Shown here piece after piece: positions 1 to 64,000 of a DNA stretch of 64,000 bases. Source of the DNA: Gammaproteobacteria bacterium (GTDB taxonomy: Bacteria > Pseudomonadota > Gammaproteobacteria > Eutrophobiales > Eutrophobiaceae); the NCBI GenBank assembly GCA_026710545.1, contig JAPOQU010000019.1, forward strand, positions 1 through 64,000, read 5' to 3'. Under the pieces are notes generated by a model. The model was given only the letters and a program-made list of their open reading frames with translations, was not told the DNA's origin and searched no databases. Positions within the stretch are counted from its first letter, which is position 1. Each line of letters opens with the position of its first letter. The translations under genes and the position numbers were made by a program.

Positions 1-177
1 AAGGACTGCAACGCCGTATTGGCGCCGCTGTGTGGCTCCCTGCGGGCGGGCCAGGAAGCGGTCGCCCGCGGCGTTACGCCGCTTGGCAAGGACGCGCCAT
101 TCCCGGCGCGGCGTGCCTTGCGCTCAACCGCTTCCCGACCCACTGAACATGGCAATATCAGTTTGAAAGAGTACTAG
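1..177 (+). CDS. 3' end of an unidentified CDS (left edge)
   Basis: The frame beginning at base 1 is open for 58 codons and stops at TAG 175-177, two bases before the ATG of the VOC gene at 180. This is the spacing of two co-transcribed genes. Codon use resembles the neighbours. The visible C-terminal residues are Arg/Ala rich and end in Leu-Lys-Glu-Tyr. I do not recognise a family, and the upstream part is outside the window. Another frame is open to position 146, so the assignment rests on the operon-like spacing. Confidence 0.45.
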   Translation, partial: KDCNAVLAPLCGSLRAGQEAVARGVTPLGKDAPFPARRALRSTASRPTEHGNISLKEY

Positions 178-179
178 CA

Positions 180-1100
180 ATGCTGAAAACCATTCTAATG
201 GTAACCATCATGGCGGCCAACCTGTTCCAGGTGGAACAGGCGTACCGGGATGAGCTGGACTACAGGGTCGTTGACCGCGGCGCTGTCCCGGGTGAACTGG
301 CCGAAGCCTGGGACGCCGCCGGTATGACGGGCCGAGCATATATCACCCTGCAGCCCTCAAGCAACGAACCGGTTTACCTGCGCTTTATCGAAGAGACTTC
401 CGGGGCGCCGTTTGAACCCATGAAAACCGAGGGCTGGAACGCCGTGGAGATCCTGGTACAGGACCCCGATGCCCTGGCGCGGACCCTGGACCAATCGGAG
501 CATTTCAGCGTTGTCGGCCGGCCGCGTTACCTGACGGAACAGCAGAATATCAAGGCCATGCAGGCAATCGGCCCTGCCAACGAACTGATTTATTTCACCA
601 ATATCAGCGATCCGGAAAAGTCCGGATTCGGCCTGCACCCGGCCAGGTCGTACATCGACCGGGTTTTCATCATGGTCGTCGGCGCCCGCGACCATGACGC
701 ACTGGGCGAGTTCTACCGCACCGTCCTGGGCATGACGGTAACTGCCCCGATGCTGTACCGCATCGGTGTACTGTCCCGTGCCTACGGTATGCTGGTCGAG
801 ACCAGGCATGAACTCTCTATTGTGCAGTTGTCTGAACGTTTTTTGCTCGAACTGGACCGTTACCCGGACGCGGCAACTGCAAGGGATACCACCCCCGGCT
901 CACTGCCTCCCGGGATTGCAATGGTGACGTTTGAGGTGCGGGGCTGGGAGCCGGACCTGCCCTATATAGCCGGGCCGGGACAACAGTCTGCCTTCCCTTA
1001 CCTGGGGCGGCGCAGCGGCGTGCTTGTCGGGGCCGGCGGTGAGTACATAGAACTGGTTGAAGGCGCGACCGCGGAGCTACCAGGTGCCGGTCCGGATTAA
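180..1100 (+). CDS. VOC/glyoxalase-fold protein, probably two-domain
   Basis: This 306-residue protein belongs to the vicinal oxygen chelate superfamily by sequence character. The second half carries a typical beta-alpha-beta VOC unit, starting at a segment reading IDRVFIMVVGARDHDALGEF followed by Y-R-x-V-L-G-M. The first half looks like a diverged VOC module. VOC proteins are dioxygenases, isomerases, lyases or binding proteins, and I cannot tell which this is. There is no convincing signal peptide, although the N-terminus is hydrophobic. A GAAAGAG ribosome site precedes ATG 180. The next gene, a tandem alpha/beta hydrolase, overlaps its 3' end, so the two are probably translationally coupled. 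Confidence 0.75.
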   Translation: MLKTILMVTIMAANLFQVEQAYRDELDYRVVDRGAVPGELAEAWDAAGMTGRAYITLQPSSNEPVYLRFIEETSGAPFEPMKTEGWNAVEILVQDPDALARTLDQSEHFSVVGRPRYLTEQQNIKAMQAIGPANELIYFTNISDPEKSGFGLHPARSYIDRVFIMVVGARDHDALGEFYRTVLGMTVTAPMLYRIGVLSRAYGMLVETRHELSIVQLSERFLLELDRYPDAATARDTTPGSLPPGIAMVTFEVRGWEPDLPYIAGPGQQSAFPYLGRRSGVLVGAGGEYIELVEGATAELPGAGPD

Positions 1101-2760
1101 CAGGCGCTACGTTGATATACAGGGACGGCGGGTACATTTCCGCAGCGCCGGTACCGGGCCGGTCGTGCTGCTGCTGCACCAATCGCCCCAATCATCCGCG
1201 GCGATGATGCCCCTGGCGGAAAAACTGGTTTCCCGATATTGCGTGGTCGCGCCGGACAGTCCCGGCTTCGGCCTGTCCGACCCGCTGCCCATGGAAGAAC
1301 CGGGTATAGAGGACATTGCCGATGCGCTGGACGAGTTTACCGATGCCATACATCTCCCGCCGGCAGTGGTAATGGGGGTTCATACCGGCGCTGAGATAGC
1401 CCTTGAATTCGGCTTGCGCTACCCGGAAAAAGTAACATTCCTGCTTCTCGACGGCCTGGCATTGTTTACCGGAGAGGAAAGCGAGGAAATACTGGAGAAT
1501 TACCTGCCGCCGTTCACTCCGGACTGGGACGGGAGCCACCTCACCTGGCTGTGGGCGCGCCTGCGCGAGCAGGTGATCTTCTTTCCCTGGTACAGGAAAG
1601 ACCCGGGGTCACGTATGAACTATAACGTGCCTGACGCCGACTACATCCACAGCTGGTTCATGGACTTCATGTATGCCGGCGATAACTACCGCGGCGGGTA
1701 TGGCGCCGCATTCCGTTACTGCAACAGTTCATCAATAAAGGATGTCATTCCACCCGGCGCGGCCCTGTATCGCACCGGCGACGTGCTTGAGACACACCGG
1801 CAACGCCTCCCGGAACTGCCTGACCACGTATGGGCGGAGACCGTTCCACCCGGTCCCGGCAAACTGGATGATCGTATAATCGACCTGCTTGGCGAGTGGG
1901 TGGCCGACAATCAGCCTGATTGGCATTTTGAGCACCGTGTGTGCCGTTCAGGCGTCAAACCGGAACCGGACTACATCAGTATCGGTGAGCGGCAGATTGC
2001 CGTGACCAGAGCAGGCGATCCGTCTACGCCGTTGCTGCTGGTTTTGCATGACCTGGCCGGATCTGCGGCTGCAACCGGCGATCTTGTTTCCATTCTGGCC
2101 GAAACCCATCATGTCATCTGTCCCGACCTGCCCGGGCATGGTGAAAGCGATGTCCCGGCGGACGGCGGTTTTTCAATCAGCGCCGCGGCAGCCGGCCTGT
2201 CGGAACTTCTGAACCTGCTGGAGGCGGATCACTGCCGTATCTTGAGCCTGGGCGCGGGTTGCGTCCTGCTTCCCCCCTTGATCAGGGATAACCCGGAAAT
2301 CAATTTCCATGCCGGTATGCACAACCCATTGCTCCTGGACACAGCGTCACGGGCGGCATTGCACGATCGTTTTGCCCATCCCATTGAGCCCGATGACTAC
2401 GGAACGCATATTACGAGACTCTGGTATGCCCTGCGTGACGGGAGGTTGTTCTGGCCGTGGTATGAACCCGTTGCCGGGAATATTCGCCGTCATACTCCCA
2501 GCCTGGCAGCCGGGGACATTCACCAGTCGCTGTTTGACGCACTGAGATGCGGTAAAAGTTACCATCGGATCTGGCAGGCGTTTTTCTCAACCGATGTCGT
2601 TAAGGAAATAAAGGCATTGCCGCAACCGTTGTCGGCCACCATGAGCAACACCCATCCCTGCGCTGAAGACGCGCTTTCATTACTGGCTCAACTGCCGACA
2701 GTAACCTGCCGTGAGACCTCAGATGACTGGTCGGAAGTGATTGACGTACATTTCAGTTAA
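1084..2760 (+). CDS. Tandem (two-unit) alpha/beta hydrolase-fold protein, degenerate nucleophile elbows
   Basis: The protein has 558 residues if it starts at GTG 1084. That start has a GGAG ribosome site and matches the N-terminus of the paralogue at 6240-7880. A TTG at 1057 is also in frame. Two alpha/beta hydrolase units run in tandem, roughly 1-270 and 290-558. Each has the HxxP/HDLAG oxyanion-loop region and a PD(S/L)PGxGxSD strand-loop. At the nucleophile elbow, where G-x-S-x-G is expected, unit 1 reads G98-V-H100-T-G102 and unit 2 reads S388-L-G390-A-G392, so neither has the usual serine. Each unit has a cap motif P-D-x-x-G-(S/T)-H followed by an F-x-P-W-Y run (PWY at 168-170 and 458-460). 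The reaction is unknown. The protein could be a non-serine lyase or oxygenase-like enzyme, or a binding protein. Confidence 0.85.
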   Translation: MPVRINRRYVDIQGRRVHFRSAGTGPVVLLLHQSPQSSAAMMPLAEKLVSRYCVVAPDSPGFGLSDPLPMEEPGIEDIADALDEFTDAIHLPPAVVMGVHTGAEIALEFGLRYPEKVTFLLLDGLALFTGEESEEILENYLPPFTPDWDGSHLTWLWARLREQVIFFPWYRKDPGSRMNYNVPDADYIHSWFMDFMYAGDNYRGGYGAAFRYCNSSSIKDVIPPGAALYRTGDVLETHRQRLPELPDHVWAETVPPGPGKLDDRIIDLLGEWVADNQPDWHFEHRVCRSGVKPEPDYISIGERQIAVTRAGDPSTPLLLVLHDLAGSAAATGDLVSILAETHHVICPDLPGHGESDVPADGGFSISAAAAGLSELLNLLEADHCRILSLGAGCVLLPPLIRDNPEINFHAGMHNPLLLDTASRAALHDRFAHPIEPDDYGTHITRLWYALRDGRLFWPWYEPVAGNIRRHTPSLAAGDIHQSLFDALRCGKSYHRIWQAFFSTDVVKEIKALPQPLSATMSNTHPCAEDALSLLAQLPTVTCRETSDDWSEVIDVHFS

Positions 2761-2776
2761 GGAGACCGAATGTTGG

Positions 2777-2800
2777 GGGGACGGATTTAAATCCGTCCCC
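2777..2800. repeat. REP-like palindrome, GGGGAC family, copy 1
   Basis: A perfect 24-bp palindrome with outer GGGG/CCCC, an ACGGATTT arm and its complement. It lies between the stop codon of the tandem hydrolase and the convergent YciI-like gene. It belongs to a set of near-identical palindromes in this window, at 5323, 6211, 10551 and 50892. It could also act as a bidirectional transcript end. Confidence 0.85.
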
Positions 2801-2836
2801 AAACCGGTTACGCAGAAGCGCTAATCGCCCGGATTG

Positions 2837-3139
2837 TCACCAGATTCTGCCGCCGACCCAGCTACCTGCCACGCCTTTAAACTCATGTATGTCAACTTCC
2901 TGCCAGACACCGGCCAGGTAATAGGGATCGGTATCCACCATTGCGGTCGCTTCGTCAAGGCTGTCCACCTCGACTACCATCAGGCTGGCCACGGCAGAGT
3001 TTCCGTCCGGGCCCATTACAGGACCCCCAACCATTATTTTTTCTTCTACAGCTTCAATGTGCTTAAGATGATCCGCCAGGTTGCTTTCCCTGGGTTCAGC
3101 GCTGCCCTCGGCGTCTTTACAATATATTGATACCAGCAC
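2837..3139 (-). CDS. YciI-like protein
   Basis: This 100-residue protein has the small ferredoxin-like fold of the YciI/YCII family. Visible features are an N-terminal beta strand followed by R-x-x-N-L-A-D-H-L (the family's conserved His region), G-G-P-V-x-x-x-D-G-N, and V-D-S-L-D-E-A. I place the start at GTG 3139, where GGAGAAATATC supplies a ribosome site, because the open frame upstream has no family similarity. YciI proteins are small, often stand-alone domains linked to degradation of aromatic or halogenated compounds, and their activity is mostly unproven. The gene is divergent from the Tat-cupin gene at 3255. Confidence 0.75.
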   Translation of the reverse strand: MLVSIYCKDAEGSAEPRESNLADHLKHIEAVEEKIMVGGPVMGPDGNSAVASLMVVEVDSLDEATAMVDTDPYYLAGVWQEVDIHEFKGVAGSWVGGRIW

Positions 3140-3254
3140 GATATTTCTCCGGTGAGTTGAATGACGATTTATTACTTTATCACGATAAAACAACATTGCA
3201 CCATTGCGGGTAGTAAGTGTATTCTCCAACCAGTTTAACCAGGACACAGGATAG

Positions 3255-4253
3255 ATGAAGACACTCAGCAGAAGACAATTCCTCAGGCACGGGACGGTAA
3301 CGGCGGGTGCTTTGACCGTACCGTCATTTTTCATACCGGTTGCAAAGGCAACGGAAGAGCCCCACCGGATCATGACGACAGCCAATGCACCGTTCACATC
3401 CATTAAAGTGCTCGACACCGCGGCGATGCCCTGGTCGCCGCCCATCAATGAACTGGGCTGGAAAGCCAAGACGCTGTTCAGCAACCAGGACACGGGAGAC
3501 CACCTGGTGATCATCTGGGTGCCCATCGGCGCACCGGGCGGGCGCAACCATTACCACACCTTCCATGAGTGGGCCTATTGGCTCACGGGCGATTTCGTCA
3601 ACAATGAATACACCAGCCCCCTGCAGCGCATCGGCGACTTCCAGCAGTTCCGGGAAGGCGTATTCCTGGACCGCCCGGCCTACAGCCTGCACGGCGGCGA
3701 ACCGGGGCGGCTGGATTCCCAGGTTGGCGGCACCTGCCTGATCATGGAGGAAGGCGGTGAAACCATTTACGTGACCCCGGATGACAAGAATTATGACGAC
3801 GCCTGGAAACAGGTCAAACAATGGACTGTCCCCAGGATCATCGACACCATCAGCGAGCTTCCCTGGGAACCTTACGACGCGGCAGAAGGAATCGGCATCA
3901 AACGCCTGGCCGACGACCAGGTGCGCGGGTTCCGCGCGGTGATGTGGCTGCTGCCCGCCGGATGGAAAGCACCGGGCAACGGGCAATTCGGCAGGGCGCA
4001 TTACTATAAACAGGCCCACCAGTTCAACTACATCCTCAACGGCGACCTGCAACTGCAAAGCTGGTCATCACCGGAGGAGAAGGCGGAACAAATCAGGCTG
4101 ACAAAAGACTTTTACTTTGAAAAAGCGCCCATGGCCATCTCCGGCCTGGCAGACGGCACGGTCAGCGAAACCGGTTGCGTCTGGCTGCAGGTGACCTATG
4201 CCAGGGGTACGTCGATACCCAACATTCCCATCGAGGATGCGGTGTATATTTGA
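3255..4253 (+). CDS. Tat-exported bicupin protein
   Basis: The protein has 332 residues. It begins with a twin-arginine signal (S-R-R-Q-F-L at 5-10, then a hydrophobic stretch ending near A30-K-A), so it should be exported folded to the periplasm. The mature part has two cupin-like halves. The first carries a metal-binding cluster H99-Y-H101-x-x-H104-E105-W-A-Y followed by L-x-G-D-F. The second contains a Y-Y-K-Q-A-H-Q-F-N-Y-I-x-x-G-D-L segment. It is clearly homologous to the Sec-type protein at 24494-25489 (shared HYHxxHEWAYxLxGDF and FLDRPAYSLHGG-like motifs). The enzymatic function is unknown. A dioxygenase, isomerase or metal-binding role is possible. Confidence 0.8.
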   Translation: MKTLSRRQFLRHGTVTAGALTVPSFFIPVAKATEEPHRIMTTANAPFTSIKVLDTAAMPWSPPINELGWKAKTLFSNQDTGDHLVIIWVPIGAPGGRNHYHTFHEWAYWLTGDFVNNEYTSPLQRIGDFQQFREGVFLDRPAYSLHGGEPGRLDSQVGGTCLIMEEGGETIYVTPDDKNYDDAWKQVKQWTVPRIIDTISELPWEPYDAAEGIGIKRLADDQVRGFRAVMWLLPAGWKAPGNGQFGRAHYYKQAHQFNYILNGDLQLQSWSSPEEKAEQIRLTKDFYFEKAPMAISGLADGTVSETGCVWLQVTYARGTSIPNIPIEDAVYI

Positions 4254-4318
4254 CGCTCCCTCTAACCGGCGGGCGTCCGGGACAAGTATTTCCACCTAAT
4301 ACAAGTCAAATATGCATT

Positions 4319-5299
4319 TCAGTCATGCGAATGATGGTGATGCTTGTGCGTATGCCAGTGGCTGTGCTTGTGGCCGTCGGTTTCCGGTTCGTTGTCCGGA
4401 AATTCCGGGCCGCGTAATTTCTGCGTCTGCTCGAAGTCTTCCGGGCCGTGCGGGTGGTTGTGGGAATGGCTGACCATCCACTTGTATAACAGCGGGTCGC
4501 GCTGGTAGACGCGGGCCGCGGCGCGGGTCTGGTTCTCCTGCGGCGTCGACCAGGGGTTGTAGTGAAAGTAATTGAACAGCTTCGAGTCCACCCTGCCCAG
4601 GGCGATACAGCCGAACTCCGAGGCAAACGCGCCGTGGTTGATATATGCCGGGCGCCAGAAATAGCCGCCCGTGGGAATGTCGCCGAACTGCATCATCCAC
4701 GAGGTGCCCCACAGGTGGTAGGACTCTTCCGCGCAGTCATGGTAGGAAATGTTGTCCTGGTAGAACGCCGGCGTCATGCAGTAGATGAACGTCATGGCGT
4801 GTGAAATCGGGTTGTAGTTGAGCAGCTTGATCATCACGCCGGATGCGACCGCGGGTTTGACGATGTTGCCCGGGACCCAGGTTATGTCCAGGTAGGAATC
4901 GACGTCGTGGTACAGGTTCGTATGGGCAAGATGATGATGTTCGGTAGCTTCGACCAGGCTGGGCTCGCCCGTGTTATACATCATCAGCACGATTGCGCCC
5001 TGTTCCGATTTGATCGCGGGCATGGCATAGCCCGCCGGCACGAAGAAATAATGACCCTTGCGCACCGTCCTGTCATCCAGTTGCAGTTCTCCCTCGACCA
5101 CCATTATTTCCCATTCCGACCAGGAAAATCCGGGCGGCTGGCTGTAACCGCCATCCAGTTGTACCGTCATGGTGCAGGCGCCGGTATCGCCATCCATGCT
5201 CAGCATCTTGTAGTGCATGTCCCGGCCGAAACCCGGCAGCAGCATTCTCTTGAACGTAACGTCCCGGTCGACAAAGGGTTCTATGTGTGGGCGCGCCAT
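4319..5299 (-). CDS. Cytoplasmic bicupin with histidine-rich C-terminal tail
   Basis: This 326-residue protein has no signal peptide. The first cupin half contains W-S-E-W-E-I-M-V-V-E-G-E-L followed by G-H-Y-F-F-V-P-A-G. The second half has D-C-A-E-E-S-Y-H-L-W-G-T and R-P-A-Y-I-N-H-G, both typical cupin beta-barrel segments. The last 20 or so residues are dominated by His (about 10), which suggests a metal-storage or metal-delivery tail. The gene is the last of a minus-strand run: FAD oxidase, tandem hydrolase, DUF3598-like protein, small protein, this gene. That context suggests a catabolic enzyme rather than a regulator. The substrate is unknown. Confidence 0.8.
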   Translation of the reverse strand: MARPHIEPFVDRDVTFKRMLLPGFGRDMHYKMLSMDGDTGACTMTVQLDGGYSQPPGFSWSEWEIMVVEGELQLDDRTVRKGHYFFVPAGYAMPAIKSEQGAIVLMMYNTGEPSLVEATEHHHLAHTNLYHDVDSYLDITWVPGNIVKPAVASGVMIKLLNYNPISHAMTFIYCMTPAFYQDNISYHDCAEESYHLWGTSWMMQFGDIPTGGYFWRPAYINHGAFASEFGCIALGRVDSKLFNYFHYNPWSTPQENQTRAAARVYQRDPLLYKWMVSHSHNHPHGPEDFEQTQKLRGPEFPDNEPETDGHKHSHWHTHKHHHHSHD

Positions 5300-5322
5300 G
5301 TCGTTTCTCCTGTGTTTGCCAA

Positions 5323-5347
5323 GGGGACAGAATTGAATTCTGTCCCC
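5323..5347. repeat. REP-like palindrome, GGGGAC family, copy 2
   Basis: A 25-bp palindrome: GGGGACAGAATT, central G, then the exact complement. It lies in the gap between the small-protein gene (5357) and the downstream cupin gene (5299) of the minus-strand run. A hairpin here could give differential expression of the two genes. Confidence 0.85.
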
Positions 5348-5356
5348 GGAAATTTG

Positions 5357-5647
5357 TTACTCACCATCAACGCCGTACTTCCAGACCACCCGGTCTTCCC
5401 TTCCCTCCGGTTTGACCGGCAGGTCCTCGCGTTTAATCTTTACCTTCTGGTCGCCATCGGCGTTAAAACCGCGCAGGGAAATCCGGTCAAAGAATTCCTC
5501 GTACCATTTTGCCCGCGCCGGCGCCAGGTCGCTCATCTGCCTGTCGATTTTTGCGAAGCGCTGCTCCTGCTCGGCGAGTTCTTCCCGTATCCATTCTTCT
5601 TCCTCTTTGCTGCGTTCGTGGTCTATGAACAGGTTTTTGAAAGTCAT
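5357..5647 (-). CDS. Small charged protein of unknown function
   Basis: This 96-residue protein has no recognised domain. Residues 10-50 are rich in Glu, Arg and Lys with a probable helical pattern (E-E-E-E-W-I-R-E-E-L-A-E-Q-E-Q-R). The C-terminus is basic and ends with Val-Trp-Lys-Tyr-Gly-Val-Asp-Gly-Glu. ATG 5647 has an AGAGAG ribosome site. The gene lies between the DUF3598-like gene and the His-tailed cupin on the same strand, so it is probably part of that operon. Confidence 0.65.
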   Translation of the reverse strand: MTFKNLFIDHERSKEEEEWIREELAEQEQRFAKIDRQMSDLAPARAKWYEEFFDRISLRGFNADGDQKVKIKREDLPVKPEGREDRVVWKYGVDGE

Positions 5648-5683
5648 TGCTTTATTCTCTCTGAAGTTTCCCGCGTATTGTAA

Positions 5684-6187
5684 TCAAAAAACGGCAACGT
5701 CGGCATAGTCCGCCTCTTTGTTGTCGTAGGCCCGCCAGTCCGCGCTGACGCGCTGCTCATCAACCAGGGTGCGCTGGAACAACCGCCCCTGGCGGAACCA
5801 CTGCCATACCCTGGCCCTGTATCGGCCGCAATCACTGATCTGTATCATCTCATAGAGATACAGGTCCGGCTCATTATTCCGGGTCCAGTGCAGCATGATG
5901 GTCCTGTTGTTTTCATCCAGCGGCACCGCCGCCGCCCAGCCGGTGATTTCCGTATAAAACACCAGACGGTCCTCCTTGACGATAGCCGGAAAATCCCGGG
6001 TATCTTTTTTGCCGTCCGCCCAGAAATAATAATTGGTCTGGTGGTAGTCGTTATCACCGGCCAGGCGGCAAAGCAACCTGGATTTATGTTCATCAATCCT
6101 GTTGCCGGAAATATCCAAGTAACGGTAATAGCCGTCCCATACGCCTTCGTGACGCGCCAGTAGCGGCATCTTTTCTCTAAGTGACAT
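5684..6187 (-). CDS. DUF3598/lipocalin-like small protein
   Basis: The protein has about 167 residues from ATG 6187; a TTG one codon upstream is also possible. The opening P-L-L-A-R-H-E-G-V-W-D-G-Y-Y-R-Y and the later N-N-E-P-D-L-Y-L-Y-E-M-I-Q-I-S-D are, from memory, characteristic of DUF3598-like calycin-fold proteins, which make small ligand-binding beta barrels. There is no signal peptide. It sits directly downstream of the tandem hydrolase gene, with a REP-like palindrome in the gap. A role in binding or converting the pathway's hydrophobic intermediate is an inference. Confidence 0.65.
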   Translation of the reverse strand: MSLREKMPLLARHEGVWDGYYRYLDISGNRIDEHKSRLLCRLAGDNDYHQTNYYFWADGKKDTRDFPAIVKEDRLVFYTEITGWAAAVPLDENNRTIMLHWTRNNEPDLYLYEMIQISDCGRYRARVWQWFRQGRLFQRTLVDEQRVSADWRAYDNKEADYADVAVF

Positions 6188-6210
6188 CAAATTCCTCCTC
6201 TTCGCTCGCC

Positions 6211-6234
6211 GGGGACAGAATTAATTCTGTCCCC
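6211..6234. repeat. REP-like palindrome, GGGGAC family, copy 3
   Basis: A perfect 24-bp palindrome, GGGGACAGAATT plus its complement, extendable by CC/GG to 28 bp. It lies between the tandem-hydrolase stop (6240) and the DUF3598-like start (6187) on the minus strand. Confidence 0.85.
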
Positions 6235-6239
6235 GGATG

Positions 6240-7880
6240 TCAGACAGCAACATTGAAATCCCGGCCCGGAAGGCTGCGCCGGCAGACCTCCGCCAGCGGG
6301 TCCGTTTCCGTGATGCACAGATCCACAGCACAGTTCAGTGTATCCAGGCGCGCTGCCAAAGGATAGTTTATTACCTCTTGCCGGAGTTCGTTTGCAGCAG
6401 GTTGCGCCTGCCAGAACTCCGTAACGCACGCGCTGAGGTATTCCGCATCCAGGTTGGGTCGTCCGGGCAGGGCATGGCCGGCATCCCTCGCATACCAGGG
6501 CCAGAACATCTGCCGGTCCCGTAACCAGTGCCAGGTCTTCAGCAGGTGTGAGCCTTCGGCATCCGGCCTGAAATCAGGGAAAAACCTTTCGTGTTCCCAT
6601 GCTCCGGCGAGCGCGCCGTAAGCAACCGGATTGACCAGTTTCAATGCCTGCACGGAGCGCCCCAACCGTGTCGCCAGCTCAACGGCAACGGCCGCGCTGT
6701 CTTTTTCGGCCAGGATCCCGAACCTGTTCCAGCCCAGGGAAGCAACCAGTTCAGCCAGCGCTTCCACTGACCCGTCAATTCCTTGCCGGCCCTGTTCGGG
6801 CCGGTATGACAGCCCGTGTCCCGGCAGGTCGGGGGCAATAACATGGTATTGTCCGGACAGGGACTCGACCCGTGCGGACAGGGAACGCCCGGAACTGCCG
6901 ATATCGTGCAACACCAGCATGGGAGGCAGTTGCCCGTCGCCTGCCGATAAGTAATGGCGCTGCCCCCCGTCCAGGTCGAGAAAGCCTTTTCCTGTGCTGC
7001 CCGTCCTGACTGCACGCCTGATTTGGCAATCCCCGCCGCGCGCCGGCGCCAGCCGTTCAGTGAATATGCTCCTGAATGCCTCGATGCGCTGTCCGCGGGT
7101 GGGGCCTTTATGCAGCATGGTGAAATTATCCGGCCACTCCACCGAGTCGAAGCGGTCGGTATAAGGCTTCAGGATACTGCCCTGCCAGCGCATGATGATG
7201 ACCGGAACCGTAATGGGCTGCAGCCGCTCCATCTTTTCGTTGGCAAACGCGGCCCGGTAGGCCCGGTCATAGTCCTTTCCCGCCTGCAGGAACTCCATGG
7301 CCATCTGGTGTACTACTGCGGTATTGACGCCGCCTGCCGGCAGGCGGGTTTGGGGAGTTGTCCGGTGCCATGGAAAAAACATGCATTGGTCCCGGGCCAC
7401 CGACCAGGTCCTGGTCAAATGGCTGCCGGTCGCATCCGGGGTCAAATCGGGGAAATACCCGGATACGATGCCGTCCCTTTCTTCATCGGTAAAATGAGCG
7501 GCATTGTCCAGGATGAGGTATTCCACCCTGGCGCCGTAGGTCTTGCTGAACTCTATGGCAATTTGCGCGCCCGTTGCCGTCCCGTACAGGCCGAAACTTT
7601 CCAGGCCCAGACGCCTGGTAAACGAATACAGTGCAGCTACGTATCCCGCCAGATCTTCGGCCGGTTCCGCCAGGGGGTCGGACCAGCCGTAACCCGGCGT
7701 GTCGGGCGCGATAACCGTGTTGAATTCCGCTGCGACCCTGATGAACGGCAGCAGGGCGGCGGAGGACATGGGTGAAGCATGCAACATGACCAGGGCCGGC
7801 CCCGTCCCGGCGCTGCGGAAATGGACGAGTCGCGGACGCTCTTCGCCGCCGACGTTGACGTAATCCTGTTTGACCTGCAT
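6240..7880 (-). CDS. Tandem (two-unit) alpha/beta hydrolase-fold protein, degenerate nucleophile elbows (paralogue)
   Basis: This 546-residue protein is collinear with the protein at 1084-2760 (both share V-H-F-R-S-A-G-T-G-P near the N-terminus). It has two alpha/beta hydrolase units. The nucleophile elbow reads G100-T-A102-T-G104 in unit 1 and A391-E-K393-D-S395 in unit 2, so neither offers a serine at the central position. The cap motif P-D-x-x-G-S-H-L plus F-x-P-W-(H/Y) is present in both units (PWH 170-172, PWY 461-463). The gene starts four bases after the FAD oxidase stop, so the two are translationally coupled. Function is unknown, as for the paralogue. Confidence 0.85.
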   Translation of the reverse strand: MQVKQDYVNVGGEERPRLVHFRSAGTGPALVMLHASPMSSAALLPFIRVAAEFNTVIAPDTPGYGWSDPLAEPAEDLAGYVAALYSFTRRLGLESFGLYGTATGAQIAIEFSKTYGARVEYLILDNAAHFTDEERDGIVSGYFPDLTPDATGSHLTRTWSVARDQCMFFPWHRTTPQTRLPAGGVNTAVVHQMAMEFLQAGKDYDRAYRAAFANEKMERLQPITVPVIIMRWQGSILKPYTDRFDSVEWPDNFTMLHKGPTRGQRIEAFRSIFTERLAPARGGDCQIRRAVRTGSTGKGFLDLDGGQRHYLSAGDGQLPPMLVLHDIGSSGRSLSARVESLSGQYHVIAPDLPGHGLSYRPEQGRQGIDGSVEALAELVASLGWNRFGILAEKDSAAVAVELATRLGRSVQALKLVNPVAYGALAGAWEHERFFPDFRPDAEGSHLLKTWHWLRDRQMFWPWYARDAGHALPGRPNLDAEYLSACVTEFWQAQPAANELRQEVINYPLAARLDTLNCAVDLCITETDPLAEVCRRSLPGRDFNVAV

Positions 7881-7883
7881 GGA

Positions 7884-9488
7884 TTACAAGCCCAACGCGC
7901 CCGGATTGATGCGGTTATCCGGGTCCAGAATGCTCTTGAGTTGCCGTACCAGTTCCCAGCTTGGTGATTTCAACCCTTCCTTGTACAGGTAGGCCTTGCC
8001 AACCTGCAAATGCGCCGCGCCCATATCACGGAAAAACGCCAGCAACTCCTGCCTGATGAGAGCCACTGCCCGGCGCGCTTCCGGGTTTTCATCGAAACCG
8101 GGAAGTTTTTTCAGCACGCCCGGTTCCACCGTATCCCGGTGAATTTCCGTCATGGCGTCCGGCCAGAAGAAGACCGGCTCGACCACGAAGCAATTTGTCG
8201 ATACCGTGGCAAACAGAAACCCCGCGCCGATGCCCTCGCGTTCCATAAGTTCCCGCTGGCCGGAAAAAATTTTTTCCGCACCATTGATGACGGCAATGGC
8301 CCTGGAATGGGGGATCAGCGCGTGTACCGGCGCCCAGCGCTCTCCCTGTGGCCCGACGACATTATTGAGTGGGGCAAACGGATTGGCCCTGAGTATTTTC
8401 GGAATACTGTTTTCAATCTCACGGCCCTGGAGACTCGAGCAAATCTGTCTGATTCGATCCATCCGGTCGTCCGCCAGGGTTTCGGAAGCTTCTTCTACCA
8501 CGATATGCAGTGAATACGCCACGTCCTCCATGAAACCCCTTCCGGCGACCGCAGTTTTGACCCCCTCCGTGACCGCTGCGACGACCCCGTTGCTCGCTTT
8601 CATCACGCCGGCCAGCGCTTTTACGTCCCGCAGAAGGCTGTCACGCTGCATACGCTGCTTCTGCAAAAAGGGATCGAAGCCGAAACACTCCATGGCAAGA
8701 CCCTCCCTGGCAATTGCGCTCATGGCGCTGGTCATGGGGCCGTAATGATCGAAATCAAAAGAGGCAAAACGCCTGGCAGCCAACTCCGGGACCAGTTGCA
8801 GGGTGGCCTTGGTCTTGATGCCCAGGGCGCCGGCGTCACAGCAAAACAGGCCGGTCAGGTCGGGGCCATAGTGCCTGAAGAAGGGAGCGCCGTGCTTCTG
8901 GGCATTCGACCCGGTGTCCAGTATCGTTCCGTCAGCCAGCGCCACTTCCAGGCTCAGCACGGAGTCCGCCGCGCTGCCGTAACGTCCGGAACCCCAGAAT
9001 ATGCTGTTCTGGGACAGGCTGCCGCCGACAGTGGCCTTGATACCGGACAGCGTCCCCCAGTACGGCGTGCGGCAGCCGGTCCCGCGCAATGCTGCATGCA
9101 AGTCCTTCCAGGTGCATGCGGCTTCCATGGTCACATACATGTCTTCGGTATTACACTCCACTACCCGGTTAAGTCTTCCCATATCGATCAGGATGGTATC
9201 CGCTTCCGCCGGCACATAGCCGCCGGTGTATGACATGCCGCCGCCGCGTGTTACGACCGCATGGCCGCGTTGCGTCGCAGCCGCTGCAACCCGGGCCACG
9301 TCTGCCGTCGATCCGGGACGGACCACTGCCAGCGCGGGCAGGGCCCTGGTATAAATATCCTGGGAATAATATGAACAATTCCGTTCATCGGTCAGGACGT
9401 AATCAGCGCCGGCTATTGCAGCCATGGCTTCAATCACTGTAGAGTTGTTTGCTGCCGTGTTTTCCAAGGGACAAATAACGCTGATCAA
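7884..9488 (-). CDS. FAD-binding oxidase/dehydrogenase (GlcD/PCMH-like)
   Basis: The protein has 534 residues. An N-terminal FAD-binding type 4 domain (about 30-250) shows the V-T-R-G-G-G-M-S-Y-T-G-G pyrophosphate loop, G-G-S-L-S-Q-N-S, and G-A-L-G-I-K-T-K-A-T. An FAD-linked oxidase C-terminal domain ends in D-P-D-N-R-I-N-P-G-A-L-G. It oxidises an alcohol, hydroxy acid or phenol-type substrate. It is paralogous to the protein at 25619-27208, sharing R-T-P-Y-W-G/P-P-Y-W-G and E-P-V-F-F-W-P-D. It is the first gene of the minus-strand operon running to 4319. A TTATAACATT motif lies just upstream. A start at residue 22 (Met) is also possible. Confidence 0.85.
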   Translation of the reverse strand: MISVICPLENTAANNSTVIEAMAAIAGADYVLTDERNCSYYSQDIYTRALPALAVVRPGSTADVARVAAAATQRGHAVVTRGGGMSYTGGYVPAEADTILIDMGRLNRVVECNTEDMYVTMEAACTWKDLHAALRGTGCRTPYWGTLSGIKATVGGSLSQNSIFWGSGRYGSAADSVLSLEVALADGTILDTGSNAQKHGAPFFRHYGPDLTGLFCCDAGALGIKTKATLQLVPELAARRFASFDFDHYGPMTSAMSAIAREGLAMECFGFDPFLQKQRMQRDSLLRDVKALAGVMKASNGVVAAVTEGVKTAVAGRGFMEDVAYSLHIVVEEASETLADDRMDRIRQICSSLQGREIENSIPKILRANPFAPLNNVVGPQGERWAPVHALIPHSRAIAVINGAEKIFSGQRELMEREGIGAGFLFATVSTNCFVVEPVFFWPDAMTEIHRDTVEPGVLKKLPGFDENPEARRAVALIRQELLAFFRDMGAAHLQVGKAYLYKEGLKSPSWELVRQLKSILDPDNRINPGALGL

Positions 9489-9500
9489 GTTGTATTGTAC

Positions 9501-9510
9501 TTATAACATT
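9501..9510. promoter_or_regulatory. TTATAACATT motif, candidate operator 1
   Basis: This 10-mer lies in the 73-bp divergent gap between the FAD oxidase (minus) and the CurA-like reductase (plus). The same 10-mer is at 14463 upstream of a TonB receptor. It also occurs at 25561, inside a perfect 14-bp palindrome upstream of the second FAD oxidase. A local regulator binding site is inferred. AT-rich promoter sequence is the alternative. Confidence 0.35.
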
Positions 9511-9561
9511 ATATCATTGTAGAATAAACTCTGACCCGAAAACACCGGAGCAGGCGTTATC

Positions 9562-10578
9562 GTGAATAATACACGAGTTTTATTGAAACGAAGAACCGGA
9601 GGTATTCCCCAAGAACAGGATTTCGAACTGGTCGATGCCGCAACGGACAGGCCGGCCGCGGGTGAATTGCTGTGTGAAACCCTGTACCTGTCACTGGACC
9701 CGTACCTGCGCGGAAGGATCAGCGGGCGGCATATCTCCGGCGCCATCAACGTGGGCGACCTCATGGGCGGAGAAGCTGTCAACAGGGTTATCGAGTCGAA
9801 GTCGGACCGGTTCAGACAGGGTGACATTATCGCCGCCCACAGCGGCTGGCAAAGCCATCCCGTTGTCAGGGCAGACGCAGCGCGACAGGTAAACCCGGAA
9901 CTCGGACCACTATCCACCCTGCTGGGTATCCTCGGCATGCCCGGCCTGACTGCCTACGCCGGAATGACCCGCCTCGCCGGATTGAAAGCGGACGACACGG
10001 TTGTCGTCTCGGCCGCATCCGGGCCGGTCGGGTCGATGGTCGGCCAGATTGCCAGACGCAAGGGTTGCCGCATCGTCGGCATTGCCGGTTCCGCGGAAAA
10101 ATGCCGCTGGACGGTCGAACAGGCAGGCTTCGATCGCGGCATCAATTACAAAACGGAAACGCTCAGGGACAGCCTCAAGCGCGCCTGCCCCGACGGTATT
10201 GATGTTTATTTCGATAATGTGGGCGGCGACACCCTGCAGGCGTGCATGGAACAACTGGCCTTCGGCGCCCGGGTCATCCTGTGCGGACTGATCGCGCAAT
10301 ACAACACGAATGAAATGCCCCCCGGACCCAACCCGGCCTTCATCATCAAAGCCAGGGCCACCGTGCGCGGCCTGGTCGTCTATGACCACGAAGACCTGCG
10401 CCCGGAGTTCGAGCAGCAGGTAAGCCGGTGGCTGAAGCAGGGAGAGATCTGCTACAGGGAAGACTGCGTGGAAGGTCTTGAACATGCTCCCGCTTTGTTC
10501 TGTCGCCTGATGCGGGGGGAAAACTTCGGCAAGGCCATCGTTAACGTACAGGGGACAGACTTTAAGTCTGTCCCCTGA
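9562..10578 (+). CDS. NADPH-dependent MDR-family reductase (CurA/leukotriene B4 dehydrogenase-like)
   Basis: This 338-residue, zinc-free medium-chain reductase opens with N-N-T-R-V-L-L-K-R-R. It has the family's L-D-P-Y-L-R-G-R motif and a nucleotide-binding segment V-S-A-A-S-G-P-V-G-S-M-V-G-Q. Y-F-D-N-V-G-G is typical of the CurA/PTGR group. These enzymes reduce the double bond of alpha,beta-unsaturated ketones or aldehydes with NADPH. The start is GTG 9562 with GGAG upstream. The last eight or so codons (G-T-D-F-K-S-V-P) are encoded by a REP-like palindrome at 10551, so the natural C-terminus has been replaced or extended. A VOC gene follows 57 bp downstream. Confidence 0.85.
   Translation: MNNTRVLLKRRTGGIPQEQDFELVDAATDRPAAGELLCETLYLSLDPYLRGRISGRHISGAINVGDLMGGEAVNRVIESKSDRFRQGDIIAAHSGWQSHPVVRADAARQVNPELGPLSTLLGILGMPGLTAYAGMTRLAGLKADDTVVVSAASGPVGSMVGQIARRKGCRIVGIAGSAEKCRWTVEQAGFDRGINYKTETLRDSLKRACPDGIDVYFDNVGGDTLQACMEQLAFGARVILCGLIAQYNTNEMPPGPNPAFIIKARATVRGLVVYDHEDLRPEFEQQVSRWLKQGEICYREDCVEGLEHAPALFCRLMRGENFGKAIVNVQGTDFKSVP
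10551..10575. repeat. REP-like palindrome, GGGGAC family, copy 4, inside a CDS
   Basis: A 25-bp palindrome, GGGGACAGACTT, central T, and complement. It overlaps the last codons and abuts the TGA stop of the CurA-like reductase. It is the only copy of this family in the window that is translated. Confidence 0.9.
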
Positions 10579-10635
10579 ACTTACACAGCAATGCACGCAA
10601 GAGTGCATGATTACATCGTATGAGAGGCAATTCCT

Positions 10636-11115
10636 ATGAACAAAATTCCCACCGATTTTCGCCGCGCCACCATGCTGGTGAACGAGATCGAAACACCTCT
10701 GAAAATCTATCGCGACATCCTGGGCATGGAAACTTACTACGACAAGGAACTGGTCGTGTCCGGCGTCGGCGTGCCGGCCGGCGAAGCGGGTGGAAAGGTG
10801 CGCCTGGTCATTCTCAAGGCAAACGATCCCTATATCGGCATGCTCGGCATATTGCAATACCTTGACCCGCCGTTACCCGAACGGGGCGATTATCCGAAAA
10901 GGCTGGGTGTAGGCGACACCGTGTTCGTGATGAGCGTGGAGGATGCCGAAAAAGTGCACCGCGAGTTGCTCGCCGTTCCCGGGGTGCACATACAGAGCGA
11001 ACCTCACGTTACCGAGTACCCCAAGCCGGACGGCGGCGTGTTCAGACTGCTTTGCATGAGCTTCTTTGACCCGAACGGTTATTTTATCGAAGCCAACCAG
11101 TGGCTGAGCCGGTGA
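10636..11115 (+). CDS. VOC/glyoxalase-family protein
   Basis: A single VOC domain of 159 residues. An early strand is followed by P-L-K-I-Y-R-D-I-L-G-M-E, and the C-terminal strand F-F-D-P-N-G-Y-F-I-E-A-N contains the usual metal-binding Glu. ATG 10636 is preceded by GAGAGG. The likely role is a lyase, isomerase, dioxygenase or sequestration protein acting on a pathway intermediate. The stop codon overlaps the next start as GTGA, indicating translational coupling with the small secreted protein. Confidence 0.8.
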   Translation: MNKIPTDFRRATMLVNEIETPLKIYRDILGMETYYDKELVVSGVGVPAGEAGGKVRLVILKANDPYIGMLGILQYLDPPLPERGDYPKRLGVGDTVFVMSVEDAEKVHRELLAVPGVHIQSEPHVTEYPKPDGGVFRLLCMSFFDPNGYFIEANQWLSR

Positions 11116-11528
11116 ACAGGTCTGATTTTTTATCGTTCGTCCTGGCGCCGGCGCTGTTTATTGCACCCGCATGCGGCACAGCGTCCGAGCTTGAGACAGC
11201 AACATACTACAAAGGCTGGATGGCCGTGAAAAAACATAAGGTCGAACCTGGCGCCGACCTGTCGGAGTGGATTTTCACCAGAATAGAGCGCATGCATAAC
11301 CAGGGGCAGAAAATACCCTTGCTGGACGAATCCGGCAAAAAAACCGGCTATACCCTGTCACTGGAGAGCCTGACCTACCAGGAAACCCAGGTGCCGGTGC
11401 TGAAAATCGGAGTAATCGATGACAGGACCGGCTACACTCTCTCTTATTCCTGGACCGAACCGGGGTCGCTTCGAGTGGGGCTGAACGTGCGCTGGTTCCA
11501 GGCCGGGCTGACCCGTATCGATGAATAA
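11112..11528 (+). CDS. Small secreted protein of unknown function
   Basis: The protein has 138 residues from GTG 11112, chosen because it forms a GTGA overlap with the preceding stop and places a hydrophobic signal peptide at the N-terminus. Cleavage is probably after the A-C-G-T-A-S region. The mature part is mixed alpha/beta with no motif I recognise. It contains a Lys/Gly-rich stretch K-I-P-L-L-D-E-S-G-K-K-T-G-Y and ends R-I-D-E. The MFS gene starts within its last codons. Co-translation with a VOC enzyme and a transporter suggests a periplasmic accessory in the same pathway. Confidence 0.6.
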   Translation: MNRSDFLSFVLAPALFIAPACGTASELETATYYKGWMAVKKHKVEPGADLSEWIFTRIERMHNQGQKIPLLDESGKKTGYTLSLESLTYQETQVPVLKIGVIDDRTGYTLSYSWTEPGSLRVGLNVRWFQAGLTRIDE

Positions 11529-12867
11529 TTCCGCAACACCAGGACAAGGCGCCGATACCGGCTACCCCGGCGCCCGCTATGCCTGGTACATGGTGACACT
11601 GCTGACCGTCGCCTACGTCTGTTCCTTCATAGACCGGTTCATGCTGGGACTGCTGGTGGAACCGATCAAGGCGGATCTCGGCTTCTCGGATACCCAACTC
11701 GGCCTGTTGCTGGGTCCCGCGTTTGCCATTTTCTACGCCACCATGGGGCTGCCCCTGGGCTGGATGGCGGACCGCTACCGGCGCGGCTGGATTGTCGCCG
11801 CGGGCATCGCGGTCTGGTCTGCCGCGACCGTCGCTTCCGGCCTGGTAAAGAACTTCTTCCAGATGTTCATCGCCCGTATGAGCGTGGGCATCGGCGAGGC
11901 CACCCTCAGCCCGTGCGCCATCTCCATGATCTCGGACAGCTTTCCCAGGGAACGCCGGGCCAAGCCCATCGCCTTCTACAGCATGGCCGTATCCATCGGC
12001 GCGGCCATCGCCTCACTGTTCAGCGCCACGGTTCTGATCTGGGCCAAATCCTCACCCGAAACCAGCCTGCCGTTGGTCGGAACTGTTGCCCCCTGGCAGT
12101 TTGCATTTATCGCCGTGGGAATGCCCGGATTCATCCTGGCGCTGATGTTTTTCGCGCTGCGGGAGCCGCGGCGCCAGGAACGGGGCATGACCGGAGGACT
12201 TGGCAACGCCTCATTGATCGACACCCTGAAATTTATCCTGCAAAGGTGGAAAGCGTTCGCCAGTTTCCTGACCATCTTCTGCCTGATGACCACCATCGCC
12301 TACAGCCAGGGCTGGGGCGCCGCCCTGTTCATGCGCACCTGGGGCTGGGAAGCGTCAAGGTTCGCCCTGGTGAACGGTATCGTGCTGCTGGCCGTAGGAC
12401 CGGCGACGGTGAACCTGTCCGGCTGGCTGTGCGACCGCTGGTATGCCCGGGGAGTGGCTGACGCCGCCTTGCGCATTGCCGTCATCGGCGCGTTCATCAT
12501 GGTCATCACCGGAATCATCGCCCCGCTGATGCCGACCGGTAATTCGGCCATGCTGATGTTCGGCGTGAACGCGGTGGGACTTGCCATGGTTACTGCAACC
12601 GGCGTAACGGCCCTGCTTAACATGACTCCGGGCGAGATCCGCGCCCAGGTCGTCGCATTCTATTACATGGCCATCAGCCTGGCAGGGTTGCTGCTGGGTC
12701 CGACCACCATAGGGATCCTCAACGACCAGGTCTTCGGCGAACAGGGCGTTAAATATTCAATGGCGCTGCTGCCGTTTGTTTACGGCCTGCCGGTGTTGCT
12801 GCTGGTTCCCGTCACCCTGCGGCTCTACGCCGGCGCCTGCGCCGATATGCTGCGCGCAGAGGACTGA
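11521..12867 (+). CDS. MFS transporter (spinster/aromatic-acid-type)
   Basis: A 448-residue inner-membrane carrier with about 12 hydrophobic segments. The MFS signature region G-L-P-L-G-W-M-A-D-R-Y-R-R lies between helices 2 and 3. R-M-S-V-G-I-G-E-A-T-L-S-P follows in helix 4, a pattern common in the Spns-like group. The gene overlaps the upstream secreted-protein gene by eight bases. It probably imports or exports the pathway's substrate or product. Substrate cannot be read from sequence. Confidence 0.85.
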   Translation: MNNSATPGQGADTGYPGARYAWYMVTLLTVAYVCSFIDRFMLGLLVEPIKADLGFSDTQLGLLLGPAFAIFYATMGLPLGWMADRYRRGWIVAAGIAVWSAATVASGLVKNFFQMFIARMSVGIGEATLSPCAISMISDSFPRERRAKPIAFYSMAVSIGAAIASLFSATVLIWAKSSPETSLPLVGTVAPWQFAFIAVGMPGFILALMFFALREPRRQERGMTGGLGNASLIDTLKFILQRWKAFASFLTIFCLMTTIAYSQGWGAALFMRTWGWEASRFALVNGIVLLAVGPATVNLSGWLCDRWYARGVADAALRIAVIGAFIMVITGIIAPLMPTGNSAMLMFGVNAVGLAMVTATGVTALLNMTPGEIRAQVVAFYYMAISLAGLLLGPTTIGILNDQVFGEQGVKYSMALLPFVYGLPVLLLVPVTLRLYAGACADMLRAED

Positions 12868-12971
12868 ACGGTTGTCAGCGGTTCCCGCTAACCTCGGCGG
12901 GACGGGTGGGGTAAAAACCTGTGACGATTACCAGTTGACTGAGCCGAATAGACGATCAAGGGTAAATCGAT

Positions 12972-14393
12972 ATGCAACTCCGACAGACTTCAACAAACCT
13001 CACGCGCCGGAACCTGCTGCAGGCGGGCAGCGTTGTGGCGCTGTCCCTGCTGTACCGGCCGGTTTTCGCCGCACGTAAACATTTCGACGTCATTATTGTC
13101 GGCGCCGGCCTTGCCGGGTTGCAGGCAGGGCGCATATTACAACGGCGCGGCGTGGATTTTTTGCTGCTGGAAGGGTCGCCGCGCGTCGGCGGACGGGTGT
13201 ATACGCTGGATGACCTGCCCGGACGGCCCGAAGCCGGCGGCGCCCAGGTCGGCGCGAATTACCGCGCGCTTAACCAGGCGCTGGCGGAGCTGAACATCAC
13301 AACGAAGAATATCAGGCCCGGCGCGCCCGGCATGGCCCTGCTGGTGAACGGTCATCTCAGCGCGCTCGAAAACTGGTCCGCCAGCCCGGGCAACCTGTTG
13401 CCGGAAAGCCTGAAAGATGCCCCGCCTTACGGGTTGTTGCCGAAGCTGCTGCGCAACGGCAGCTTCCTGTCCGGCCCACTGGACTGGTGGAAACCTGAAT
13501 TTGCGGCGCTGGATATCCCGTTACGGTCGTACCTGAAACAAATAGGGGCTGATGCAGAGGCCATAAGGCTGATCGATGCCAACCTGAACGGCGAGAGCAT
13601 CGACACCCTGTCTGCCCTGGACCTGCTGCGCAAGCTCGCGGTGTTGCAGGGCGCCGGCGCGCCGCAGGACGTCGGCGGCGGCATGCAACGCTTGCCCGCT
13701 GCCATGCATGCTTCAATCAAGCCGTACGTGATGACGGGCAAGCAGGTCACCGGAATTAACACGGCAAACGCAGGGGTCCGGCTGCTTACCGCCGATTCCG
13801 ACAGCTATACCTGCCGATTGTGTCTTGTTGCCCTCCCGTTCACCGTGCTGCGGCGGCTGGACGTGCGGGCGCCGGTATCCCGGCCCAAGCGACAGGCCAT
13901 CAGGCGCATGGGATATACCCCGGTGACCCATGTGTTCATGAAACCCCGCAGCCCGTTCTGGCTTGCCGACGGCCTGAGTCCGAACTTATGGACCGACACC
14001 GAGCTCGGCAGGGTCTTCACACAAACCGATGAACAGGGCGAAGTGATACGGTTACGCGCCTGGATACAGGGTTCGACTGCCCGGCGGCTTGAGAGCCTGC
14101 CGGACAGGGAACTCGGCGCCCGCGTCGTGTCGCTGCTGGAACGGGCAAGGCCGGCAGCGAAATCGCAACTCGAGGTGGAACGGGTCATATCCTGGGGGAA
14201 AAATCCTTTCGCCCGCGGCGCGTTTTCCCACTATCCGGCGGGCGGGGTCGGTCAATTCAGCCGCTCCGTAAGCAGTCCGGAGGGCTTGTTGCACTTCATC
14301 GGCGCTCATACCGAGCCTTCCGCTTCCGGCATGGAAGCGGCTGTCAAATCCGGCGTGAGGGGCGCGCATGAGGTCATTAATCGCCTGTCCTGA
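12972..14393 (+). CDS. Tat-exported flavin amine oxidase family protein
   Basis: The protein has 473 residues. An N-terminal T-R-R-N-L-L-Q-A-G twin-arginine signal and hydrophobic stretch (to about residue 35) precede the FAD-binding V-I-I-V-G-A-G-L-A-G-L-Q-A-G motif, L-E-G-S, and R-V-G-G-R-V. The C-terminal F-I-G-A-H-T-E-P-S-A-S-G-M-E-A-A is the second FAD contact of the MAO/amine oxidase family. It probably oxidises an amine or a related C-N or C-C bond in the periplasm. Phytoene-desaturase-like chemistry is less likely. It follows the MFS gene by 104 bp on the same strand. Confidence 0.85.
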   Translation: MQLRQTSTNLTRRNLLQAGSVVALSLLYRPVFAARKHFDVIIVGAGLAGLQAGRILQRRGVDFLLLEGSPRVGGRVYTLDDLPGRPEAGGAQVGANYRALNQALAELNITTKNIRPGAPGMALLVNGHLSALENWSASPGNLLPESLKDAPPYGLLPKLLRNGSFLSGPLDWWKPEFAALDIPLRSYLKQIGADAEAIRLIDANLNGESIDTLSALDLLRKLAVLQGAGAPQDVGGGMQRLPAAMHASIKPYVMTGKQVTGINTANAGVRLLTADSDSYTCRLCLVALPFTVLRRLDVRAPVSRPKRQAIRRMGYTPVTHVFMKPRSPFWLADGLSPNLWTDTELGRVFTQTDEQGEVIRLRAWIQGSTARRLESLPDRELGARVVSLLERARPAAKSQLEVERVISWGKNPFARGAFSHYPAGGVGQFSRSVSSPEGLLHFIGAHTEPSASGMEAAVKSGVRGAHEVINRLS

Positions 14394-14462
14394 TGCATGA
14401 TTCAGCGTATGTTGCAAAATAACGTTGACTTTGACTGAAGTATAGTCTTAAATGATATAAAG

Positions 14463-14472
14463 TTATAACATT
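14463..14472. promoter_or_regulatory. TTATAACATT motif, candidate operator 2
   Basis: The same 10-mer as at 9501 and 25561. It lies in the 142-bp gap upstream of the TonB-dependent receptor, within an AT-rich stretch that could hold the promoter. Confidence 0.35.
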
Positions 14473-14535
14473 CTTACATGTTGTAGTTATGGGTGAACAT
14501 TCTCATATTCCTTGACCGGGAAGGGGGCAGCCATC

Positions 14536-17070
14536 ATGTTCATGAATATTTTACATCTCTGTAATATCCGTTCGGGAGGCCTGTTATTGGGCATCGCGTT
14601 TACGTTGACCTCGTTATTTCCATTGACTGCGTTCGGCCAGGACTCGATAGAAGAGATCATCGTTACTGCAAGAAAGCGCGAGGAAAACCTGCAGGATATT
14701 CCCCTGACGGTGAGCGCGTTTACCGAATCGGCACTGGAAGAACGGGGCATAACTTCCTTGCAGGACATTGCCGATTTCACACCCGGTTTCGACTTCGCCC
14801 AGGCCTTCGGCAGGAATGATTTTCGTCCGGTGATAAGAGGCCAGTCTAACATCCTCGGGCGCGCCAACGCCGGCCTGTTTATGGAGGGGATCATCATCGA
14901 AGAAGGCAATGCCAGTATTCCGTTGGCCGCCCTGGAGCGGGTGGAAGTGGTGAAGGGTCCGCAGAGCGCCTTGTACGGCCGTTCGACCCTGGCCGGCGCG
15001 GTCAACTACGTGTTGAAAAAACCCGGTGATGAGTTTGCCGGCGAGGTGACCGCCGAATACGGTGAACGCGACCATATCCGGGCGGAGATACATGGCAGCG
15101 GCCCCCTTGGAGAGGTCGCGGGTTTCGCCATCACCCTGAGCCACTACGAGCGCGACGGTGAATACGACAACCGGTTTCCCGGCAACCCGCTGGGCGCGCC
15201 GGCCCTCGACAACGATGTCGGCGGCGAGGAAACCAACAGTATCACGGCAGTGCTGACGCTCAACCCCACCGAGAGGGTAAACCTGCAAGCCCACTTGATG
15301 TACGAGGAAACCTGGGACGACCACTACGCCATCGCCATGCAGCCCGCCGGCGCCAACAACTGTTTCCAGGTCACCCGGGGAGGGCCGCTGACACAGCCGC
15401 TGCCGCCCGCAGGCACGCCCGAGGCGAGCGCCGGGACGGTAGCTTCCGCCGGTTACAACGGCAGTGGTTACTATTGCGGGCGCGTTGACGTGGATGACGT
15501 GTTGGCAGCCACCGGGGGCGACACCATGATCGAGACCGGTTTTTTCGACGACGACGGAACCGAGCGGAAAAGCCTGCGCCTGGGCCTGAAGGCTGAGGTT
15601 GACCTGACCGAAGCCGTAACGGTCACTTCGATAACCGGTTACAACGATATAGCAACGGATACCTGGCAGGACCAGACCTTCGGCGGGGGGGACACCAGGT
15701 TGCCCGTAGTCGGCGTCGGCCTGCCGTTTACGGTGCAGCCGTTTTCCGCGGCGCCGCGCATCTTCTCGAGGGTAGGGTTCCTGACGGCCAACGCTGACGA
15801 CTTCGATGATTTTTCCCAGGAAATCCGCCTGGGTTACGACGCCGGAAATGCCGTGCGCTCCATGCTGGGATTCTATTATTATGAATCCGACGACGAGGGG
15901 GATTTGATCACCTCTTTCGATACCACCACGTCAACTTACATAGACGGGACGCGGCTATTTGCTCCCTTCAACCCGGCTTTTGCGCCTGCCACCATCTCAA
16001 CCAGCGCATCTTATGAAGGCGCGCCGTTCCGGCCCAATGGCGGTCAGGAAATCGAGAGCTGGTCGGTATTCGGTTCCGTGGAGTTTGATTTCACTGAGAA
16101 ACTGACGGTCGGTGTCAATCTCCGCTACAACGAGGATGATTTCGACAGCACCCCCGCCGGCGCTGGCGCCGGCAGCGTCAACGGCTCATTCAATGCTTTC
16201 CTGCCCAAGTTCACGGCGAGCTACAAGGCCGCCGGCAACCTGCTGGTCTATGGCAATATCTCCAGGGGCAACAAGCCCGGCACCCTGAACCGGGATGAAG
16301 GCGTGCCGGAGGCTGACCTGGAAGTTGATGAGGAAACGGCCTGGAATTTTGAGCTCGGGATGAAATCCGCGTGGATGGACAACCGCGTTATCGCCAATGC
16401 CGCCGTGTATCACATCGACTGGAAGGATATGCAACTCACTTCCACCCGGGCTGCCGTCGTCAACGGCCAGCCGCGTACCTTTTCCATCCTTGAAAACGTG
16501 GGCAAGGCCACCATCAACGGGATAGAACTCGATCTTGCCGCGCAGTTGACGGATTTCTGGGACGTGCGCGTGGGTTATGCCTGGACCGACAGCGAGATTG
16601 ATGAGTTCATCCAGTCAGTGGATGCCGGCGCGGCGGCGGGTTCGGCATTCCGCGAAGCTGCGTTGATTAACGGTTACTCCGCAAGCGGCGACGTGATCAT
16701 CAGCGGCACGCAATTGCCACAGAGTTCAAAACACCAGCTTAACCTGTCGAATACCCTGCACGGCAATATGACGGGCGACTGGTCCTGGTTCCTGCGCGCC
16801 GACATGAACTACAACTCGAAGCGTTATGCGCAGGTGTACAACCTTGCCCATACCGGCAACAGGGAGATAGTCAACCTGCGCGGCGGCGTCAAGGGCGGCA
16901 ATTTCGACATCGAGGTCTGGGTGGATAACGTCTTCGATAATGAAGATTCCACCGCGTTAATCCGTTACGTGCAGGCGAACAACCTGACCTTCAACCCGTT
17001 CAACCGGGCCATCGGCGTCACGCTGCCCGAAAAGAGGCGTGTCGGCGTCACTGCCCGTTACCGTTTCTAA
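14536..17070 (+). CDS. TonB-dependent outer-membrane receptor
   Basis: The protein has 844 residues from ATG 14536, which has an AAGGGGG ribosome site; a TTG at 14512 is also in frame. A signal peptide precedes a TonB-box-like E-E-I-I-V-T-A-R-K-R and the plug domain, which carries V-E-V-V-K-G-P-Q-S-A-L-Y-G-R. The long beta-barrel ends with R-V-G-V-T-A-R-Y-R-F, a C-terminal Phe as in outer-membrane proteins. It takes up a scarce substrate across the outer membrane using TonB energy. Neighbours suggest an organic catabolic substrate rather than iron, but that is inference. Confidence 0.92.
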   Translation: MFMNILHLCNIRSGGLLLGIAFTLTSLFPLTAFGQDSIEEIIVTARKREENLQDIPLTVSAFTESALEERGITSLQDIADFTPGFDFAQAFGRNDFRPVIRGQSNILGRANAGLFMEGIIIEEGNASIPLAALERVEVVKGPQSALYGRSTLAGAVNYVLKKPGDEFAGEVTAEYGERDHIRAEIHGSGPLGEVAGFAITLSHYERDGEYDNRFPGNPLGAPALDNDVGGEETNSITAVLTLNPTERVNLQAHLMYEETWDDHYAIAMQPAGANNCFQVTRGGPLTQPLPPAGTPEASAGTVASAGYNGSGYYCGRVDVDDVLAATGGDTMIETGFFDDDGTERKSLRLGLKAEVDLTEAVTVTSITGYNDIATDTWQDQTFGGGDTRLPVVGVGLPFTVQPFSAAPRIFSRVGFLTANADDFDDFSQEIRLGYDAGNAVRSMLGFYYYESDDEGDLITSFDTTTSTYIDGTRLFAPFNPAFAPATISTSASYEGAPFRPNGGQEIESWSVFGSVEFDFTEKLTVGVNLRYNEDDFDSTPAGAGAGSVNGSFNAFLPKFTASYKAAGNLLVYGNISRGNKPGTLNRDEGVPEADLEVDEETAWNFELGMKSAWMDNRVIANAAVYHIDWKDMQLTSTRAAVVNGQPRTFSILENVGKATINGIELDLAAQLTDFWDVRVGYAWTDSEIDEFIQSVDAGAAAGSAFREAALINGYSASGDVIISGTQLPQSSKHQLNLSNTLHGNMTGDWSWFLRADMNYNSKRYAQVYNLAHTGNREIVNLRGGVKGGNFDIEVWVDNVFDNEDSTALIRYVQANNLTFNPFNRAIGVTLPEKRRVGVTARYRF

Positions 17071-17114
17071 ACAAGCCTTGGTATATTCCCCCCACGCATA
17101 CCGGGCTTACTCCG

Positions 17115-17141
17115 TTGCCGGTGTTCATCGAACACCGGCAA
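17115..17141. terminator. Strong hairpin after the TonB receptor
   Basis: A perfect 12-bp stem (TTGCCGGTGTTC and complement) with a 3-base loop, 45 bp after the receptor stop. No T-run follows, so it is either a transcript-stabilising hairpin or a weak or Rho-assisted terminator. Confidence 0.5.
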
Positions 17142-17214
17142 TCATTGATAGCTATGAACAAGGGTTTTACCGGTGCCTGAAACCCGAAATTCATTCACAC
17201 GGAACTTCTGAAAA

Positions 17215-18090
17215 ATGAGTCATAAACTGAAGCTGCCGGTCTGCGTCACGCTGGTTCTGGTTTCGTTGGGATCAGCCGCACAAATCGACTTTGCCACGGG
17301 CAAGGGTTACATACAGGCGCAGCGCAAAATCCACTGCTCACTCAAGGATAATGAGCCGATCACCTATATGTGGCAAGGCCGGGGTTATGCGCGTGTGCCA
17401 GGCGAACGAGACAAACTGCTGTTTCGGGTAGTGGGAATGAACGTCAGACAGTGCGCAACGCTTGACGATCCGGAAAAAGGCGAAGGCTATCGCATGGTAT
17501 CCAGGGAAATCATGCTGTACCAGGACCCGCAGACAGGTGAAATATTGCGCGAGTGGGATAATCCCTGGACCGGGGAGAGGGTCGAAGTCCTGCATGTAGC
17601 CAATGATCCCGTCAACCAGAGACCGCAATTTCCCCTGGGCAGGGACGGCAAGGAACGCAGTTTTGCGCCACTGGTAATCGATGATACCGCTTTCCTGGCA
17701 TTTGAAGTGCCCCTGTTTTACACCAATGCGCTGGGAGGAGACTATCAAACCTACGTGGGCAACAGTTACCATGCAACGGAAATATTCGACTTTACCGCAG
17801 ATATAAACGATATCGCCGACCTGTCAAAAAATACCGCCGATATCAACGTCGCCTGGGTCCGTATCGCCCCCTGGCTGCCGTGGATGAAGATGGGAGGCCG
17901 CAGCGGCCTGATGTATTTCAACGCCGTAGGCAAGAAGCTGGGCAGTTGGGATGACCTGCCCGCATTGCTCAAGGATGAAATCAAGGCCAACTACCCCGAC
18001 TATACCAGTCCGCCTCCCGTTGACGACGACCGTCCGAACGAGACCAGCTGGACCTATTTCAAAAAGCACATAGACGCTCAAAACAACTAG
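17215..18090 (+). CDS. Secreted DUF1838 family protein
   Basis: The protein has 291 residues with a Sec signal peptide (hydrophobic stretch 8-22, likely cleavage after S-A-A). Conserved-looking DUF1838 features are W-Q-G-R-G-Y-A-R-V-P-G-E-R-D-K-L-L-F-R-V followed by G-M-N-V-R-Q-C, and later E-W-D-N-P-W-T-G-E. The family's function is not known. It often sits beside oxidases and TonB receptors in catabolic clusters, as here. It is the next plus-strand gene after a TonB receptor, so a periplasmic binding or processing role is plausible. Confidence 0.75.
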   Translation: MSHKLKLPVCVTLVLVSLGSAAQIDFATGKGYIQAQRKIHCSLKDNEPITYMWQGRGYARVPGERDKLLFRVVGMNVRQCATLDDPEKGEGYRMVSREIMLYQDPQTGEILREWDNPWTGERVEVLHVANDPVNQRPQFPLGRDGKERSFAPLVIDDTAFLAFEVPLFYTNALGGDYQTYVGNSYHATEIFDFTADINDIADLSKNTADINVAWVRIAPWLPWMKMGGRSGLMYFNAVGKKLGSWDDLPALLKDEIKANYPDYTSPPPVDDDRPNETSWTYFKKHIDAQNN

Positions 18091-18108
18091 CCCGGATTTA
18101 CCCCATAG

Positions 18109-18146
18109 ATATTTGGGGTCAGAGTAAATGCTCTGACCCCAAATAT
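18109..18146. repeat. REP-like palindrome, TTTGGGGTCAGAG family, copy 1
   Basis: Two 16-base arms (ATATTTGGGGTCAGAG and complement) separated by a 6-base loop. It lies between the DUF1838 gene and the Bcr-type MFS gene. A close relative is at 29871. Confidence 0.9.
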
Positions 18147-18174
18147 CCTTTTACCCTGACTCCAATTTTCCGTC

Positions 18175-19359
18175 TTGAAACAGCCGCCGATTACGCTTCT
18201 TATTGTGGCCAGTTCTTTCTCGCCGCTTGCCATGACTGCGTGCGTGCCTGCGCTTCCCGCCATCGGAGTAGAGTTTGGTCTGCCCATCACTACCGTGCAA
18301 CTCGCCATATCCATCTACCTGCTGGGCCTGGCGCTTGCACAACCCATACACGGCGTACTGACTGACCGGTTTGGCCGGCGCCCGGTATTCCTGTGGGGCT
18401 TTGCCGTATTTTTCCTGGCAAGCCTTGCCTGTGCCCTGGCCACAACGATGTTCTGGTTTACCGTTTCCCGCCTGGTTCAGGCCATCGGCATCGCCACGGC
18501 CACCGTTGTGACGCGGGCGATGTTTCGCGACCTGTTCAGCAATAACGATACCGCCCGTTACACCGCTTACCTGTCCGGTGGCATGGGGGTGTCGACGATG
18601 CTGGGGCCGGCTTTGTCAGGTTACCTGATCGAAACCGCCGGGTGGCGTATGAGTTTTATTGCCATGACCGGACTGGCCTTTGTCGTTTTTATCCTGCTCC
18701 TGTCAACCCTGACGGAGACAAGGCAACGCGCCCCGGCGGCAGGAAACGCCCTGCACAGGATGGCGGGTGATTTCAGCCATTTGATCAAATCCAGGTCGTT
18801 CTGGGGGTACACCCTGGTATACGGCTTTATCAACGCAGCGTTTTTTACTTTCCTGACCAGCGCGCCCCTGTATTTCGAAGAGCATTTACTTATCGGTCCG
18901 GCTCTGTTCGGGGTCTATATGGGCAGCCTGGCATCCACTTATATTATCGGCTCATTGATTGGTAGCCGGGTCATCCGTCTGCACGGCTCCGAACGTTCCC
19001 TGAAAATTGGTCTGGTCGGCGCTTTTTCCGGCGCCTGCCTTATCCTGTTCACTACCTGGTATTTCCCGGTCAGCGTTTTGACCATCATCTCTCCTTTCCT
19101 GCTCCTGTTCGCATTTGCCGGCCTGGTCAATCCGCCATCCATGGCCGGTGCGGTCGCACAGCACCCCGACAAGGCCGGAACGGCATCAGGCGTCTCCAAC
19201 AGCATGTCCATGGCGATCGGCGCACTGTCGGCAGTCATAGCTTCGCTGGTTTATAACGGTGATATCACCAGCGTGTGCCTGCCCGTGGTGATTGCGGTTG
19301 CCCTGTCTGTCCTGACCTACTTGCTACTGGTCAGCGGAAACCGGAAACAGCTGGTGTGA
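18175..19359 (+). CDS. Bcr/CflA-type MFS efflux transporter
   Basis: This 394-residue, 12-helix MFS protein belongs to the drug:H+ antiporter-1 group. P-L-A-M-T-A-C-V-P-A-L-P is in helix 1, G-V-L-T-D-R-F-G-R-R-P-V between helices 2 and 3, and G-P-A-L-S-G-Y in helix 5. These proteins typically export small amphipathic molecules. The assigned start is TTG 18175, which gives the right N-terminal length but has no clear ribosome site. The REP-like palindrome immediately upstream may have displaced the original promoter or ribosome site. It is convergent with the following TonB receptor gene. Confidence 0.8.
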   Translation: MKQPPITLLIVASSFSPLAMTACVPALPAIGVEFGLPITTVQLAISIYLLGLALAQPIHGVLTDRFGRRPVFLWGFAVFFLASLACALATTMFWFTVSRLVQAIGIATATVVTRAMFRDLFSNNDTARYTAYLSGGMGVSTMLGPALSGYLIETAGWRMSFIAMTGLAFVVFILLLSTLTETRQRAPAAGNALHRMAGDFSHLIKSRSFWGYTLVYGFINAAFFTFLTSAPLYFEEHLLIGPALFGVYMGSLASTYIIGSLIGSRVIRLHGSERSLKIGLVGAFSGACLILFTTWYFPVSVLTIISPFLLLFAFAGLVNPPSMAGAVAQHPDKAGTASGVSNSMSMAIGALSAVIASLVYNGDITSVCLPVVIAVALSVLTYLLLVSGNRKQLV

Positions 19360-19400
19360 GACTCCCCGCAGCAGCAGATTGGGGATGCGCGACAGCCCAT

Positions 19401-19430
19401 AAAAAAAATGCCGGTGATTAACCGGCATTT
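19401..19430 (-). terminator. Rho-independent terminator for the minus-strand TonB receptor
   Basis: A 10-bp stem (AAATGCCGGT and complement, arms 19406-19415 and 19421-19430) with a GATTA loop. Read on the minus strand, the hairpin is followed by a run of eight T. It lies 28 bp beyond the receptor stop. Confidence 0.85.
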
Positions 19431-19457
19431 CCAAAGCAGGTCAAGCAGTTATTATTA

Positions 19458-21704
19458 TTAAAACCGTTTATTCAATGTCACCGACCAAGTCGCCGGGTCC
19501 TGCAGGTACAGGAATCCGGCCAGGTAAGACACGTATTGATCCTTATCGGTACAGTTCTGGCAGGACGCCGTCAGGGTCCAGTCCTGCGTGGTATGTTCAA
19601 TGCTGACACCGCCGTTGATGATCGTGTAACCATCCAGCAACGCATTATCCTGGCCGCTGGTGCTGATGTTGTGTTCGCCGTAGTCGACGACGTTGATGCG
19701 CGGGACCAGGTTGATGGAGTCGGTGATTGGTATCTCATACCAGCCGCCTATGGATAGCTGGTGCTTCGGCGACCGTACCGGCGGGGCGATGCCGCCGTGC
19801 GGATTGACGATACCCTGGGCGCATTGCGCGCCGTTGCTGAGGCAATTCTGCCGTTGCGCAACAATGGATGGATCAAGGTTCTTGTACTCCGATTCCATAA
19901 TGCCGATGTTGGCGAACAGGGTCAGGTTGTCAACCGGGTTGGCCAGCAGTTCCGCCTCGAAACCGTAGACTTCCAGGTCGGCAAAGTTCTGGGTAATGAA
20001 CGTAATCGAACCGTCAACCGGATTGACGTAAGCCGAAGGCAACTGGAAATCCGAGATGTCGGAGTAGAACCCGGTAAGGTTGACCCGTAATCTCTTGTCG
20101 AACCAATCGGAACGGATGCCGCCCTCATAATTCCAGATCTTTTCCGGAGAGAAGGGTGTGAGTGTGGCCGCCGCCGTTCCCCGGGCATTCCAGCCGCCGG
20201 ACTTGAAACCGCGGGTGGCTGAGCCATAAATCATAAAATTATCGGTGGCTTCAAACTCGAGGGCAAAACGCGGGGTGACGATAGACTCATTCTGCTTCAA
20301 CGGTACGCCCAGGGCCTCGATGTCGCGGCTGTTAAAAACACTGCCCGCGCGCGGGTTGCCGTTGTCGGTGATCCCGAAGTCCTTCTCCTCATCGGTGTAA
20401 CGGAAACCGGCCGTCAAGGTCAACTGCTCGGTAAAATGCCAGTCGGCCTGGGCGTAGACTGCCCAGGACTCCACTCCGTTATCCATGGTCCTGTCATATT
20501 GAAACAGGGGGAAACCCGAGGGCAGGAACAGGCCGATGGCGCCCAGGTTGAATATTTGCGTCAAATCGGTTTTATTGTCTTCGTGGAAATAGAAAACACC
20601 GGCAATGTAATCCAGTTGGTCGCCAATGGAACCGGTCAGTTTAGCCTCCTGGGAGAACTGGTCATGCTCGCCCTCATTGGCAATGGTAAACCCGCCGGTA
20701 AAAAATGGACCCTCAAAGAAATCCAGCAGAAAATCCTGCTCCAGCGTCAGGTAACTGGTGAGGAGGTTGACGGTGCCTATACCGGTTTCCCACTCGATAT
20801 CGGAGGTGAAGTGCAGGGACCTGGTTTCATTGCCCAAATCGAAGTTCTGTTTATTTCCCGTTACAAAACCGGCCAGCGGGGCGCCATCGGAGACAAGGCC
20901 GGTACGGGTAAACCGGTCATCATCTTCAACATAGTTGTACATGTTGGCATGTTCGCTTTCGATATACGTCAACGAAGCATTCCATGAGGCGTTATCGGAC
21001 GGTTGCCATAAAATTGCGCCCCGTACACCAAAATTCTCTTCATAATTCAGACCATCCTCTCCGGTAGTCACGTTATCGACAAAGCCGTCATCATTGATGT
21101 AATAGCCGGAAATCTTCATACGGAATTTTTCCGCTGCCGGTATGTCAACGCTTCCCCTGGCAGTGATTTTATCGAAGCGTCCGCCGCCGACTTCAGCATA
21201 CCCGCCGAACTCCTCGGCAGGTTCTTTCAATATGACACGCACCGCACCGCCGGTCGTATTCCTGCCGAACAATGAGCCCTGGGGGCCTCTCAGCACCTCG
21301 ATCCGGTCGATATCGAACAAGGCATAGTTATTGGAATTCTGCCGCTGGATGAAAAAATCATCGACGTAGGTTCCCACCGGCGGGTCGAACGTGGCGATGG
21401 ATTCGGTATTGTTCAGGCCACGCAGCGAATAGGTATTGGCCGTGCCCAGCCCGGTGTTGTTATGCGCAATGAAGTTAGGTACGACCTTGGCGATATCCAG
21501 GGTCTCGGTCACCCCGAGACTGGCCAGATCGTCACCGGTAAACGCAGATACGGCAACGGGAATACTCTGGATATTCTCGGCCCGGCGGGTAGCGGTGACG
21601 ACAACTTCTTCGATACCCTGCGACCAGGCAAGCGGTGAAAAAACGATTGATAAAAGCACGCCCGACAGCAACGATGCCGTTAATGAATGGGAGAAAAAAT
21701 GCAC
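19458..21704 (-). CDS. TonB-dependent outer-membrane receptor
   Basis: The protein has 748 residues: signal peptide, TonB-box-like I-E-E-V-V-V-T-A-T-R-R, and a plug with I-E-V-L-R-G-P-Q-G-S-L-F-G-R-N-T-T-G-G-A. The barrel ends in a terminal Lys-Arg-Phe. It is shorter than and clearly different from the receptor at 14536. An intrinsic terminator follows. Its upstream gap (21705-21901) is AT-rich and contains a TTATATCAACAT stretch that resembles, but does not match, the TTATAACATT motif. It probably imports a large or hydrophobic organic substrate for the surrounding enzymes. Confidence 0.92.
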   Translation of the reverse strand: MHFFSHSLTASLLSGVLLSIVFSPLAWSQGIEEVVVTATRRAENIQSIPVAVSAFTGDDLASLGVTETLDIAKVVPNFIAHNNTGLGTANTYSLRGLNNTESIATFDPPVGTYVDDFFIQRQNSNNYALFDIDRIEVLRGPQGSLFGRNTTGGAVRVILKEPAEEFGGYAEVGGGRFDKITARGSVDIPAAEKFRMKISGYYINDDGFVDNVTTGEDGLNYEENFGVRGAILWQPSDNASWNASLTYIESEHANMYNYVEDDDRFTRTGLVSDGAPLAGFVTGNKQNFDLGNETRSLHFTSDIEWETGIGTVNLLTSYLTLEQDFLLDFFEGPFFTGGFTIANEGEHDQFSQEAKLTGSIGDQLDYIAGVFYFHEDNKTDLTQIFNLGAIGLFLPSGFPLFQYDRTMDNGVESWAVYAQADWHFTEQLTLTAGFRYTDEEKDFGITDNGNPRAGSVFNSRDIEALGVPLKQNESIVTPRFALEFEATDNFMIYGSATRGFKSGGWNARGTAAATLTPFSPEKIWNYEGGIRSDWFDKRLRVNLTGFYSDISDFQLPSAYVNPVDGSITFITQNFADLEVYGFEAELLANPVDNLTLFANIGIMESEYKNLDPSIVAQRQNCLSNGAQCAQGIVNPHGGIAPPVRSPKHQLSIGGWYEIPITDSINLVPRINVVDYGEHNISTSGQDNALLDGYTIINGGVSIEHTTQDWTLTASCQNCTDKDQYVSYLAGFLYLQDPATWSVTLNKRF

Positions 21705-21901
21705 GACGGACCTCCTTTACAAGCTTACTGATTATTTATAGATGGTTGGTTGTTATATCAACATATCATTTCTTTGTTGTGTTGTAAATCTTTTGTTGCT
21801 AACTTGAACAAGCTGTCGTAAGTTAACAACATCCTGGGGGAGCGCCATGAAACCTCACGCCATGTTGCCGGCGCGACTGCTTCACGGGCAGGCCTGTGCC
21901 A

Positions 21902-21925
21902 CTACTCCGCTTTCGCAGGTACGAC
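21902..21925. repeat. Degenerate GCTTTCGCAGG REP-like sequence forming a gene's 3' end
   Basis: On the minus strand the last codons of the MFS gene (P-V-V-P-A-K-A-E) come from a sequence resembling the widespread GCTTTCGC-type REP elements. A related perfect hairpin lies at 23234-23251 on the other side of the same gene. Confidence 0.4.
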
Positions 21926-23158
21926 GGGCTGTTTACGCTTCCACCGCATCAGCAAGACTATCAGGATTGCGGATACGGCGCATAACACAATCAGCAAACC
22001 GAACGCCGGCAGGTAAGACCCTTGTGCGACACGCACCTGCCCCATGTAACTGACTCCCGCGGAACCGGCAAGGGAATCCACGGTGGTCAGCAAGGCCAGG
22101 ATTTTGCCGTAGGAGGCGCCGGAGAAATACTCGGCAAGCACCAGTTGGATCATGCTGAACGAGGCGCCGAAACCTACACCGAAAACCACCGCATAAGCGT
22201 ACAGACCGGCAATGTTATCGGCTGAGACGGTACGCAACAGCAACAGGCCGATAACCAGGCTCAGCACTGCAGCCAGCATTACCCGCAACTTGTCCACCCT
22301 GTCGCTGAGCCAGCTGAACAGCAGCTTGCCCATAATCGCGAACCAGAAGAACATGCTGAATATCAGCGGCAACCGGGCCGAATCGACCCCCAGGTCCTTG
22401 CCTATGAATATTGACTGGTGTTGCAGCATGCCGAAAGTGGCAAACCAGAGTGCGGCGGTGACGAACGCCAGGACATAAAACACCGGCATTTTCACTGCCT
22501 GCTTCAGTGTGGGACCTGCAGAACCCGTTGTCCCCGCGCGGTCAGCCCCGGCGGACAACTCGGCGCCGTCAGCAGCCAGCCCCATCTCCTCGGGCCGGTT
22601 GCGAACCAGGAGCAGGACGGCGCTTATCATCATTACACTGCCCAGCACCGCAATCATGAACACCGCCTCGCGCCATCCCTGTGTGACCAGTGTCTCCCGG
22701 GTAAGCAGCGGAAAAACCGCGCCGCCGATGGTCGATCCCATCAGCAGCAACCCGGCGGCGAGGCCCCGGTAGCGCCTGAACCAGCGGGTCAGTATCAGCA
22801 TGTTGGGCACCAGGCCGCAGCCGGCCAGACCCAGGGCGAACACCACGTATATCGCGGTCAGTTGGCCGAGTGAGGTTATGGAAGGATAAAACCAGAGACC
22901 GCCCACCAGGGCCAGGATGCCCAGCAACATGACAATCCGGGTCGAATACCTGTCAAACAACACGCCTGCGAACGGTACGGCCAGGGCAGCGACGACCAGG
23001 AACAGCGCGGCCGGGCGGGTAACCTGCTCGGCATTCCAGCCAAACTCGTCGATGAGTTCAGGATAAAACAGCGGCAAGGTGTAGATGAGTATGCCGTTGT
23101 TGGCGGTGTAGATCAGGAACAGTCCCAGTAGTACCCACCAGCCGTAGTATCTTTTCAT
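21902..23158 (-). CDS. MFS transporter (OxlT/monocarboxylate-like)
   Basis: The protein has 418 residues from ATG 23158, selected because the MFS N-terminus M-K-R-Y-Y-G-W-W starts there after an AGAGGA ribosome site. The frame extends upstream without similarity. It has about 12 membrane segments with the V-L-F-D-R-Y-S-T-R motif between helices 2 and 3. The first helix pattern Y-Y-G-W-W-V-L is typical of oxalate/formate- or monocarboxylate-type MFS carriers. The C-terminus appears to be derived from a REP-like repeat. It lies downstream of an FAD monooxygenase and an exported cupin on the same strand, so transport of an aromatic acid-like compound is plausible. Confidence 0.82.
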   Translation of the reverse strand: MKRYYGWWVLLGLFLIYTANNGILIYTLPLFYPELIDEFGWNAEQVTRPAALFLVVAALAVPFAGVLFDRYSTRIVMLLGILALVGGLWFYPSITSLGQLTAIYVVFALGLAGCGLVPNMLILTRWFRRYRGLAAGLLLMGSTIGGAVFPLLTRETLVTQGWREAVFMIAVLGSVMMISAVLLLVRNRPEEMGLAADGAELSAGADRAGTTGSAGPTLKQAVKMPVFYVLAFVTAALWFATFGMLQHQSIFIGKDLGVDSARLPLIFSMFFWFAIMGKLLFSWLSDRVDKLRVMLAAVLSLVIGLLLLRTVSADNIAGLYAYAVVFGVGFGASFSMIQLVLAEYFSGASYGKILALLTTVDSLAGSAGVSYMGQVRVAQGSYLPAFGLLIVLCAVSAILIVLLMRWKRKQPVVPAKAE

Positions 23159-23233
23159 GTTGAGGGTCCTCTCGCAGATACGGGTTTTTTTGTTCTGATT
23201 AATAGGGAATACCGTATTTGACCGGATTCCCGC

Positions 23234-23251
23234 TCCCTGCTTTCGCAGGGA
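23234..23251. repeat. Small GCTTTCGC-type hairpin
   Basis: TCCCTGC, TTTC loop, GCAGGGA: a 7-bp perfect stem between the monooxygenase stop and the MFS start. It shares CTTTCGCAGG with the 3' end of the MFS gene. Confidence 0.5.
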
Positions 23252-23293
23252 CAAGCTGCGCGGGGACGAACTGCCATGAGTGATTTCCCGGGT

Positions 23294-24472
23294 TCATACG
23301 GCAACGCTTGTTGCATCATAGGAATACAGCCCCAGCATGTCGTCATTAAATAGCCGCTTACCCTCCCCCGGTTGCGGCTTTGCATTCAGTAAATGCAGGC
23401 CTTGCCTGGCGGATGCTTCCTGGGCGTAGGCGGCATGGCCGACCCTTGCTTCCTGGTAGCATGCCAGTGCCGTTTGCCAGTCATCGGAACCGGAAAAGGC
23501 CCGGGCCAGCACCATCGCATCTTCAATACCTATCCCGGCGCCCAGGCCGAGGAACGGGGTCATGGGATGTGCCGCATCGCCCAGCAATGCAACCCGCCCG
23601 GCTACCCAGTTGTCCAACGGTTCCCTCACGTGCAAAGCCCATTTAAAGCAGCGTTCGGGCGGGGTTGCGCGGATGATCGTTTGTACGTCTTCACACCAGT
23701 CCTCAAATTCGGACGCTACTTCCGCCACCTCGGAACGGACCGTCCAACCCTCCTCCCGCCAGTCCTGCCTGGTGGATATGGCGACGTAATTCATGAGCCC
23801 GCGCTGACGCAGCGCATACCTGCCGACGATCTTCCCGGGTCCGGCGTAAAGGGCAAAATCAGGGTCGATTTCAAGTCCCGGCAGGCGCTCGAGATCCACC
23901 AGGCCGCGCCACGCCACGTAACCGGTAAACGTCGCCGGTGTGCCGGGAAACAGCGTCTCGCGTAGCGTCGATTTTATCCCGTCAGATGCAATCAGGACAT
24001 CACAGCTTTGCGCGACACCGTTGGCGAAATGACTGGTCACCCCGTCAACCGATTGGGTAATGCCGGTCACTTTATGGCCGGGCCTGAGTTCGGCGCCGGC
24101 ATCATCAGACAATGCATCCACCAGGACCTCCAGCAGGTCGGCACGGTGGATGTGCCAGAAAGGAGCGCCGAATTCGGAAATATAGCTGTCGCCGCGCAGG
24201 GCATAGGAGATGCGGTCGCCGGTCCTGAAGTGCAGGATACCGGCGTGGCGCGGCGTCCGGACATACGGCGCCAGCCTTTCCTGCAGGCCCAGGGCAAGCA
24301 GCACCCTGGATGCGTTGGGGCCGATGGTGATACCGGCGCCCACGTCGCCAAACTGCTCCGACTGCTCAAACAGTACAATGGGAAACCCGTGCTTTCTCAG
24401 GGCGACGGCCGCGGTCAAGCCGGCTATGCCGCCACCGATAATGTGGATGCGCAGTGTACTGTTGACCGGCAT
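23294..24472 (-). CDS. FAD-dependent aromatic-ring monooxygenase (salicylate/3-hydroxybenzoate hydroxylase-like)
   Basis: This 392-residue class A flavoprotein monooxygenase has the GxGxxG FAD motif (I-I-G-G-G-I-A-G-L-T-A-A, 10-21) and the middle D-G-I-K-S-T-L-R region corresponding to the DG motif. The G-D motif is L-L-G-D-A-A-H-P-M-T-P-F-L-G-L-G-A-G. These enzymes use NAD(P)H and O2 to hydroxylate phenolic acids, sometimes with decarboxylation. A product such as a hydroquinone or gentisate-type diphenol would fit the hydroquinone genes further along, but the substrate is not defined. It starts 22 bp after the exported cupin gene. Confidence 0.87.
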   Translation of the reverse strand: MPVNSTLRIHIIGGGIAGLTAAVALRKHGFPIVLFEQSEQFGDVGAGITIGPNASRVLLALGLQERLAPYVRTPRHAGILHFRTGDRISYALRGDSYISEFGAPFWHIHRADLLEVLVDALSDDAGAELRPGHKVTGITQSVDGVTSHFANGVAQSCDVLIASDGIKSTLRETLFPGTPATFTGYVAWRGLVDLERLPGLEIDPDFALYAGPGKIVGRYALRQRGLMNYVAISTRQDWREEGWTVRSEVAEVASEFEDWCEDVQTIIRATPPERCFKWALHVREPLDNWVAGRVALLGDAAHPMTPFLGLGAGIGIEDAMVLARAFSGSDDWQTALACYQEARVGHAAYAQEASARQGLHLLNAKPQPGEGKRLFNDDMLGLYSYDATSVAV

Positions 24473-24493
24473 TTTGCAATGACAGCTGAGTCG

Positions 24494-25489
24494 TTAATCC
24501 AGGTGTGAAGGGATCTCAATCCTGCCCCCGCCTACGGCCAGGCCCCGGGCATAGACGACTTCCAGCCAGATCACGCCGCCTGTCGTGACAGGTCCGCCGG
24601 CAAAACCGAACAGGCTGTACGGGGCCTGGTAAACGAAAAAGTCCTTCGTCAACGTTACCGGTGTTCCCGCGGCGCCGGGTTCACTGCGCTGTTCGACGGT
24701 CAGGTCGCCATAGATGATATAGATAAAACGGCTGGCCTGTTTGTAATAACTCTTCGAGTGTTTCTGCGGGGCCTGCCAGCCGGGCGGCAATTTAACCAGC
24801 CTGGCGCGGAAACCCTCTTTCTGGTCGTCACTCAACCACTTGACCATACGGCCCGGCACCTTCGCATCGGTTTCCCACTCCAGGTCGGTTGTGGTATGCA
24901 CTATCCACGGGTGGTTGAACTGCTGCAGCGCCTGCCGGTCAGGCAGGTAGGGATCCGGTTGTTCGGGAAAATCCGGTTTGAAGTGATCGCCTTGCGGACC
25001 CAGCGTGACGACACTGCCGTCGCCTTCCTCGAATATCAGCAGGGTGCAGGCATTTTGCGAACGCATTCCACCGACTTCCCAGACACCGCCGTGCAGGGTA
25101 TAGGCGGGGCGGTCCAGCCAGGTGCCCTGGGTAAAATGGGAGAGCATGCCCGATTTCTGCTGCGGGCTGACCGGCTCATGGATGACGAAATCCCCGTCCA
25201 GCACGTAGGCCCACTCATGCCAGTGATGGTAATGAACCCCGAGCGGATCGGCAGGCGGCGTCATGTCCCAGCGCGGCAGGAAGTGGGCGTAGATCAGGCT
25301 GCTGTCATTGGGTCCCTTGAAAAACGTCTTCGTCTTTGACCGGAAGCGGGGACTGGCATCCCAGGGATGACTACCGACGTCTACGATCTGCAAGGGTTGC
25401 CATTGTTGCGCGGCAACCGCAACATTATTGCCCCCCGGCATTAACAGCCAGATTGCCAGCACAACATAAGCACTGCACCGGTACTTCAT
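24494..25489 (-). CDS. Sec-exported bicupin protein
   Basis: This 331-residue paralogue of the Tat protein at 3255 instead has an ordinary Sec signal peptide (hydrophobic 7-17, cleavage likely after V-A-A near residue 27, no twin arginine). The first cupin keeps the full ligand cluster H86-Y-H88-H-W-H91-E92-W-A-Y, followed by L-D-G-D-F. The second half has Y-Y-K-Q-A-S-R-F-I-Y-I-I-Y-G-D-L. It heads a minus-strand run with the FAD monooxygenase and MFS transporter. The reaction is unknown. The different export route from its paralogue may mean a different metal. Confidence 0.8.
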   Translation of the reverse strand: MKYRCSAYVVLAIWLLMPGGNNVAVAAQQWQPLQIVDVGSHPWDASPRFRSKTKTFFKGPNDSSLIYAHFLPRWDMTPPADPLGVHYHHWHEWAYVLDGDFVIHEPVSPQQKSGMLSHFTQGTWLDRPAYTLHGGVWEVGGMRSQNACTLLIFEEGDGSVVTLGPQGDHFKPDFPEQPDPYLPDRQALQQFNHPWIVHTTTDLEWETDAKVPGRMVKWLSDDQKEGFRARLVKLPPGWQAPQKHSKSYYKQASRFIYIIYGDLTVEQRSEPGAAGTPVTLTKDFFVYQAPYSLFGFAGGPVTTGGVIWLEVVYARGLAVGGGRIEIPSHLD

Positions 25490-25556
25490 CTATCCACCCT
25501 CCTCTTTATGGTCGCACGGGAATGTATCACGTCACCGACCTGTTATGGAATGTATT

Positions 25557-25570
25557 AATGTTATAACATT
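25557..25570. promoter_or_regulatory. AATGTTATAACATT palindrome, candidate operator 3
   Basis: A perfect 14-bp palindrome in the 129-bp gap between the exported cupin (minus) and the FAD oxidase (plus). It contains the 10-mer also found at 9501 and 14463. Confidence 0.45.
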
Positions 25571-25618
25571 CCGGTAATCTCATGGCAAAACAGACGCCTG
25601 CCGGCGCCAGGACAGAAA

Positions 25619-27208
25619 ATGACCATACCCCGCACATTAACACCCGCTGTATTATCCGGCTTTCACGATATCGTCGGCGCCGAATTCGTTATTACCGACC
25701 CCGCTGAACTGAGTTATTACTCGACGGACGTATACCGCGGCTTCGAAATCGCCCTGGCTGTCTTGCAACCGGAAAACGCGCAACAACTGCGTGAAATCGT
25801 GTCGTTGTGCAAACAGAACGGCTTATCTATCGTCACGCGCGGCGGCGGTATGTCGTATACGGATTCCTACCTGCACAAGTCGGCGCGTGGCGTCAGTATC
25901 GACATGCGCAGGATGAACCGGATCATCGATATCAATACCCGGGACATGATCGTGACCGTGGAATGCGGTTGTACCTGGCAGAAACTGAATGAGGCCCTTG
26001 CTGTTCACGGTCTGCGGCCACCCTACTGGGGCCCGCTTTCCGGCATGCGCGCCACGATCGGCGGCGCCCTGTCGCAAAACAGTGTGTTCTGGGGTGGTAC
26101 TTCCCACGGAACCGCCGCGGAAAGCGTGCTCGGGCTGGACGTGTTGCTGGGCAACGGTGAGGTTCTGCCCACCGGGGCGCACGGGAAAAAAGACGGTGTG
26201 CCGTTCATGCGCTATGACGGTCCCGACCTGACGGGACTGTTTATCGGTGACAGCGGCGCCCTGGGGATCAAGACCGTCGCGACCCTGCGCCTGGTAACGA
26301 TCCCGGCCGTGGTGAAATACGCATCGTTTTCCTTTGAGACCCACCAGCAGATCTGTGCCGCCATGTCGGAGATCGGGCGCCGCGGCCTCGCCTCCGAATG
26401 TTACGGTTTCGATCCGTTCCTGCAGAACAGCCGCGTGGTGGGCGGCGATGCCGATGTGGTGGAAGACGTCAAGACCCTGGCGCGGGTAGCCGGTACAAGC
26501 GGCCTGAAAGAGTCGGTCAAAATCGCTGCCGGCGGCCGCAGGTTCATCAGGAAAGTGCAGTGGGGGCTTCACGTCCACGTGGAGGACCGCTGCGAAGCAG
26601 GCGCAGACCATGCCCTGGCGGAGATCGATAAAATCGCGGATGAAAATGGCGCTGCCGGCATAGCCAACAGCCTGCCGGTAATAATGGGCTCCCACCCTTT
26701 CCCGCCGACAAATTCGATGGTGGGACCGAACGGCGAACGCTGGGTCCCGATACACGGGAAAGTGGCTCATTCGCAGGCATCTGAAACGATCGGCAAAATC
26801 CAGGACTTGTTCCGGCAAAACAAGGCGGTACTGGAAAAATACAACATCGATACGGGTTACCTGATATGTACGGTCGGCAATACCGCGTTCCTGGTGGAAC
26901 CGGTCTTTTTCTGGCCGGACGAATTGAATGAAGTGCATCGCCGCAATGTAGAACCTGACGTATTCAACCGGTTCACACCCGCCCCGGCAAATCCAGAAGC
27001 CCGCAGTGAGGCTGAAAGAATTCGAAACGAGGTGCGCGGCATTTTCCTGGAACAGGGCGCAATACATTTCCAGATCGGGAAATACTATCCGTACAAGGAC
27101 AGCCGCCGGGACCCGGCCTGGTCCATGCTGGGACGCATAAAAGACCTGCTGGACAAGGACGGGGTGCTCAATCCGGGGCAGCTTGGTCTGAATGAGGCCG
27201 GTTCGTAA
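25619..27208 (+). CDS. FAD-binding oxidase/dehydrogenase (GlcD/PCMH-like), paralogue
   Basis: The protein has 529 residues. The N-terminal FAD-binding type 4 domain shows V-T-R-G-G-G-M-S-Y-T-D-S and G-G-A-L-S-Q-N-S-V-F-W-G-G. The C-terminal oxidase domain has E-P-V-F-F-W-P-D-E-L-N-E-V and ends D-K-D-G-V-L-N-P-G-Q-L-G. It is clearly related to the protein at 7884-9488 along its whole length. An AGGA ribosome site precedes ATG 25619. It probably performs the same type of oxidation on a related substrate, with a SnoaL-like gene following 33 bp later. Confidence 0.85.
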   Translation: MTIPRTLTPAVLSGFHDIVGAEFVITDPAELSYYSTDVYRGFEIALAVLQPENAQQLREIVSLCKQNGLSIVTRGGGMSYTDSYLHKSARGVSIDMRRMNRIIDINTRDMIVTVECGCTWQKLNEALAVHGLRPPYWGPLSGMRATIGGALSQNSVFWGGTSHGTAAESVLGLDVLLGNGEVLPTGAHGKKDGVPFMRYDGPDLTGLFIGDSGALGIKTVATLRLVTIPAVVKYASFSFETHQQICAAMSEIGRRGLASECYGFDPFLQNSRVVGGDADVVEDVKTLARVAGTSGLKESVKIAAGGRRFIRKVQWGLHVHVEDRCEAGADHALAEIDKIADENGAAGIANSLPVIMGSHPFPPTNSMVGPNGERWVPIHGKVAHSQASETIGKIQDLFRQNKAVLEKYNIDTGYLICTVGNTAFLVEPVFFWPDELNEVHRRNVEPDVFNRFTPAPANPEARSEAERIRNEVRGIFLEQGAIHFQIGKYYPYKDSRRDPAWSMLGRIKDLLDKDGVLNPGQLGLNEAGS

Positions 27209-27241
27209 CTGTAATCACGAAACATGAGGGGTCATATTTCA

Positions 27242-27721
27242 ATGAAATTCATGCATGGGCTTACAACAACCGCTTTGCTTTTGCTCCTGGGCCCGGGTTT
27301 GTCAAATCAGGCAGTGGCGGACGAGGCAAAAGACATTGCCGCCATTGAACAGGTCGCGCAGTGCTGGATAGAACTGTACACCGCCGGCGACCTGGACCGG
27401 TTGATGACCTTGTACACGGAAGACGCTGTCGTCGCCCTGCACGGCAGGCCCGCAATGCGCGGCGTGGAACAGATCCGTAACTTTTTCGCGCCGGGGATGG
27501 GCAAATCCAGGGTGACGTTCGAGATAGATATCGAGGAAATACAGGTTCACGGCGATACGGCGCACCTGCTGAGCAAATATTACCTGACCAGCGAACCGAA
27601 AGCGGGCGGAGATACTTACCGGGACGCAGGAAGGTCCCTGCTGATATACAAAAGGAACGCGCACAACGAATGGAAGCTATACCTGGATATCGACCAGGCT
27701 ACGCCCGACGCGCAGTTTTAA
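27242..27721 (+). CDS. Secreted SnoaL/DUF4440-like protein
   Basis: The protein has 159 residues from ATG 27242, which is spaced ten bases after a GAGGGG ribosome site and starts a clean Sec signal peptide (cleavage near A-V-A-D-E). The mature part has the NTF2-like cone fold signature: A-I-E-Q-V-A-Q-C-W-I-E-L-Y-T-A-G-D-L-D-R, then L-Y-T-E-D-A-V-V, and a C-terminal E-W-K-L-Y-L-D-I-D. Such proteins bind or isomerise small hydrophobic molecules. It follows the FAD oxidase directly. Its 3' end overlaps that of the convergent membrane-protein gene by four bases. Confidence 0.75.
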   Translation: MKFMHGLTTTALLLLLGPGLSNQAVADEAKDIAAIEQVAQCWIELYTAGDLDRLMTLYTEDAVVALHGRPAMRGVEQIRNFFAPGMGKSRVTFEIDIEEIQVHGDTAHLLSKYYLTSEPKAGGDTYRDAGRSLLIYKRNAHNEWKLYLDIDQATPDAQF

Positions 27722-28383
27722 AAGCTGAACTTCGTTATGCAGATATACGCTGCCGCGAGGGTTGCTGCGTAGACCGCGAGCACGGCCCACATTGTCTGAT
27801 CCACGGTCCGGGTGATGCCCGCCTCGACTTCCGGCGACGATCCTTTCCCGGCCAGTTCGGCCGTCAGGCGGCCCACCGGCAGGAACATCCAGTCTATGCC
27901 TATGGCAAACCAGTAAACCAGCCCGTAAATTACGATTTTGGCGGCCAGCCAGGAAACCATTGCCGGCTCTCCGTTTACCAGTGCAGCCAGTCCCGTCCCG
28001 ATCAGCAGCAGTCCGGCAATACCCAGCCCGGCCCAGTTGAGCCGTTGCAACCTGGCGCCAAGCGCGGTCCCGATATGTTTTGCAGCCGACATATTGACTG
28101 TCAGCAACACCGCGGCGAGCAGCCACAGGCCAAGCAAACCCGGGATTCCTACATCCAGCAAGCCGGTGGCATTGGCCAGGTGTACCCCCACAGGCAACAT
28201 GACGATAAAACAGATGCGCGGCAGGGTATCGATGACCATTGCCATGTGCAGCAGCGTCAGGCGCGTCTCCACCGACAGGCTTGCATCGCGGAACCTCCGG
28301 GCCAGGAGCAATACGCCTACATCCGTACCCAGCCAGAAAACCAGCACCAGGACATGGATGAATTTGATGGCTTCGTAAGACAT
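27718..28383 (-). CDS. Polytopic membrane protein, CopD/DUF2269-like
   Basis: This 221-residue protein has about six hydrophobic segments. The N-terminus K-F-I-H-V-L-V-L-V-F-W-L-G-T contains the His found in helix 1 of CopD- and DUF2269-type proteins, possible haem or copper ligands. Other His residues are sparse. No enzymatic motif is visible. It lies downstream of the sodium symporter gene on the same strand (37 bp), so the pair may be co-transcribed. Confidence 0.55.
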   Translation of the reverse strand: MSYEAIKFIHVLVLVFWLGTDVGVLLLARRFRDASLSVETRLTLLHMAMVIDTLPRICFIVMLPVGVHLANATGLLDVGIPGLLGLWLLAAVLLTVNMSAAKHIGTALGARLQRLNWAGLGIAGLLLIGTGLAALVNGEPAMVSWLAAKIVIYGLVYWFAIGIDWMFLPVGRLTAELAGKGSSPEVEAGITRTVDQTMWAVLAVYAATLAAAYICITKFSF

Positions 28384-28420
28384 GGCCGGATATTACACAA
28401 TTTCGGTGCCGGAGTCAGAC

Positions 28421-29773
28421 TTAAAACAGGTTCGTCACCAGTATCCCGGCGATAGCAAGCGGCACTACGGTCCGGATCAGAAAGCGCCAGGACGCGAACA
28501 GCCAGGTCCTGCTTATCCGTAATTCATCCGTCAACGTACTGCGCCGCATGAACCAGCCGGCAAATACCGCAATCAGCATCCCGCCTACCGGCATCATCAG
28601 GTTGGCCGTGAGGTAATCCGCCAGGTCAAAGATGGTTTTACCGGCGATGGGTTTGACCTCCGCCCAAAGGTTGAATGACAACACGCTGCTGATACCCAGG
28701 ATCCAGATTGAACCGGTAACCAGGGCCGCGCTGGTACGACGGTTGATGCCGCGATATTCTGCCACCCGCGCTACCGCCGGCTCTATGATTGCGATGGAAG
28801 AGGTGATTGCGGCAAACGCCAGGAGCAGAAAGAACAGGAAGCCGAACAAGGCTCCGGCAGGCATGTTGCCGAATGCAATCGGCAACGTGACGAATATCAG
28901 GCCCGGACCTTCACCGGGAGCCAGGCCGTTGGCGAACACCAGTGGAAAAATAACAAGTCCGGCCACCAGGGCTACCAGTGTGTCGGCGCCGGCGATGACG
29001 ACTGCAGTCCTGGGGATCGGAATATCCTGCGGCAAATAGGCGCCGTATGCCATCATCAACCCCATGGATACACCGACAGAAAAAAATGCATGCCCCACCG
29101 CCGACAGCATGACCCCCGGGGTGATCCTGCTGAAGTCCACGGCAAACATGAACCTGAGCCCGGCGACCAGGTCACCCGCCAGGGCACTATAGACAGTCAA
29201 TACCAGCAGTATGACGAACAGCGCCGGCATCAGGATCCCGGTAGCCCGTTCTATACCGTTACGCAGACCCGTGCTGACGATTAACCCGGTGATGCCCAGG
29301 AATACCGTAAACGACAACATCAGGCGCCACGGACTGGACAGCAGGTTGCCGAAACGCACCTGCGCTGCGTCAGGACCGATCCCTGAAACCCCGCCGGCAA
29401 CCGACACAAATGTGTAGTCCAGCACCCAGCCGCCGATGACGCTGTAAAAGGTGAGGATCAGGAATCCGGCGGCGGTGCCGAGCCAGCCTACCCCCGACCA
29501 CCACCGGGACCGGCCTTCCCGTTCTGCATTGAGCAGCATGGCCGTAGGCGGACTCCGGCTGCCACGCCTGCCCAGCATGAGTTCGGCAACCAGGATGGGT
29601 ACGGCAACCAGCGTCACCGCGAACAGGTAGACGACGACAAAGGCGCCGCCGCCGTTGGACCCGGCAATATAGGGAAACTTCCAGATATTACCCAGTCCGA
29701 CGGCCCCGCCGATCGCAGCCAGGATAAACCCGGTACGGGAGGACCATTGTTCGCGCATGGTTGTCTCGCTCAT
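28421..29773 (-). CDS. Sodium-dependent transporter, NSS/SNF family
   Basis: This 450-residue symporter belongs to the neurotransmitter:sodium symporter family. The N-terminus W-S-S-R-T-G-F-I-L-A-A-I-G-G-A-V-G-L-G-N is followed by W-K-F-P-Y, the sodium/substrate site of helix 1. G-N-I-W-K-F-P with the downstream G-G-G-A-F is family-diagnostic. Bacterial members carry amino acids or related amines with Na+. Neighbouring PLP and amine-oxidising enzymes make an amino compound plausible. The divergent upstream gap holds a REP-like palindrome. Confidence 0.9.
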   Translation of the reverse strand: MSETTMREQWSSRTGFILAAIGGAVGLGNIWKFPYIAGSNGGGAFVVVYLFAVTLVAVPILVAELMLGRRGSRSPPTAMLLNAEREGRSRWWSGVGWLGTAAGFLILTFYSVIGGWVLDYTFVSVAGGVSGIGPDAAQVRFGNLLSSPWRLMLSFTVFLGITGLIVSTGLRNGIERATGILMPALFVILLVLTVYSALAGDLVAGLRFMFAVDFSRITPGVMLSAVGHAFFSVGVSMGLMMAYGAYLPQDIPIPRTAVVIAGADTLVALVAGLVIFPLVFANGLAPGEGPGLIFVTLPIAFGNMPAGALFGFLFFLLLAFAAITSSIAIIEPAVARVAEYRGINRRTSAALVTGSIWILGISSVLSFNLWAEVKPIAGKTIFDLADYLTANLMMPVGGMLIAVFAGWFMRRSTLTDELRISRTWLFASWRFLIRTVVPLAIAGILVTNLF

Positions 29774-29870
29774 GTTTGCTCCGATGTATGCCCTGCTTCT
29801 CTTATTGTTGTTTCCAATTCCCGAATGCCTGCCATTCCGGACAATATCATGTAGTATGAGATTAACTGAA

Positions 29871-29904
29871 ATTTGGGGTCAGAGTATTTACTCTGACCCC
29901 AAAT
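29871..29904. repeat. REP-like palindrome, TTTGGGGTCAGAG family, copy 2
   Basis: Two 16-base perfect arms (ATTTGGGGTCAGAGTA and complement) around a TT centre. It lies in the divergent gap between the NSS symporter and the class V aminotransferase. Confidence 0.9.
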
Positions 29905-29948
29905 ATTCCTTTCCCTTATAAATTTCTATTTTGCAGATAAACCAAACA

Positions 29949-31190
29949 ATGAATAACAACTATATAGATGAACACCTGGACGAGGTCCGCGCGGAATTCA
30001 AGCTGCTGGACCACTGGGTGTACCTGAACGCGGCCGACCAGATGGTGCCGGGTAATTACTGGCTGAGCGCGGTGCGCGATTTTTACAATTTTGTCGAGTA
30101 CGGCCGCATGGAAGACCTTCCCAACGCCGATATCGCAACCCACCCGTTTCTGCTGGCCAAGTGGGATGAGAGCATCCGCCTGGGCGCCCGGTTTATCAAC
30201 GCCGACAAGGACGAGGTCACCAACGCCTACCGGCCCGCGATCACCGCCAACCTGATCCTGTACAACATGATGGAATGGGCTGAAGGCGACAACGTCGTGA
30301 TCACGGACCTGTCCTACCCTTCCATTCCCTATATCCTGCAGGACCTGCGCCGGCGCTACGGCATTGAGATCCGGGTGGTGCGCAACGTCAATGGAGAGAT
30401 CCTGATGGAAGACATGGAAAAGCTGGTGGACGGCAACACCCGGATGGTAATCGTGGATCGCACTACGGCGTTTTGCGGTTTCACCTTCGATATGAAGGAG
30501 GTGTGCCGTATAGCCCACGCCCAGGGCGCGCTGGTGCTGGACGACGCCATGCAGACCCTGGGAGCAGTGGACATAGACGTGAAAGACGACGGTGTCGACT
30601 TCCTGCTATCGGGCGCTTACAAATGGCAGTGCGGCCCGGAAGGGGCCGGCCTGTTCTATATCAAGCGTTCCGTCATGGACCGTATCGACGCCCGCTACCG
30701 CAATTACATCTGGGCGGACATCCCCGGCACCATCCCGTTCGCAGACAGGGATCACGATACGCTGGCAAGCTGGACCTACCCCCCGGTGAACAACGCCAAC
30801 CAATTCTCCCAGGACGTCACGATCGGACCGTCCCTGTTCGGCTGGGTGGCGACGCTGAAATTTTACGAGAAGATCGGCATCAGAAACGTCGAGGAACGGG
30901 TGCGGCGCCTGGGCACCTATACCATCGACAGGCTCCAGGAAATCGGCTGCCGGGTAACCTGTCCTACCGATCCCGGCAAACGCCACGGTCTAATCACCTA
31001 CACCACCGGCGACTACGACAAGGACAAGGCCTTCTTCGAGCGCTGTTCCGGCCCGGGCCGCTGCATGAAACCAATCAAGATATCAATGCGCACTCTGGGC
31101 GGCATCGGCAACCTGCGCATCAGCACCCATTTCTTCAATACTGAAGAGGAGATAGACTACCTTATAGAGCTGCAGAAGCAGATGATGTGA
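29949..31190 (+). CDS. PLP-dependent class V aminotransferase-fold enzyme
   Basis: The protein has 413 residues from ATG 29949; a TTG at 29931 is in frame but less likely. It has the fold-type I class V pattern: L-D-D-A-M-Q (D199, contacting the PLP ring nitrogen) and S-G-A-Y-K225-W-Q-C-G-P-E-G, with K225 the probable Schiff-base lysine. The C-terminal domain has L-R-I-S-T-H-F-F-N-T. Relatives include isopenicillin-N-epimerase-like proteins, cysteine desulfurases and kynureninase-like enzymes. The desulfurase loop cysteine is not evident, so a lyase or epimerase on an amino acid is more likely. It stands alone on its strand. Confidence 0.82.
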   Translation: MNNNYIDEHLDEVRAEFKLLDHWVYLNAADQMVPGNYWLSAVRDFYNFVEYGRMEDLPNADIATHPFLLAKWDESIRLGARFINADKDEVTNAYRPAITANLILYNMMEWAEGDNVVITDLSYPSIPYILQDLRRRYGIEIRVVRNVNGEILMEDMEKLVDGNTRMVIVDRTTAFCGFTFDMKEVCRIAHAQGALVLDDAMQTLGAVDIDVKDDGVDFLLSGAYKWQCGPEGAGLFYIKRSVMDRIDARYRNYIWADIPGTIPFADRDHDTLASWTYPPVNNANQFSQDVTIGPSLFGWVATLKFYEKIGIRNVEERVRRLGTYTIDRLQEIGCRVTCPTDPGKRHGLITYTTGDYDKDKAFFERCSGPGRCMKPIKISMRTLGGIGNLRISTHFFNTEEEIDYLIELQKQMM

Positions 31191-31246
31191 ATGCGGGTGC
31201 GTCATTTAGTAGGTAACTCGCCATCTTTACGGGAACCGGACTGTTA

Positions 31247-31813
31247 TCATTTCAGAATTTCCGGCAAGATAGCCCAGGTAACCAGGTAACCGGGGCTGTT
31301 TACAGGCCTGCTCGTGGCTGTCTTGATCACCCGATAATCTTCAACCGTGGCGGGAGGCAGTTCCGAGCCCAGTGATCCTGCTATCGTGCGGCCCCAGTTG
31401 TCTGCCGGACCTGACCTTTCAATCCCTGAATCCGCCAATCGGAGCGTGTGCTGCACAACCTTTCCCGGAAGGTAACGGTGCTCGGCGTAAATCTGCATTC
31501 TGCCGCCCTGCTCCCGCGCCAGTTCTCCCAGGACAAAGGCGGCCGCGCCTTTGCTGCAACCGAGTACGACCGCACCTGGCTGCCGGACGCGGGCAAGTTC
31601 GCGGAAGGTTTCCGCCGGATCCTGGTGCAGGGCATGAATGGCAGACGCCCGGTACTTCAACGCATCCTTGAATGCAACGCTTTCCGCAATGCCGTTTTCG
31701 TAGACGACTGTTATGGGTGTCGACAACACCTGTCTCGCGACAACGCCAAGCGGCAAGGCTGAGCCGACGATCGACAGCGCGGCGGTTTTCAGGAATGTTC
31801 GTCTCGCAGGCAT
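31247..31813 (-). CDS. Tat-signal protein of unknown function, PCMH operon
   Basis: A 188-residue protein with a clear twin-arginine signal (A-R-R-T-F-L-K at 3-9, hydrophobic 10-25). The mature part has a Rossmann-like alternation: T-P-I-T-V-V-Y-E-N-G, then G-A-V-V-L-G-C-S-K-G-A-A-A-F-V, which may be a flexible periplasmic binding or cofactor loop. I do not recognise the family. It lies five bases after the cytochrome c gene, itself overlapping a p-cresol-methylhydroxylase-like flavoprotein, so it is probably a periplasmic partner of that enzyme. Confidence 0.6.
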   Translation of the reverse strand: MPARRTFLKTAALSIVGSALPLGVVARQVLSTPITVVYENGIAESVAFKDALKYRASAIHALHQDPAETFRELARVRQPGAVVLGCSKGAAAFVLGELAREQGGRMQIYAEHRYLPGKVVQHTLRLADSGIERSGPADNWGRTIAGSLGSELPPATVEDYRVIKTATSRPVNSPGYLVTWAILPEILK

Positions 31814-31818
31814 GCCGG

Positions 31819-32139
31819 TTACCGCCCCAGAAATTCTGCCAGGGCATTCAATTCTGCTTCACTGATCTCGGTGATGCGGAAAGAGGGCATTTCATCCAGG
31901 CCGCGGCGCACGACGAAGCGGATGTATTCCCGGCCCAGGTCAGCGCGTTCGGTCAGCAGTGACTTGTCCTCGCCCTTGTCCCAGGCCAGGCGCAAGGTAC
32001 CCGGTCCGCTGTTGTCTTCACCATGGCAGTGGATGCACCACTGCCGGAAGACTCTCTCTCCCGTTGTTAATTCGGTCGCCTTGACTGCCGGAAACGTCAT
32101 GCCGGCGCCCAGTACCAGCATGAACAGCAGCCGGGTCAT
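31819..32139 (-). CDS. Cytochrome c subunit of a PCMH-type flavocytochrome
   Basis: The protein has 106 residues from ATG 32139, which overlaps the flavoprotein stop as ATGA. A signal peptide (to about K-A-T) precedes one haem c site C-I-H-C-H. A probable Met axial ligand is in D-E-M-P-S-F-R. In p-cresol methylhydroxylase the small cytochrome takes electrons from the FAD subunit and passes them to periplasmic acceptors, and gene order and size fit PchC. The adjacent flavoprotein lacks its own signal, so it would need to be co-exported or carried by a partner, as in the known system. Confidence 0.85.
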   Translation of the reverse strand: MTRLLFMLVLGAGMTFPAVKATELTTGERVFRQWCIHCHGEDNSGPGTLRLAWDKGEDKSLLTERADLGREYIRFVVRRGLDEMPSFRITEISEAELNALAEFLGR

Positions 32140-33710
32140 GGCTTTTTCTCCCGCAGGTGTTTCGGCCATATTCCCTGTTTCCCCGGCGCCAGTATGCCGT
32201 TCGGGTCCAGCGCGTCCTTGAGCCTGTTGTTCAGGCGCGCCAGGGAATTGTCATTCCAGTTATAGGTGGCGGCAATCTGGTCCATGAAGGCGAGGTGAGA
32301 CCGGTATTCCCCGTAGCCGGCTGCCGCGGCCTCCCGGACCAGGATATCGAACAACCGGTAGGCGCGCTGTTTCTTGTCCGGGTCGTTTTTATCGAAGACC
32401 AGGGTATAGATATGGTGCATCTCGCGCCAGCCGACGATGAAGACTCCCATGTAATCAAAGCCATGCTCATGGGCGCGCTGCTTCACCATGTTGAATTGCC
32501 TGATGGCATCCTCGCCGGTCGTGGGCGACACCGGTGAGAAATCAATGTGACCGCCGCCGCCGATCCAGTTCACCAGGCCGAATTCCGTCAGGGTCGGAAT
32601 CCCGGCCATGGTTCTTGCCCGGTGGTGCAGCACGTCGTTCTTGTTTTTCCGATCCTCGGGGAAGTAAAAACGCGCGCCGGGGATATGGGCGAAAGCATCG
32701 CGGATAATCTCCCAGTGGGCGTCCATGATCTTCGGCGGCCCGTACAGCGCGGCATAAAAGTTCCACGCGCCTATGTCCTGGTCGGCCATGATCTTTTTGC
32801 GGATACTGTCCGGTAGCGGGCCGTCCCCGTCATAGTATTCCGTCCTGCTGGTATTCAGCGATGCGACCAGGTGCAGGTCGCGTATGGTCGCGGCATTCTG
32901 TATCACCAGGTTGACCTTGAGCGGTCGTATGACCTCCACCACCTGTTCGATATCCTCATCCCGCTGAAAAGTGATCAGGTAAGGGCGGTAGCCGGGAGGT
33001 TCCGGCATCAACCAGACCCCCAGCTTGGTGACTATGCCGTAGTTGGACTGGGTAAATATGCCGTCGTGATAAGGGCCGAAACCGTACTTGAACAGTTGCC
33101 AGGTATTATTGCCCGGCATGGAGCCCATGCCGGTGCGGACGACGTCGCCGTCGGCAAGCACTACCTCCATGCCGCACTGGCGCATGAAGTGGTCGCCGTA
33201 AGGCGTATAACCGGCGCCCCGTTCCAGGGTTGTCCCGACCACGCTGCCCCAACCGGGATCGGGTACGTCCAGCCAGAGTTTAATGCCGCGCGCCTGGATA
33301 TGGTTGTAAAGGTCATAAAAACTGACCCCCGGTTCAACCAGTGCATAGCCGAACTGCTCATTGACCTCAAGCACCCGGTTCATGCGTTTAAGATCCAGGA
33401 CGACACTGCCCGGAAGACGCGGCGCGGCGCCGCCGTAGGCCAGGTTTTTTCCGCAGGAAACCGGCCAGAGGGGGATATTGAAATCATTGGCGATTTTCAG
33501 GACAGCCTGGATTTCCTGCACACCGTCAGGCGCTACGGACGCTGAAGGCCGAAAATAATCTTCATCGACGATGGCATACGGATCGCGATAACTGACCAGT
33601 TCATCTGTTTCATCGGCAAATACCCGGTTATCGCCAACCGCTGCCCGGAAACCGTCCATGGCGCGGTTGAACTGTTTAATCGTGACATCCGGAGGGAGTA
33701 ATTTTTTCAC
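32136..33710 (-). CDS. p-Cresol methylhydroxylase-like flavoprotein (4-alkylphenol oxidase)
   Basis: This 524-residue enzyme belongs to the vanillyl-alcohol-oxidase/PCMH group. The FAD domain has P-V-S-C-G-K-N-L-A-Y-G-G, G-T-T-L-E-R-G-A-G-Y-T-P-Y-G-D-H and G-I-V-T-K-L-G-V-W-L-M-P. The C-terminal part has G-G-G-G-H388-I-D-F-S-P-V-S, M-H-H-I-Y-T-L-V and N-G-I-L-A-P-G-K-Q-G-I-W. PCMH enzymes oxidise the para side chain of 4-alkylphenols through a quinone methide. P. putida PchF, as I recall, ties FAD to Tyr384, whereas the equivalent position here appears to be His, as in vanillyl-alcohol oxidase. The coupled cytochrome gene supports a PCMH-type dehydrogenase. Confidence 0.87.
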   Translation of the reverse strand: MKKLLPPDVTIKQFNRAMDGFRAAVGDNRVFADETDELVSYRDPYAIVDEDYFRPSASVAPDGVQEIQAVLKIANDFNIPLWPVSCGKNLAYGGAAPRLPGSVVLDLKRMNRVLEVNEQFGYALVEPGVSFYDLYNHIQARGIKLWLDVPDPGWGSVVGTTLERGAGYTPYGDHFMRQCGMEVVLADGDVVRTGMGSMPGNNTWQLFKYGFGPYHDGIFTQSNYGIVTKLGVWLMPEPPGYRPYLITFQRDEDIEQVVEVIRPLKVNLVIQNAATIRDLHLVASLNTSRTEYYDGDGPLPDSIRKKIMADQDIGAWNFYAALYGPPKIMDAHWEIIRDAFAHIPGARFYFPEDRKNKNDVLHHRARTMAGIPTLTEFGLVNWIGGGGHIDFSPVSPTTGEDAIRQFNMVKQRAHEHGFDYMGVFIVGWREMHHIYTLVFDKNDPDKKQRAYRLFDILVREAAAAGYGEYRSHLAFMDQIAATYNWNDNSLARLNNRLKDALDPNGILAPGKQGIWPKHLREKKP

Positions 33711-33854
33711 TGGTCTTATTCTTTTTTCGCCAATTCATAGTGTAAAACATGAAGTCAGGCAGGTAAATGTCACTTCCGGGTTCCCGGGATGTTTGTCCTG
33801 TGTGCCGGCAGGGTGTTATATTTCTCAGTACGTTTTACATGAAATCGCGGGAAG

Positions 33855-35546
33855 ATGATGTCACGACTCAGCTTTGTCAGCGGCGTTGGTACGAAACCGC
33901 TGCTCTACCAGACCATCGGCAATGCCTTGCAGGCAGCTGCAGAAACGTTTCCACAGCAGGAAGCCCTGGTGGTCCGTCACCAGGATGTCCGCTGGTCATA
34001 TGCGGAGTTACTGCAGCGTGCGGATGATCTGGCGGCAGGGTTCGTTGCCCTGGGGTTTGCGCCCGGCGACCGGGTCGGCATCTGGGCTCCCAACTGCGCC
34101 GAGTGGGTCCTTACCCAGTTTGCAACGGCACGGGCAGGCCTGATCCTGGTGAACATCAATCCCGCATACCGCACCCACGAACTGGAATATGTCCTGAACA
34201 AGGTCTCCTGCAAGGGACTGGTCAGCGCCGGCCGTTTCAAGAGCAGTGATTACATCGCCATGCTGCAGGAGTTGGCGCCCGAATTGGATGCGGCCGAACC
34301 AGGGGAACTGGCTTCTCGCCGGTTGCCCCACCTGGAAGCCGTCATCCGCCTGGGCGAGGAAGAGACCCCCGGCTGTTACAACTTCAGCCGCATATCGGCA
34401 ATGGGCGGCGTTGCCGAACGGCGCAGGTTGGAGGAGTTGTCACTCCTGCTGCAACCCGATGATGCCATCAACATCCAGTTTACCAGCGGCACTACCGGCT
34501 CCCCCAAGGGCGCTACACTGACTCATTTCAATATCCTCAACAACGGTTATTTTGTCGGCGAGGCCATGAACTTCACGGAACGGGACAGGCTCTGTATCCC
34601 GGTGCCGTTTTACCACTGTTTCGGCATGGTGATGGGTAACCTGAACTGCATCGTTCACGGCGCGGCCATGGTCATCCCCAATGACGGTTTTGACCCTGCC
34701 CTGACCCTGGCAACGGTAAGCGAGGAAAGATGCACCGCCCTGTACGGTGTCCCCACCATGTTTATCGCCGAACTGGACCTGCCTGAGTTTCAGGACTATG
34801 ACCTGTCCAGCCTGCGAACCGGCATCATGGCCGGGTCGTCCTGTCCCATCGAAATCATGAAGCGGGTCGTTGCGGAGATGAACATGAGCGAGATAACCAT
34901 CGCTTACGGCATGACGGAGACCAGTCCGGTCAGTTTCCAGAGTGGTACCGATGACCCACTGGAGCGCCGGGTATCCACCGTGGGCCGTATCCACCCCCAC
35001 GTCCAGGTGAAGATTATCGACGCGCAGGGACGGACCGTCGCCACCGGTGAGAAAGGGGAATTATGTACCCGCGGCTATAATGTCATGCAGGGTTACTGGG
35101 ATGAGGAGGACAAGACCCGGGAGGCCATCGACACGGCCGGCTGGATGCATACGGGCGACCTTGCCACCATCGATGCGCAAGGCTATTGCAATATTGTCGG
35201 GCGCGTGAAGGACATGGTGATACGCGGCGGCGAGAACATCTCCCCGCGCGAAGTCGAGGAATTCCTGTTCAGCCATGACAATATCCAGGACGTCGCCGTG
35301 TTCGGCGTACCGGACGACAAATACGGTGAGCAACTCTGTGCCTGGGTAAAACTGAAGGAAGGGTGTGCATTGGACGACGCCGGGATCAAAGCATTCTGCA
35401 AGGACAGGATTGCCCACCACAAGGTGCCCTTTTACGTCCGTTTTGTCGATGAATTTCCCATGACGGTTACCGGCAAGCTGCAGAAGTTCATCATGCGCGA
35501 CAGGATGATAGAGGAACTGGGGCTGACAATCCCGGAGACCGCTTAA
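33855..35546 (+). CDS. Fatty/aryl acyl-CoA synthetase (AMP-forming)
   Basis: The protein has 563 residues of the ANL superfamily. The P-loop is [18 protein letters not shown] is the adenylate motif, G-W-M-H-T-G-D-L-A the hinge region, and [13 protein letters not shown] the hinge. [10 protein letters not shown] carries the catalytic Lys. FadD-type and medium-chain acid:CoA ligases have this layout, and the acid specificity is not determinable. It ends the accessory island and is convergent with gatB. Upstream, inverted GTAAAAC/GTTTTAC sequences at about 33743 and 33833 flank the promoter region. Confidence 0.88.
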
Positions 35547-35567
35547 CTAGCCGGGATTAATAATGGC

Positions 35568-37010
35568 TTATGTGAGTCTCTCCGTCAGTAGTTCGTTGAC
35601 CTGCTTCGGGTTGGCCTTGCCCCTGGATTTCTTCATCACCTGTCCCACGAAATAGCCGATCAGTTTCGCCCTTTTTTCCGGAGGAGAGTCCCGGTATTGC
35701 TGCACCTGTGCGCTGTTTTCGGCGATTGCCTCGTCGACCAGCCGGCCTATTTCACCGGTGTCGGTAACCTGTTTCAGGCCCTGCTTTTCTATGATGTCAT
35801 CGGCACTGCCTGCTCCCTGCCACATGGCCTCAAAGACCTGCTTGGCGATGTTGTTGGAGATGGTGCCGTCGGCAATGCGCATTAGCAGGCCGGCAAGCAT
35901 GTCCGCGCTGACTTTGCCTGCACTGATGCCGAGGTTGTCCCGGTTCAGCGCCGCGCCCAGTTCACCCATGATCCAGTTTGCAACCGGTTTGGCCTGACCC
36001 GGCGCAACGGTTACGGCGGCCTCGAAATAATCGGCTGTATCTTTGCTGGCGACCAGGTAGCCGCTGTCATACTCGGACAGGCCGTACGCCTCCATAAAAC
36101 GCCGCCGCTTCTGCTCAGGCAATTCCGGCAGTTGCTCCCTGACGGTTTCAATGTAGTCTTCATCGATCACCACGGGCGGCAGGTCGGGATCAGGGAAGTA
36201 TCGGTAGTCATTGGCCTCTTCCTTGGTTCGCATCGAACGGGTTTCATTCTTATCAGGGTCGAACAACCGGGTTTCCTGCACCACCTCGTTGCCGGCTTCG
36301 ATATGTTCGATCTGCCGGCTGATCTCGTAATTTATCGCCTGTTCGACAAAGCGGAAGGAGTTGATGTTTTTTATCTCTGCGCGCGTTCCCAGTCGCGTTT
36401 CTCCTTCCGGCCTGACCGATACGTTGGCGTCACACCGGAACGAGCCCTCCTGCATGTTCCCGTCGGAGATCTCCAGGTAGCGCACCAGGGAATGGATTTT
36501 TTTCATATAGGCAACCGCTTCCCCGGCGGAGCGTAATTCCGGTTCGGAAACGATCTCGATTAGCGGCGCGCCGGCACGGTTCAGGTCAATGCCGGTGAAA
36601 CCGGGAAAACCTTCATGCACGGACTTGCCGGCATCCTCTTCCAGGTGCGCCCGGGTTATGCCGATTTCCCTGACTGTTCCGTTATCCCGGATCTGTATTC
36701 TTCCGGCACTGACGATGGGCAACTCGTACTGGCTGATCTGGTAGCCCTTGGGCAAGTCAGGGTAAAAATAATTTTTTCTCGCAAATACGGACCGTTTCGC
36801 AATATTTGCATCAACAGCAAGGCCGAATTTGACCGCCATGCGTATGACTTCCTCGTTGGCGACCGGCAACACCCCGGGTAGACCCAGGTCAACGGCACAT
36901 GCCTGTGTGTTGGCGCGCGCACCGAACCGGTTCGCTGCGCCCGAGAATATTTTACTGCGCGTAGCCAGTTGTACGTGCAGTTCAAGACCGATGACGGATT
37001 CCCATTGCAT
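35568..37010 (-). CDS. gatB: Aspartyl/glutamyl-tRNA amidotransferase subunit B
   Basis: A 480-residue GatB. It opens [13 protein letters not shown], then [14 protein letters not shown], and [16 protein letters not shown]. The helical and YqeY-like C-terminal domain ends N-P-K-Q-V-N-E-L-L. The subunit activates Glu-tRNA(Gln) or Asp-tRNA(Asn) by phosphorylation for transamidation, using ammonia from GatA. It follows gatA by two bases and is last in gatC-gatA-gatB. Confidence 0.98.
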
Positions 37011-37012
37011 CG

Positions 37013-38467
37013 TTATTGCCGGCCTCCCGGCATACGTTTATGCCAGTCTGTCATCTGTTGATACTGGTGGGCGACGTTCAACAGCGCGGCTTCCCGGAAA
37101 TAATTTCCGATGATCTGCATGCCGACCGGCAGGCCGTGGCTGAACCCGGCCGGAATTGAAATGGCCGGCAACCCGGCCAGGTTAACGGATACGGTGTAAA
37201 TATCGGAGAGGTACATGGCCACCGGATCATCAAGCCGTGAACCCAGGGGAAATGCGGCCGTCGGGGTTGTGGGCGTTACGATGACGTCAACCTGTTCCAG
37301 CGCGGCGCGGAATTCATCCCGCAACAGGCGTCTCAGTCTCTGCGCCTTGAGATAATACGCATCATAGTATCCTGCGGACAGCACATAAGTCCCTGTCATG
37401 ATCCTGCGCTTGACCTCGTTGCCGAAACCCTCGCTGCGCGAGCGGCAAAACAGGTCCATGATGTCCCCGGGGTCCGTGCAGCGATGGCCGAAGCGTACAC
37501 CGTCGTAACGGGACAGGTTTGATGAACATTCGGCGGAGGCGATCACGTAGTAGACCGGGATGGACAATTCCGTATGGGGTAATTCGATATCGACAATCGA
37601 CGCCCCCGCCTGTTCGAATAATTTCAGCGCCCCATCAAGCGCATCAGTGATTGGCCGTTCCAGTTCGGCAGAAAAATATTCCCTGGGCAGACCGATCTTC
37701 AACCCCTTGATTTCCTTGTTCAAGGCGTCCAGGTAATTATCGACTTTGACATCGGCGCTGGTTGCGTCCCTCCGGTCGTACCCGGACATGGCGGACAGTA
37801 ACATGGCCGCATCCTGCGCGGTCTGCGTGATGGGGCCGCCCTGGTCCAGGCTGGAGGCATAGGCGATCATGCCGTACCGGGATACGCGTCCATAAGTGGG
37901 TTTCAGCCCGGTCACGCCGCAGAGTGCGGCAGGTTGCCTGATTGAACCGCCCGTATCCGTGGCGGTTGCCGCGGGCACCAGCCTGGCGCTGACTGCGCAG
38001 GCCGACCCGCCGGAAGAACCGCCGGGCACCCGGTCCGTATCCCACGGGTTCCTTACGGGACCGTAAAAACTGGTTTCGCTGGACGATCCCATGGCAAACT
38101 CGTCCATGTTGGTTTTGCCGATCATGACGCTGCCTGCCGCGTCGATTCTTTCCGTGGCGGTTGCATTGTAGGGCGCAATGAAGTTATCCAGCATTTTTGA
38201 GGCGCAACTGGTTTTGAAGCCGGCAGTGCAAAAGATATCCTTGTGCGCAACAGGTAGTCCTGTCAGGGGACCGGCCTCACCGGCGGCTATCAGTCCGTCC
38301 GCCGCTCTTGCCCGTTCAAGCGCGTGTTCAGGGAATAAGGAAATGAAGCAGTTCAGCCCGTCATTGAATTGTTCGGCCCGGTGCAGGAACGCGTTGACAA
38401 GTTCAACGCTGCTGACTTCCCGCTCACGCAACAGGCGCGATAATTCCATGAGCGTGTATTCATGCAT
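37013..38467 (-). CDS. gatA: Aspartyl/glutamyl-tRNA amidotransferase subunit A
   Basis: A 484-residue amidase-signature protein with the full Ser-cisSer-Lys triad: K76 (A-H-K-D-I-F), S151 (G-G-S-S-G-G-S-A) and S175 ([10 protein letters not shown]). It hydrolyses glutamine and channels ammonia to GatB. It lies between gatC (124 bp upstream on the minus strand) and gatB (two bases). The gatC-gatA gap carries only GC-rich sequence and no obvious gene. Confidence 0.98.
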
Positions 38468-38591
38468 TGGTTAAAAAGCTCCTCTCGCTGCAGTCACTCC
38501 GCCACATCCGGGTATCAGCTTCCCTGCCTGCGACTGCGCGGGACGGCCCTGTACGGATCAGGCAGGGGCCGTGCATTTGCCGAAGTGATGG

Positions 38592-38879
38592 TTATTCAAT
38601 GAATTTGGGAACAATGTAATAACCGTCCTCGGTCAGCGGGGCGATGTTCTGGAAACTGTCCCGCTGGTCTTCTTCCTTTACCTCGTCAGGACGGAGTTGC
38701 GTATCGATTTCCAGCGGGTGCGCCAGCGGTTCAATAGCAGTGGTATCGACTGACTGCATTTGTTCGACCAATGCAAGGATATCGGCCAGATCTTTCGTAT
38801 AACCGGCTATAGCCCGATCCGCTATGGTCAACCTTGCCAGCCAGGCGATATTTTCTATCTCTTTTTTGTCCAGCGGCAT
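38592..38879 (-). CDS. gatC: Aspartyl/glutamyl-tRNA amidotransferase subunit C
   Basis: A 95-residue GatC, the stabilising strap of the GatCAB complex. I-E-N-I-A-W-L-A-R-L is the usual N-terminal helix, V-D-T-T-A-I-E-P-L-A-H-P the linker, and L-R-P-D-E-V the region that wraps GatA. It is divergent from mreB with a 104-bp shared promoter gap, an arrangement seen in Pseudomonas and relatives. Confidence 0.96.
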   Translation of the reverse strand: MPLDKKEIENIAWLARLTIADRAIAGYTKDLADILALVEQMQSVDTTAIEPLAHPLEIDTQLRPDEVKEEDQRDSFQNIAPLTEDGYYIVPKFIE

Positions 38880-38928
38880 ATAATTCCCCGTTTAATGGAA
38901 CCAGGGGCAATCTATCACATTTCCCGGC

Positions 38929-38957
38929 TTGCCCAAAATACAAGTCACTGTTAAAGT
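38929..38957 (+). promoter_or_regulatory. Candidate sigma70 promoter for the mre operon
   Basis: TTGCCC, 17-base spacer, TAAAGT, ending 26 bp before the mreB ATG. The spacing is ideal and the -10 match is moderate. It was read by eye only. Confidence 0.4.
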
Positions 38958-38983
38958 TATATCTTTTAAGCGGATTTTAAGGA

Positions 38984-40033
38984 ATGTTAAACAGGCTAAG
39001 AGGATTTTTCTCCAGCGATCTGTCCATCGATCTGGGTACCGCCAATACCCTGATCTATGTACGCGGCAAAGGTATTGTCCTGAACGAACCTTCCGTGGTT
39101 GCCGTTGGGAAGACCGAGCATGGCGCAATCAACATGAAGGCAATCCGCGCAGTCGGTACTGCAGCCAAAAACATGCTCGGACGAACACCTGAACATATCA
39201 AGGCTATCAGACCGTTGAAAGACGGGGTAATCGCCGACTTCACTCTTACCGAAAAAATGCTGCAGTATTTCATTCACTCGGTCCACGGCGATACCTTTTT
39301 CAAACCCAGCCCCAGGGTGCTGATTTGCGTCCCCTGCGGCTCGACCCAGGTGGAGAAAAGGGCAATCCGCGAATCCGCCCTGGGCGCAGGCGCAAGAAAG
39401 GTTTATTTGATCGAAGAACCCATGGCTGCAGCCATGGGCGCAGGGATGCCGGTCGGCGCTGCGAGCGGGTCAATGATACTGGATATCGGCGGCGGCACAA
39501 CCGAAGTAGCCGTTATTTCCCTGAACGGCATCGTTTACTCGGCTTCGGTACGCATCGGCGGTGACAAGCTCGACGAGGCTATCATCAATTACATACGGCG
39601 GAATTACGGTACCCTGATCGGCGAAGCTACCGCCGAAAACATCAAGAAGACAATCGGTTGCGCGTTTCCTCCGGACGAGGTTAAAGAGATGGAAATCAGG
39701 GGACGCAACCTCGCCGAAGGCATACCCCGCAGTTTCATGATCAGCAGCAATGAAATACTGGAAGCATTGCAGGAACCGTTGTCAGGCATAGTCGATGCCG
39801 TGAAGGATGCCCTGGAAAAAACACCACCCGAGTTAGGCTCCGACGTGGTTGAACGGGGCATAGTGCTGACCGGTGGAGGCGCCCTGCTGCGGGACCTGGA
39901 CCAATTGCTGATGAAGGAAATTGGATTATCCGTGATTGTGGCCGAAGACCCGTTAACGTGCGTGGTGCGCGGCGGCGGCAAATTCATCGAACTGCTTGAT
40001 GAATACGGTGACGAAATACTGGTATTTGAATAA
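38984..40033 (+). CDS. mreB: Rod-shape-determining actin homologue MreB
   Basis: A 349-residue MreB. The actin-fold phosphate loops are visible: [10 protein letters not shown] (phosphate 1), [10 protein letters not shown] (phosphate 2), and [11 protein letters not shown] (adenosine region). It polymerises along the inner membrane and guides the elongasome. ATG 38984 has an AAGCGGA site eight bases upstream. First gene of the nine-gene elongation run ending at dat. Confidence 0.98.
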
Positions 40034-40056
40034 CCCGAAACCGGGAGTATCGACTT

Positions 40057-40911
40057 ATTACCACATTATTTGTAAAAAGCCTCTCATCACACGCAAAGAT
40101 TATTATCTCCGTGCTGGTGTCTATCGCCCTGATGGTGGTTGATCACAAGAACGGCCACCTGGAATTTATTCGCACTACCATTTCGACCGTTGTCTATCCG
40201 CTCCAATATAGCGCGAGCCTGGCTGCCGACCTGCCGCGACAGATTTCGTTGGTGATGGTATCCAGAAAAACGTTACAGGATGAAAATGAAGAACTGCGCG
40301 CGGAGCAATTGCACCTGTATTCCAGGCTGCAGCGGGTTGCTACGCTGGAGGAAGAAAACCGGCGTCTGAGAGCCCTGCTGGAATCATCGGTCGAGTTTTA
40401 TGAACGGATACTGGTGGCGGAACTGGTGGGTGTCGAACTCGAACCTTTCCGCCAGCAGATAATTATCAACAAGGGCCTGACGCACGAGGTATATGACGGT
40501 CAGCCTGTGGTTGATTCCGGCGGGATCATGGGCCAGGTAATCCACGTATCACCGTTCTCAAGCACCGTGTTGTTAATCACCGATCCGAGCCACGCGATAC
40601 CGGTACTCATTAATCGCAACGGCCTGCGCTCCGTAGCGGTCGGTCTTGGCCAGGATAACGTACTGTCACTGGAGTACATTCCTGTTAATGCCGATATCAA
40701 GAAAGGAGATTTAATCGTCTCATCAGGTCTTGGCAGAAAATTCCCCAGGGGTTATCCGGTAGGCACCGTGTCAAGCATTTCACGGGTTCCCGGTGAACTT
40801 TTTTCCAACGTGCTCGTGACACCGAGTGCAAAGTTCGGCGAAAGCCGGGAGGCGTTATTACTCTGGCCTGACCAGCCGAACAGTTCAACTTCCGATGTGG
40901 CAATGAACTGA
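40057..40911 (+). CDS. mreC: Rod-shape-determining protein MreC (probable ATT start)
   Basis: About 284 residues. The first ordinary start codon in frame, GTG 40111, would cut through the N-terminal membrane helix. The frame stays open upstream, and ATT 40057 sits nine bases after a CGGGAG ribosome site. From there the protein begins I-T-T-L-F-V-K-S-L-S-S-H-A-K followed by a complete helix, matching the normal MreC layout of short cytosolic leader plus one membrane span. Then come a coiled coil (D-E-N-E-E-L-R-A-E-Q) and the periplasmic beta domains. The protein bridges MreB to PBP2/RodA. It ends overlapping mreD by one base. The adjacent CTT is another candidate start. Confidence 0.9.
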   Translation: MTTLFVKSLSSHAKIIISVLVSIALMVVDHKNGHLEFIRTTISTVVYPLQYSASLAADLPRQISLVMVSRKTLQDENEELRAEQLHLYSRLQRVATLEEENRRLRALLESSVEFYERILVAELVGVELEPFRQQIIINKGLTHEVYDGQPVVDSGGIMGQVIHVSPFSSTVLLITDPSHAIPVLINRNGLRSVAVGLGQDNVLSLEYIPVNADIKKGDLIVSSGLGRKFPRGYPVGTVSSISRVPGELFSNVLVTPSAKFGESREALLLWPDQPNSSTSDVAMN

Positions 40912-41399
40912 TGCCCCTGGTGAGACACAATGCCGGGTGGGTAATTCTTGCCAGTTTCGTTCTCGCCTTTCTGCTGACTACCATACCCCTCCCGGGATGG
41001 TCGGCCGATTGGCGTCCCGCATGGGTTGTCATGATGGTGATCTACTGGTGCATAGTCCTGCCTGAACGGGTCGGGGTCGCTATTGCCTGGATACTCGGAT
41101 TGCTGCTGGATGTCTACACCGGATCGCTGCTGGGGCAGAATGCCCTGGGGCTATCCGTAATTGCATACCTGACGCTGCGGCTGCACAAGCAGATCAGGAT
41201 TTTCCCCCCGTTGCAACAGTCTGTTCTTATCTGCATTTACCTGTTGCTGTTCCAGTTTTTTACCTTGTGGATCCGCGGCATAATTGGTGTCCCGCCACAG
41301 CATTGGACATTCTGGGCGCCGGTTTTAAGCAGTATGTTCTTGTGGCCGATATTTTTCATGCTCATGCGAAGCGTTCGGCGCAAATTTAATGTCTATTGA
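40911..41399 (+). CDS. mreD: Rod-shape-determining protein MreD
   Basis: A 162-residue inner-membrane protein with about five hydrophobic spans. W-R-P-A-W-V-V-M-M-V-I-Y-W and G-L-L-L-D-V-Y-T-G-S-L-L-G-Q-N-A-L are typical MreD segments. ATG 40911 overlaps the mreC TGA. It works with MreC in regulating the elongation complex. Confidence 0.95.
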   Translation: MPLVRHNAGWVILASFVLAFLLTTIPLPGWSADWRPAWVVMMVIYWCIVLPERVGVAIAWILGLLLDVYTGSLLGQNALGLSVIAYLTLRLHKQIRIFPPLQQSVLICIYLLLFQFFTLWIRGIIGVPPQHWTFWAPVLSSMFLWPIFFMLMRSVRRKFNVY

Positions 41400-41468
41400 A
41401 TAGTCGTAGGGAAAAGACTCGCGTATTGTCCCTGAAATGCGCGCAGCGTCCCGAATTCACGCAGTCTG

Positions 41469-43334
41469 ATGGCGAAACAACCCTCGAAAAAAGTTCTTGA
41501 CCGGAACCAGAACCTGGTCCAGACACGGATCTACTGGACCGCGGCGCTAATCCTGGTCATCACCGGAGCGATCCTGTTGCAGGTCATCAATTTACAAGTC
41601 ATCAGGCACGATCATTTCACAACCTTATCAAAGAATAATCACATAAAAATATTGCCGGTAGTGCCATCGCGCGGGCTGATATTCAGCAGTGACGGCGTAT
41701 TGCTGGCAGACAACCGGCCTTCGTTTACCCTGGAAATTGTGCCGGAACGGGTTGCAGATGTGGATTCCGTAATCGAGCAACTGGGCAGGATCATTGCCAT
41801 TACCCCCGATGACATACAACGCTTCAGGGATTTAAAGAGACGCGCACGCCGGTTTGAAGGCGTTCCACTCAGGTTGAACCTGAATGACGAGGAAGTGGCA
41901 CTGATTTCAGTGAATCGGCACCAACTCCCGGGAATTGACGTCGTAGCCAGTTTAAACCGTTATTATCCACTGGCTGACAGCTTGTCGCACACGGTCGGGT
42001 ACGTGGGATTGATCGATGAAGAGGAGTTCGAGAACCTGAATAAATCGAACTACAGCGGCACCAGCTACGTGGGCAAATCAGGGATCGAGAAAGCCTACGA
42101 AGACCTGTTACATGGTTACGTCGGCTACCAGCAAGTGGAGGTAAACGCCCAGGGAAGAAAAATCCGCGAAATATACAGAGAACCTCCCGGACCAAGCAAG
42201 GACCTGTACCTGACTATCGATGCCTCCTTGCAAATCCTGGCCGTTCAGGCGCTTAGCGGGAGAAGGGGTTCAATTGTGATCATGGACACCAATACCGGCG
42301 CGGTGCTGGTTTCCGCGAGTTCTCCCGGTTATAACCCCAACCTGTTCGTTGACGGCATCGACAGGAACATCTATGCCGACCTGCTGCGATCAAAAGATAC
42401 TCCATTACTGAACCGGACATTGCAGGGGAAATATCCCCCCGGTTCCACGATAAAACCGATGCTGGCTCTTGGCGGCTTGTCGCGTCATGTGCGTGAACCC
42501 GGAAGTGAGACATGGTGTCCCGGCTGGTACTCGCTGAGAGGCAGTACCCACCGCTACCGGGACTGGAAAAAGGAGGGCCACGGTCACGTGGATATGGTGC
42601 ATGCCATCTCCCAGTCCTGCGATGTATATTTTTACGTGCTTGCCCGCGACATGAAGATCGACCTTATCCACGAGACGCTCACGGATTTCGGCCTCGGCAA
42701 ACGGACGGGCATCGATATAGGGGGTGAGGCGGACGGCCTGATCCCCTCAAGACAATGGAAACGCGAAGCGTTGGGTCAACCCTGGTATCCAGGTGAAACC
42801 CTGATCGCAGGAATAGGCCAGGGAGCTACCCTGGTAACACCCATCCAACTGGCCGTTGCGACGGCAGTAATCGCCAACCGGGGCAGACTGGTGCGTCCCT
42901 ACCTGTTGTCTGAAGTCAGGGATTCGGCGACAGGGCAACAGGTGATCAGGGCGTCAACCCATGAAGCCAGGCGGGTCATAGCCGCCAACCCCGGGGATTG
43001 GGACGTAATTATCCATTCGATGCGGGAAGTCATGCACGGTGAGAGAGGGACCGCGCGCAGTTCCGGCGCCGGAACGGAATACCAATTTGCCGGAAAGACG
43101 GGCACGGCGCAGGTTATTACTATCGCGCAGGATGAAGAATACGATGAAGACGAAATACCTGAAGAATTCCGGGATCATGCCTTGTTTATTGCCTTTGCTC
43201 CCGTTGAGGCGCCCGAGATAGCGCTGGCTGTGATCGTTGAAAACGGGGGCGGTGGCTCAAGGACTGCGGCGCCGTTAGCCAGGGAATTGCTGGATCATTA
43301 CTTTAACAGGCAAAAAAGACTCGAGACGGGATGA
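41469..43334 (+). CDS. mrdA: Penicillin-binding protein 2 (elongation transpeptidase)
   Basis: A 621-residue class B PBP: one N-terminal membrane span (about 27-45), pedestal domain, then transpeptidase domain. The catalytic motifs are S-T-I-K (P-P-G-S-T-I-K-P), S-C-D (S-Q-S-C-D-V-Y-F-Y, usual for PBP2) and K-T-G (F-A-G-K-T-G-T-A). It crosslinks peptidoglycan during rod elongation together with RodA, whose gene overlaps its stop by four bases. A 70-bp gap to mreD shows no separate gene. Confidence 0.97.
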   Translation: MAKQPSKKVLDRNQNLVQTRIYWTAALILVITGAILLQVINLQVIRHDHFTTLSKNNHIKILPVVPSRGLIFSSDGVLLADNRPSFTLEIVPERVADVDSVIEQLGRIIAITPDDIQRFRDLKRRARRFEGVPLRLNLNDEEVALISVNRHQLPGIDVVASLNRYYPLADSLSHTVGYVGLIDEEEFENLNKSNYSGTSYVGKSGIEKAYEDLLHGYVGYQQVEVNAQGRKIREIYREPPGPSKDLYLTIDASLQILAVQALSGRRGSIVIMDTNTGAVLVSASSPGYNPNLFVDGIDRNIYADLLRSKDTPLLNRTLQGKYPPGSTIKPMLALGGLSRHVREPGSETWCPGWYSLRGSTHRYRDWKKEGHGHVDMVHAISQSCDVYFYVLARDMKIDLIHETLTDFGLGKRTGIDIGGEADGLIPSRQWKREALGQPWYPGETLIAGIGQGATLVTPIQLAVATAVIANRGRLVRPYLLSEVRDSATGQQVIRASTHEARRVIAANPGDWDVIIHSMREVMHGERGTARSSGAGTEYQFAGKTGTAQVITIAQDEEYDEDEIPEEFRDHALFIAFAPVEAPEIALAVIVENGGGGSRTAAPLARELLDHYFNRQKRLETG

Positions 43335-44422
43335 AAGAGGTCAGTTTCACACAAAAACTCCATATTGACGGCCCTCTGCTGTTCGGGATCATCGTGTTGA
43401 GCCTGATCGGTTACGTGGTACTGTACAGCGCCAGCGACCAGAATCCGGATTTGATTATTCGCCGCTCAATCCACCTGGCGGCAGCCCTGTCCGTGATGTT
43501 TATCGTAGCCCAGGTCCCGCCTGCCCGGTTATCCGGCATCTCTCTCTGGTTCTACCTTGTCAGTCTTGGCCTGTTAATCCTGGTTTTATTTTTTGGGGAG
43601 ACGGGCAAAGGCGCCCAGCGGTGGCTGGGTGTCGGTCCCTTTCGCTTTCAGCCGTCTGAACTGATGAAACTGGCCCTGCCCATGGTGATCGCCCTGTATC
43701 TCAGCAAGGAACTGCCGCCGCCTTCCATCGGCAAGGTCTTCATGGTTTTGATTTTTATCATTGCACCCGTGTTGCTGGTAGCCAAGCAACCGGACCTGGG
43801 CACGGCAATGCTGATTGCAGTCAGCGGATTTGCGGTTCTGTTCATTGCCGGTATCAGCTGGAAATTACTGGCGGGGTTTGCGGTAGTCGCCATGTCATCA
43901 GCGCCGGTGATATGGAACCTGATGCATGATTATCAGCAAAAGCGTGTGCTGACATTTTTAAATCCGGAACAGGACCCGCTCGGATCCGGGTATCACATCA
44001 TACAATCCAAGATCGCCATCGGTTCCGGCGGACTCTATGGTAAAGGCTGGCTGAACGGGACCCAGTCACACCTGGAATTCCTGCCTGAAAGATCAACAGA
44101 TTTTATTTTTGCCGTGTTTTGTGAAGAATTCGGCTTGCTGGGAGTGCTCATCCTCATCAGCATATACCTGTTCATTATTGCCAGGGGTCTGTATATTTCC
44201 ATGGAGGCCCAGCACGTGTATGGAAAGTTGCTCAGCGTAGGGGTAGTAGCAGGTTTTTTTGTTTATATAGCAGTTAACATGGGAATGGTGTCAGGGCAAT
44301 TACCTGTGGTAGGCATCCCATTGCCTTTGATCAGCCATGGCGGCACATCCATGCTGACGATCATGGCCGGCTTCGGTATCCTCATGGCAGTTCACACCCA
44401 CAGAAGACTACTCTCAAATTAA
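43331..44422 (+). CDS. mrdB: Rod-shape SEDS glycosyltransferase RodA
   Basis: A 363-residue SEDS protein with about ten membrane spans. Recognisable segments are G-A-Q-R-W-L-G-V-G-P-F-R-F-Q-P-S-E, K-Q-P-D-L-G-T-A, F-L-P-E-R-S-T-D-F-I-F-A-V and P-V-V-G-I-P-L-P-L-I-S-H-G-G. It polymerises lipid II into glycan strands and pairs with PBP2. ATG 43331 overlaps the mrdA stop (ATGA). It is also called rodA. Confidence 0.97.
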   Translation: MKEVSFTQKLHIDGPLLFGIIVLSLIGYVVLYSASDQNPDLIIRRSIHLAAALSVMFIVAQVPPARLSGISLWFYLVSLGLLILVLFFGETGKGAQRWLGVGPFRFQPSELMKLALPMVIALYLSKELPPPSIGKVFMVLIFIIAPVLLVAKQPDLGTAMLIAVSGFAVLFIAGISWKLLAGFAVVAMSSAPVIWNLMHDYQQKRVLTFLNPEQDPLGSGYHIIQSKIAIGSGGLYGKGWLNGTQSHLEFLPERSTDFIFAVFCEEFGLLGVLILISIYLFIIARGLYISMEAQHVYGKLLSVGVVAGFFVYIAVNMGMVSGQLPVVGIPLPLISHGGTSMLTIMAGFGILMAVHTHRRLLSN

Positions 44423-44423
44423 A

Positions 44424-45404
44424 ATGAAATTCAAGACAGTTATTACCGGGTTCGTTTTATTGTTTCTCAGCCAGGCCGAGGCAGAATTGTTGCAGCGGGC
44501 AGAAGTTGCCGCATTTGTCCGGGATATGGTTACAGAGTACGACTATGACGCTGATGAATTGAATGATGTTCTCGGCAGGGTGCAGCTATCCGAAAAAGTC
44601 ATTGCGGCCATTTCAAGGCCCGCCGAAGCCTTGCCGTGGCACCGGTACAGGTCGATATTCATAAAACCCTCCCGGGTGCGGGGAGGAGTTGAATTCTGGC
44701 GCCGGCACCTGGTACAACTGGAACACGCCAGGGAATTATACGGCGTCCCCGTAGAAATTATGGTCGCGGTTATAGGCGTTGAGACGAGATACGGAAACAA
44801 TACCGGCGGTTTCAAGGTTATCAATTCGCTATCTACCCTGGCGTTTGATTATCCGAAACGGAGCAAGTTCTTCACCGGTGAACTGAAGCAGTATCTCCTC
44901 CTGGCCCGCGAACAATCCCTCGATCCCCACACGCTGAAAGGTTCTTACGCCGGGGCAATGGGTATTCCGCAATTCATACCAAGCAGCTACCGTGCTTATG
45001 CCGTTGATTTCGATGATGATGGTTTGATCGATATCTGGGAAAACCCGGCAGATGCAATCGGCAGTGTCGGAAATTATTTCAAAGTGCATGGGTGGAGGGA
45101 AGGCGCAGGAATAACTGCCCCGGCAAGCGTCCGGGAAACGGACAATTCAGCGTTGTTGACAAAAGGTCTTGAGCTCAAACTGAGCATGGGGGATATGGCC
45201 GCCGGTGGTGTTACTGCAGAGGGAGATATCGACCCGGCAGAAAAAGTCAAACTGTTACAGCTTGAAAACAAGGACGGATACGAGTACTGGCTGGCGCTGC
45301 ACAATTTTTATGTGATCACCAGGTATAACCACAGCGCACTCTATGCAATGGCAGTTTACCAGTTGGCAGAGGCAATCAGGGCGCAGTACCAGCCCGGCAC
45401 CTGA
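44424..45404 (+). CDS. mltB: Lytic murein transglycosylase B
   Basis: The protein has 326 residues with an N-terminal signal sequence (hydrophobic 6-18). The GH103-type catalytic Glu lies in A-V-I-G-V-E-T-R-Y-G, followed by the substrate-cleft motif G-S-Y-A-G-A-M-G-I-P-Q-F-I-P-S-S-Y and F-D-D-D-G. It cleaves glycan strands to 1,6-anhydro products. The lipobox Cys of E. coli MltB is not present, so this is a soluble periplasmic form. It starts one base after rodA. Confidence 0.95.
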   Translation: MKFKTVITGFVLLFLSQAEAELLQRAEVAAFVRDMVTEYDYDADELNDVLGRVQLSEKVIAAISRPAEALPWHRYRSIFIKPSRVRGGVEFWRRHLVQLEHARELYGVPVEIMVAVIGVETRYGNNTGGFKVINSLSTLAFDYPKRSKFFTGELKQYLLLAREQSLDPHTLKGSYAGAMGIPQFIPSSYRAYAVDFDDDGLIDIWENPADAIGSVGNYFKVHGWREGAGITAPASVRETDNSALLTKGLELKLSMGDMAAGGVTAEGDIDPAEKVKLLQLENKDGYEYWLALHNFYVITRYNHSALYAMAVYQLAEAIRAQYQPGT

Positions 45405-45415
45405 GTCAAGGCCCT

Positions 45416-46222
45416 GTGGCAACCCGTAAACTGTTTTTAGTAGTTTTACTTCTCCTGGGCATAGCTGCCTGCTCCACGGCGCCGAAGAAACACGTTGCGC
45501 CGAAACGGTCGCCTGCGGAACTGGCCAGAATACCCGACGCGGTCCCGAAAGTTGAACCCAGAAGCAAGCTTGGCAACATGAAGACCTACGAGGTATTCGG
45601 GAAGAGATACTATGTCCTGGACAACGAAGACGGGTTTGAACAAAAAGGCATTGCCTCCTGGTATGGTCCGCAATTCCATGGAAAGAAGACCTCCAGCGGT
45701 GAAGCTTACGATATGTACGCCATGACTGCGGCGCACAAGACGCTGCCCCTGCCCTCCTACCTGGAAGTAGAAAACCTGGAAAACGGCAGAAAAGTAATCG
45801 TACGCGTCAATGACCGCGGCCCGTTTCATGATAACCGGGTAGTTGATCTGTCTTATACGGCTGCTATCAAGCTGGACATGATTGCCAAGGGCACCGCCCT
45901 GGTGGAAATTCGCGCCATTAACCCGGGAACCCACCGGGGAGGCGCCGCCCCGGCCAGGCCCCGGTCCGGGGCGGCGAAAAAAGGCATGCCGCTGGATTTT
46001 TATATACAGGTAGGCGTCTTTTCTGATTTCAACAATGCGGAAAGACTGAAAAATAAACTGCGCGCGTTAAATACGCCGGTACAGCTAGAGGCTACGGTGC
46101 TGGACAGCGGAGTAGGTTTTCGCGTTAAAATCGGCCCGTTGAATAACATCGAGGTCGCGGATGAAATCGTCGGCCGTCTGGAAATGTTTGATATCTACGA
46201 CCACCGTATCCTGCTTGAATGA
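45416..46222 (+). CDS. rlpA: Septal/rare lipoprotein A (RlpA), lytic transglycosylase with SPOR domain
   Basis: The protein has 268 residues from GTG 45416 with an AAGG site. It has a lipoprotein signal with lipobox G-I-A-A-C. The double-psi beta-barrel domain reads A-S-W-Y-G-P-Q-F-H-G-K-K-T-S-S-G-E and R-V-N-D-R-G-P-F, with the catalytic Asp region. A C-terminal SPOR domain (F-Y-I-Q-V-G-V-F onward) binds denuded glycan. It cleaves naked glycan strands at division sites and follows mltB by 11 bp. Confidence 0.95.
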   Translation: MATRKLFLVVLLLLGIAACSTAPKKHVAPKRSPAELARIPDAVPKVEPRSKLGNMKTYEVFGKRYYVLDNEDGFEQKGIASWYGPQFHGKKTSSGEAYDMYAMTAAHKTLPLPSYLEVENLENGRKVIVRVNDRGPFHDNRVVDLSYTAAIKLDMIAKGTALVEIRAINPGTHRGGAAPARPRSGAAKKGMPLDFYIQVGVFSDFNNAERLKNKLRALNTPVQLEATVLDSGVGFRVKIGPLNNIEVADEIVGRLEMFDIYDHRILLE

Positions 46223-46259
46223 ATCCTTTATCTCAACTTTCCTCCAGCAACAAAAAATT

Positions 46260-47405
46260 ATGAATAATTCACCAGTTAAACTGCTTGTCCTGATGTTCGG
46301 GATCAGTCTGAACAGTACTGCCCCGGGCGTTACGGTTGTGCCGCCTCCGCCGGAAATTGAGGCAACCTCGTACCTGATCGCGGATGCCGACAGCGGAACT
46401 TACCTGGTTGAGAAGAATATAGACCAGCGAGTGGAACCGGCCAGCCTGACGAAGATGATGACCGCCTACGTTGTTGCCAGCCAGATCTCCGGAGGCCATG
46501 TCGCCATGACAGACCAGGTTACTGTCAGCGAGAAAGCCTGGCGTATGGGAGGCTCGCGCATGTTCATCGAGGTGGGGAAAAAAGTTGGCGTCGAAGACCT
46601 GCTGAAAGGAGTCATTATCCAGTCAGGCAACGACGCCAGTGTTGCCCTGGCCGAGCACGTTTCCGGCACCGAAGCGGCTTTTGCGGATCTCATGAACCAG
46701 TATGCTGCCGGACTCGGCATGGAAGATACGCATTTCATGAACAGTTCCGGGTGGCCTCACGAAGACCATTACACGACCGCAAGGGATATGGCGACCCTGG
46801 CGCGTGCGCTGATCCTGGACCACCCGGACATTTACGCGATGCATTCCATCAGGGAATTCACCTACAACAACATAAAACAGTCCAACCGGAACAACCTGTT
46901 ATGGAAGGACGCCAGCGTGGACGGTATCAAGACGGGCCATACCGAAAGCGCCGGGTACTGCCTGGTGGCTTCATCGGTTCGGGACGGCATTCGCCTGATC
47001 TCGGTAGTTATGGGAACGGACGGAACACGCGCCAGGACCAACGCCACGCAGGCATTACTGAATTATTCCTACCGGTTCTATGAAACAAGAAAACTTTTTG
47101 CCGCCGGTGAGGCGGTGACAACCGTCATGGTATGGAAAGGGGAGCGTGACAGTATCGACCTGGCCGTTAAGGATGAACTTGTACTGACCTTGCAGAAAGG
47201 GCAATTCGACCAGCTCCAGACGGTGATGACAGTCGAGGAAGAACTCGTCGCGCCTATTTCTGCAGGGGAAGAACTGGGTCGTCTGGATTTGTTACTGGAC
47301 GATACGGTGCTGGCAAGCAGTCCGCTGGCGGCCCGGGGAGCAGTGGCCAAGGGAAGTTTGTTTGTGCAGTTCCGGGATCACATAAAAATGCACTGGCGGG
47401 AATAG
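46260..47405 (+). CDS. dacA: D-alanyl-D-alanine carboxypeptidase (PBP5/6 family)
   Basis: The protein has 381 residues from ATG 46260; the frame extends into rlpA without a signal peptide, so the shorter start is preferred. The motifs are S-L-T-K (acyl-enzyme serine), S-G-N and K-T-G (D-G-I-K-T-G-H-T). A C-terminal beta domain and a final amphipathic segment (F-R-D-H-I-K-M-H-W-R-E) anchor it to the membrane. It trims terminal D-Ala from peptidoglycan stem peptides. Eight bases separate it from dat. Confidence 0.96.
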   Translation: MNNSPVKLLVLMFGISLNSTAPGVTVVPPPPEIEATSYLIADADSGTYLVEKNIDQRVEPASLTKMMTAYVVASQISGGHVAMTDQVTVSEKAWRMGGSRMFIEVGKKVGVEDLLKGVIIQSGNDASVALAEHVSGTEAAFADLMNQYAAGLGMEDTHFMNSSGWPHEDHYTTARDMATLARALILDHPDIYAMHSIREFTYNNIKQSNRNNLLWKDASVDGIKTGHTESAGYCLVASSVRDGIRLISVVMGTDGTRARTNATQALLNYSYRFYETRKLFAAGEAVTTVMVWKGERDSIDLAVKDELVLTLQKGQFDQLQTVMTVEEELVAPISAGEELGRLDLLLDDTVLASSPLAARGAVAKGSLFVQFRDHIKMHWRE

Positions 47406-47412
47406 CGGCGCC

Positions 47413-48252
47413 ATGTCAACGGTATACCTGAACGGCCGGTTTATTCCGCTTGAACAGGCAACCGTGTCGGTACTGGACCGGGGGTTCAACTTCGCCGACG
47501 GGGTCTACGAGATAATACCGGTTTTTTTGGGAAAGCTGTTCAGGTTGCCGGAGCACCTGAAGAGACTGGACAACAGCTTGTCGGGTATTTCCCTGTCACT
47601 GGATTATGACGGCCGCAAATGGCGCTCGGTGCTGGATGAATTATTGAACCTGAACCGGGTTTCCGGCGACTCTACCGTCTATATTCAGGTTACCCGGGGA
47701 GCGGCTGAAAGAAACCACTTCTACCAGTCCGGTTATACCCCGACCGTCTTCGCCATGTGCAAACCGCTGTCAGGTCTGGATGTCAGCATGGGCATCAGCG
47801 CGATCCTGCACGAGGACATCAGGTGGGAATACTGCAATATAAAATCGGTGGCGTTGCTGCCCAACGTACTGTTAAAACAGTATGCCAGGGATAAGGATGG
47901 ATCACACGAAGCGATTCTGAGCCGGGACGGGTATGTCACGGAAGGCGCCTCAAGCAATGTTTTTATCGTGCTCGATAACACGGTCAGGACGCCTCCCAAG
48001 AGCAACCGGCTGCTGCCGGGCATTACCCGCGACCTGGTGGTGGAGTTAATCGGGAAAAGCGGGGGCCCTTGCCTGGAAGTTCCCGTCGCGGAGAAAGAAC
48101 TGCTGCAGGCCGATGAGATCTGGATCACCAGTTCCACACTGGGTATAGCCCCGGTGGTCAGACTTGACGGCCGGCCGGTTGGCGACGGGAAACCCGGACC
48201 GGTCTGGCGTGATACCAACGATCGCTACCAGGCCTTCAAAACAAACAACTGA
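47413..48252 (+). CDS. dat: D-amino-acid (D-alanine) transaminase, class IV
   Basis: The protein has 279 residues of the class IV (BCAT/DAAT/ADCL) fold. L-D-R-G-F-N-F-A-D-G-V-Y-E is at the N-terminus and the PLP lysine is in C-N-I-K-S-V-A-L-L-P-N-V. E-G-A-S-S-N-V-F and T-S-S-T-L-G-I-A-P-V are the cofactor loops. Its position directly after dacA fits D-alanine metabolism, with D-Ala released by DacA being recycled. Branched-chain transamination is a possible alternative. The usual next genes in this neighbourhood (ybeD, lipB, lipA) are absent. Confidence 0.85.
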   Translation: MSTVYLNGRFIPLEQATVSVLDRGFNFADGVYEIIPVFLGKLFRLPEHLKRLDNSLSGISLSLDYDGRKWRSVLDELLNLNRVSGDSTVYIQVTRGAAERNHFYQSGYTPTVFAMCKPLSGLDVSMGISAILHEDIRWEYCNIKSVALLPNVLLKQYARDKDGSHEAILSRDGYVTEGASSNVFIVLDNTVRTPPKSNRLLPGITRDLVVELIGKSGGPCLEVPVAEKELLQADEIWITSSTLGIAPVVRLDGRPVGDGKPGPVWRDTNDRYQAFKTNN

Positions 48253-48260
48253 AACCGCTG

Positions 48261-49631
48261 TCAGCCAAGCACGCGTCCCGGGTTCAAAATGCCCTTCGGG
48301 TCCATGGTCTGTTTCAACAGTTTCATGAGGGCAATTTCTTCATTGCTCCTGGATTGATGCAGGTAAGCGCGTTTTTGCATACCGATACCGTGCTCGGCTG
48401 AGACCGAGCCGTTATATGCGCCGACATGCCTGTAAACCACGTCATACACCGTCTTTTTATCCTCTTTCCTGTTCGCCGTGAAGACCAGGTGCAGGTTGCC
48501 GTCGCCGATGTGCCCGAATACCAAGAGAGACGTATCCGGCAAAAGCCCCTTGATTTCGGGCTCCAGTTGAGCCAGGAAATCGGCCATCCTGTTGATAGGC
48601 ACGCTCACGTCAAAATTGGCATTGTTGCTGATCACGGCCATGGCATCGCCCACGCCGTCACGTATGGCCCAGACTGACTGTCTTTCGCGTTCTGATTGGC
48701 AGATTACCGCGTCCAGTATCCTCCCGGCCCCCAACTCTCCTGCGAGTGCATCTTCAAGTCCGTTTTGATTGGATTTATCGCTGATCTCCGTCAACACATA
48801 AATGGGATACCTGTCATCAAACGGGCTGCTCACGGCCGGAACGTGCCTGATAATGTAGTCATAATAACTGTCCCACATGACTTCAAATGAACTGAGCGAC
48901 CCGCTGAATTCCCGGCTCATGAAATGCAGGAACCGGATCACCTCATCAAACGACTGTATTGCAACCAGCGCGGTGTTGCGGCTTTCCGGCCTGGCGAACA
49001 GCCGCAATACCGCGCGCGTCACGATACCCAGGGTCCCTTCAGTGCCGATGAACAGGTGTTTCAGGTCGTAGCCCGCGTTATTTTTCAGCATCTTGTTCAG
49101 CGACGTAATGACAGTGCCGTCGGCCAGCACAACCTCCAGGCCCAGGATCAGGTTGCGCGTCATACCGTACCTGATTACCTCGTTACCACCGGCATTGGTC
49201 GAAATATTCCCGCCGATATTGCATGAACCCCGGGCGCCCAGGTCAAGGGGAAACAGCAAGCCTGCATCGTCCGCCGCATCCTGGATGGTCTGCAGGGGGG
49301 TTCCGGCAAGCACGGTCATGGTCATGGAATCCCGGTCCAGTTCCTCTATGCCGGTCAGGCGCTCAAGCGACAAGGCTACCTCGTCTTCCCTGGGTGTGGC
49401 TCCCCCGCATAAACCCGTGAGCCCTCCCTGTACGACTATTTTCCGGTTGTTGGATGAACAGATGCGCATGACGCCGGATACCTGTCCGGTCGACGCAGGC
49501 CGGACGACGGCGGCGGGCACATGGGCGGTCTCCCCGGAGCCGTCGGCGTGGTATTTTCCGGAAATATCAGGGCCGGTCAGTACGGCATCCGGACCTAATT
49601 CATCTGTCAGTTGTCTGATCGTATTGTTCAT
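48261..49631 (-). CDS. FAD-dependent D-2-hydroxy-acid dehydrogenase (GlcD/D-LDH family)
   Basis: This 456-residue enzyme has an FAD-binding type 4 domain with V-V-Q-G-G-L-T-G-L-C-G-G, G-G-N-I-S-T-N-A-G-G and G-T-E-G-T-L-G-I-V-T. The C-terminal domain contains the metal-site signatures G-H-I-G-D-G-N-L-H and S-A-E-H-G-I-G-M-Q-K-R, characteristic of D-lactate and D-2-hydroxyglutarate dehydrogenases. It oxidises a D-2-hydroxy acid to the 2-oxo acid. It is convergent with dat and divergent from the MetE-like gene. The precise substrate is undetermined. Confidence 0.88.
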   Translation of the reverse strand: MNNTIRQLTDELGPDAVLTGPDISGKYHADGSGETAHVPAAVVRPASTGQVSGVMRICSSNNRKIVVQGGLTGLCGGATPREDEVALSLERLTGIEELDRDSMTMTVLAGTPLQTIQDAADDAGLLFPLDLGARGSCNIGGNISTNAGGNEVIRYGMTRNLILGLEVVLADGTVITSLNKMLKNNAGYDLKHLFIGTEGTLGIVTRAVLRLFARPESRNTALVAIQSFDEVIRFLHFMSREFSGSLSSFEVMWDSYYDYIIRHVPAVSSPFDDRYPIYVLTEISDKSNQNGLEDALAGELGAGRILDAVICQSERERQSVWAIRDGVGDAMAVISNNANFDVSVPINRMADFLAQLEPEIKGLLPDTSLLVFGHIGDGNLHLVFTANRKEDKKTVYDVVYRHVGAYNGSVSAEHGIGMQKRAYLHQSRSNEEIALMKLLKQTMDPKGILNPGRVLG

Positions 49632-49763
49632 GTCGGCTGTATTGATTGTTCATTCAAGACGGGGCTGGACAACCCGGTTTGTCATTATCGTTGTGACGCA
49701 ATTTCTTCCTTATCATATACGGTATACTTATCGGTTGAAATTAAAACAGAGACATAGATACTC

Positions 49764-50864
49764 ATGACAGACAGAGCACCGTACCGCGCAGACCAGGTGG
49801 GAAGTTTATTACGTCCTGCCCGGCTGAAGTCCGCACGCACCGATTTTGATGCCGGTAAAACGGATGCGAGTACCCTTAAATCGATTGAAGACGAGTGTAT
49901 CCGTGAAGTGGTTGAACGCCAGGAAGCCGCCGGCCTGCAAGCCGTTACCGACGGGGAATTCCGCCGCACGTGGTGGCACTTCGATTATCTTGCCGGACTG
50001 GAAGGCGTCGAACTGGTTGAGAGCGAACACGGCATCCAGTTTCACGGGGTGCAGACAAAATCCAGAACCATTGCCGTCACCGGCAGGGTCGGTTTCGATC
50101 AACACTATATGCTGGATCACTTTCGCTTTCTTCACGGCATTGCCGGCGTCGCACCCAAGATGACTATACCGGCGCCTTCTGTCCTGCACTTTCGCGGAGG
50201 CAGGGCTTCCATCAGCAACGACGTATACCCGGGGCTGGACGAATTCTTCGCCGATACGGCGGAGGCTTACCACAAGGCCGTGCAGGCGTTTTACGCTGCC
50301 GGCTGCCGTTACCTGCAGTTCGACGACACGGTATGGGCTTACCTTTGCTCCGCAAAAGAACGGCAGGCCGCGCAAGACCGGGGCGATGATCCCGATCCGT
50401 TGCCGCGTATTTATGCGGATATGATCAATCACGCCCTGAAGGACAAGCCGGAGGACATGGTAGTGACTACCCACGTCTGCCGCGGCAACTTCCGTTCAAG
50501 CTGGATCTCGGAAGGCGGTTACGAACCGGTTGCCGAGACCCTGTTGGGGGAAACGGCTTATGACGGTTATTTCCTGGAATACGATACGGACCGCGCCGGC
50601 GGCTTTGAGCCGTTACGCTTCCTGCCACCGGGTGACAAACGGGTAGTCCTCGGCCTGGTTACCTCCAAGTCCGGCGACCTGGAAGACAAGGATGCCATCC
50701 GGCGGCGCATCGATGAAGCCGCCCGTTATGCCGACCCCGGCCAGTTCTGCCTGAGCCCGCAATGCGGCTTCGCCTCTACCGAGGAAGGCAATATACTGAC
50801 CGAAGACCAGCAATGGGAAAAACTGGAAATGATTGTCGGGCTGGCCCGGGAGGTATGGGGGTAG
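49764..50864 (+). CDS. MetE C-terminal-like methyltransferase (core-MetE/YxjG type)
   Basis: This 366-residue single-domain protein resembles the catalytic half of cobalamin-independent methionine synthase. Zinc ligands can be placed as H237 and C239 (T-T-H-V-C-R-G-N) and C334 (S-P-Q-C-G-F-A-S), with a conserved Asp pair in Q-F-D-D. The N-terminal folate-binding half of MetE is missing. Such stand-alone proteins transfer methyl groups to thiols such as homocysteine, with variable donors. It sits next to the hydroquinone dioxygenase genes, so demethylation of an aromatic-derived compound is possible but unproven. Confidence 0.82.
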   Translation: MTDRAPYRADQVGSLLRPARLKSARTDFDAGKTDASTLKSIEDECIREVVERQEAAGLQAVTDGEFRRTWWHFDYLAGLEGVELVESEHGIQFHGVQTKSRTIAVTGRVGFDQHYMLDHFRFLHGIAGVAPKMTIPAPSVLHFRGGRASISNDVYPGLDEFFADTAEAYHKAVQAFYAAGCRYLQFDDTVWAYLCSAKERQAAQDRGDDPDPLPRIYADMINHALKDKPEDMVVTTHVCRGNFRSSWISEGGYEPVAETLLGETAYDGYFLEYDTDRAGGFEPLRFLPPGDKRVVLGLVTSKSGDLEDKDAIRRRIDEAARYADPGQFCLSPQCGFASTEEGNILTEDQQWEKLEMIVGLAREVWG

Positions 50865-50891
50865 TGCCGAGCCAGCTCTCCGTAGCTCTCC

Positions 50892-50915
50892 GGGGACAGA
50901 TTTAAATCTGTCCCC
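50892..50915. repeat. REP-like palindrome, GGGGAC family, copy 5
   Basis: A perfect 24-bp palindrome, GGGGACAGATTT and complement. It lies in the convergent gap between the MetE-like gene and the hydroquinone dioxygenase large subunit. Confidence 0.9.
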
Positions 50916-50931
50916 AAAACGGACACAGGAT

Positions 50932-51948
50932 CTAGAACGAGGCCGGAACCGGCGGTAATTCACCCTTGGCGTAGCGTATCTCCAGGCCCGGCGTCAGGTT
51001 CTCCCAGACCAGCAGCATGGAGCGTTTCGGGGAATACCCCCGGTGGCGTATGTCCGCGGGCATGCAGGACACGTCCCCTGCCTTCATGGTGACCACGGAC
51101 ATCGGGGCCGCGGTGTTCTTGTCTGCCACCCGCCAGGTTATCTCATCGGACATCTGTATGAACCATTCAACCCTGTCGTTGCCGTGGTCCACCGGCAGGA
51201 TATGCTCTTCCGACGTCGGACAATACGCGCTGCTCCTGACCACGGAAACGATGGACGGATTCCAGGTAACCGGCGAGCGGGACAGGTACCTGAACAGGCT
51301 GAACCCGGCCAACTGGCCTTCGAACCCGGGCTCGGCATGGACTTCCGGTTCGGATTGGTCCACGTCGGCAAACTGCCGGTTGACAGACCGGCCGTTTTCA
51401 TCGGAACGGACCGGACTGTCGCCGGGAAGACTGACGAACCGGTCGGCCAGTTCCCGCTGGAAATTCACGGCCTCATCGTTGCTGCCGTTCTTGGGCCCGC
51501 GCGCGCTGCCGGTCTCCAGGGGCGCGGCAAACGGGTTAAAACAGGCATTGGTCCAGTCCGACAGCAGGGACTTGAAACAGGCCAGAAGCACTTCTGTCTC
51601 GAAGCGTTCGGTAAAATCCGTGCCGGAATCCTTGTAGCCCTGGTTATAAGCGCCCATAAAGACATCGACGCTGCCGTAATTATTCACCGTGCCGAAGACC
51701 TCGTCGAAGTTGACCCAGCCGTAGAAAAACCCCCAGGCCACGTCTCGCACCATCGACCTCAGGAAATTCTCCACGTCCATCACGTGGGTCGCGGTCGGGC
51801 ACTGGATACGCGCAAAATACTCATCCCGCTGAAACTTGAATGAACCGATTTCAAAGCCTTTGTAGCCGGTGACCGGATGCGGCGCGCTTTCCCGGTGTGC
51901 TTCGGTAAGTACCGGTAATTCGTTTATTTGTTCTGCTGTTGCTGCCAT
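50932..51948 (-). CDS. hapD: Hydroquinone 1,2-dioxygenase, large (catalytic) subunit
   Basis: This 338-residue protein matches the PnpD/HapD large subunit in size and architecture. Iron ligands of PnpD (recalled as H256, N258, E262, H303) line up with H255-G-N257-D-R-V-E261 and H302 here, an offset of one. The C-terminal half is a cupin barrel, and the N-terminal half is the family-specific domain. The enzyme opens hydroquinone between C1 and C2 to 4-hydroxymuconic semialdehyde using Fe(II) and O2. It follows the small-subunit gene by 30 bp and has a strong GGGGGAG ribosome site. Confidence 0.9.
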   Translation of the reverse strand: MAATAEQINELPVLTEAHRESAPHPVTGYKGFEIGSFKFQRDEYFARIQCPTATHVMDVENFLRSMVRDVAWGFFYGWVNFDEVFGTVNNYGSVDVFMGAYNQGYKDSGTDFTERFETEVLLACFKSLLSDWTNACFNPFAAPLETGSARGPKNGSNDEAVNFQRELADRFVSLPGDSPVRSDENGRSVNRQFADVDQSEPEVHAEPGFEGQLAGFSLFRYLSRSPVTWNPSIVSVVRSSAYCPTSEEHILPVDHGNDRVEWFIQMSDEITWRVADKNTAAPMSVVTMKAGDVSCMPADIRHRGYSPKRSMLLVWENLTPGLEIRYAKGELPPVPASF

Positions 51949-51978
51949 AGTCGTCTCCCCCTGGTACCCTTTCCAATG

Positions 51979-52479
51979 TCAATGCTGGCAGATCTCGGCC
52001 CACTTCTGTATGGACTCATCGCCAAGTAACGTCTGCAGTAAGATTACCCCCAGTTCGCCGGCGCGGAACTGGTACGCTGCGCCAGCCGGCAACAGGACCA
52101 TGTGGCCGCGGGAAGCCTTGACATGACCCATGACCTGGCCTTCCGGCCGGCCGGACAGCCTGACGGACCCTTCCTTGTCTTCGGCAGGCGCCAGTCCGCT
52201 GTCCGCGGGCTTGATAAAATGGGCCTCCATTTTGCCCTGCATGAGCAGGGCGGTCTCATCGTGGCTGCAGATGTACCAGGGGCTGTCACCTTCGGCGCGA
52301 ATACACTCGATGGTATTCTCCAGGTTTTTGGCGATGACGATACGCTCCCAGGGTGCGGCGTTGCCCGCCACTTCGAACATATTGGAAAACAGGTAATCCC
52401 GGGCCTCCTCGTTGCCGGTAATCTCGACGCCTCCCTTGTCGTAGTTGTCGATACTGCCGAATACGGTCGTTACGGACAT
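51979..52479 (-). CDS. hapC: Hydroquinone 1,2-dioxygenase, small subunit
   Basis: This 166-residue cupin corresponds to PnpC/HapC. The opening V-F-G-S-I-D-N-Y-D-K-G, F-S-N-M-F-E-V-A, W-Y-I-C-S-H-D-E and a C-terminal E-K-W-A-E-I-C-like end (Q-K-W-A-E-I-C-Q-H) match the family pattern. The small subunit is required for activity of the heterotetramer but lacks the iron. Gene order small then large on the minus strand is the family's usual order. ATG 52479 has a GAGGGGA site. Confidence 0.9.
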   Translation of the reverse strand: MSVTTVFGSIDNYDKGGVEITGNEEARDYLFSNMFEVAGNAAPWERIVIAKNLENTIECIRAEGDSPWYICSHDETALLMQGKMEAHFIKPADSGLAPAEDKEGSVRLSGRPEGQVMGHVKASRGHMVLLPAGAAYQFRAGELGVILLQTLLGDESIQKWAEICQH

Positions 52480-52510
52480 GGCTTTCCCCTCAAAGACAGT
52501 GTTAAGGATA

Positions 52511-52591
52511 ATTGGGGTCAGTGTGAAAACTCATGCTTGCCCTGTCGAAAAATACCAAACCCTGTCCTGAGTTTTTACACTGACCCCAAAT
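52511..52591. repeat. Long-loop inverted repeat of the TTTGGGGTCAG type (REPIN-like)
   Basis: Arms ATTGGGGTCAGTGTGAAAAC (+TCA) at 52511-52533 and the near-perfect complement at 52568-52591, separated by a 34-base unrelated spacer. The shared TTTGGGGTCAG(A/T)GT core ties it to the copies at 18109 and 29871. It lies upstream of hapC. Confidence 0.75.
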
Positions 52592-52694
52592 ATACCAAAT
52601 ATTCCCGATATATCACATAATCAGGATAACAAATGGCGCTCATGGGGCGCCTCGGGATGGAAATCAGGGCCTGCGGGAACGATGCCGGTCGGAT

Positions 52695-52829
52695 TCACCG
52701 TGGGGGCCCGGGAGAACCGTCTGCGGTTACCCAGTTGCGAAACCGGGATTCAGAACGGATGAACCGCCCCTTGCTGGCTTCGGTGTCATACCATTCATCA
52801 TGCCACTTGCCGTCAATCAATAACCCCAT
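52695..52829 (-). pseudogene. Remnant of glutathionyl-hydroquinone reductase (N-terminal fragment)
   Basis: Read on the minus strand from ATG 52829, 44 codons give M-G-L-L-I-D-G-K-W-H-D-E-W-Y-D-T, then G-R-F-I-R-S-E-S-R-F-R-N-W and T-A-D-G-S-P-G-P before TGA. This is the distinctive N-terminus of YqjG/PcpF-type S-glutathionyl-(chloro)hydroquinone reductases, which are about 310-330 residues long. The catalytic Cys region that normally follows is absent in any frame, so the gene is truncated. It lies between the HapCD genes and the TetR gene, both relevant to hydroquinone. Confidence 0.75.
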
Positions 52830-52983
52830 CGTGCTTTCCTGAAACGTGTGTCTAAGGCATGTTAGTATAGCATTCCGCCCGTTTTATTTTTTGCCGGGAG
52901 GTGCGTTTTCAGGAGAACCCCTGAATTTACATGAGGCGCTTGACGCACGCGTATTCAAGCCACCGACAACGAGTCAAACATAC

Positions 52984-53658
52984 ATGAGCATTGATCCGGA
53001 AGCGCACCAGGCAGCTCAGCAGAAAGCGGAACCCGCCGTCAAGAAAATGCGCAAGGACGCCATACAGAAGCGGAAGGAGCTTATAAAACACGCTACCGAA
53101 ATGTTCCTGGAAATGGGCTATGAAAAAGCCAGTATGAATAACCTGGTAAAACGTTCCGGCTCCTCAAAAAGCACCATATACAAACATTTTCGAAGCAGGC
53201 AGGCGCTTTTCATTGCTGTGCTGGATGAGAAATTACGCGATCACCTGGCTCCCATCGAAAACCTGGATCTTACGACTCTCAGTATTGAAGAGGGCCTGAA
53301 ACTGATCGGGAGGACCGGGATAAAGGTCATAACATCAAAAGACCACATTAACCTGTGCCGGATCATATATGCCGAAGCCGAACGCATACCTTACGTAGGC
53401 AAAACCTATTACGAGCACGGGCCCCGGCGCGGCATGGCAGGTGTTGCGAATTATCTCTCCACAATGGTTGAAAGAGGCAGGATCAGGTGTGCGGATCCCG
53501 CTATGGCAGCGGAATACTTCTGGGGCATGATACTGCATAAGCCCATGCTGGACGGGTATTGCGGGATCAAAGGTCCTTTAACAACCCAGGAGCAGAAAGA
53601 CTACGTAGACAAAGCTGTAGCCTCCTTCGTTTCCTCTTTCATCGAAGAGATAAGATAA
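52984..53658 (+). CDS. TetR/AcrR-family transcriptional regulator
   Basis: The protein has 224 residues from ATG 52984. The frame is open upstream to 52846, but that part has no family similarity. The N-terminal helix-turn-helix reads A-T-E-M-F-L-E-M-G-Y-E-K-A-S-M-N-N-L-V-K-R-S-G-S-S-K (split here around G-Y-E), then T-I-Y-K-H-F. A basic leader (K-K-M-R-K-D-A-I-Q-K-R-K) precedes it. The C-terminal domain probably binds an effector. Its placement between the two hydroquinone dioxygenase units makes it the best candidate regulator of both. It is preceded by a 155-bp gap after the reductase remnant with no gene. Confidence 0.87.
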   Translation: MSIDPEAHQAAQQKAEPAVKKMRKDAIQKRKELIKHATEMFLEMGYEKASMNNLVKRSGSSKSTIYKHFRSRQALFIAVLDEKLRDHLAPIENLDLTTLSIEEGLKLIGRTGIKVITSKDHINLCRIIYAEAERIPYVGKTYYEHGPRRGMAGVANYLSTMVERGRIRCADPAMAAEYFWGMILHKPMLDGYCGIKGPLTTQEQKDYVDKAVASFVSSFIEEIR

Positions 53659-53765
53659 ACGGTATCTCGAGATGATGTAAATCCGGGCGCCGGACCGGAT
53701 AAAGGCGGCGCCGGTTTCATTGAGAATCCCCCTTTGTCTGCCCGCGACGGGATGGAAAATAATCC

Positions 53766-53794
53766 TTGATTATTATAGATTCACTTTCTAAACT
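53766..53794 (+). promoter_or_regulatory. Candidate promoter of the ring-cleavage operon
   Basis: TTGATT, 17-base spacer, TAAACT in the 277-bp gap before the PcpA-type dioxygenase. TGTAC sequences follow at 53794 and about 53912 and could be repressor half-sites. Read by eye, weak evidence. Confidence 0.3.
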
Positions 53795-53935
53795 GTACAA
53801 GGTGGTTCGGTTTTAATCGGGTTGCCGCTGTGCTATGAATACTATACCTGTTGTCACGGACTGGTAAGAGTTTTATCCTGAGGCATCAGTAACGAAAGAA
53901 TACCAAACATTTGTACCCGGAGGAGGAGAAGCAAC

Positions 53936-54904
53936 ATGTCCGATAAGCTACCAGGCACGAGCCTGACCGGTCATCACCATATAACCATCGGGGTCGGCAA
54001 CGTGCAGGAAGACTTCGATTTTCATACCAAGGTGCTGGGCTTGAAATGCGTCAAACGCACCCTTTTCTATGACGGGGCAACCCCGGTTTACCACCTGTAC
54101 TACGGAAACGATGTCGGTGATGAAAGCACGTTGCTCACGACCTTCCCGGTGGCGCACATAGGCGTAAAGGCCACGGAAGGCAGCGGACAGGTCAGCTACG
54201 TGAGCCTGTCCGTGCCGGAAAATTCGCTGCCTTACTGGCACAAACGCCTGAAGGATCATGGTTTCGAGGTGACGGAGACCGAGCGCTTCGGGGAAAAGCA
54301 CCTGGATTTCCGTTCCCCGCACAACATCCGCCTGTCCATCGTCGGCGTCGACGACGATTCGCGCCCGCCGTATTCTGACGGACCGGTCCCCGCCGAAAAC
54401 ATGATCCGCGGCACCCACGCGGCCGGGGTCTCTACCCGTGACATGGAATTCATGCAGGAATTCCTGGAGGTGGCATGGGGCTCCCGCAAGGCAGCGGACG
54501 ACAGCAACCTGGTGCGTTATGCCATGGGCGAAGGCGGCACCGGCACCTACACGGATTTTGAGATTGAACCGGACCGCAAACCGGGCTCCTGGACCGTGGG
54601 TGAAGGCGCCATCCACCACATGGCCTATAACGTGCCCACCCGGAAAGAACAGGATGCCATCAAGTTCTTTACCGAAGGGCTTGGATACACGGATTTTTCC
54701 GATGTGAAAGATCGCGGCTACTTCGATTCCATTTATATCCGTACTCCCTCAGGCGCCCTGTTTGAAGCCTGTTGTTCGCACAAGCCTGCTTTCACCTGCG
54801 ACGAACCATCTGAAACGCTTGGCACCAAGCTGATGATGTCGCCGCAGATCGAAGCTGAAAAGGATGAAGTACTCAAGGTGATTGGAGAAATCAGGGATGA
54901 TTGA
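53936..54904 (+). CDS. PcpA/LinE-type (chloro)hydroquinone 1,2-dioxygenase, VOC superfamily
   Basis: A 322-residue two-VOC-domain extradiol-type dioxygenase. It aligns by eye with PcpA (2,6-dichlorohydroquinone 1,2-dioxygenase): H15 in H-H-H-I-T, the V-K-R-T-L-F-Y-D-G segment with Y-H-L-Y-Y, then G-A-I-H-H (H227/H228) and A-L-F-E277-A. These correspond to PcpA's two His and one Glu Fe(II) ligands. It cleaves hydroquinone or a substituted hydroquinone to a semialdehyde or acyl product. A GGAGGAGG ribosome site precedes ATG 53936. Maleylacetate reductase follows 79 bp later. Confidence 0.88.
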   Translation: MSDKLPGTSLTGHHHITIGVGNVQEDFDFHTKVLGLKCVKRTLFYDGATPVYHLYYGNDVGDESTLLTTFPVAHIGVKATEGSGQVSYVSLSVPENSLPYWHKRLKDHGFEVTETERFGEKHLDFRSPHNIRLSIVGVDDDSRPPYSDGPVPAENMIRGTHAAGVSTRDMEFMQEFLEVAWGSRKAADDSNLVRYAMGEGGTGTYTDFEIEPDRKPGSWTVGEGAIHHMAYNVPTRKEQDAIKFFTEGLGYTDFSDVKDRGYFDSIYIRTPSGALFEACCSHKPAFTCDEPSETLGTKLMMSPQIEAEKDEVLKVIGEIRDD

Positions 54905-54983
54905 AAACAATATCGGCAATCGTTAATGAGGTGTCGCCAAGCGGAATTGCAGCGGTTCGGTTATTGAATCTGCCTGTTGACCG

Positions 54984-56048
54984 ATGATGGATTTTCACTA
55001 TAAAGCCCTACCCTGGAACATCATATTCGCCGCCGGCGCCCGTAAACGCCTGCCTGAGGAGTTGTCCAGGCTCGGTTACTCACGCGCCCTGGTGCTGGCG
55101 ACGCCTCACCAGGCCGATACCGGGCAGGCGATCGTCGGGCAGTTGGGCGACAAGGCGGCAGGTCTGTTCAAGCGGGCGATGATGCACGTGCCCGTCGAAA
55201 CGCTCAACCTGGCAATAGCGGAGGTAAAACGGCTCGACGCCGACTGCTCCGTCTCCGTGGGCGGCGGTTCCACCACCGGCCTGGGCAAGGCCCTGGCGTT
55301 CAACATGGACCTGCCCAATATCGTGTTGCCCACCAGTTACGCCGGTTCCGAGATGACCAACCTCTGGGCGGTGACCCGGGGCAATCGCAAGATCACCCGG
55401 CGGGATGACGTCGTTGTGCCGACGCTGACCATATACGACCCGGAACTGACCCTGACTATGCCGCCTGCATTCGCCGCGGCCAGCGGCATGAACGCCATGG
55501 CCCAGGCTGTCGCCAATGCGGCTGCGGAAGACGCCAACCCCATCAGTTCGGTGATGGCGCTTGAAGGTATCCGCGCCCTGGCGCACAGTCTGCCTGTCAT
55601 CATTTCCGAGCCCGGCAACATGGACGCGCGCGCCGGGGCCATGTACGGCGCCAGCCTCGCCGGCGCCGCGCTGGGGACCGGCACCACCGGCCTGCACCAT
55701 CGCCTCTGCCATACCTTCGGCGGCACCTTCAACACGCCCCATGCCGAGACCCACACGATCCTGCTGCCGCATGGTGTCGCCTACAACGCCGGGGCAAGGC
55801 CGGAGGCCACCCGCCGGATCGCCGAGGCGCTGGGCGTCAGCGATGCCGCGACTGGCCTGTTCGAGCTGGCAGGAACCCTGGGCGCGCCCACCGCATTGAA
55901 GGACATAGGAGTAAAGGAGGCGGACCTCGATGAAGCCGCCGCGGTAACCGTGGAGAAACCGGTTAACAACCCTGAGCCCGTCACCCGGGACCGGGTGCGC
56001 GCCCTGCTTGAGAATGCCTGGCATGGTTATCCCCCCATGCCGGTATAA
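54984..56048 (+). CDS. Maleylacetate reductase
   Basis: A 354-residue group III-type alcohol dehydrogenase of the maleylacetate reductase branch. The NAD(P)H loop is [12 protein letters not shown], with T-S-Y-A-G-S-E-M-T and [20 protein letters not shown] as the diagnostic histidine region. It reduces maleylacetate to 3-oxoadipate. The gene follows the ring-cleavage dioxygenase and precedes the CoA-transferase by ten bases, the standard order for hydroquinone and chloro-aromatic lower pathways. Confidence 0.93.
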
Positions 56049-56058
56049 TTCAGGCACT

Positions 56059-57396
56059 ATGAGAACAGTCCCGCAGATCACCCTGGAACAGGCCGCGGCC
56101 AAGGTACGCTCCGGCGACGTGTTGATCGTCGGCGGTTTCGGCATGACGGGCAACCCGACCAACATCATGCATGCCATCTCCGAAACCGAACTGGCCGGGC
56201 TCACTTATATCGGCAACAACGTAGGCGAACCCGGACTGGCCGGGGGCCGCTGCCTGCGCAACGGACAGTTCAGCAAAGTCGTAGGGTCATTCTTCACCAG
56301 CAACCCGGAAGCCGTTGCGGCGGCACAGTCCGGGGAAGTCGAATTCGAACTCCTGCCCCAGGGCACGCTGGCCGAGGCCATCCGCGCCGGCGGCGCCGGG
56401 CTGGGGGGCTTTTTTACACCCACCGCCGCCGGTACGCCGCTGGCGGAAGGCCGCGAGACAAGGGAGATCGACGGCAGGGAAATGGTGTTCATCCCCGCGC
56501 TGCGCGCCGACGTTGCCGTGGTCAGGGCCTGGCGGGCCGATACCATCGGCAACCTGCAATACCGTATGACCGAGAACAACTTCAACCAGGCGGCGGCAAT
56601 GGCTGCCGAACTGGTCATCGCAGAAGTGGAGGAGATAGTCCCCACAGGCGCACTCGACCCTGATTTTATCCATACCCCGGGCTGTTTTGTCGATTACCTG
56701 GTGCAGGCCGACCTCAACCCGGAACACCTGGGCACCTCGGCATCGGTGTCGGCGAGCCTTAAAAAAGTCGATGAAGCCCGCATGATGATGGCCAGGCTTG
56801 CACTGGCCGAGTTGAAGCGGGGTGATATCGTCAACCTGGGAGTGGGTATCCCCACCCTGGTGGCGGACCTGCTCAAGCCGGAAGACGGCATAGTCCTGCA
56901 CTCTGAGAACGGCATGCTGGGCGTCGGGCCTGAGCCGCAATCCGGCGGCGCCATGGAATACCCCATCAATGCCGGCAAGGTACCGGTCACCGCGTTGCCG
57001 GGCGCCAGCTATTTCGACAGTTCCACCTCTTTCGCCATGATCCGCGGCGGCCACGTGGACGTTGCCGTCATGGGGGGATTACAGGTTGATGAGCAGGGCA
57101 ACCTGGCCAACTGGGCCGTGCCCGGCAAACCGTTGCTCGGGGTCGGCGGCGCCATGGACCTGGCCTCCGGCGCAAAAAAACTGATCGTGACCATGACCCA
57201 CTGTGACCGGAGCGGCAACTCCAAGGTGGTGCCCCGTTGCAACCTGCCGCTGACCGCGGGCCAGGCCGTCGACCTGTTGATCACGGACCTGGCGGTGTTT
57301 GACTTTGACTCTTCCGGCATGCGCCTGGTAAAGCGTCTGCCCGGCGTCACGGAAGACGAAGTAAAGCAAAAAACAGCTGCAACTTACAAGTCATAG
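56059..57396 (+). CDS. Fused two-domain 3-oxoacid (3-oxoadipate) CoA-transferase
   Basis: The protein has 445 residues from ATG 56059. The A-type domain (about 1-225) has [10 protein letters not shown]. The B-type domain (about 235-445) has [10 protein letters not shown] and [10 protein letters not shown], whose Glu is the family I CoA-transferase nucleophile. Most PcaIJ/CatIJ enzymes are two subunits, so this is the fused form seen in SCOT-like proteins. It would move CoA from succinyl-CoA to 3-oxoadipate. The maleylacetate reductase gene directly upstream supports that substrate. Confidence 0.88.
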
Positions 57397-57503
57397 GGCC
57401 AATACGCCCTTTACTCGGGCAGGGCAAATGCGCATACTCATGCTTTTCGCCCCAGGGGGCCCAGACAAAACCTTTATTCACATCCTGTAAATCCTGTCCA
57501 TCC

Positions 57504-58064
57504 ATGTTTCACTTCACCTTCGACCCCGCCATCAACCTGGTTGCCGCCCTGGTGCTCAGCTACGTGTTCGTACTGGCAGGACTGCACAAATGCCGGGCGC
57601 CGGCGGAGTTCGCAACCACCCTGGCCAACTACAGGATCCTGCCGGAAGGGTTGACCCGGCAATGCGTATACCTGTTCCCCGTGGTGGAAATCATGACCGG
57701 CGTTGCCCTGCTGATACCTGCCACGGCGCGGACGGCGGCATTCTCTGCCGGGACGTTGTTATGCATGTATATTGCCGCGATTGCCATCAACCTGTTGCGC
57801 GGACGGCGCAATATCGACTGCGGTTGCGGCGGCCCGGCCCAGAAACAAACCATCAGCGAATGGATGATCGCACGCAACGGACTGTTACTGTTTCTGGCTT
57901 TTGCCGCCGGCAGCCAGGCAATGCCGCGCACGCTGCTCTGGTTCGACTGGGTGATCATCATCCTGGCGACCGCAACGGGTTGCCTGTTCTACAATATCAT
58001 CAACCAGTTGCTGGTGAATAAAGACCTGCTTAACTCGCTGACCCGGGAGGAATTTCGTGCCTGA
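57504..58064 (+). CDS. mauE: MauE/DoxX-like membrane protein
   Basis: This 186-residue inner-membrane protein has about four to five hydrophobic spans and the MauE-family I-D-C-G-C-G-G motif after the third span. MauE helps produce or mature the small subunit of methylamine dehydrogenase, which has many disulfides. ATG 57504 follows a 107-bp gap after the CoA-transferase gene that contains no other gene. It overlaps the MauD-like gene by eight bases. No methylamine or aralkylamine dehydrogenase subunit is encoded nearby. Confidence 0.75.
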   Translation: MFHFTFDPAINLVAALVLSYVFVLAGLHKCRAPAEFATTLANYRILPEGLTRQCVYLFPVVEIMTGVALLIPATARTAAFSAGTLLCMYIAAIAINLLRGRRNIDCGCGGPAQKQTISEWMIARNGLLLFLAFAAGSQAMPRTLLWFDWVIIILATATGCLFYNIINQLLVNKDLLNSLTREEFRA

Positions 58065-58668
58065 AGCCCTTATCGTCTCCAACCTGCTGCTCTGGATAAT
58101 AGTCATCATCCTCGGCGTGATAGTGTTTGCGCTGGTCAGGCAGATCGGCGTCCTGTATGAACGGGTAGCGCCGGCCGGCGCCCTGATGGTGAACCAGGCC
58201 CTGCGCCCCGGGGACGTTGCCCCGGAAATGGATTTATTGACTGTCGAGAATAAAAAAATTCGTATCGGCGGCGTCCGGGACCCTGCGCGCAGCCTGCTGC
58301 TGTTTTTCCTGGCGCCCGATTGCCCGGTATGCAAGACCCTGTTGCCGGTGCTGTTCTCGGCACAGAAGGAAGAAACCGGATGGCTGGACATCGTGCTGGC
58401 CAGCGACGGCCCTGCCGAGCAGCACAGGAAGTTCATCGAGCAGCAGAAACTGGGGCGCTTCGATTACGTGCTGTCGGAAATACTCGGGCGCAGCTACGGG
58501 GTCGGCAAGCTGCCGTACTCGGTCCTGATCGATGAGCAGGGTAAAGTGGTTACCATGGGCATCATCAATTCCAGGGAACACCTGGAAAGCCTGTTCGAAG
58601 CCAAGGAACAGGGCGTTGCCTCCATCCAGGAATATGTGAAAAAATATCACTCCGCAGAAGCCGGCTAG
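58057..58668 (+). CDS. mauD: MauD-like thioredoxin-fold protein
   Basis: The protein has 203 residues from GTG 58057. One N-terminal membrane anchor (about 8-28) precedes the MauD-like segment Q-I-G-V-L-Y-E-R-V-A-P-A-G-A-L-M. A redoxin domain follows with the active-site C-P-V-C in F-L-A-P-D-C-P-V-C-K-T-L-L. MauD supplies disulfides to periplasmic methylamine-dehydrogenase light chain. Here the pair probably matures another cysteine-rich periplasmic protein or an amine dehydrogenase encoded elsewhere. It is translationally coupled to mauE. Confidence 0.78.
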   Translation: MPEALIVSNLLLWIIVIILGVIVFALVRQIGVLYERVAPAGALMVNQALRPGDVAPEMDLLTVENKKIRIGGVRDPARSLLLFFLAPDCPVCKTLLPVLFSAQKEETGWLDIVLASDGPAEQHRKFIEQQKLGRFDYVLSEILGRSYGVGKLPYSVLIDEQGKVVTMGIINSREHLESLFEAKEQGVASIQEYVKKYHSAEAG

Positions 58669-58688
58669 TTGGTATCAGAGTAAAACCC

Positions 58689-59831
58689 ATGACTCGAGAC
58701 GCTGCTGCAGCAAGAATTCATCGCGGACTGAAAGGAGTTTATTTCGACCGATCGCCGGCAACGTTCATCGATGGTCAGGCAGGTGAACTGCGCTATTACG
58801 GTTATTCGATCGATGATCTGGCAACAAATTCCAGTTTCGAAGAAACTGCTTACCTGTTGTTGCACGGTGAGTTACCAGACAGCGCACAGTTCGGCGCATT
58901 CGATGAGCGACTCAAGACGGAGCGGGTACTGCCGGAACCTCTTTATGACATCATCGGAACCATAGCTGATGCTCACCCAATGGACATGTTGCGAACTGCG
59001 GTCTCTGCATTGGCTGCTTATGACCCGGAAGTCGAAGATTGTTCTGCAGAGGCAGTTCGGCGAAAAGGCATTCGACTCACGTCGCAGCTGCCGATGATTG
59101 TGGCTGCTCATCACCGGGTCAGGATTGGCAAACCCCCAATTGCACCGGATAAGAATTTAAGCCATGCAGCCAATTTTTTGTACATGTTACTGGAAGAGGT
59201 GCCCAGTGAAGATGCTGCAAGACTGATGGATCTTGATTTTATCCTGCACGCCGAACATGGATCGAATGCGTCCTCGTTCACAGCGAGAGTTGTCACCGGA
59301 ACAGATGCTAACCTGCATGCGGCGATCACGGCAGCCATAGCAGCACTCTCGGGACCTGCACATGGTGGTGCTGCAGAAAACGTCATAAAGATGGCCCATG
59401 AAATTGGAGATCCCAGGAATGCGAAGCAGTACGTCAAGGCCAGGAGGAAAAACAGGGAAGCCATCATGGGTTTTGGTCATCGGGTTTACCGCGCAGAAGA
59501 TCCGCGGGCGAAACATTTGCGTCATGGCGTCGAACGCCTGTCGAGAGAAAAGGGTGAACCGCGCTGGAATCAGATTCTTCAGGCCCTGGTCGAGGCCATG
59601 CAACCTTATGCGCGCCATGGCGTCAACGTCAATGTGGATTTTTACTCCGGTGTGATTTATCACTTGCACGGCATTCCGCAGGATATCTTTGTACCGATCT
59701 TTGCGGCAGGACGTGTCCCGGGTTGGACATTGCAGGTGTTGCAACAGCTTGAAAACAATATTCTGATCAGACCGCTGTTAAGATATGACGGTCCGGAACG
59801 GCGGCCTTACATACCTATGGGAGAGCGTTAA
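58689..59831 (+). CDS. Citrate synthase / 2-methylcitrate synthase family
   Basis: A 380-residue type II citrate synthase-fold protein. The conserved sites are [19 protein letters not shown] (catalytic His region), F-G-H-R-V-Y and N-V-N-V-D-F-Y-S-G (catalytic Asp). It condenses acetyl-CoA or propionyl-CoA with oxaloacetate. Size and motifs do not separate the two activities. It follows mauD by 20 bp. Codon use is less GC-rich than in the upstream genes, so this part of the operon may have a different origin. Confidence 0.9.
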
Positions 59832-59841
59832 CGGAAAAACC

Positions 59842-60813
59842 GTGACATTTATCCAGCGTTTCATAGAAAGAGCACGGGCAATCTCTACACGATTTGTGTT
59901 ACCCGAAGGAGACAATGTCCGGATGCTCAAGGCTGCAAGCAGAATCGCGATTGAAGGAATGGGGGAGGTATTCCTTATCGGTAAGCCCGAGAGTATCGAG
60001 GTGTTGGCAGCAGATAATAATATATCGCTGGAAGCCTGCACAATCGTCGATCCGCGCACAAGTGGCCGTACGGAATACTATGCTGAATTGTATGCAAGTC
60101 AGCGTGGTAAAGTGAATTCCGGGATGGCGCTCCGGGCCATGCACAAACCGCTTTACTTCGGAGCGATGATGGTAAAGGCAGGCGACGCCGATGTACTGCT
60201 TGCCGGTATCGACAACCCGACGCGGAGGGTTATCGAAGCTGCGCAATTGTGCATTGGTCTCGCTGATGGGATCCAGACACCATCGAGTTTTTTTGTCATG
60301 CTCCCGAAGGACAGCAAACCGCTCGTTTTTGCGGACTGTGCCGTCAATGCTGATCCCACGGCAGAAGAACTCGCTGATATTGCCATCACGTCGGCCAGAA
60401 ATGCGGAGAAACTACTTGATGATGAACCTCGCGTTGCGCTGCTTTCGTTTTCGACAAAGGGCAGTGCCAGTCATGCACACGTCGATAAAGTCGTGCGTGC
60501 AGTATCGCTTGTCCGGGAGCGGGCGCCTGGACTCGCGGTCGATGGAGAACTACAGGCGGATAGCGCGCTCATTCCTGCAATCGCGGAAATCAAGTCGGTC
60601 TCATCGGGTGCTGTAGCGGGCCATGCTAATGTGTTGATATTCCCGGACCTGGATGCCGGTAACATCGCCTACAAGCTTGTCCAGCACCTGGGTCATGCCG
60701 ATGCCATCGGACCTGTACTGCAGGGGTTTGCCAAACCTGTAGCTGACTTGTCCCGGGGAGCAAGTGTAGCGGATGTAGTTGCCACCGCGGCAATCATGGT
60801 TTCGATAACATAG
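59842..60813 (+). CDS. Phosphate acetyl/butyryltransferase-domain protein
   Basis: The protein has 323 residues from GTG 59842; an ATG at 59785 inside the citrate synthase gene is in frame but less likely. It is a single PTA/PTB domain: R-F-V-L-P-E-G-D-N at the N-terminus, [25 protein letters not shown], and a C-terminal [13 protein letters not shown]. It interconverts acetyl phosphate and acetyl-CoA or acts on a similar acyl group. Next to citrate synthase it could feed acetyl units into the TCA cycle. No acetate kinase gene is adjacent. Confidence 0.87.
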
Positions 60814-60880
60814 CCCGGTTATCCCCCCGGGCAGCTTGTTACTGCGGAAGGTTCCATTATTGCAGACACGGGCGGCCAAC

Positions 60881-61906
60881 CTATTTCCCTGCAACATATT
60901 TTTCCAGCTTTTCCAGGTAATGTGCCTTGGCATCTTCAGAAATCCAGGCGGAGGTAAAAGCGTTACGTGTCAGCCGGACAATTTCATCCTTTGTATAGCT
61001 GCCATGTTTGTGCATTTCTATAAAAATATTATTCAGGTAGCGGCTTGCAAATTCCGCCGGGTCATCCGTGTTGATGGAAACGAGCAGTCCCAGTTCCAGC
61101 ATTTCGCGGATACTCTCCAACCGCCGGGGAGCAGGATCTGAAGGCCGCCAGGTAGGGCACATCGTGAGGGGGATCTGCGACTCTCGAACCATTGCAGTTA
61201 ATTCCGGGCTGTCGATAACATGCAGGCCATGATCGATACGCTCTACCTGCAATAATTCCAGGCATTGGCGGATATGTTCGATGGAATTCTGCTGGTTGCA
61301 ATCACAGTGTGAGGTCAGACGATAGCCTTCTTCCCGTGCTCGCCTGAATACCTCCACGAACTTCAATGCGAAATTATTCACTTCATAATTATCCAGCCCC
61401 ACCCCGATGATCTCATCTTTAAAAGGTTTAGCCATATCGAGTATTTCCATGGAGGATTCGGCACTATGATCCCTCTGAAAACTCATTATCCAGTTTGATT
61501 CAATCCCAAAATCACGTCTTCCGTCCCTCCTTGCCTGATTAAGTCCGTCGAAGCATTCGGAAAATACAAGACCTCGACTGATATGTGCCTGTGTTTCAAA
61601 CATGATTTCCAGATAGACAATGTTCTCTTCAGCAGATCTTTTAAAAAATGCGTAAGCGAGCTCATAGAAATCCTGCCCTGTTTGTAATACACGGAGACAG
61701 TTCTCATGGTATTTCAAAAAATTATCCAGCGCCGGTTCGCCATAATCCTGTGCCGCCCACACTTCATCTTCATCCCGGTAGGGGATATCCACACCGTTGC
61801 GTTCCGCTAAGCGCAATAACATCAGTGGTTCTACACAACCCTCAATGTGGACGTGCAATTCCGCCTTGGGCATTCCGGTAATGAAGTCGTTTAAACCGTA
61901 TGACAT
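60881..61906 (-). CDS. Adenosine-deaminase-like amidohydrolase lacking the catalytic Glu
   Basis: A 341-residue ADA-fold protein. Metal ligands are recognisable: H18 and H20 (E-L-H-V-H-I-E-G), H200 and D281 (S-I-N-T-D-D-P), plus H226 (I-D-H-G). The normal H-A-G-E catalytic motif reads H200-C-D-C203, so Cys replaces the proton-shuttling Glu. The D-L-A-G-D-E purine-contact loop is G-L-D-N-Y-E. It is therefore probably not a purine deaminase in the usual sense. Either the substrate is different or D202 substitutes. It lies 83 bp downstream of the omega-aminotransferase gene on the same strand. Confidence 0.8.
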   Translation of the reverse strand: MSYGLNDFITGMPKAELHVHIEGCVEPLMLLRLAERNGVDIPYRDEDEVWAAQDYGEPALDNFLKYHENCLRVLQTGQDFYELAYAFFKRSAEENIVYLEIMFETQAHISRGLVFSECFDGLNQARRDGRRDFGIESNWIMSFQRDHSAESSMEILDMAKPFKDEIIGVGLDNYEVNNFALKFVEVFRRAREEGYRLTSHCDCNQQNSIEHIRQCLELLQVERIDHGLHVIDSPELTAMVRESQIPLTMCPTWRPSDPAPRRLESIREMLELGLLVSINTDDPAEFASRYLNNIFIEMHKHGSYTKDEIVRLTRNAFTSAWISEDAKAHYLEKLEKYVAGK

Positions 61907-61988
61907 TATTCACTTCTCGGTTAACACAGCAGCCCTGTGGCCGCAGGTAACAGTTTGCCGTTGTATTGGACGACGAGTCTTGATCCGC

Positions 61989-63365
61989 TCAACGATAACT
62001 ATCAAGCACCTCGCGTATGATTCCGCACATATCGTCAATTTCCGATTTTTCGATAATGAACGGTGGCGCAATCAACGCCGCATCTCCCGTGGTCTTGACA
62101 TGTACGCCGGCATCAAACAGGCGCTTCTGGAAGTCGTGGCCTCGCATGCCCGGTCTCTCTTCAACCAACAGCTCAATAGCAGCCAGCATACCGTAACCGC
62201 GGATGTCCGTGATCAGCGGATGCTCCTGCAGGGCAAAAACTGAATCGAGAAAGTAACCGGAGAGGTCTTTGGCCCGTTGAAACAAGTTTTCCTTCTCATA
62301 AATATCCAGGGTTGCCAGGCTTGCAGCACAGGCGGCAGGATGACCTGAATAGGTGTATCCATGGAAGAATTCAATCATGTTCTCTTCGGCGGCGCCTACG
62401 ACGGTATCATATATCCGGTCGTGGACGGCAACCCCCGACATGGGCTGGGCAGCATTCGTCATGGCTTTGGCCATCGTTATGATGTCGGGCGTCACGCCGA
62501 ATTCCTGCGCAGCGAATGCCGAACCGGTGCGCCCGAACCCGGTAATCACCTCATCAAAAACCAGCACTATGTCATATTGATCGCAAATTTCACGCAGTCG
62601 CTCCAGGTAACCTTCAGGAGGCACCAGCACACCCGTGGAACCGGCGATTGGCTCGATGAAACAGGCGGCTATCCGACTCTCGCCGTACGTCTTAATAACC
62701 CGTAACAGATCGTCGGCAAGGTCTTCACCGCCGTCACCGGGTTGACCTTTGATAAATTTCCGGTCGGGTGTTGCCGTACTGCGCATATATGCCACACCCG
62801 GCAGGACACTGGTGAAAGCCTCCCTGTTTTTGACGATTCCGGCGAGTGACGTACCCCCGATATTCACTCCGTGATAAGCCCGTTCACGGGAAACAAATAT
62901 GTTCTTTTGCGATTGCCGTCTCGCAAAGTTATAAGCCATGACAATTTTCATGGCCGTATCAACGGCTTCCGAGCCCGAATTTCCATAGAAGATGTGATTC
63001 AACGGTTCCGGAGTTATGGCCGCTAAACGCCTTGCCAGTTCGAACGATTTGGGGTGTCCGCGTAAAAAGGGTGAAGTATAATCAAGTACCTGAAGCTGCT
63101 CATGCACCGCAGCGGCGATTTCGTGGCGGCAATGACCACAGGGAACGGAAAACAGGCCGGATGAGCCGTCAACAAGGCGTTCACCCCGGTTATTCCATAC
63201 ATGGATCCCTTTCCCTCTTACGATCAGCCGGGGCTCCCGCTTGAAAGATTTATTGTCGGTAAACGGCATCCAGTGGTTTTCCAGGTCAGCACGGGAACAG
63301 TGCCGGTTGGTGATTTCACTTTTATCCGTCATGACATCAGCCACTTCTGCTAATGTAATGATCAT
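61989..63365 (-). CDS. Omega-amino acid:pyruvate aminotransferase (class III)
   Basis: The protein has 458 residues from ATG 63365, chosen for its AGGTGA ribosome site; GTG 63374 is in frame. The class III PLP enzyme shows the omega-APT pattern L-E-N-H-W-M-P-F-T, Y-G-N-S-G-S-E-A-V-D-T-A, E-R-A-Y-H-G, L-V-F-D-E-V-I-T-G-F-G-R-T-G and M-A-K-A-M-T-N-A-A-Q-P with the Schiff-base Lys. It moves the terminal amino group of substrates such as beta-alanine, taurine or diamines to pyruvate. The divergent MocR regulator strengthens the idea of an inducible amine-catabolic unit. Confidence 0.87.
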   Translation of the reverse strand: MIITLAEVADVMTDKSEITNRHCSRADLENHWMPFTDNKSFKREPRLIVRGKGIHVWNNRGERLVDGSSGLFSVPCGHCRHEIAAAVHEQLQVLDYTSPFLRGHPKSFELARRLAAITPEPLNHIFYGNSGSEAVDTAMKIVMAYNFARRQSQKNIFVSRERAYHGVNIGGTSLAGIVKNREAFTSVLPGVAYMRSTATPDRKFIKGQPGDGGEDLADDLLRVIKTYGESRIAACFIEPIAGSTGVLVPPEGYLERLREICDQYDIVLVFDEVITGFGRTGSAFAAQEFGVTPDIITMAKAMTNAAQPMSGVAVHDRIYDTVVGAAEENMIEFFHGYTYSGHPAACAASLATLDIYEKENLFQRAKDLSGYFLDSVFALQEHPLITDIRGYGMLAAIELLVEERPGMRGHDFQKRLFDAGVHVKTTGDAALIAPPFIIEKSEIDDMCGIIREVLDSYR

Positions 63366-63457
63366 TTTATTCACCTGTATAATGTGATTATGCCAACTTT
63401 ATCTTGCCGGTCACCGAAGATATTACGGGGCGGCCCTGTCCTCAGGTAGTGCCAGAA

Positions 63458-64000
63458 ATGAGTAAGCGATCACACCAGCTAATGTGGACACAACTGATAC
63501 AACTGGAAGGGTCTGCCCAGGAAAGTTTGCAGATGCAAGTGAGAAAAGGGCTTACCAGGGCAATACTTGAAGGCAGGATAAGCATGGATTTACCGCTCCC
63601 TTCAGGTCGTGAACTGGCCCAGCAACTGAAAGTCTCCCGCAATACGATCGTGCTGGCCTATCAACGCCTTGTGGATGAAGGCTACCTTATCAGCCGGGAG
63701 AGACAAGGCTATTTTGTCAATCCGGCGATTCTCAGGTCCACACCACTGTTTCAAGATGAGCAGGAAATAACTGCTACAGGCACACCGAATTGGCAGACCC
63801 GGCTTAATATCGACCTCTCTGTACAACGTAACATTCAAAAACCGGTTGACTGGCAAACATACAAATATCCTTTTATCTACGGCCAGTCAGACCCTGCCTT
63901 ATTTCCCATAGCAGATTGGCGGGAATGTGTACGCCAGTCGCAGAGTGTGGCCCTGATTGCAGCAGGGAGTCTGGACTACATTGACCAGGATGATGAAGTG
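63458..64000 (+). CDS. MocR/GntR-family regulator (right-truncated by window)
   Basis: The frame from ATG 63458 stays open to the window end (181 codons). A winged helix GntR domain is evident: P-S-G-R-E-L-A-Q-Q-L-K-V-S-R-N-T-I-V-L-A-Y-Q-R-L (here joined across R-N), E-G-Y, and R-Q-G-Y-F-V. The following segment I-Y-G-Q-S-D-P-A-L-F-P-I-A-D-W is the start of the class I aminotransferase-like effector domain of MocR proteins, which bind PLP and amine effectors. TauR/GabR-type regulation of the divergent aminotransferase gene 92 bp away is likely. Confidence 0.88.
   Translation, partial: MSKRSHQLMWTQLIQLEGSAQESLQMQVRKGLTRAILEGRISMDLPLPSGRELAQQLKVSRNTIVLAYQRLVDEGYLISRERQGYFVNPAILRSTPLFQDEQEITATGTPNWQTRLNIDLSVQRNIQKPVDWQTYKYPFIYGQSDPALFPIADWRECVRQSQSVALIAAGSLDYIDQDDEV

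Follow-up and report, generated by a model that had tools for sequence, protein, structure and literature searches.

The alpha/beta-hydrolase fold ranks with the largest of all enzyme folds. The catalytic His of its members usually lies in the loop after beta8 (PMC7034887). As described in the sections of PMC10548524 that treat them, the cofactor-free dioxygenases HOD, QDO and AqdC use a His-Asp dyad as a general base and the nucleophile is dispensable; HOD has H251-D126 as its dyad and retains S101 in the elbow. The methylketone synthase MKS1, treated in the same sections, has no canonical triad and relies on a His as its base (PMC10548524).

We analyzed a gammaproteobacterial window (the whole stretch of DNA studied here, 64,000 nucleotides) that encodes two proteins of this fold, P1 and P2.

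1084-2760, plus strand: P1, a two-unit alpha/beta-hydrolase-fold protein of 558 amino acids (open reading frame, Pfam and AlphaFold), with an N-unit at about residues 1-280 and a C-unit at about residues 290-558
6240-7880, minus strand: P2, a two-unit paralogue of P1, 546 amino acids (open reading frame, Pfam and AlphaFold)

A first-pass annotation had described both proteins as pairs of hydrolase units, and this description held. Pfam matched Abhydrolase_1 twice in each protein, and the PF00561 scores (70.6 and 48.8 bits against a curated cut-off of 25.8) agree with membership of the alpha/beta-hydrolase fold. AlphaFold models based on family alignments contained two complete alpha/beta-hydrolase units for both P1 (pLDDT 94.1, pTM 0.92) and P2 (pLDDT 90.9, pTM 0.92). 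The further statement that the units are tandem duplicates is not proven: the N- and C-units have a common fold and cap motif, but the C-units sit on long branches outside the N-unit clade in a 91-row tree. By structural comparison, the N-unit of P1 matched esterases, chloroperoxidases and fluoroacetate dehalogenases with Z scores of 24-27 (Z 27 over 253 residues). No solved chain covering both units was among the PDB matches listed by Foldseek and VIA-align; the elbow residues of solved structures were checked in the printed alignments only. Neither P1 and P2 nor three single-unit relatives scored above the cut-off of any NCBIfam model.

A scan of named genomes returned 297 relatives, from which the best 80 were kept. 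Nearly all of these best 80 are two-unit proteins of 525-580 amino acids, and they come from marine and sponge-associated Gammaproteobacteria, Stenotrophomonas, Lysobacter, Steroidobacteraceae, Alteromonas, Aliiglaciecola, Comamonadaceae and Alphaproteobacteria. In an even sample of 397 genomes across the phylum, a strong two-unit match was present in 3, the window's own included. Plasmid records contained two-unit proteins from Novosphingobium, Sphingobium, Sphingomonas and Azospirillum and single-unit relatives from Variovorax, Antarctobacter, Shinella, Rhodococcus and Streptomyces. Within the genus of the window there are separate P1 and P2 orthologues, at 69-79% identity.

Next, we examined the nucleophile elbows. 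When re-read, they were GVHTG and SLGAG in P1 and GTATG and AEKDS in P2, with Ser, Cys and Asp absent from the elbow positions, as the earlier claim that no unit has G-x-S-x-G requires. Two residues of the P1 N-unit are central to what follows:

1381-1383, plus strand: His100, in the nucleophile elbow (GVHTG) of the P1 N-unit, placed by alignment and AlphaFold model
1780-1782, plus strand: Asp233 of P1, at the canonical catalytic-acid place after beta7 (the loop after strand 225-230 in the model)

In the P1 model H100 sits where strand 94-99 turns into helix 101-112, and in the P2 model A102 sits where strand 96-101 turns into helix 103-114, so these are true elbows. All 84 full-length P1-type proteins carry His at the nucleophile position (G-x-H-[T/S]-G) and keep D233, the beta7 catalytic acid. 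H32, T101, Y140, W157, R159, Q163, W169 and Y206 are equally invariant (84/84), H152 is present in 81/84, and the beta6 place is N in 46 and D in 38. The loop after beta8 in P1 is PPGPG, which has no His; this loop lacks His in 59 of the 84 P1-type proteins, and in the other 25 His occurs at no common place. P1 therefore has neither the elbow nucleophile nor the beta8 His by which a serine, cysteine or aspartate hydrolase is recognized. The first-pass annotation had named two observations that would speak against it: an elbow with conserved Ser or Cys, and a characterised serine hydrolase bearing the same motif. Alignment of the relatives (84 P1-type and 6 P2-type) revealed no conserved Ser or Cys in the elbow, and no such hydrolase was found in PDB searches, NCBIfam or the literature searched.

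A strictly conserved His in place of Ser, together with a conserved Asp, implies a changed active site in P1 and not decay. The “loss of nucleophile” originally proposed is thus wrong for the P1 N-unit, and it better describes the degenerate C-units and P2, in which His and Asp are gone together. The elbow His-Thr and the Asp persist without the flanking glycines in Sphingomonas JE1 and Sphingobium TomTYG65 (ATHTS), and the elbow His and the Asp persist in a reversed unit order in Azospirillum (dead N-unit, GTHTG C-unit). The best-scoring Ser-type relatives found with the same profile (L119-L141) carry GxSxG, the Asp and a beta8-loop His, for example GISMG...DSRHATP; one further match of that search, L142, reads GHGLG. 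Because these nearest Ser-type relatives have a beta8 His and P1-type proteins have no conserved one, the His has in effect been relocated to the elbow while the Asp stayed in place. We rejected the idea that a beta8 His is always absent from the His-elbow clade, as three single-unit sequences combine an elbow His with a beta8-loop His: L042 5485-6378 (WGHGF), L082 19030-20082 (WGHGF) and L072 16756-17598 (GGTHD). The relocation is therefore strict for the two-unit family and not for the whole clade. The elbow of L022 is GRATG.

In the 91-row tree, all His-elbow units, single-unit proteins included, formed one clade with support of 100/98, which excluded the Ser-type relatives sampled and all C-units save the reversed Azospirillum one. 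The normal two-unit N-units formed one group within it (100/97), and the P2 N-unit fell inside that group, so the Ala elbow of P2 is a secondary loss.

The annotation had also noted a cap signature common to the units. The cap motifs of P1 and the C-unit elbows are as follows.

1531-1593, plus strand: cap motif of the P1 N-unit, GSHL..W.R.R.Q....FFPWY, residues 150-170
2401-2463, plus strand: cap motif of the P1 C-unit, GTH..W...R......PWY, residues 440-460
2245-2259, plus strand: elbow of the P1 C-unit, SLGAG, degenerate and variable in relatives
6696-6710, minus strand: elbow of the P2 C-unit, AEKDS, degenerate (genus orthologues)

The common signature was borne out: across 55 diverse proteins, G150, W157, Q163, P168 and W169 of the N-unit cap and G440, R451, P458 and W459 of the C-unit cap are invariant. 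At the C-unit elbow, just 1 of 90 relatives has Ser where the nucleophile would lie. Within the genus, GVHTG and GTATG are invariant; both C-unit elbows vary, and Ser is never at the nucleophile position. That a cap motif is kept in an otherwise dead unit suggests that the C-unit cap serves packing or pocket completion in a covalent pseudo-dimer.

In P2, the residues that distinguish P1 have changed as a set.

7569-7583, minus strand: elbow of the P2 N-unit, GTATG, with Ala102 replacing His (Ala in 6/6 P2-type proteins)
7176-7178, minus strand: Ser235 of P2, at the place of the beta7 Asp (Ser in 6/6 P2-type proteins)

H100 to A, D233 to S and R159 to V change together in 6/6 P2-type proteins (one with M for V), and P2 retains H34, H154, the two-unit architecture and the cap motif. 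Among the loci covered, the P2-type Ala elbow occurs in this genus and in a single near relative, L024, and nowhere else. P2-type proteins also have an invariant His ending beta8 (6/6; motif NFTMLHxGPTR, about residue 258, window about 7107-7109, minus strand), which is not conserved in P1-type proteins; instead of lacking a site, P2 may possess a distinct one. For the N-unit, dN/dS was 0.13-0.25 in P2 versus 0.10-0.15 in P1, and in both proteins the C-units were faster in amino acid change than the N-units. Whole-gene dN/dS of 0.10-0.31 led us to reject decayed pseudogenes, and the substitution ratios indicate that P2 is under purifying selection despite loss of the His-Asp pair. We propose a two-unit GxHTG family, defined by a length of about 530-580 amino acids, the cap motif in both units, GxH[TS]G together with the beta7 Asp in one unit and degeneracy of the other. 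P1 has all of these features, and P2 has the architecture and the cap and has lost the His and Asp.

To place the two proteins in a setting, we examined their neighbors.

180-1100, plus strand: VOC-like protein upstream of P1, whose start overlaps its end; without a Pfam match
5684-6190, minus strand: DUF3598-type protein, downstream of P2 and also found in Stenotrophomonas clusters
7884-9488, minus strand: FAD-binding oxidase/dehydrogenase (PF01565; GlcD/D-2-hydroxyacid dehydrogenase/VAO type), 3 nucleotides upstream of P2
9562-10578, plus strand: CurA-like NADPH enone reductase, which adjoins the two-unit gene in Stenotrophomonas/Lysobacter
12972-18090, plus strand: flavin amine-oxidase-like protein, TonB receptor and DUF1838 protein, common to the Stenotrophomonas cluster (compared with L044)

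The protein at 180-1100, which on the earlier reading we take to be VOC-like, is followed by P1 in an order common to L015-L017 and L023-L025. The FAD oxidase resembles the GlcD/D-lactate dehydrogenase and vanillyl-alcohol oxidase group, and in 26/80 loci an FAD oxidase is the same-strand neighbor of the two-unit gene. P1 and P2 lie on opposite strands and so cannot form a single transcript, and a single operon of the two was rejected. The proposed cotranscription with VOC and FAD oxidase genes accordingly applies to one partner each, P1 with the VOC-like gene and P2 with the oxidase, and not to both. Window positions 5684-18090 have in common with Stenotrophomonas clusters the DUF3598 protein, the two-unit protein, the FAD oxidase and the CurA-like reductase, along with the amine-oxidase-like flavoprotein, the TonB receptor and DUF1838. 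Elsewhere, two-unit genes neighbor LeuCD-like hydratases, an ICL-type or HMG-CoA lyase and a CoA transferase or CoA ligase, and single-unit relatives neighbor a CoA ligase and an amidohydrolase. Such surroundings are those of carbon-source catabolism, and the cluster in the window, which Stenotrophomonas has in part, is a catabolic/uptake one.

Several further observations concern this region and its counterparts. The DUF1838 protein (17215-18090; PF08894, E 1e-78) is a recurrent neighbor of two-unit genes, at 11 loci. The plasmids pJE1 and pTomTYG65b (L103 and L105, from Sphingomonas and a tomato-associated Sphingobium) carry near-identical catabolic islands with two-unit (ATHTS) and single-unit (GSHTG) members and LeuCD, CaiB and HMG-CoA lyase genes. 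In the literature searched, which most subscription journals lie outside, we found no description of DUF1838 function or of the pJE1 cluster. Compared with positions 12080-18326 of the near relative L024, window positions 3600-9000 are a mosaic of DNA identity: about 0.91-0.94 over DUF4437 (4319-5299) and over parts of both the P2 N-unit and the FAD oxidase, 0.72-0.76 in the P2 C-unit and 0.64-0.80 in P1. This pattern suggests recombination or transfer of cluster parts, or very uneven constraint. The window contains two DUF4437/ChrR-type cupins (4319-5299 and 24494-25489), and the former has 97-98% protein identity to several near relatives versus near 79% for its neighbors. Two more FAD_binding_4 oxidases (25619-27208 and 32136-33710), together with a second TonB receptor, an MFS transporter and an FAD monooxygenase at 19458-24472, are probably further catabolic modules.

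Our preferred explanation, which we hold with about even confidence, is that P1 is a nucleophile-free enzyme using the elbow His and the Asp as a general base and that P2 is a paralogue without this dyad. H100 would pair with D233 as the base, neither a nucleophile nor a covalent acyl intermediate would take part, and the step could be, for example, C-C cleavage, decarboxylation, isomerization or addition of O2 or water. The substrate would be a polar intermediate of catabolism that the neighboring FAD 2-hydroxyacid-type oxidase produces or consumes. The C-unit, catalytically dead and with its cap motif kept, would complete the covalent pseudo-dimer; P2 would be a derived paralogue under continued selection, probably as a partner that binds, regulates or scaffolds, or else through a third site of its own. 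These data are compatible with the non-hydrolytic role or pseudo-dimer first suggested, although the nucleophile-loss premise behind that suggestion fails for the P1 N-unit. Retention of a beta8 His in some single-unit members counts against this explanation of P1.

The strictly conserved His and Asp could instead bind a metal or a ligand. A noncatalytic ligand-binding or sensor protein, NDRG-like or receptor-type, whose His/Asp and cap bind a pathway intermediate, would account for the lack of a nucleophile in every unit, for the conservation of P2 despite loss of the whole dyad and for a partial match of P1 to Pfam Ndr above cut-off (27.9 versus 23.3). We consider it somewhat unlikely: that match is limited to the profile part common to all such hydrolases (positions 48-129 of 283), and a general-base pair co-conserved in 84/84 proteins from very diverged bacteria, with a polar/aromatic set, is more usual for catalysis. 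For a divalent metal site formed by H100 and D233 with H152 or H32, the invariance of H32 and the presence of H152 in 81/84, alongside H100 and D233, are suggestive, and P2 keeps H34 and H154 without the other two. However, ordinary Ser-type proteins of this fold commonly have an HG-type His at the H32 position, and no metal-dependent member of the fold was met in this analysis, so we regard metal binding as quite improbable.

H100 might also be the nucleophile itself, through an acyl- or alkyl-imidazole intermediate, in which case the protein would still be a hydrolase or transferase. It lies exactly at the Ser/Cys/Asp attack position, T101, the next residue, is conserved at an oxyanion-hole position, and the beta8 His of some single-unit members could act as a base. 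The two-unit family, however, has no second conserved His in the beta8 loop to activate H100; we know of no His nucleophile on this fold, and none was found in the literature searched. This makes a His nucleophile improbable in our view. That the proteins are an ordinary serine hydrolase with a misread elbow, or a decayed pseudogene pair, might be argued from the generic hydrolase names, the only ones that Pfam and NCBIfam give. We think this highly improbable, as the elbow is fixed by the model, the His is present in 84/84 and the open reading frames are intact and under purifying selection; the misread elbow in particular was rejected on the AlphaFold model and the 84/84 His.

Taken together, an invariant Ser-to-His replacement, later lost in the paralogue P2, is a more precise and stronger statement than loss of a nucleophile. 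Replacement of Ser by the elbow His probably marks a different kind of chemistry, in an apparently unstudied branch of the fold. Annotation pipelines label these proteins “alpha/beta hydrolase,” though a serine mechanism is impossible for them. A clade in which the nucleophile is swapped for His and the Asp is kept would add a route from hydrolysis to other chemistry beside those of HOD and MKS1. Loss of the same pair in P2 and the natural reversed-order variants make the dyad hypothesis directly testable, and the conserved cluster suggests that soil, sponge-associated and marine bacteria have a catabolic pathway still to be characterised.

Among known systems, NDRG and other dead members of the fold resemble P1 and P2 in lacking a Ser nucleophile, and P1 has the partial Ndr match; to our knowledge, such members have no two-unit chain and no GxHTG/Asp pair. 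NDRG membership of P1 was rejected, as the match does not cover the full-length Ndr profile. In fold and N-unit sequence, P1 is like the fluoroacetate dehalogenase/epoxide hydrolase/C-C hydrolase branch (RPA1163, CorEH, BphD), with best N-unit profile matches to 7ac0 (E 2e-18) and FAcD (about 3e-17). That branch has an Asp after beta7 at the acid place, as P1 does. It differs in having an Asp or Ser elbow with a beta8 His, whereas P1 has a His elbow without a conserved beta8 His, and two units per chain are a feature of P1 and P2 alone in this comparison. Searches of the journals covered yielded no account of GxHTG, GHHTG or GxHxG alpha/beta hydrolases, and within the searches made P1 is a known fold with an apparently undescribed active-site variant. 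MKS1 is a plant protein with a retained His and a neighboring Thr, which the relevant sections of PMC10548524 do not place at the elbow. The H251-D126 arrangement of HOD is absent from P1-type proteins, which have no conserved His after beta8; relative to HOD as those sections describe it, the sole conserved candidate His of P1 is at the elbow and its Asp is after beta7. With this difference in placement, the mechanism of HOD, QDO and AqdC, as outlined there, is possibly analogous to that of P1.
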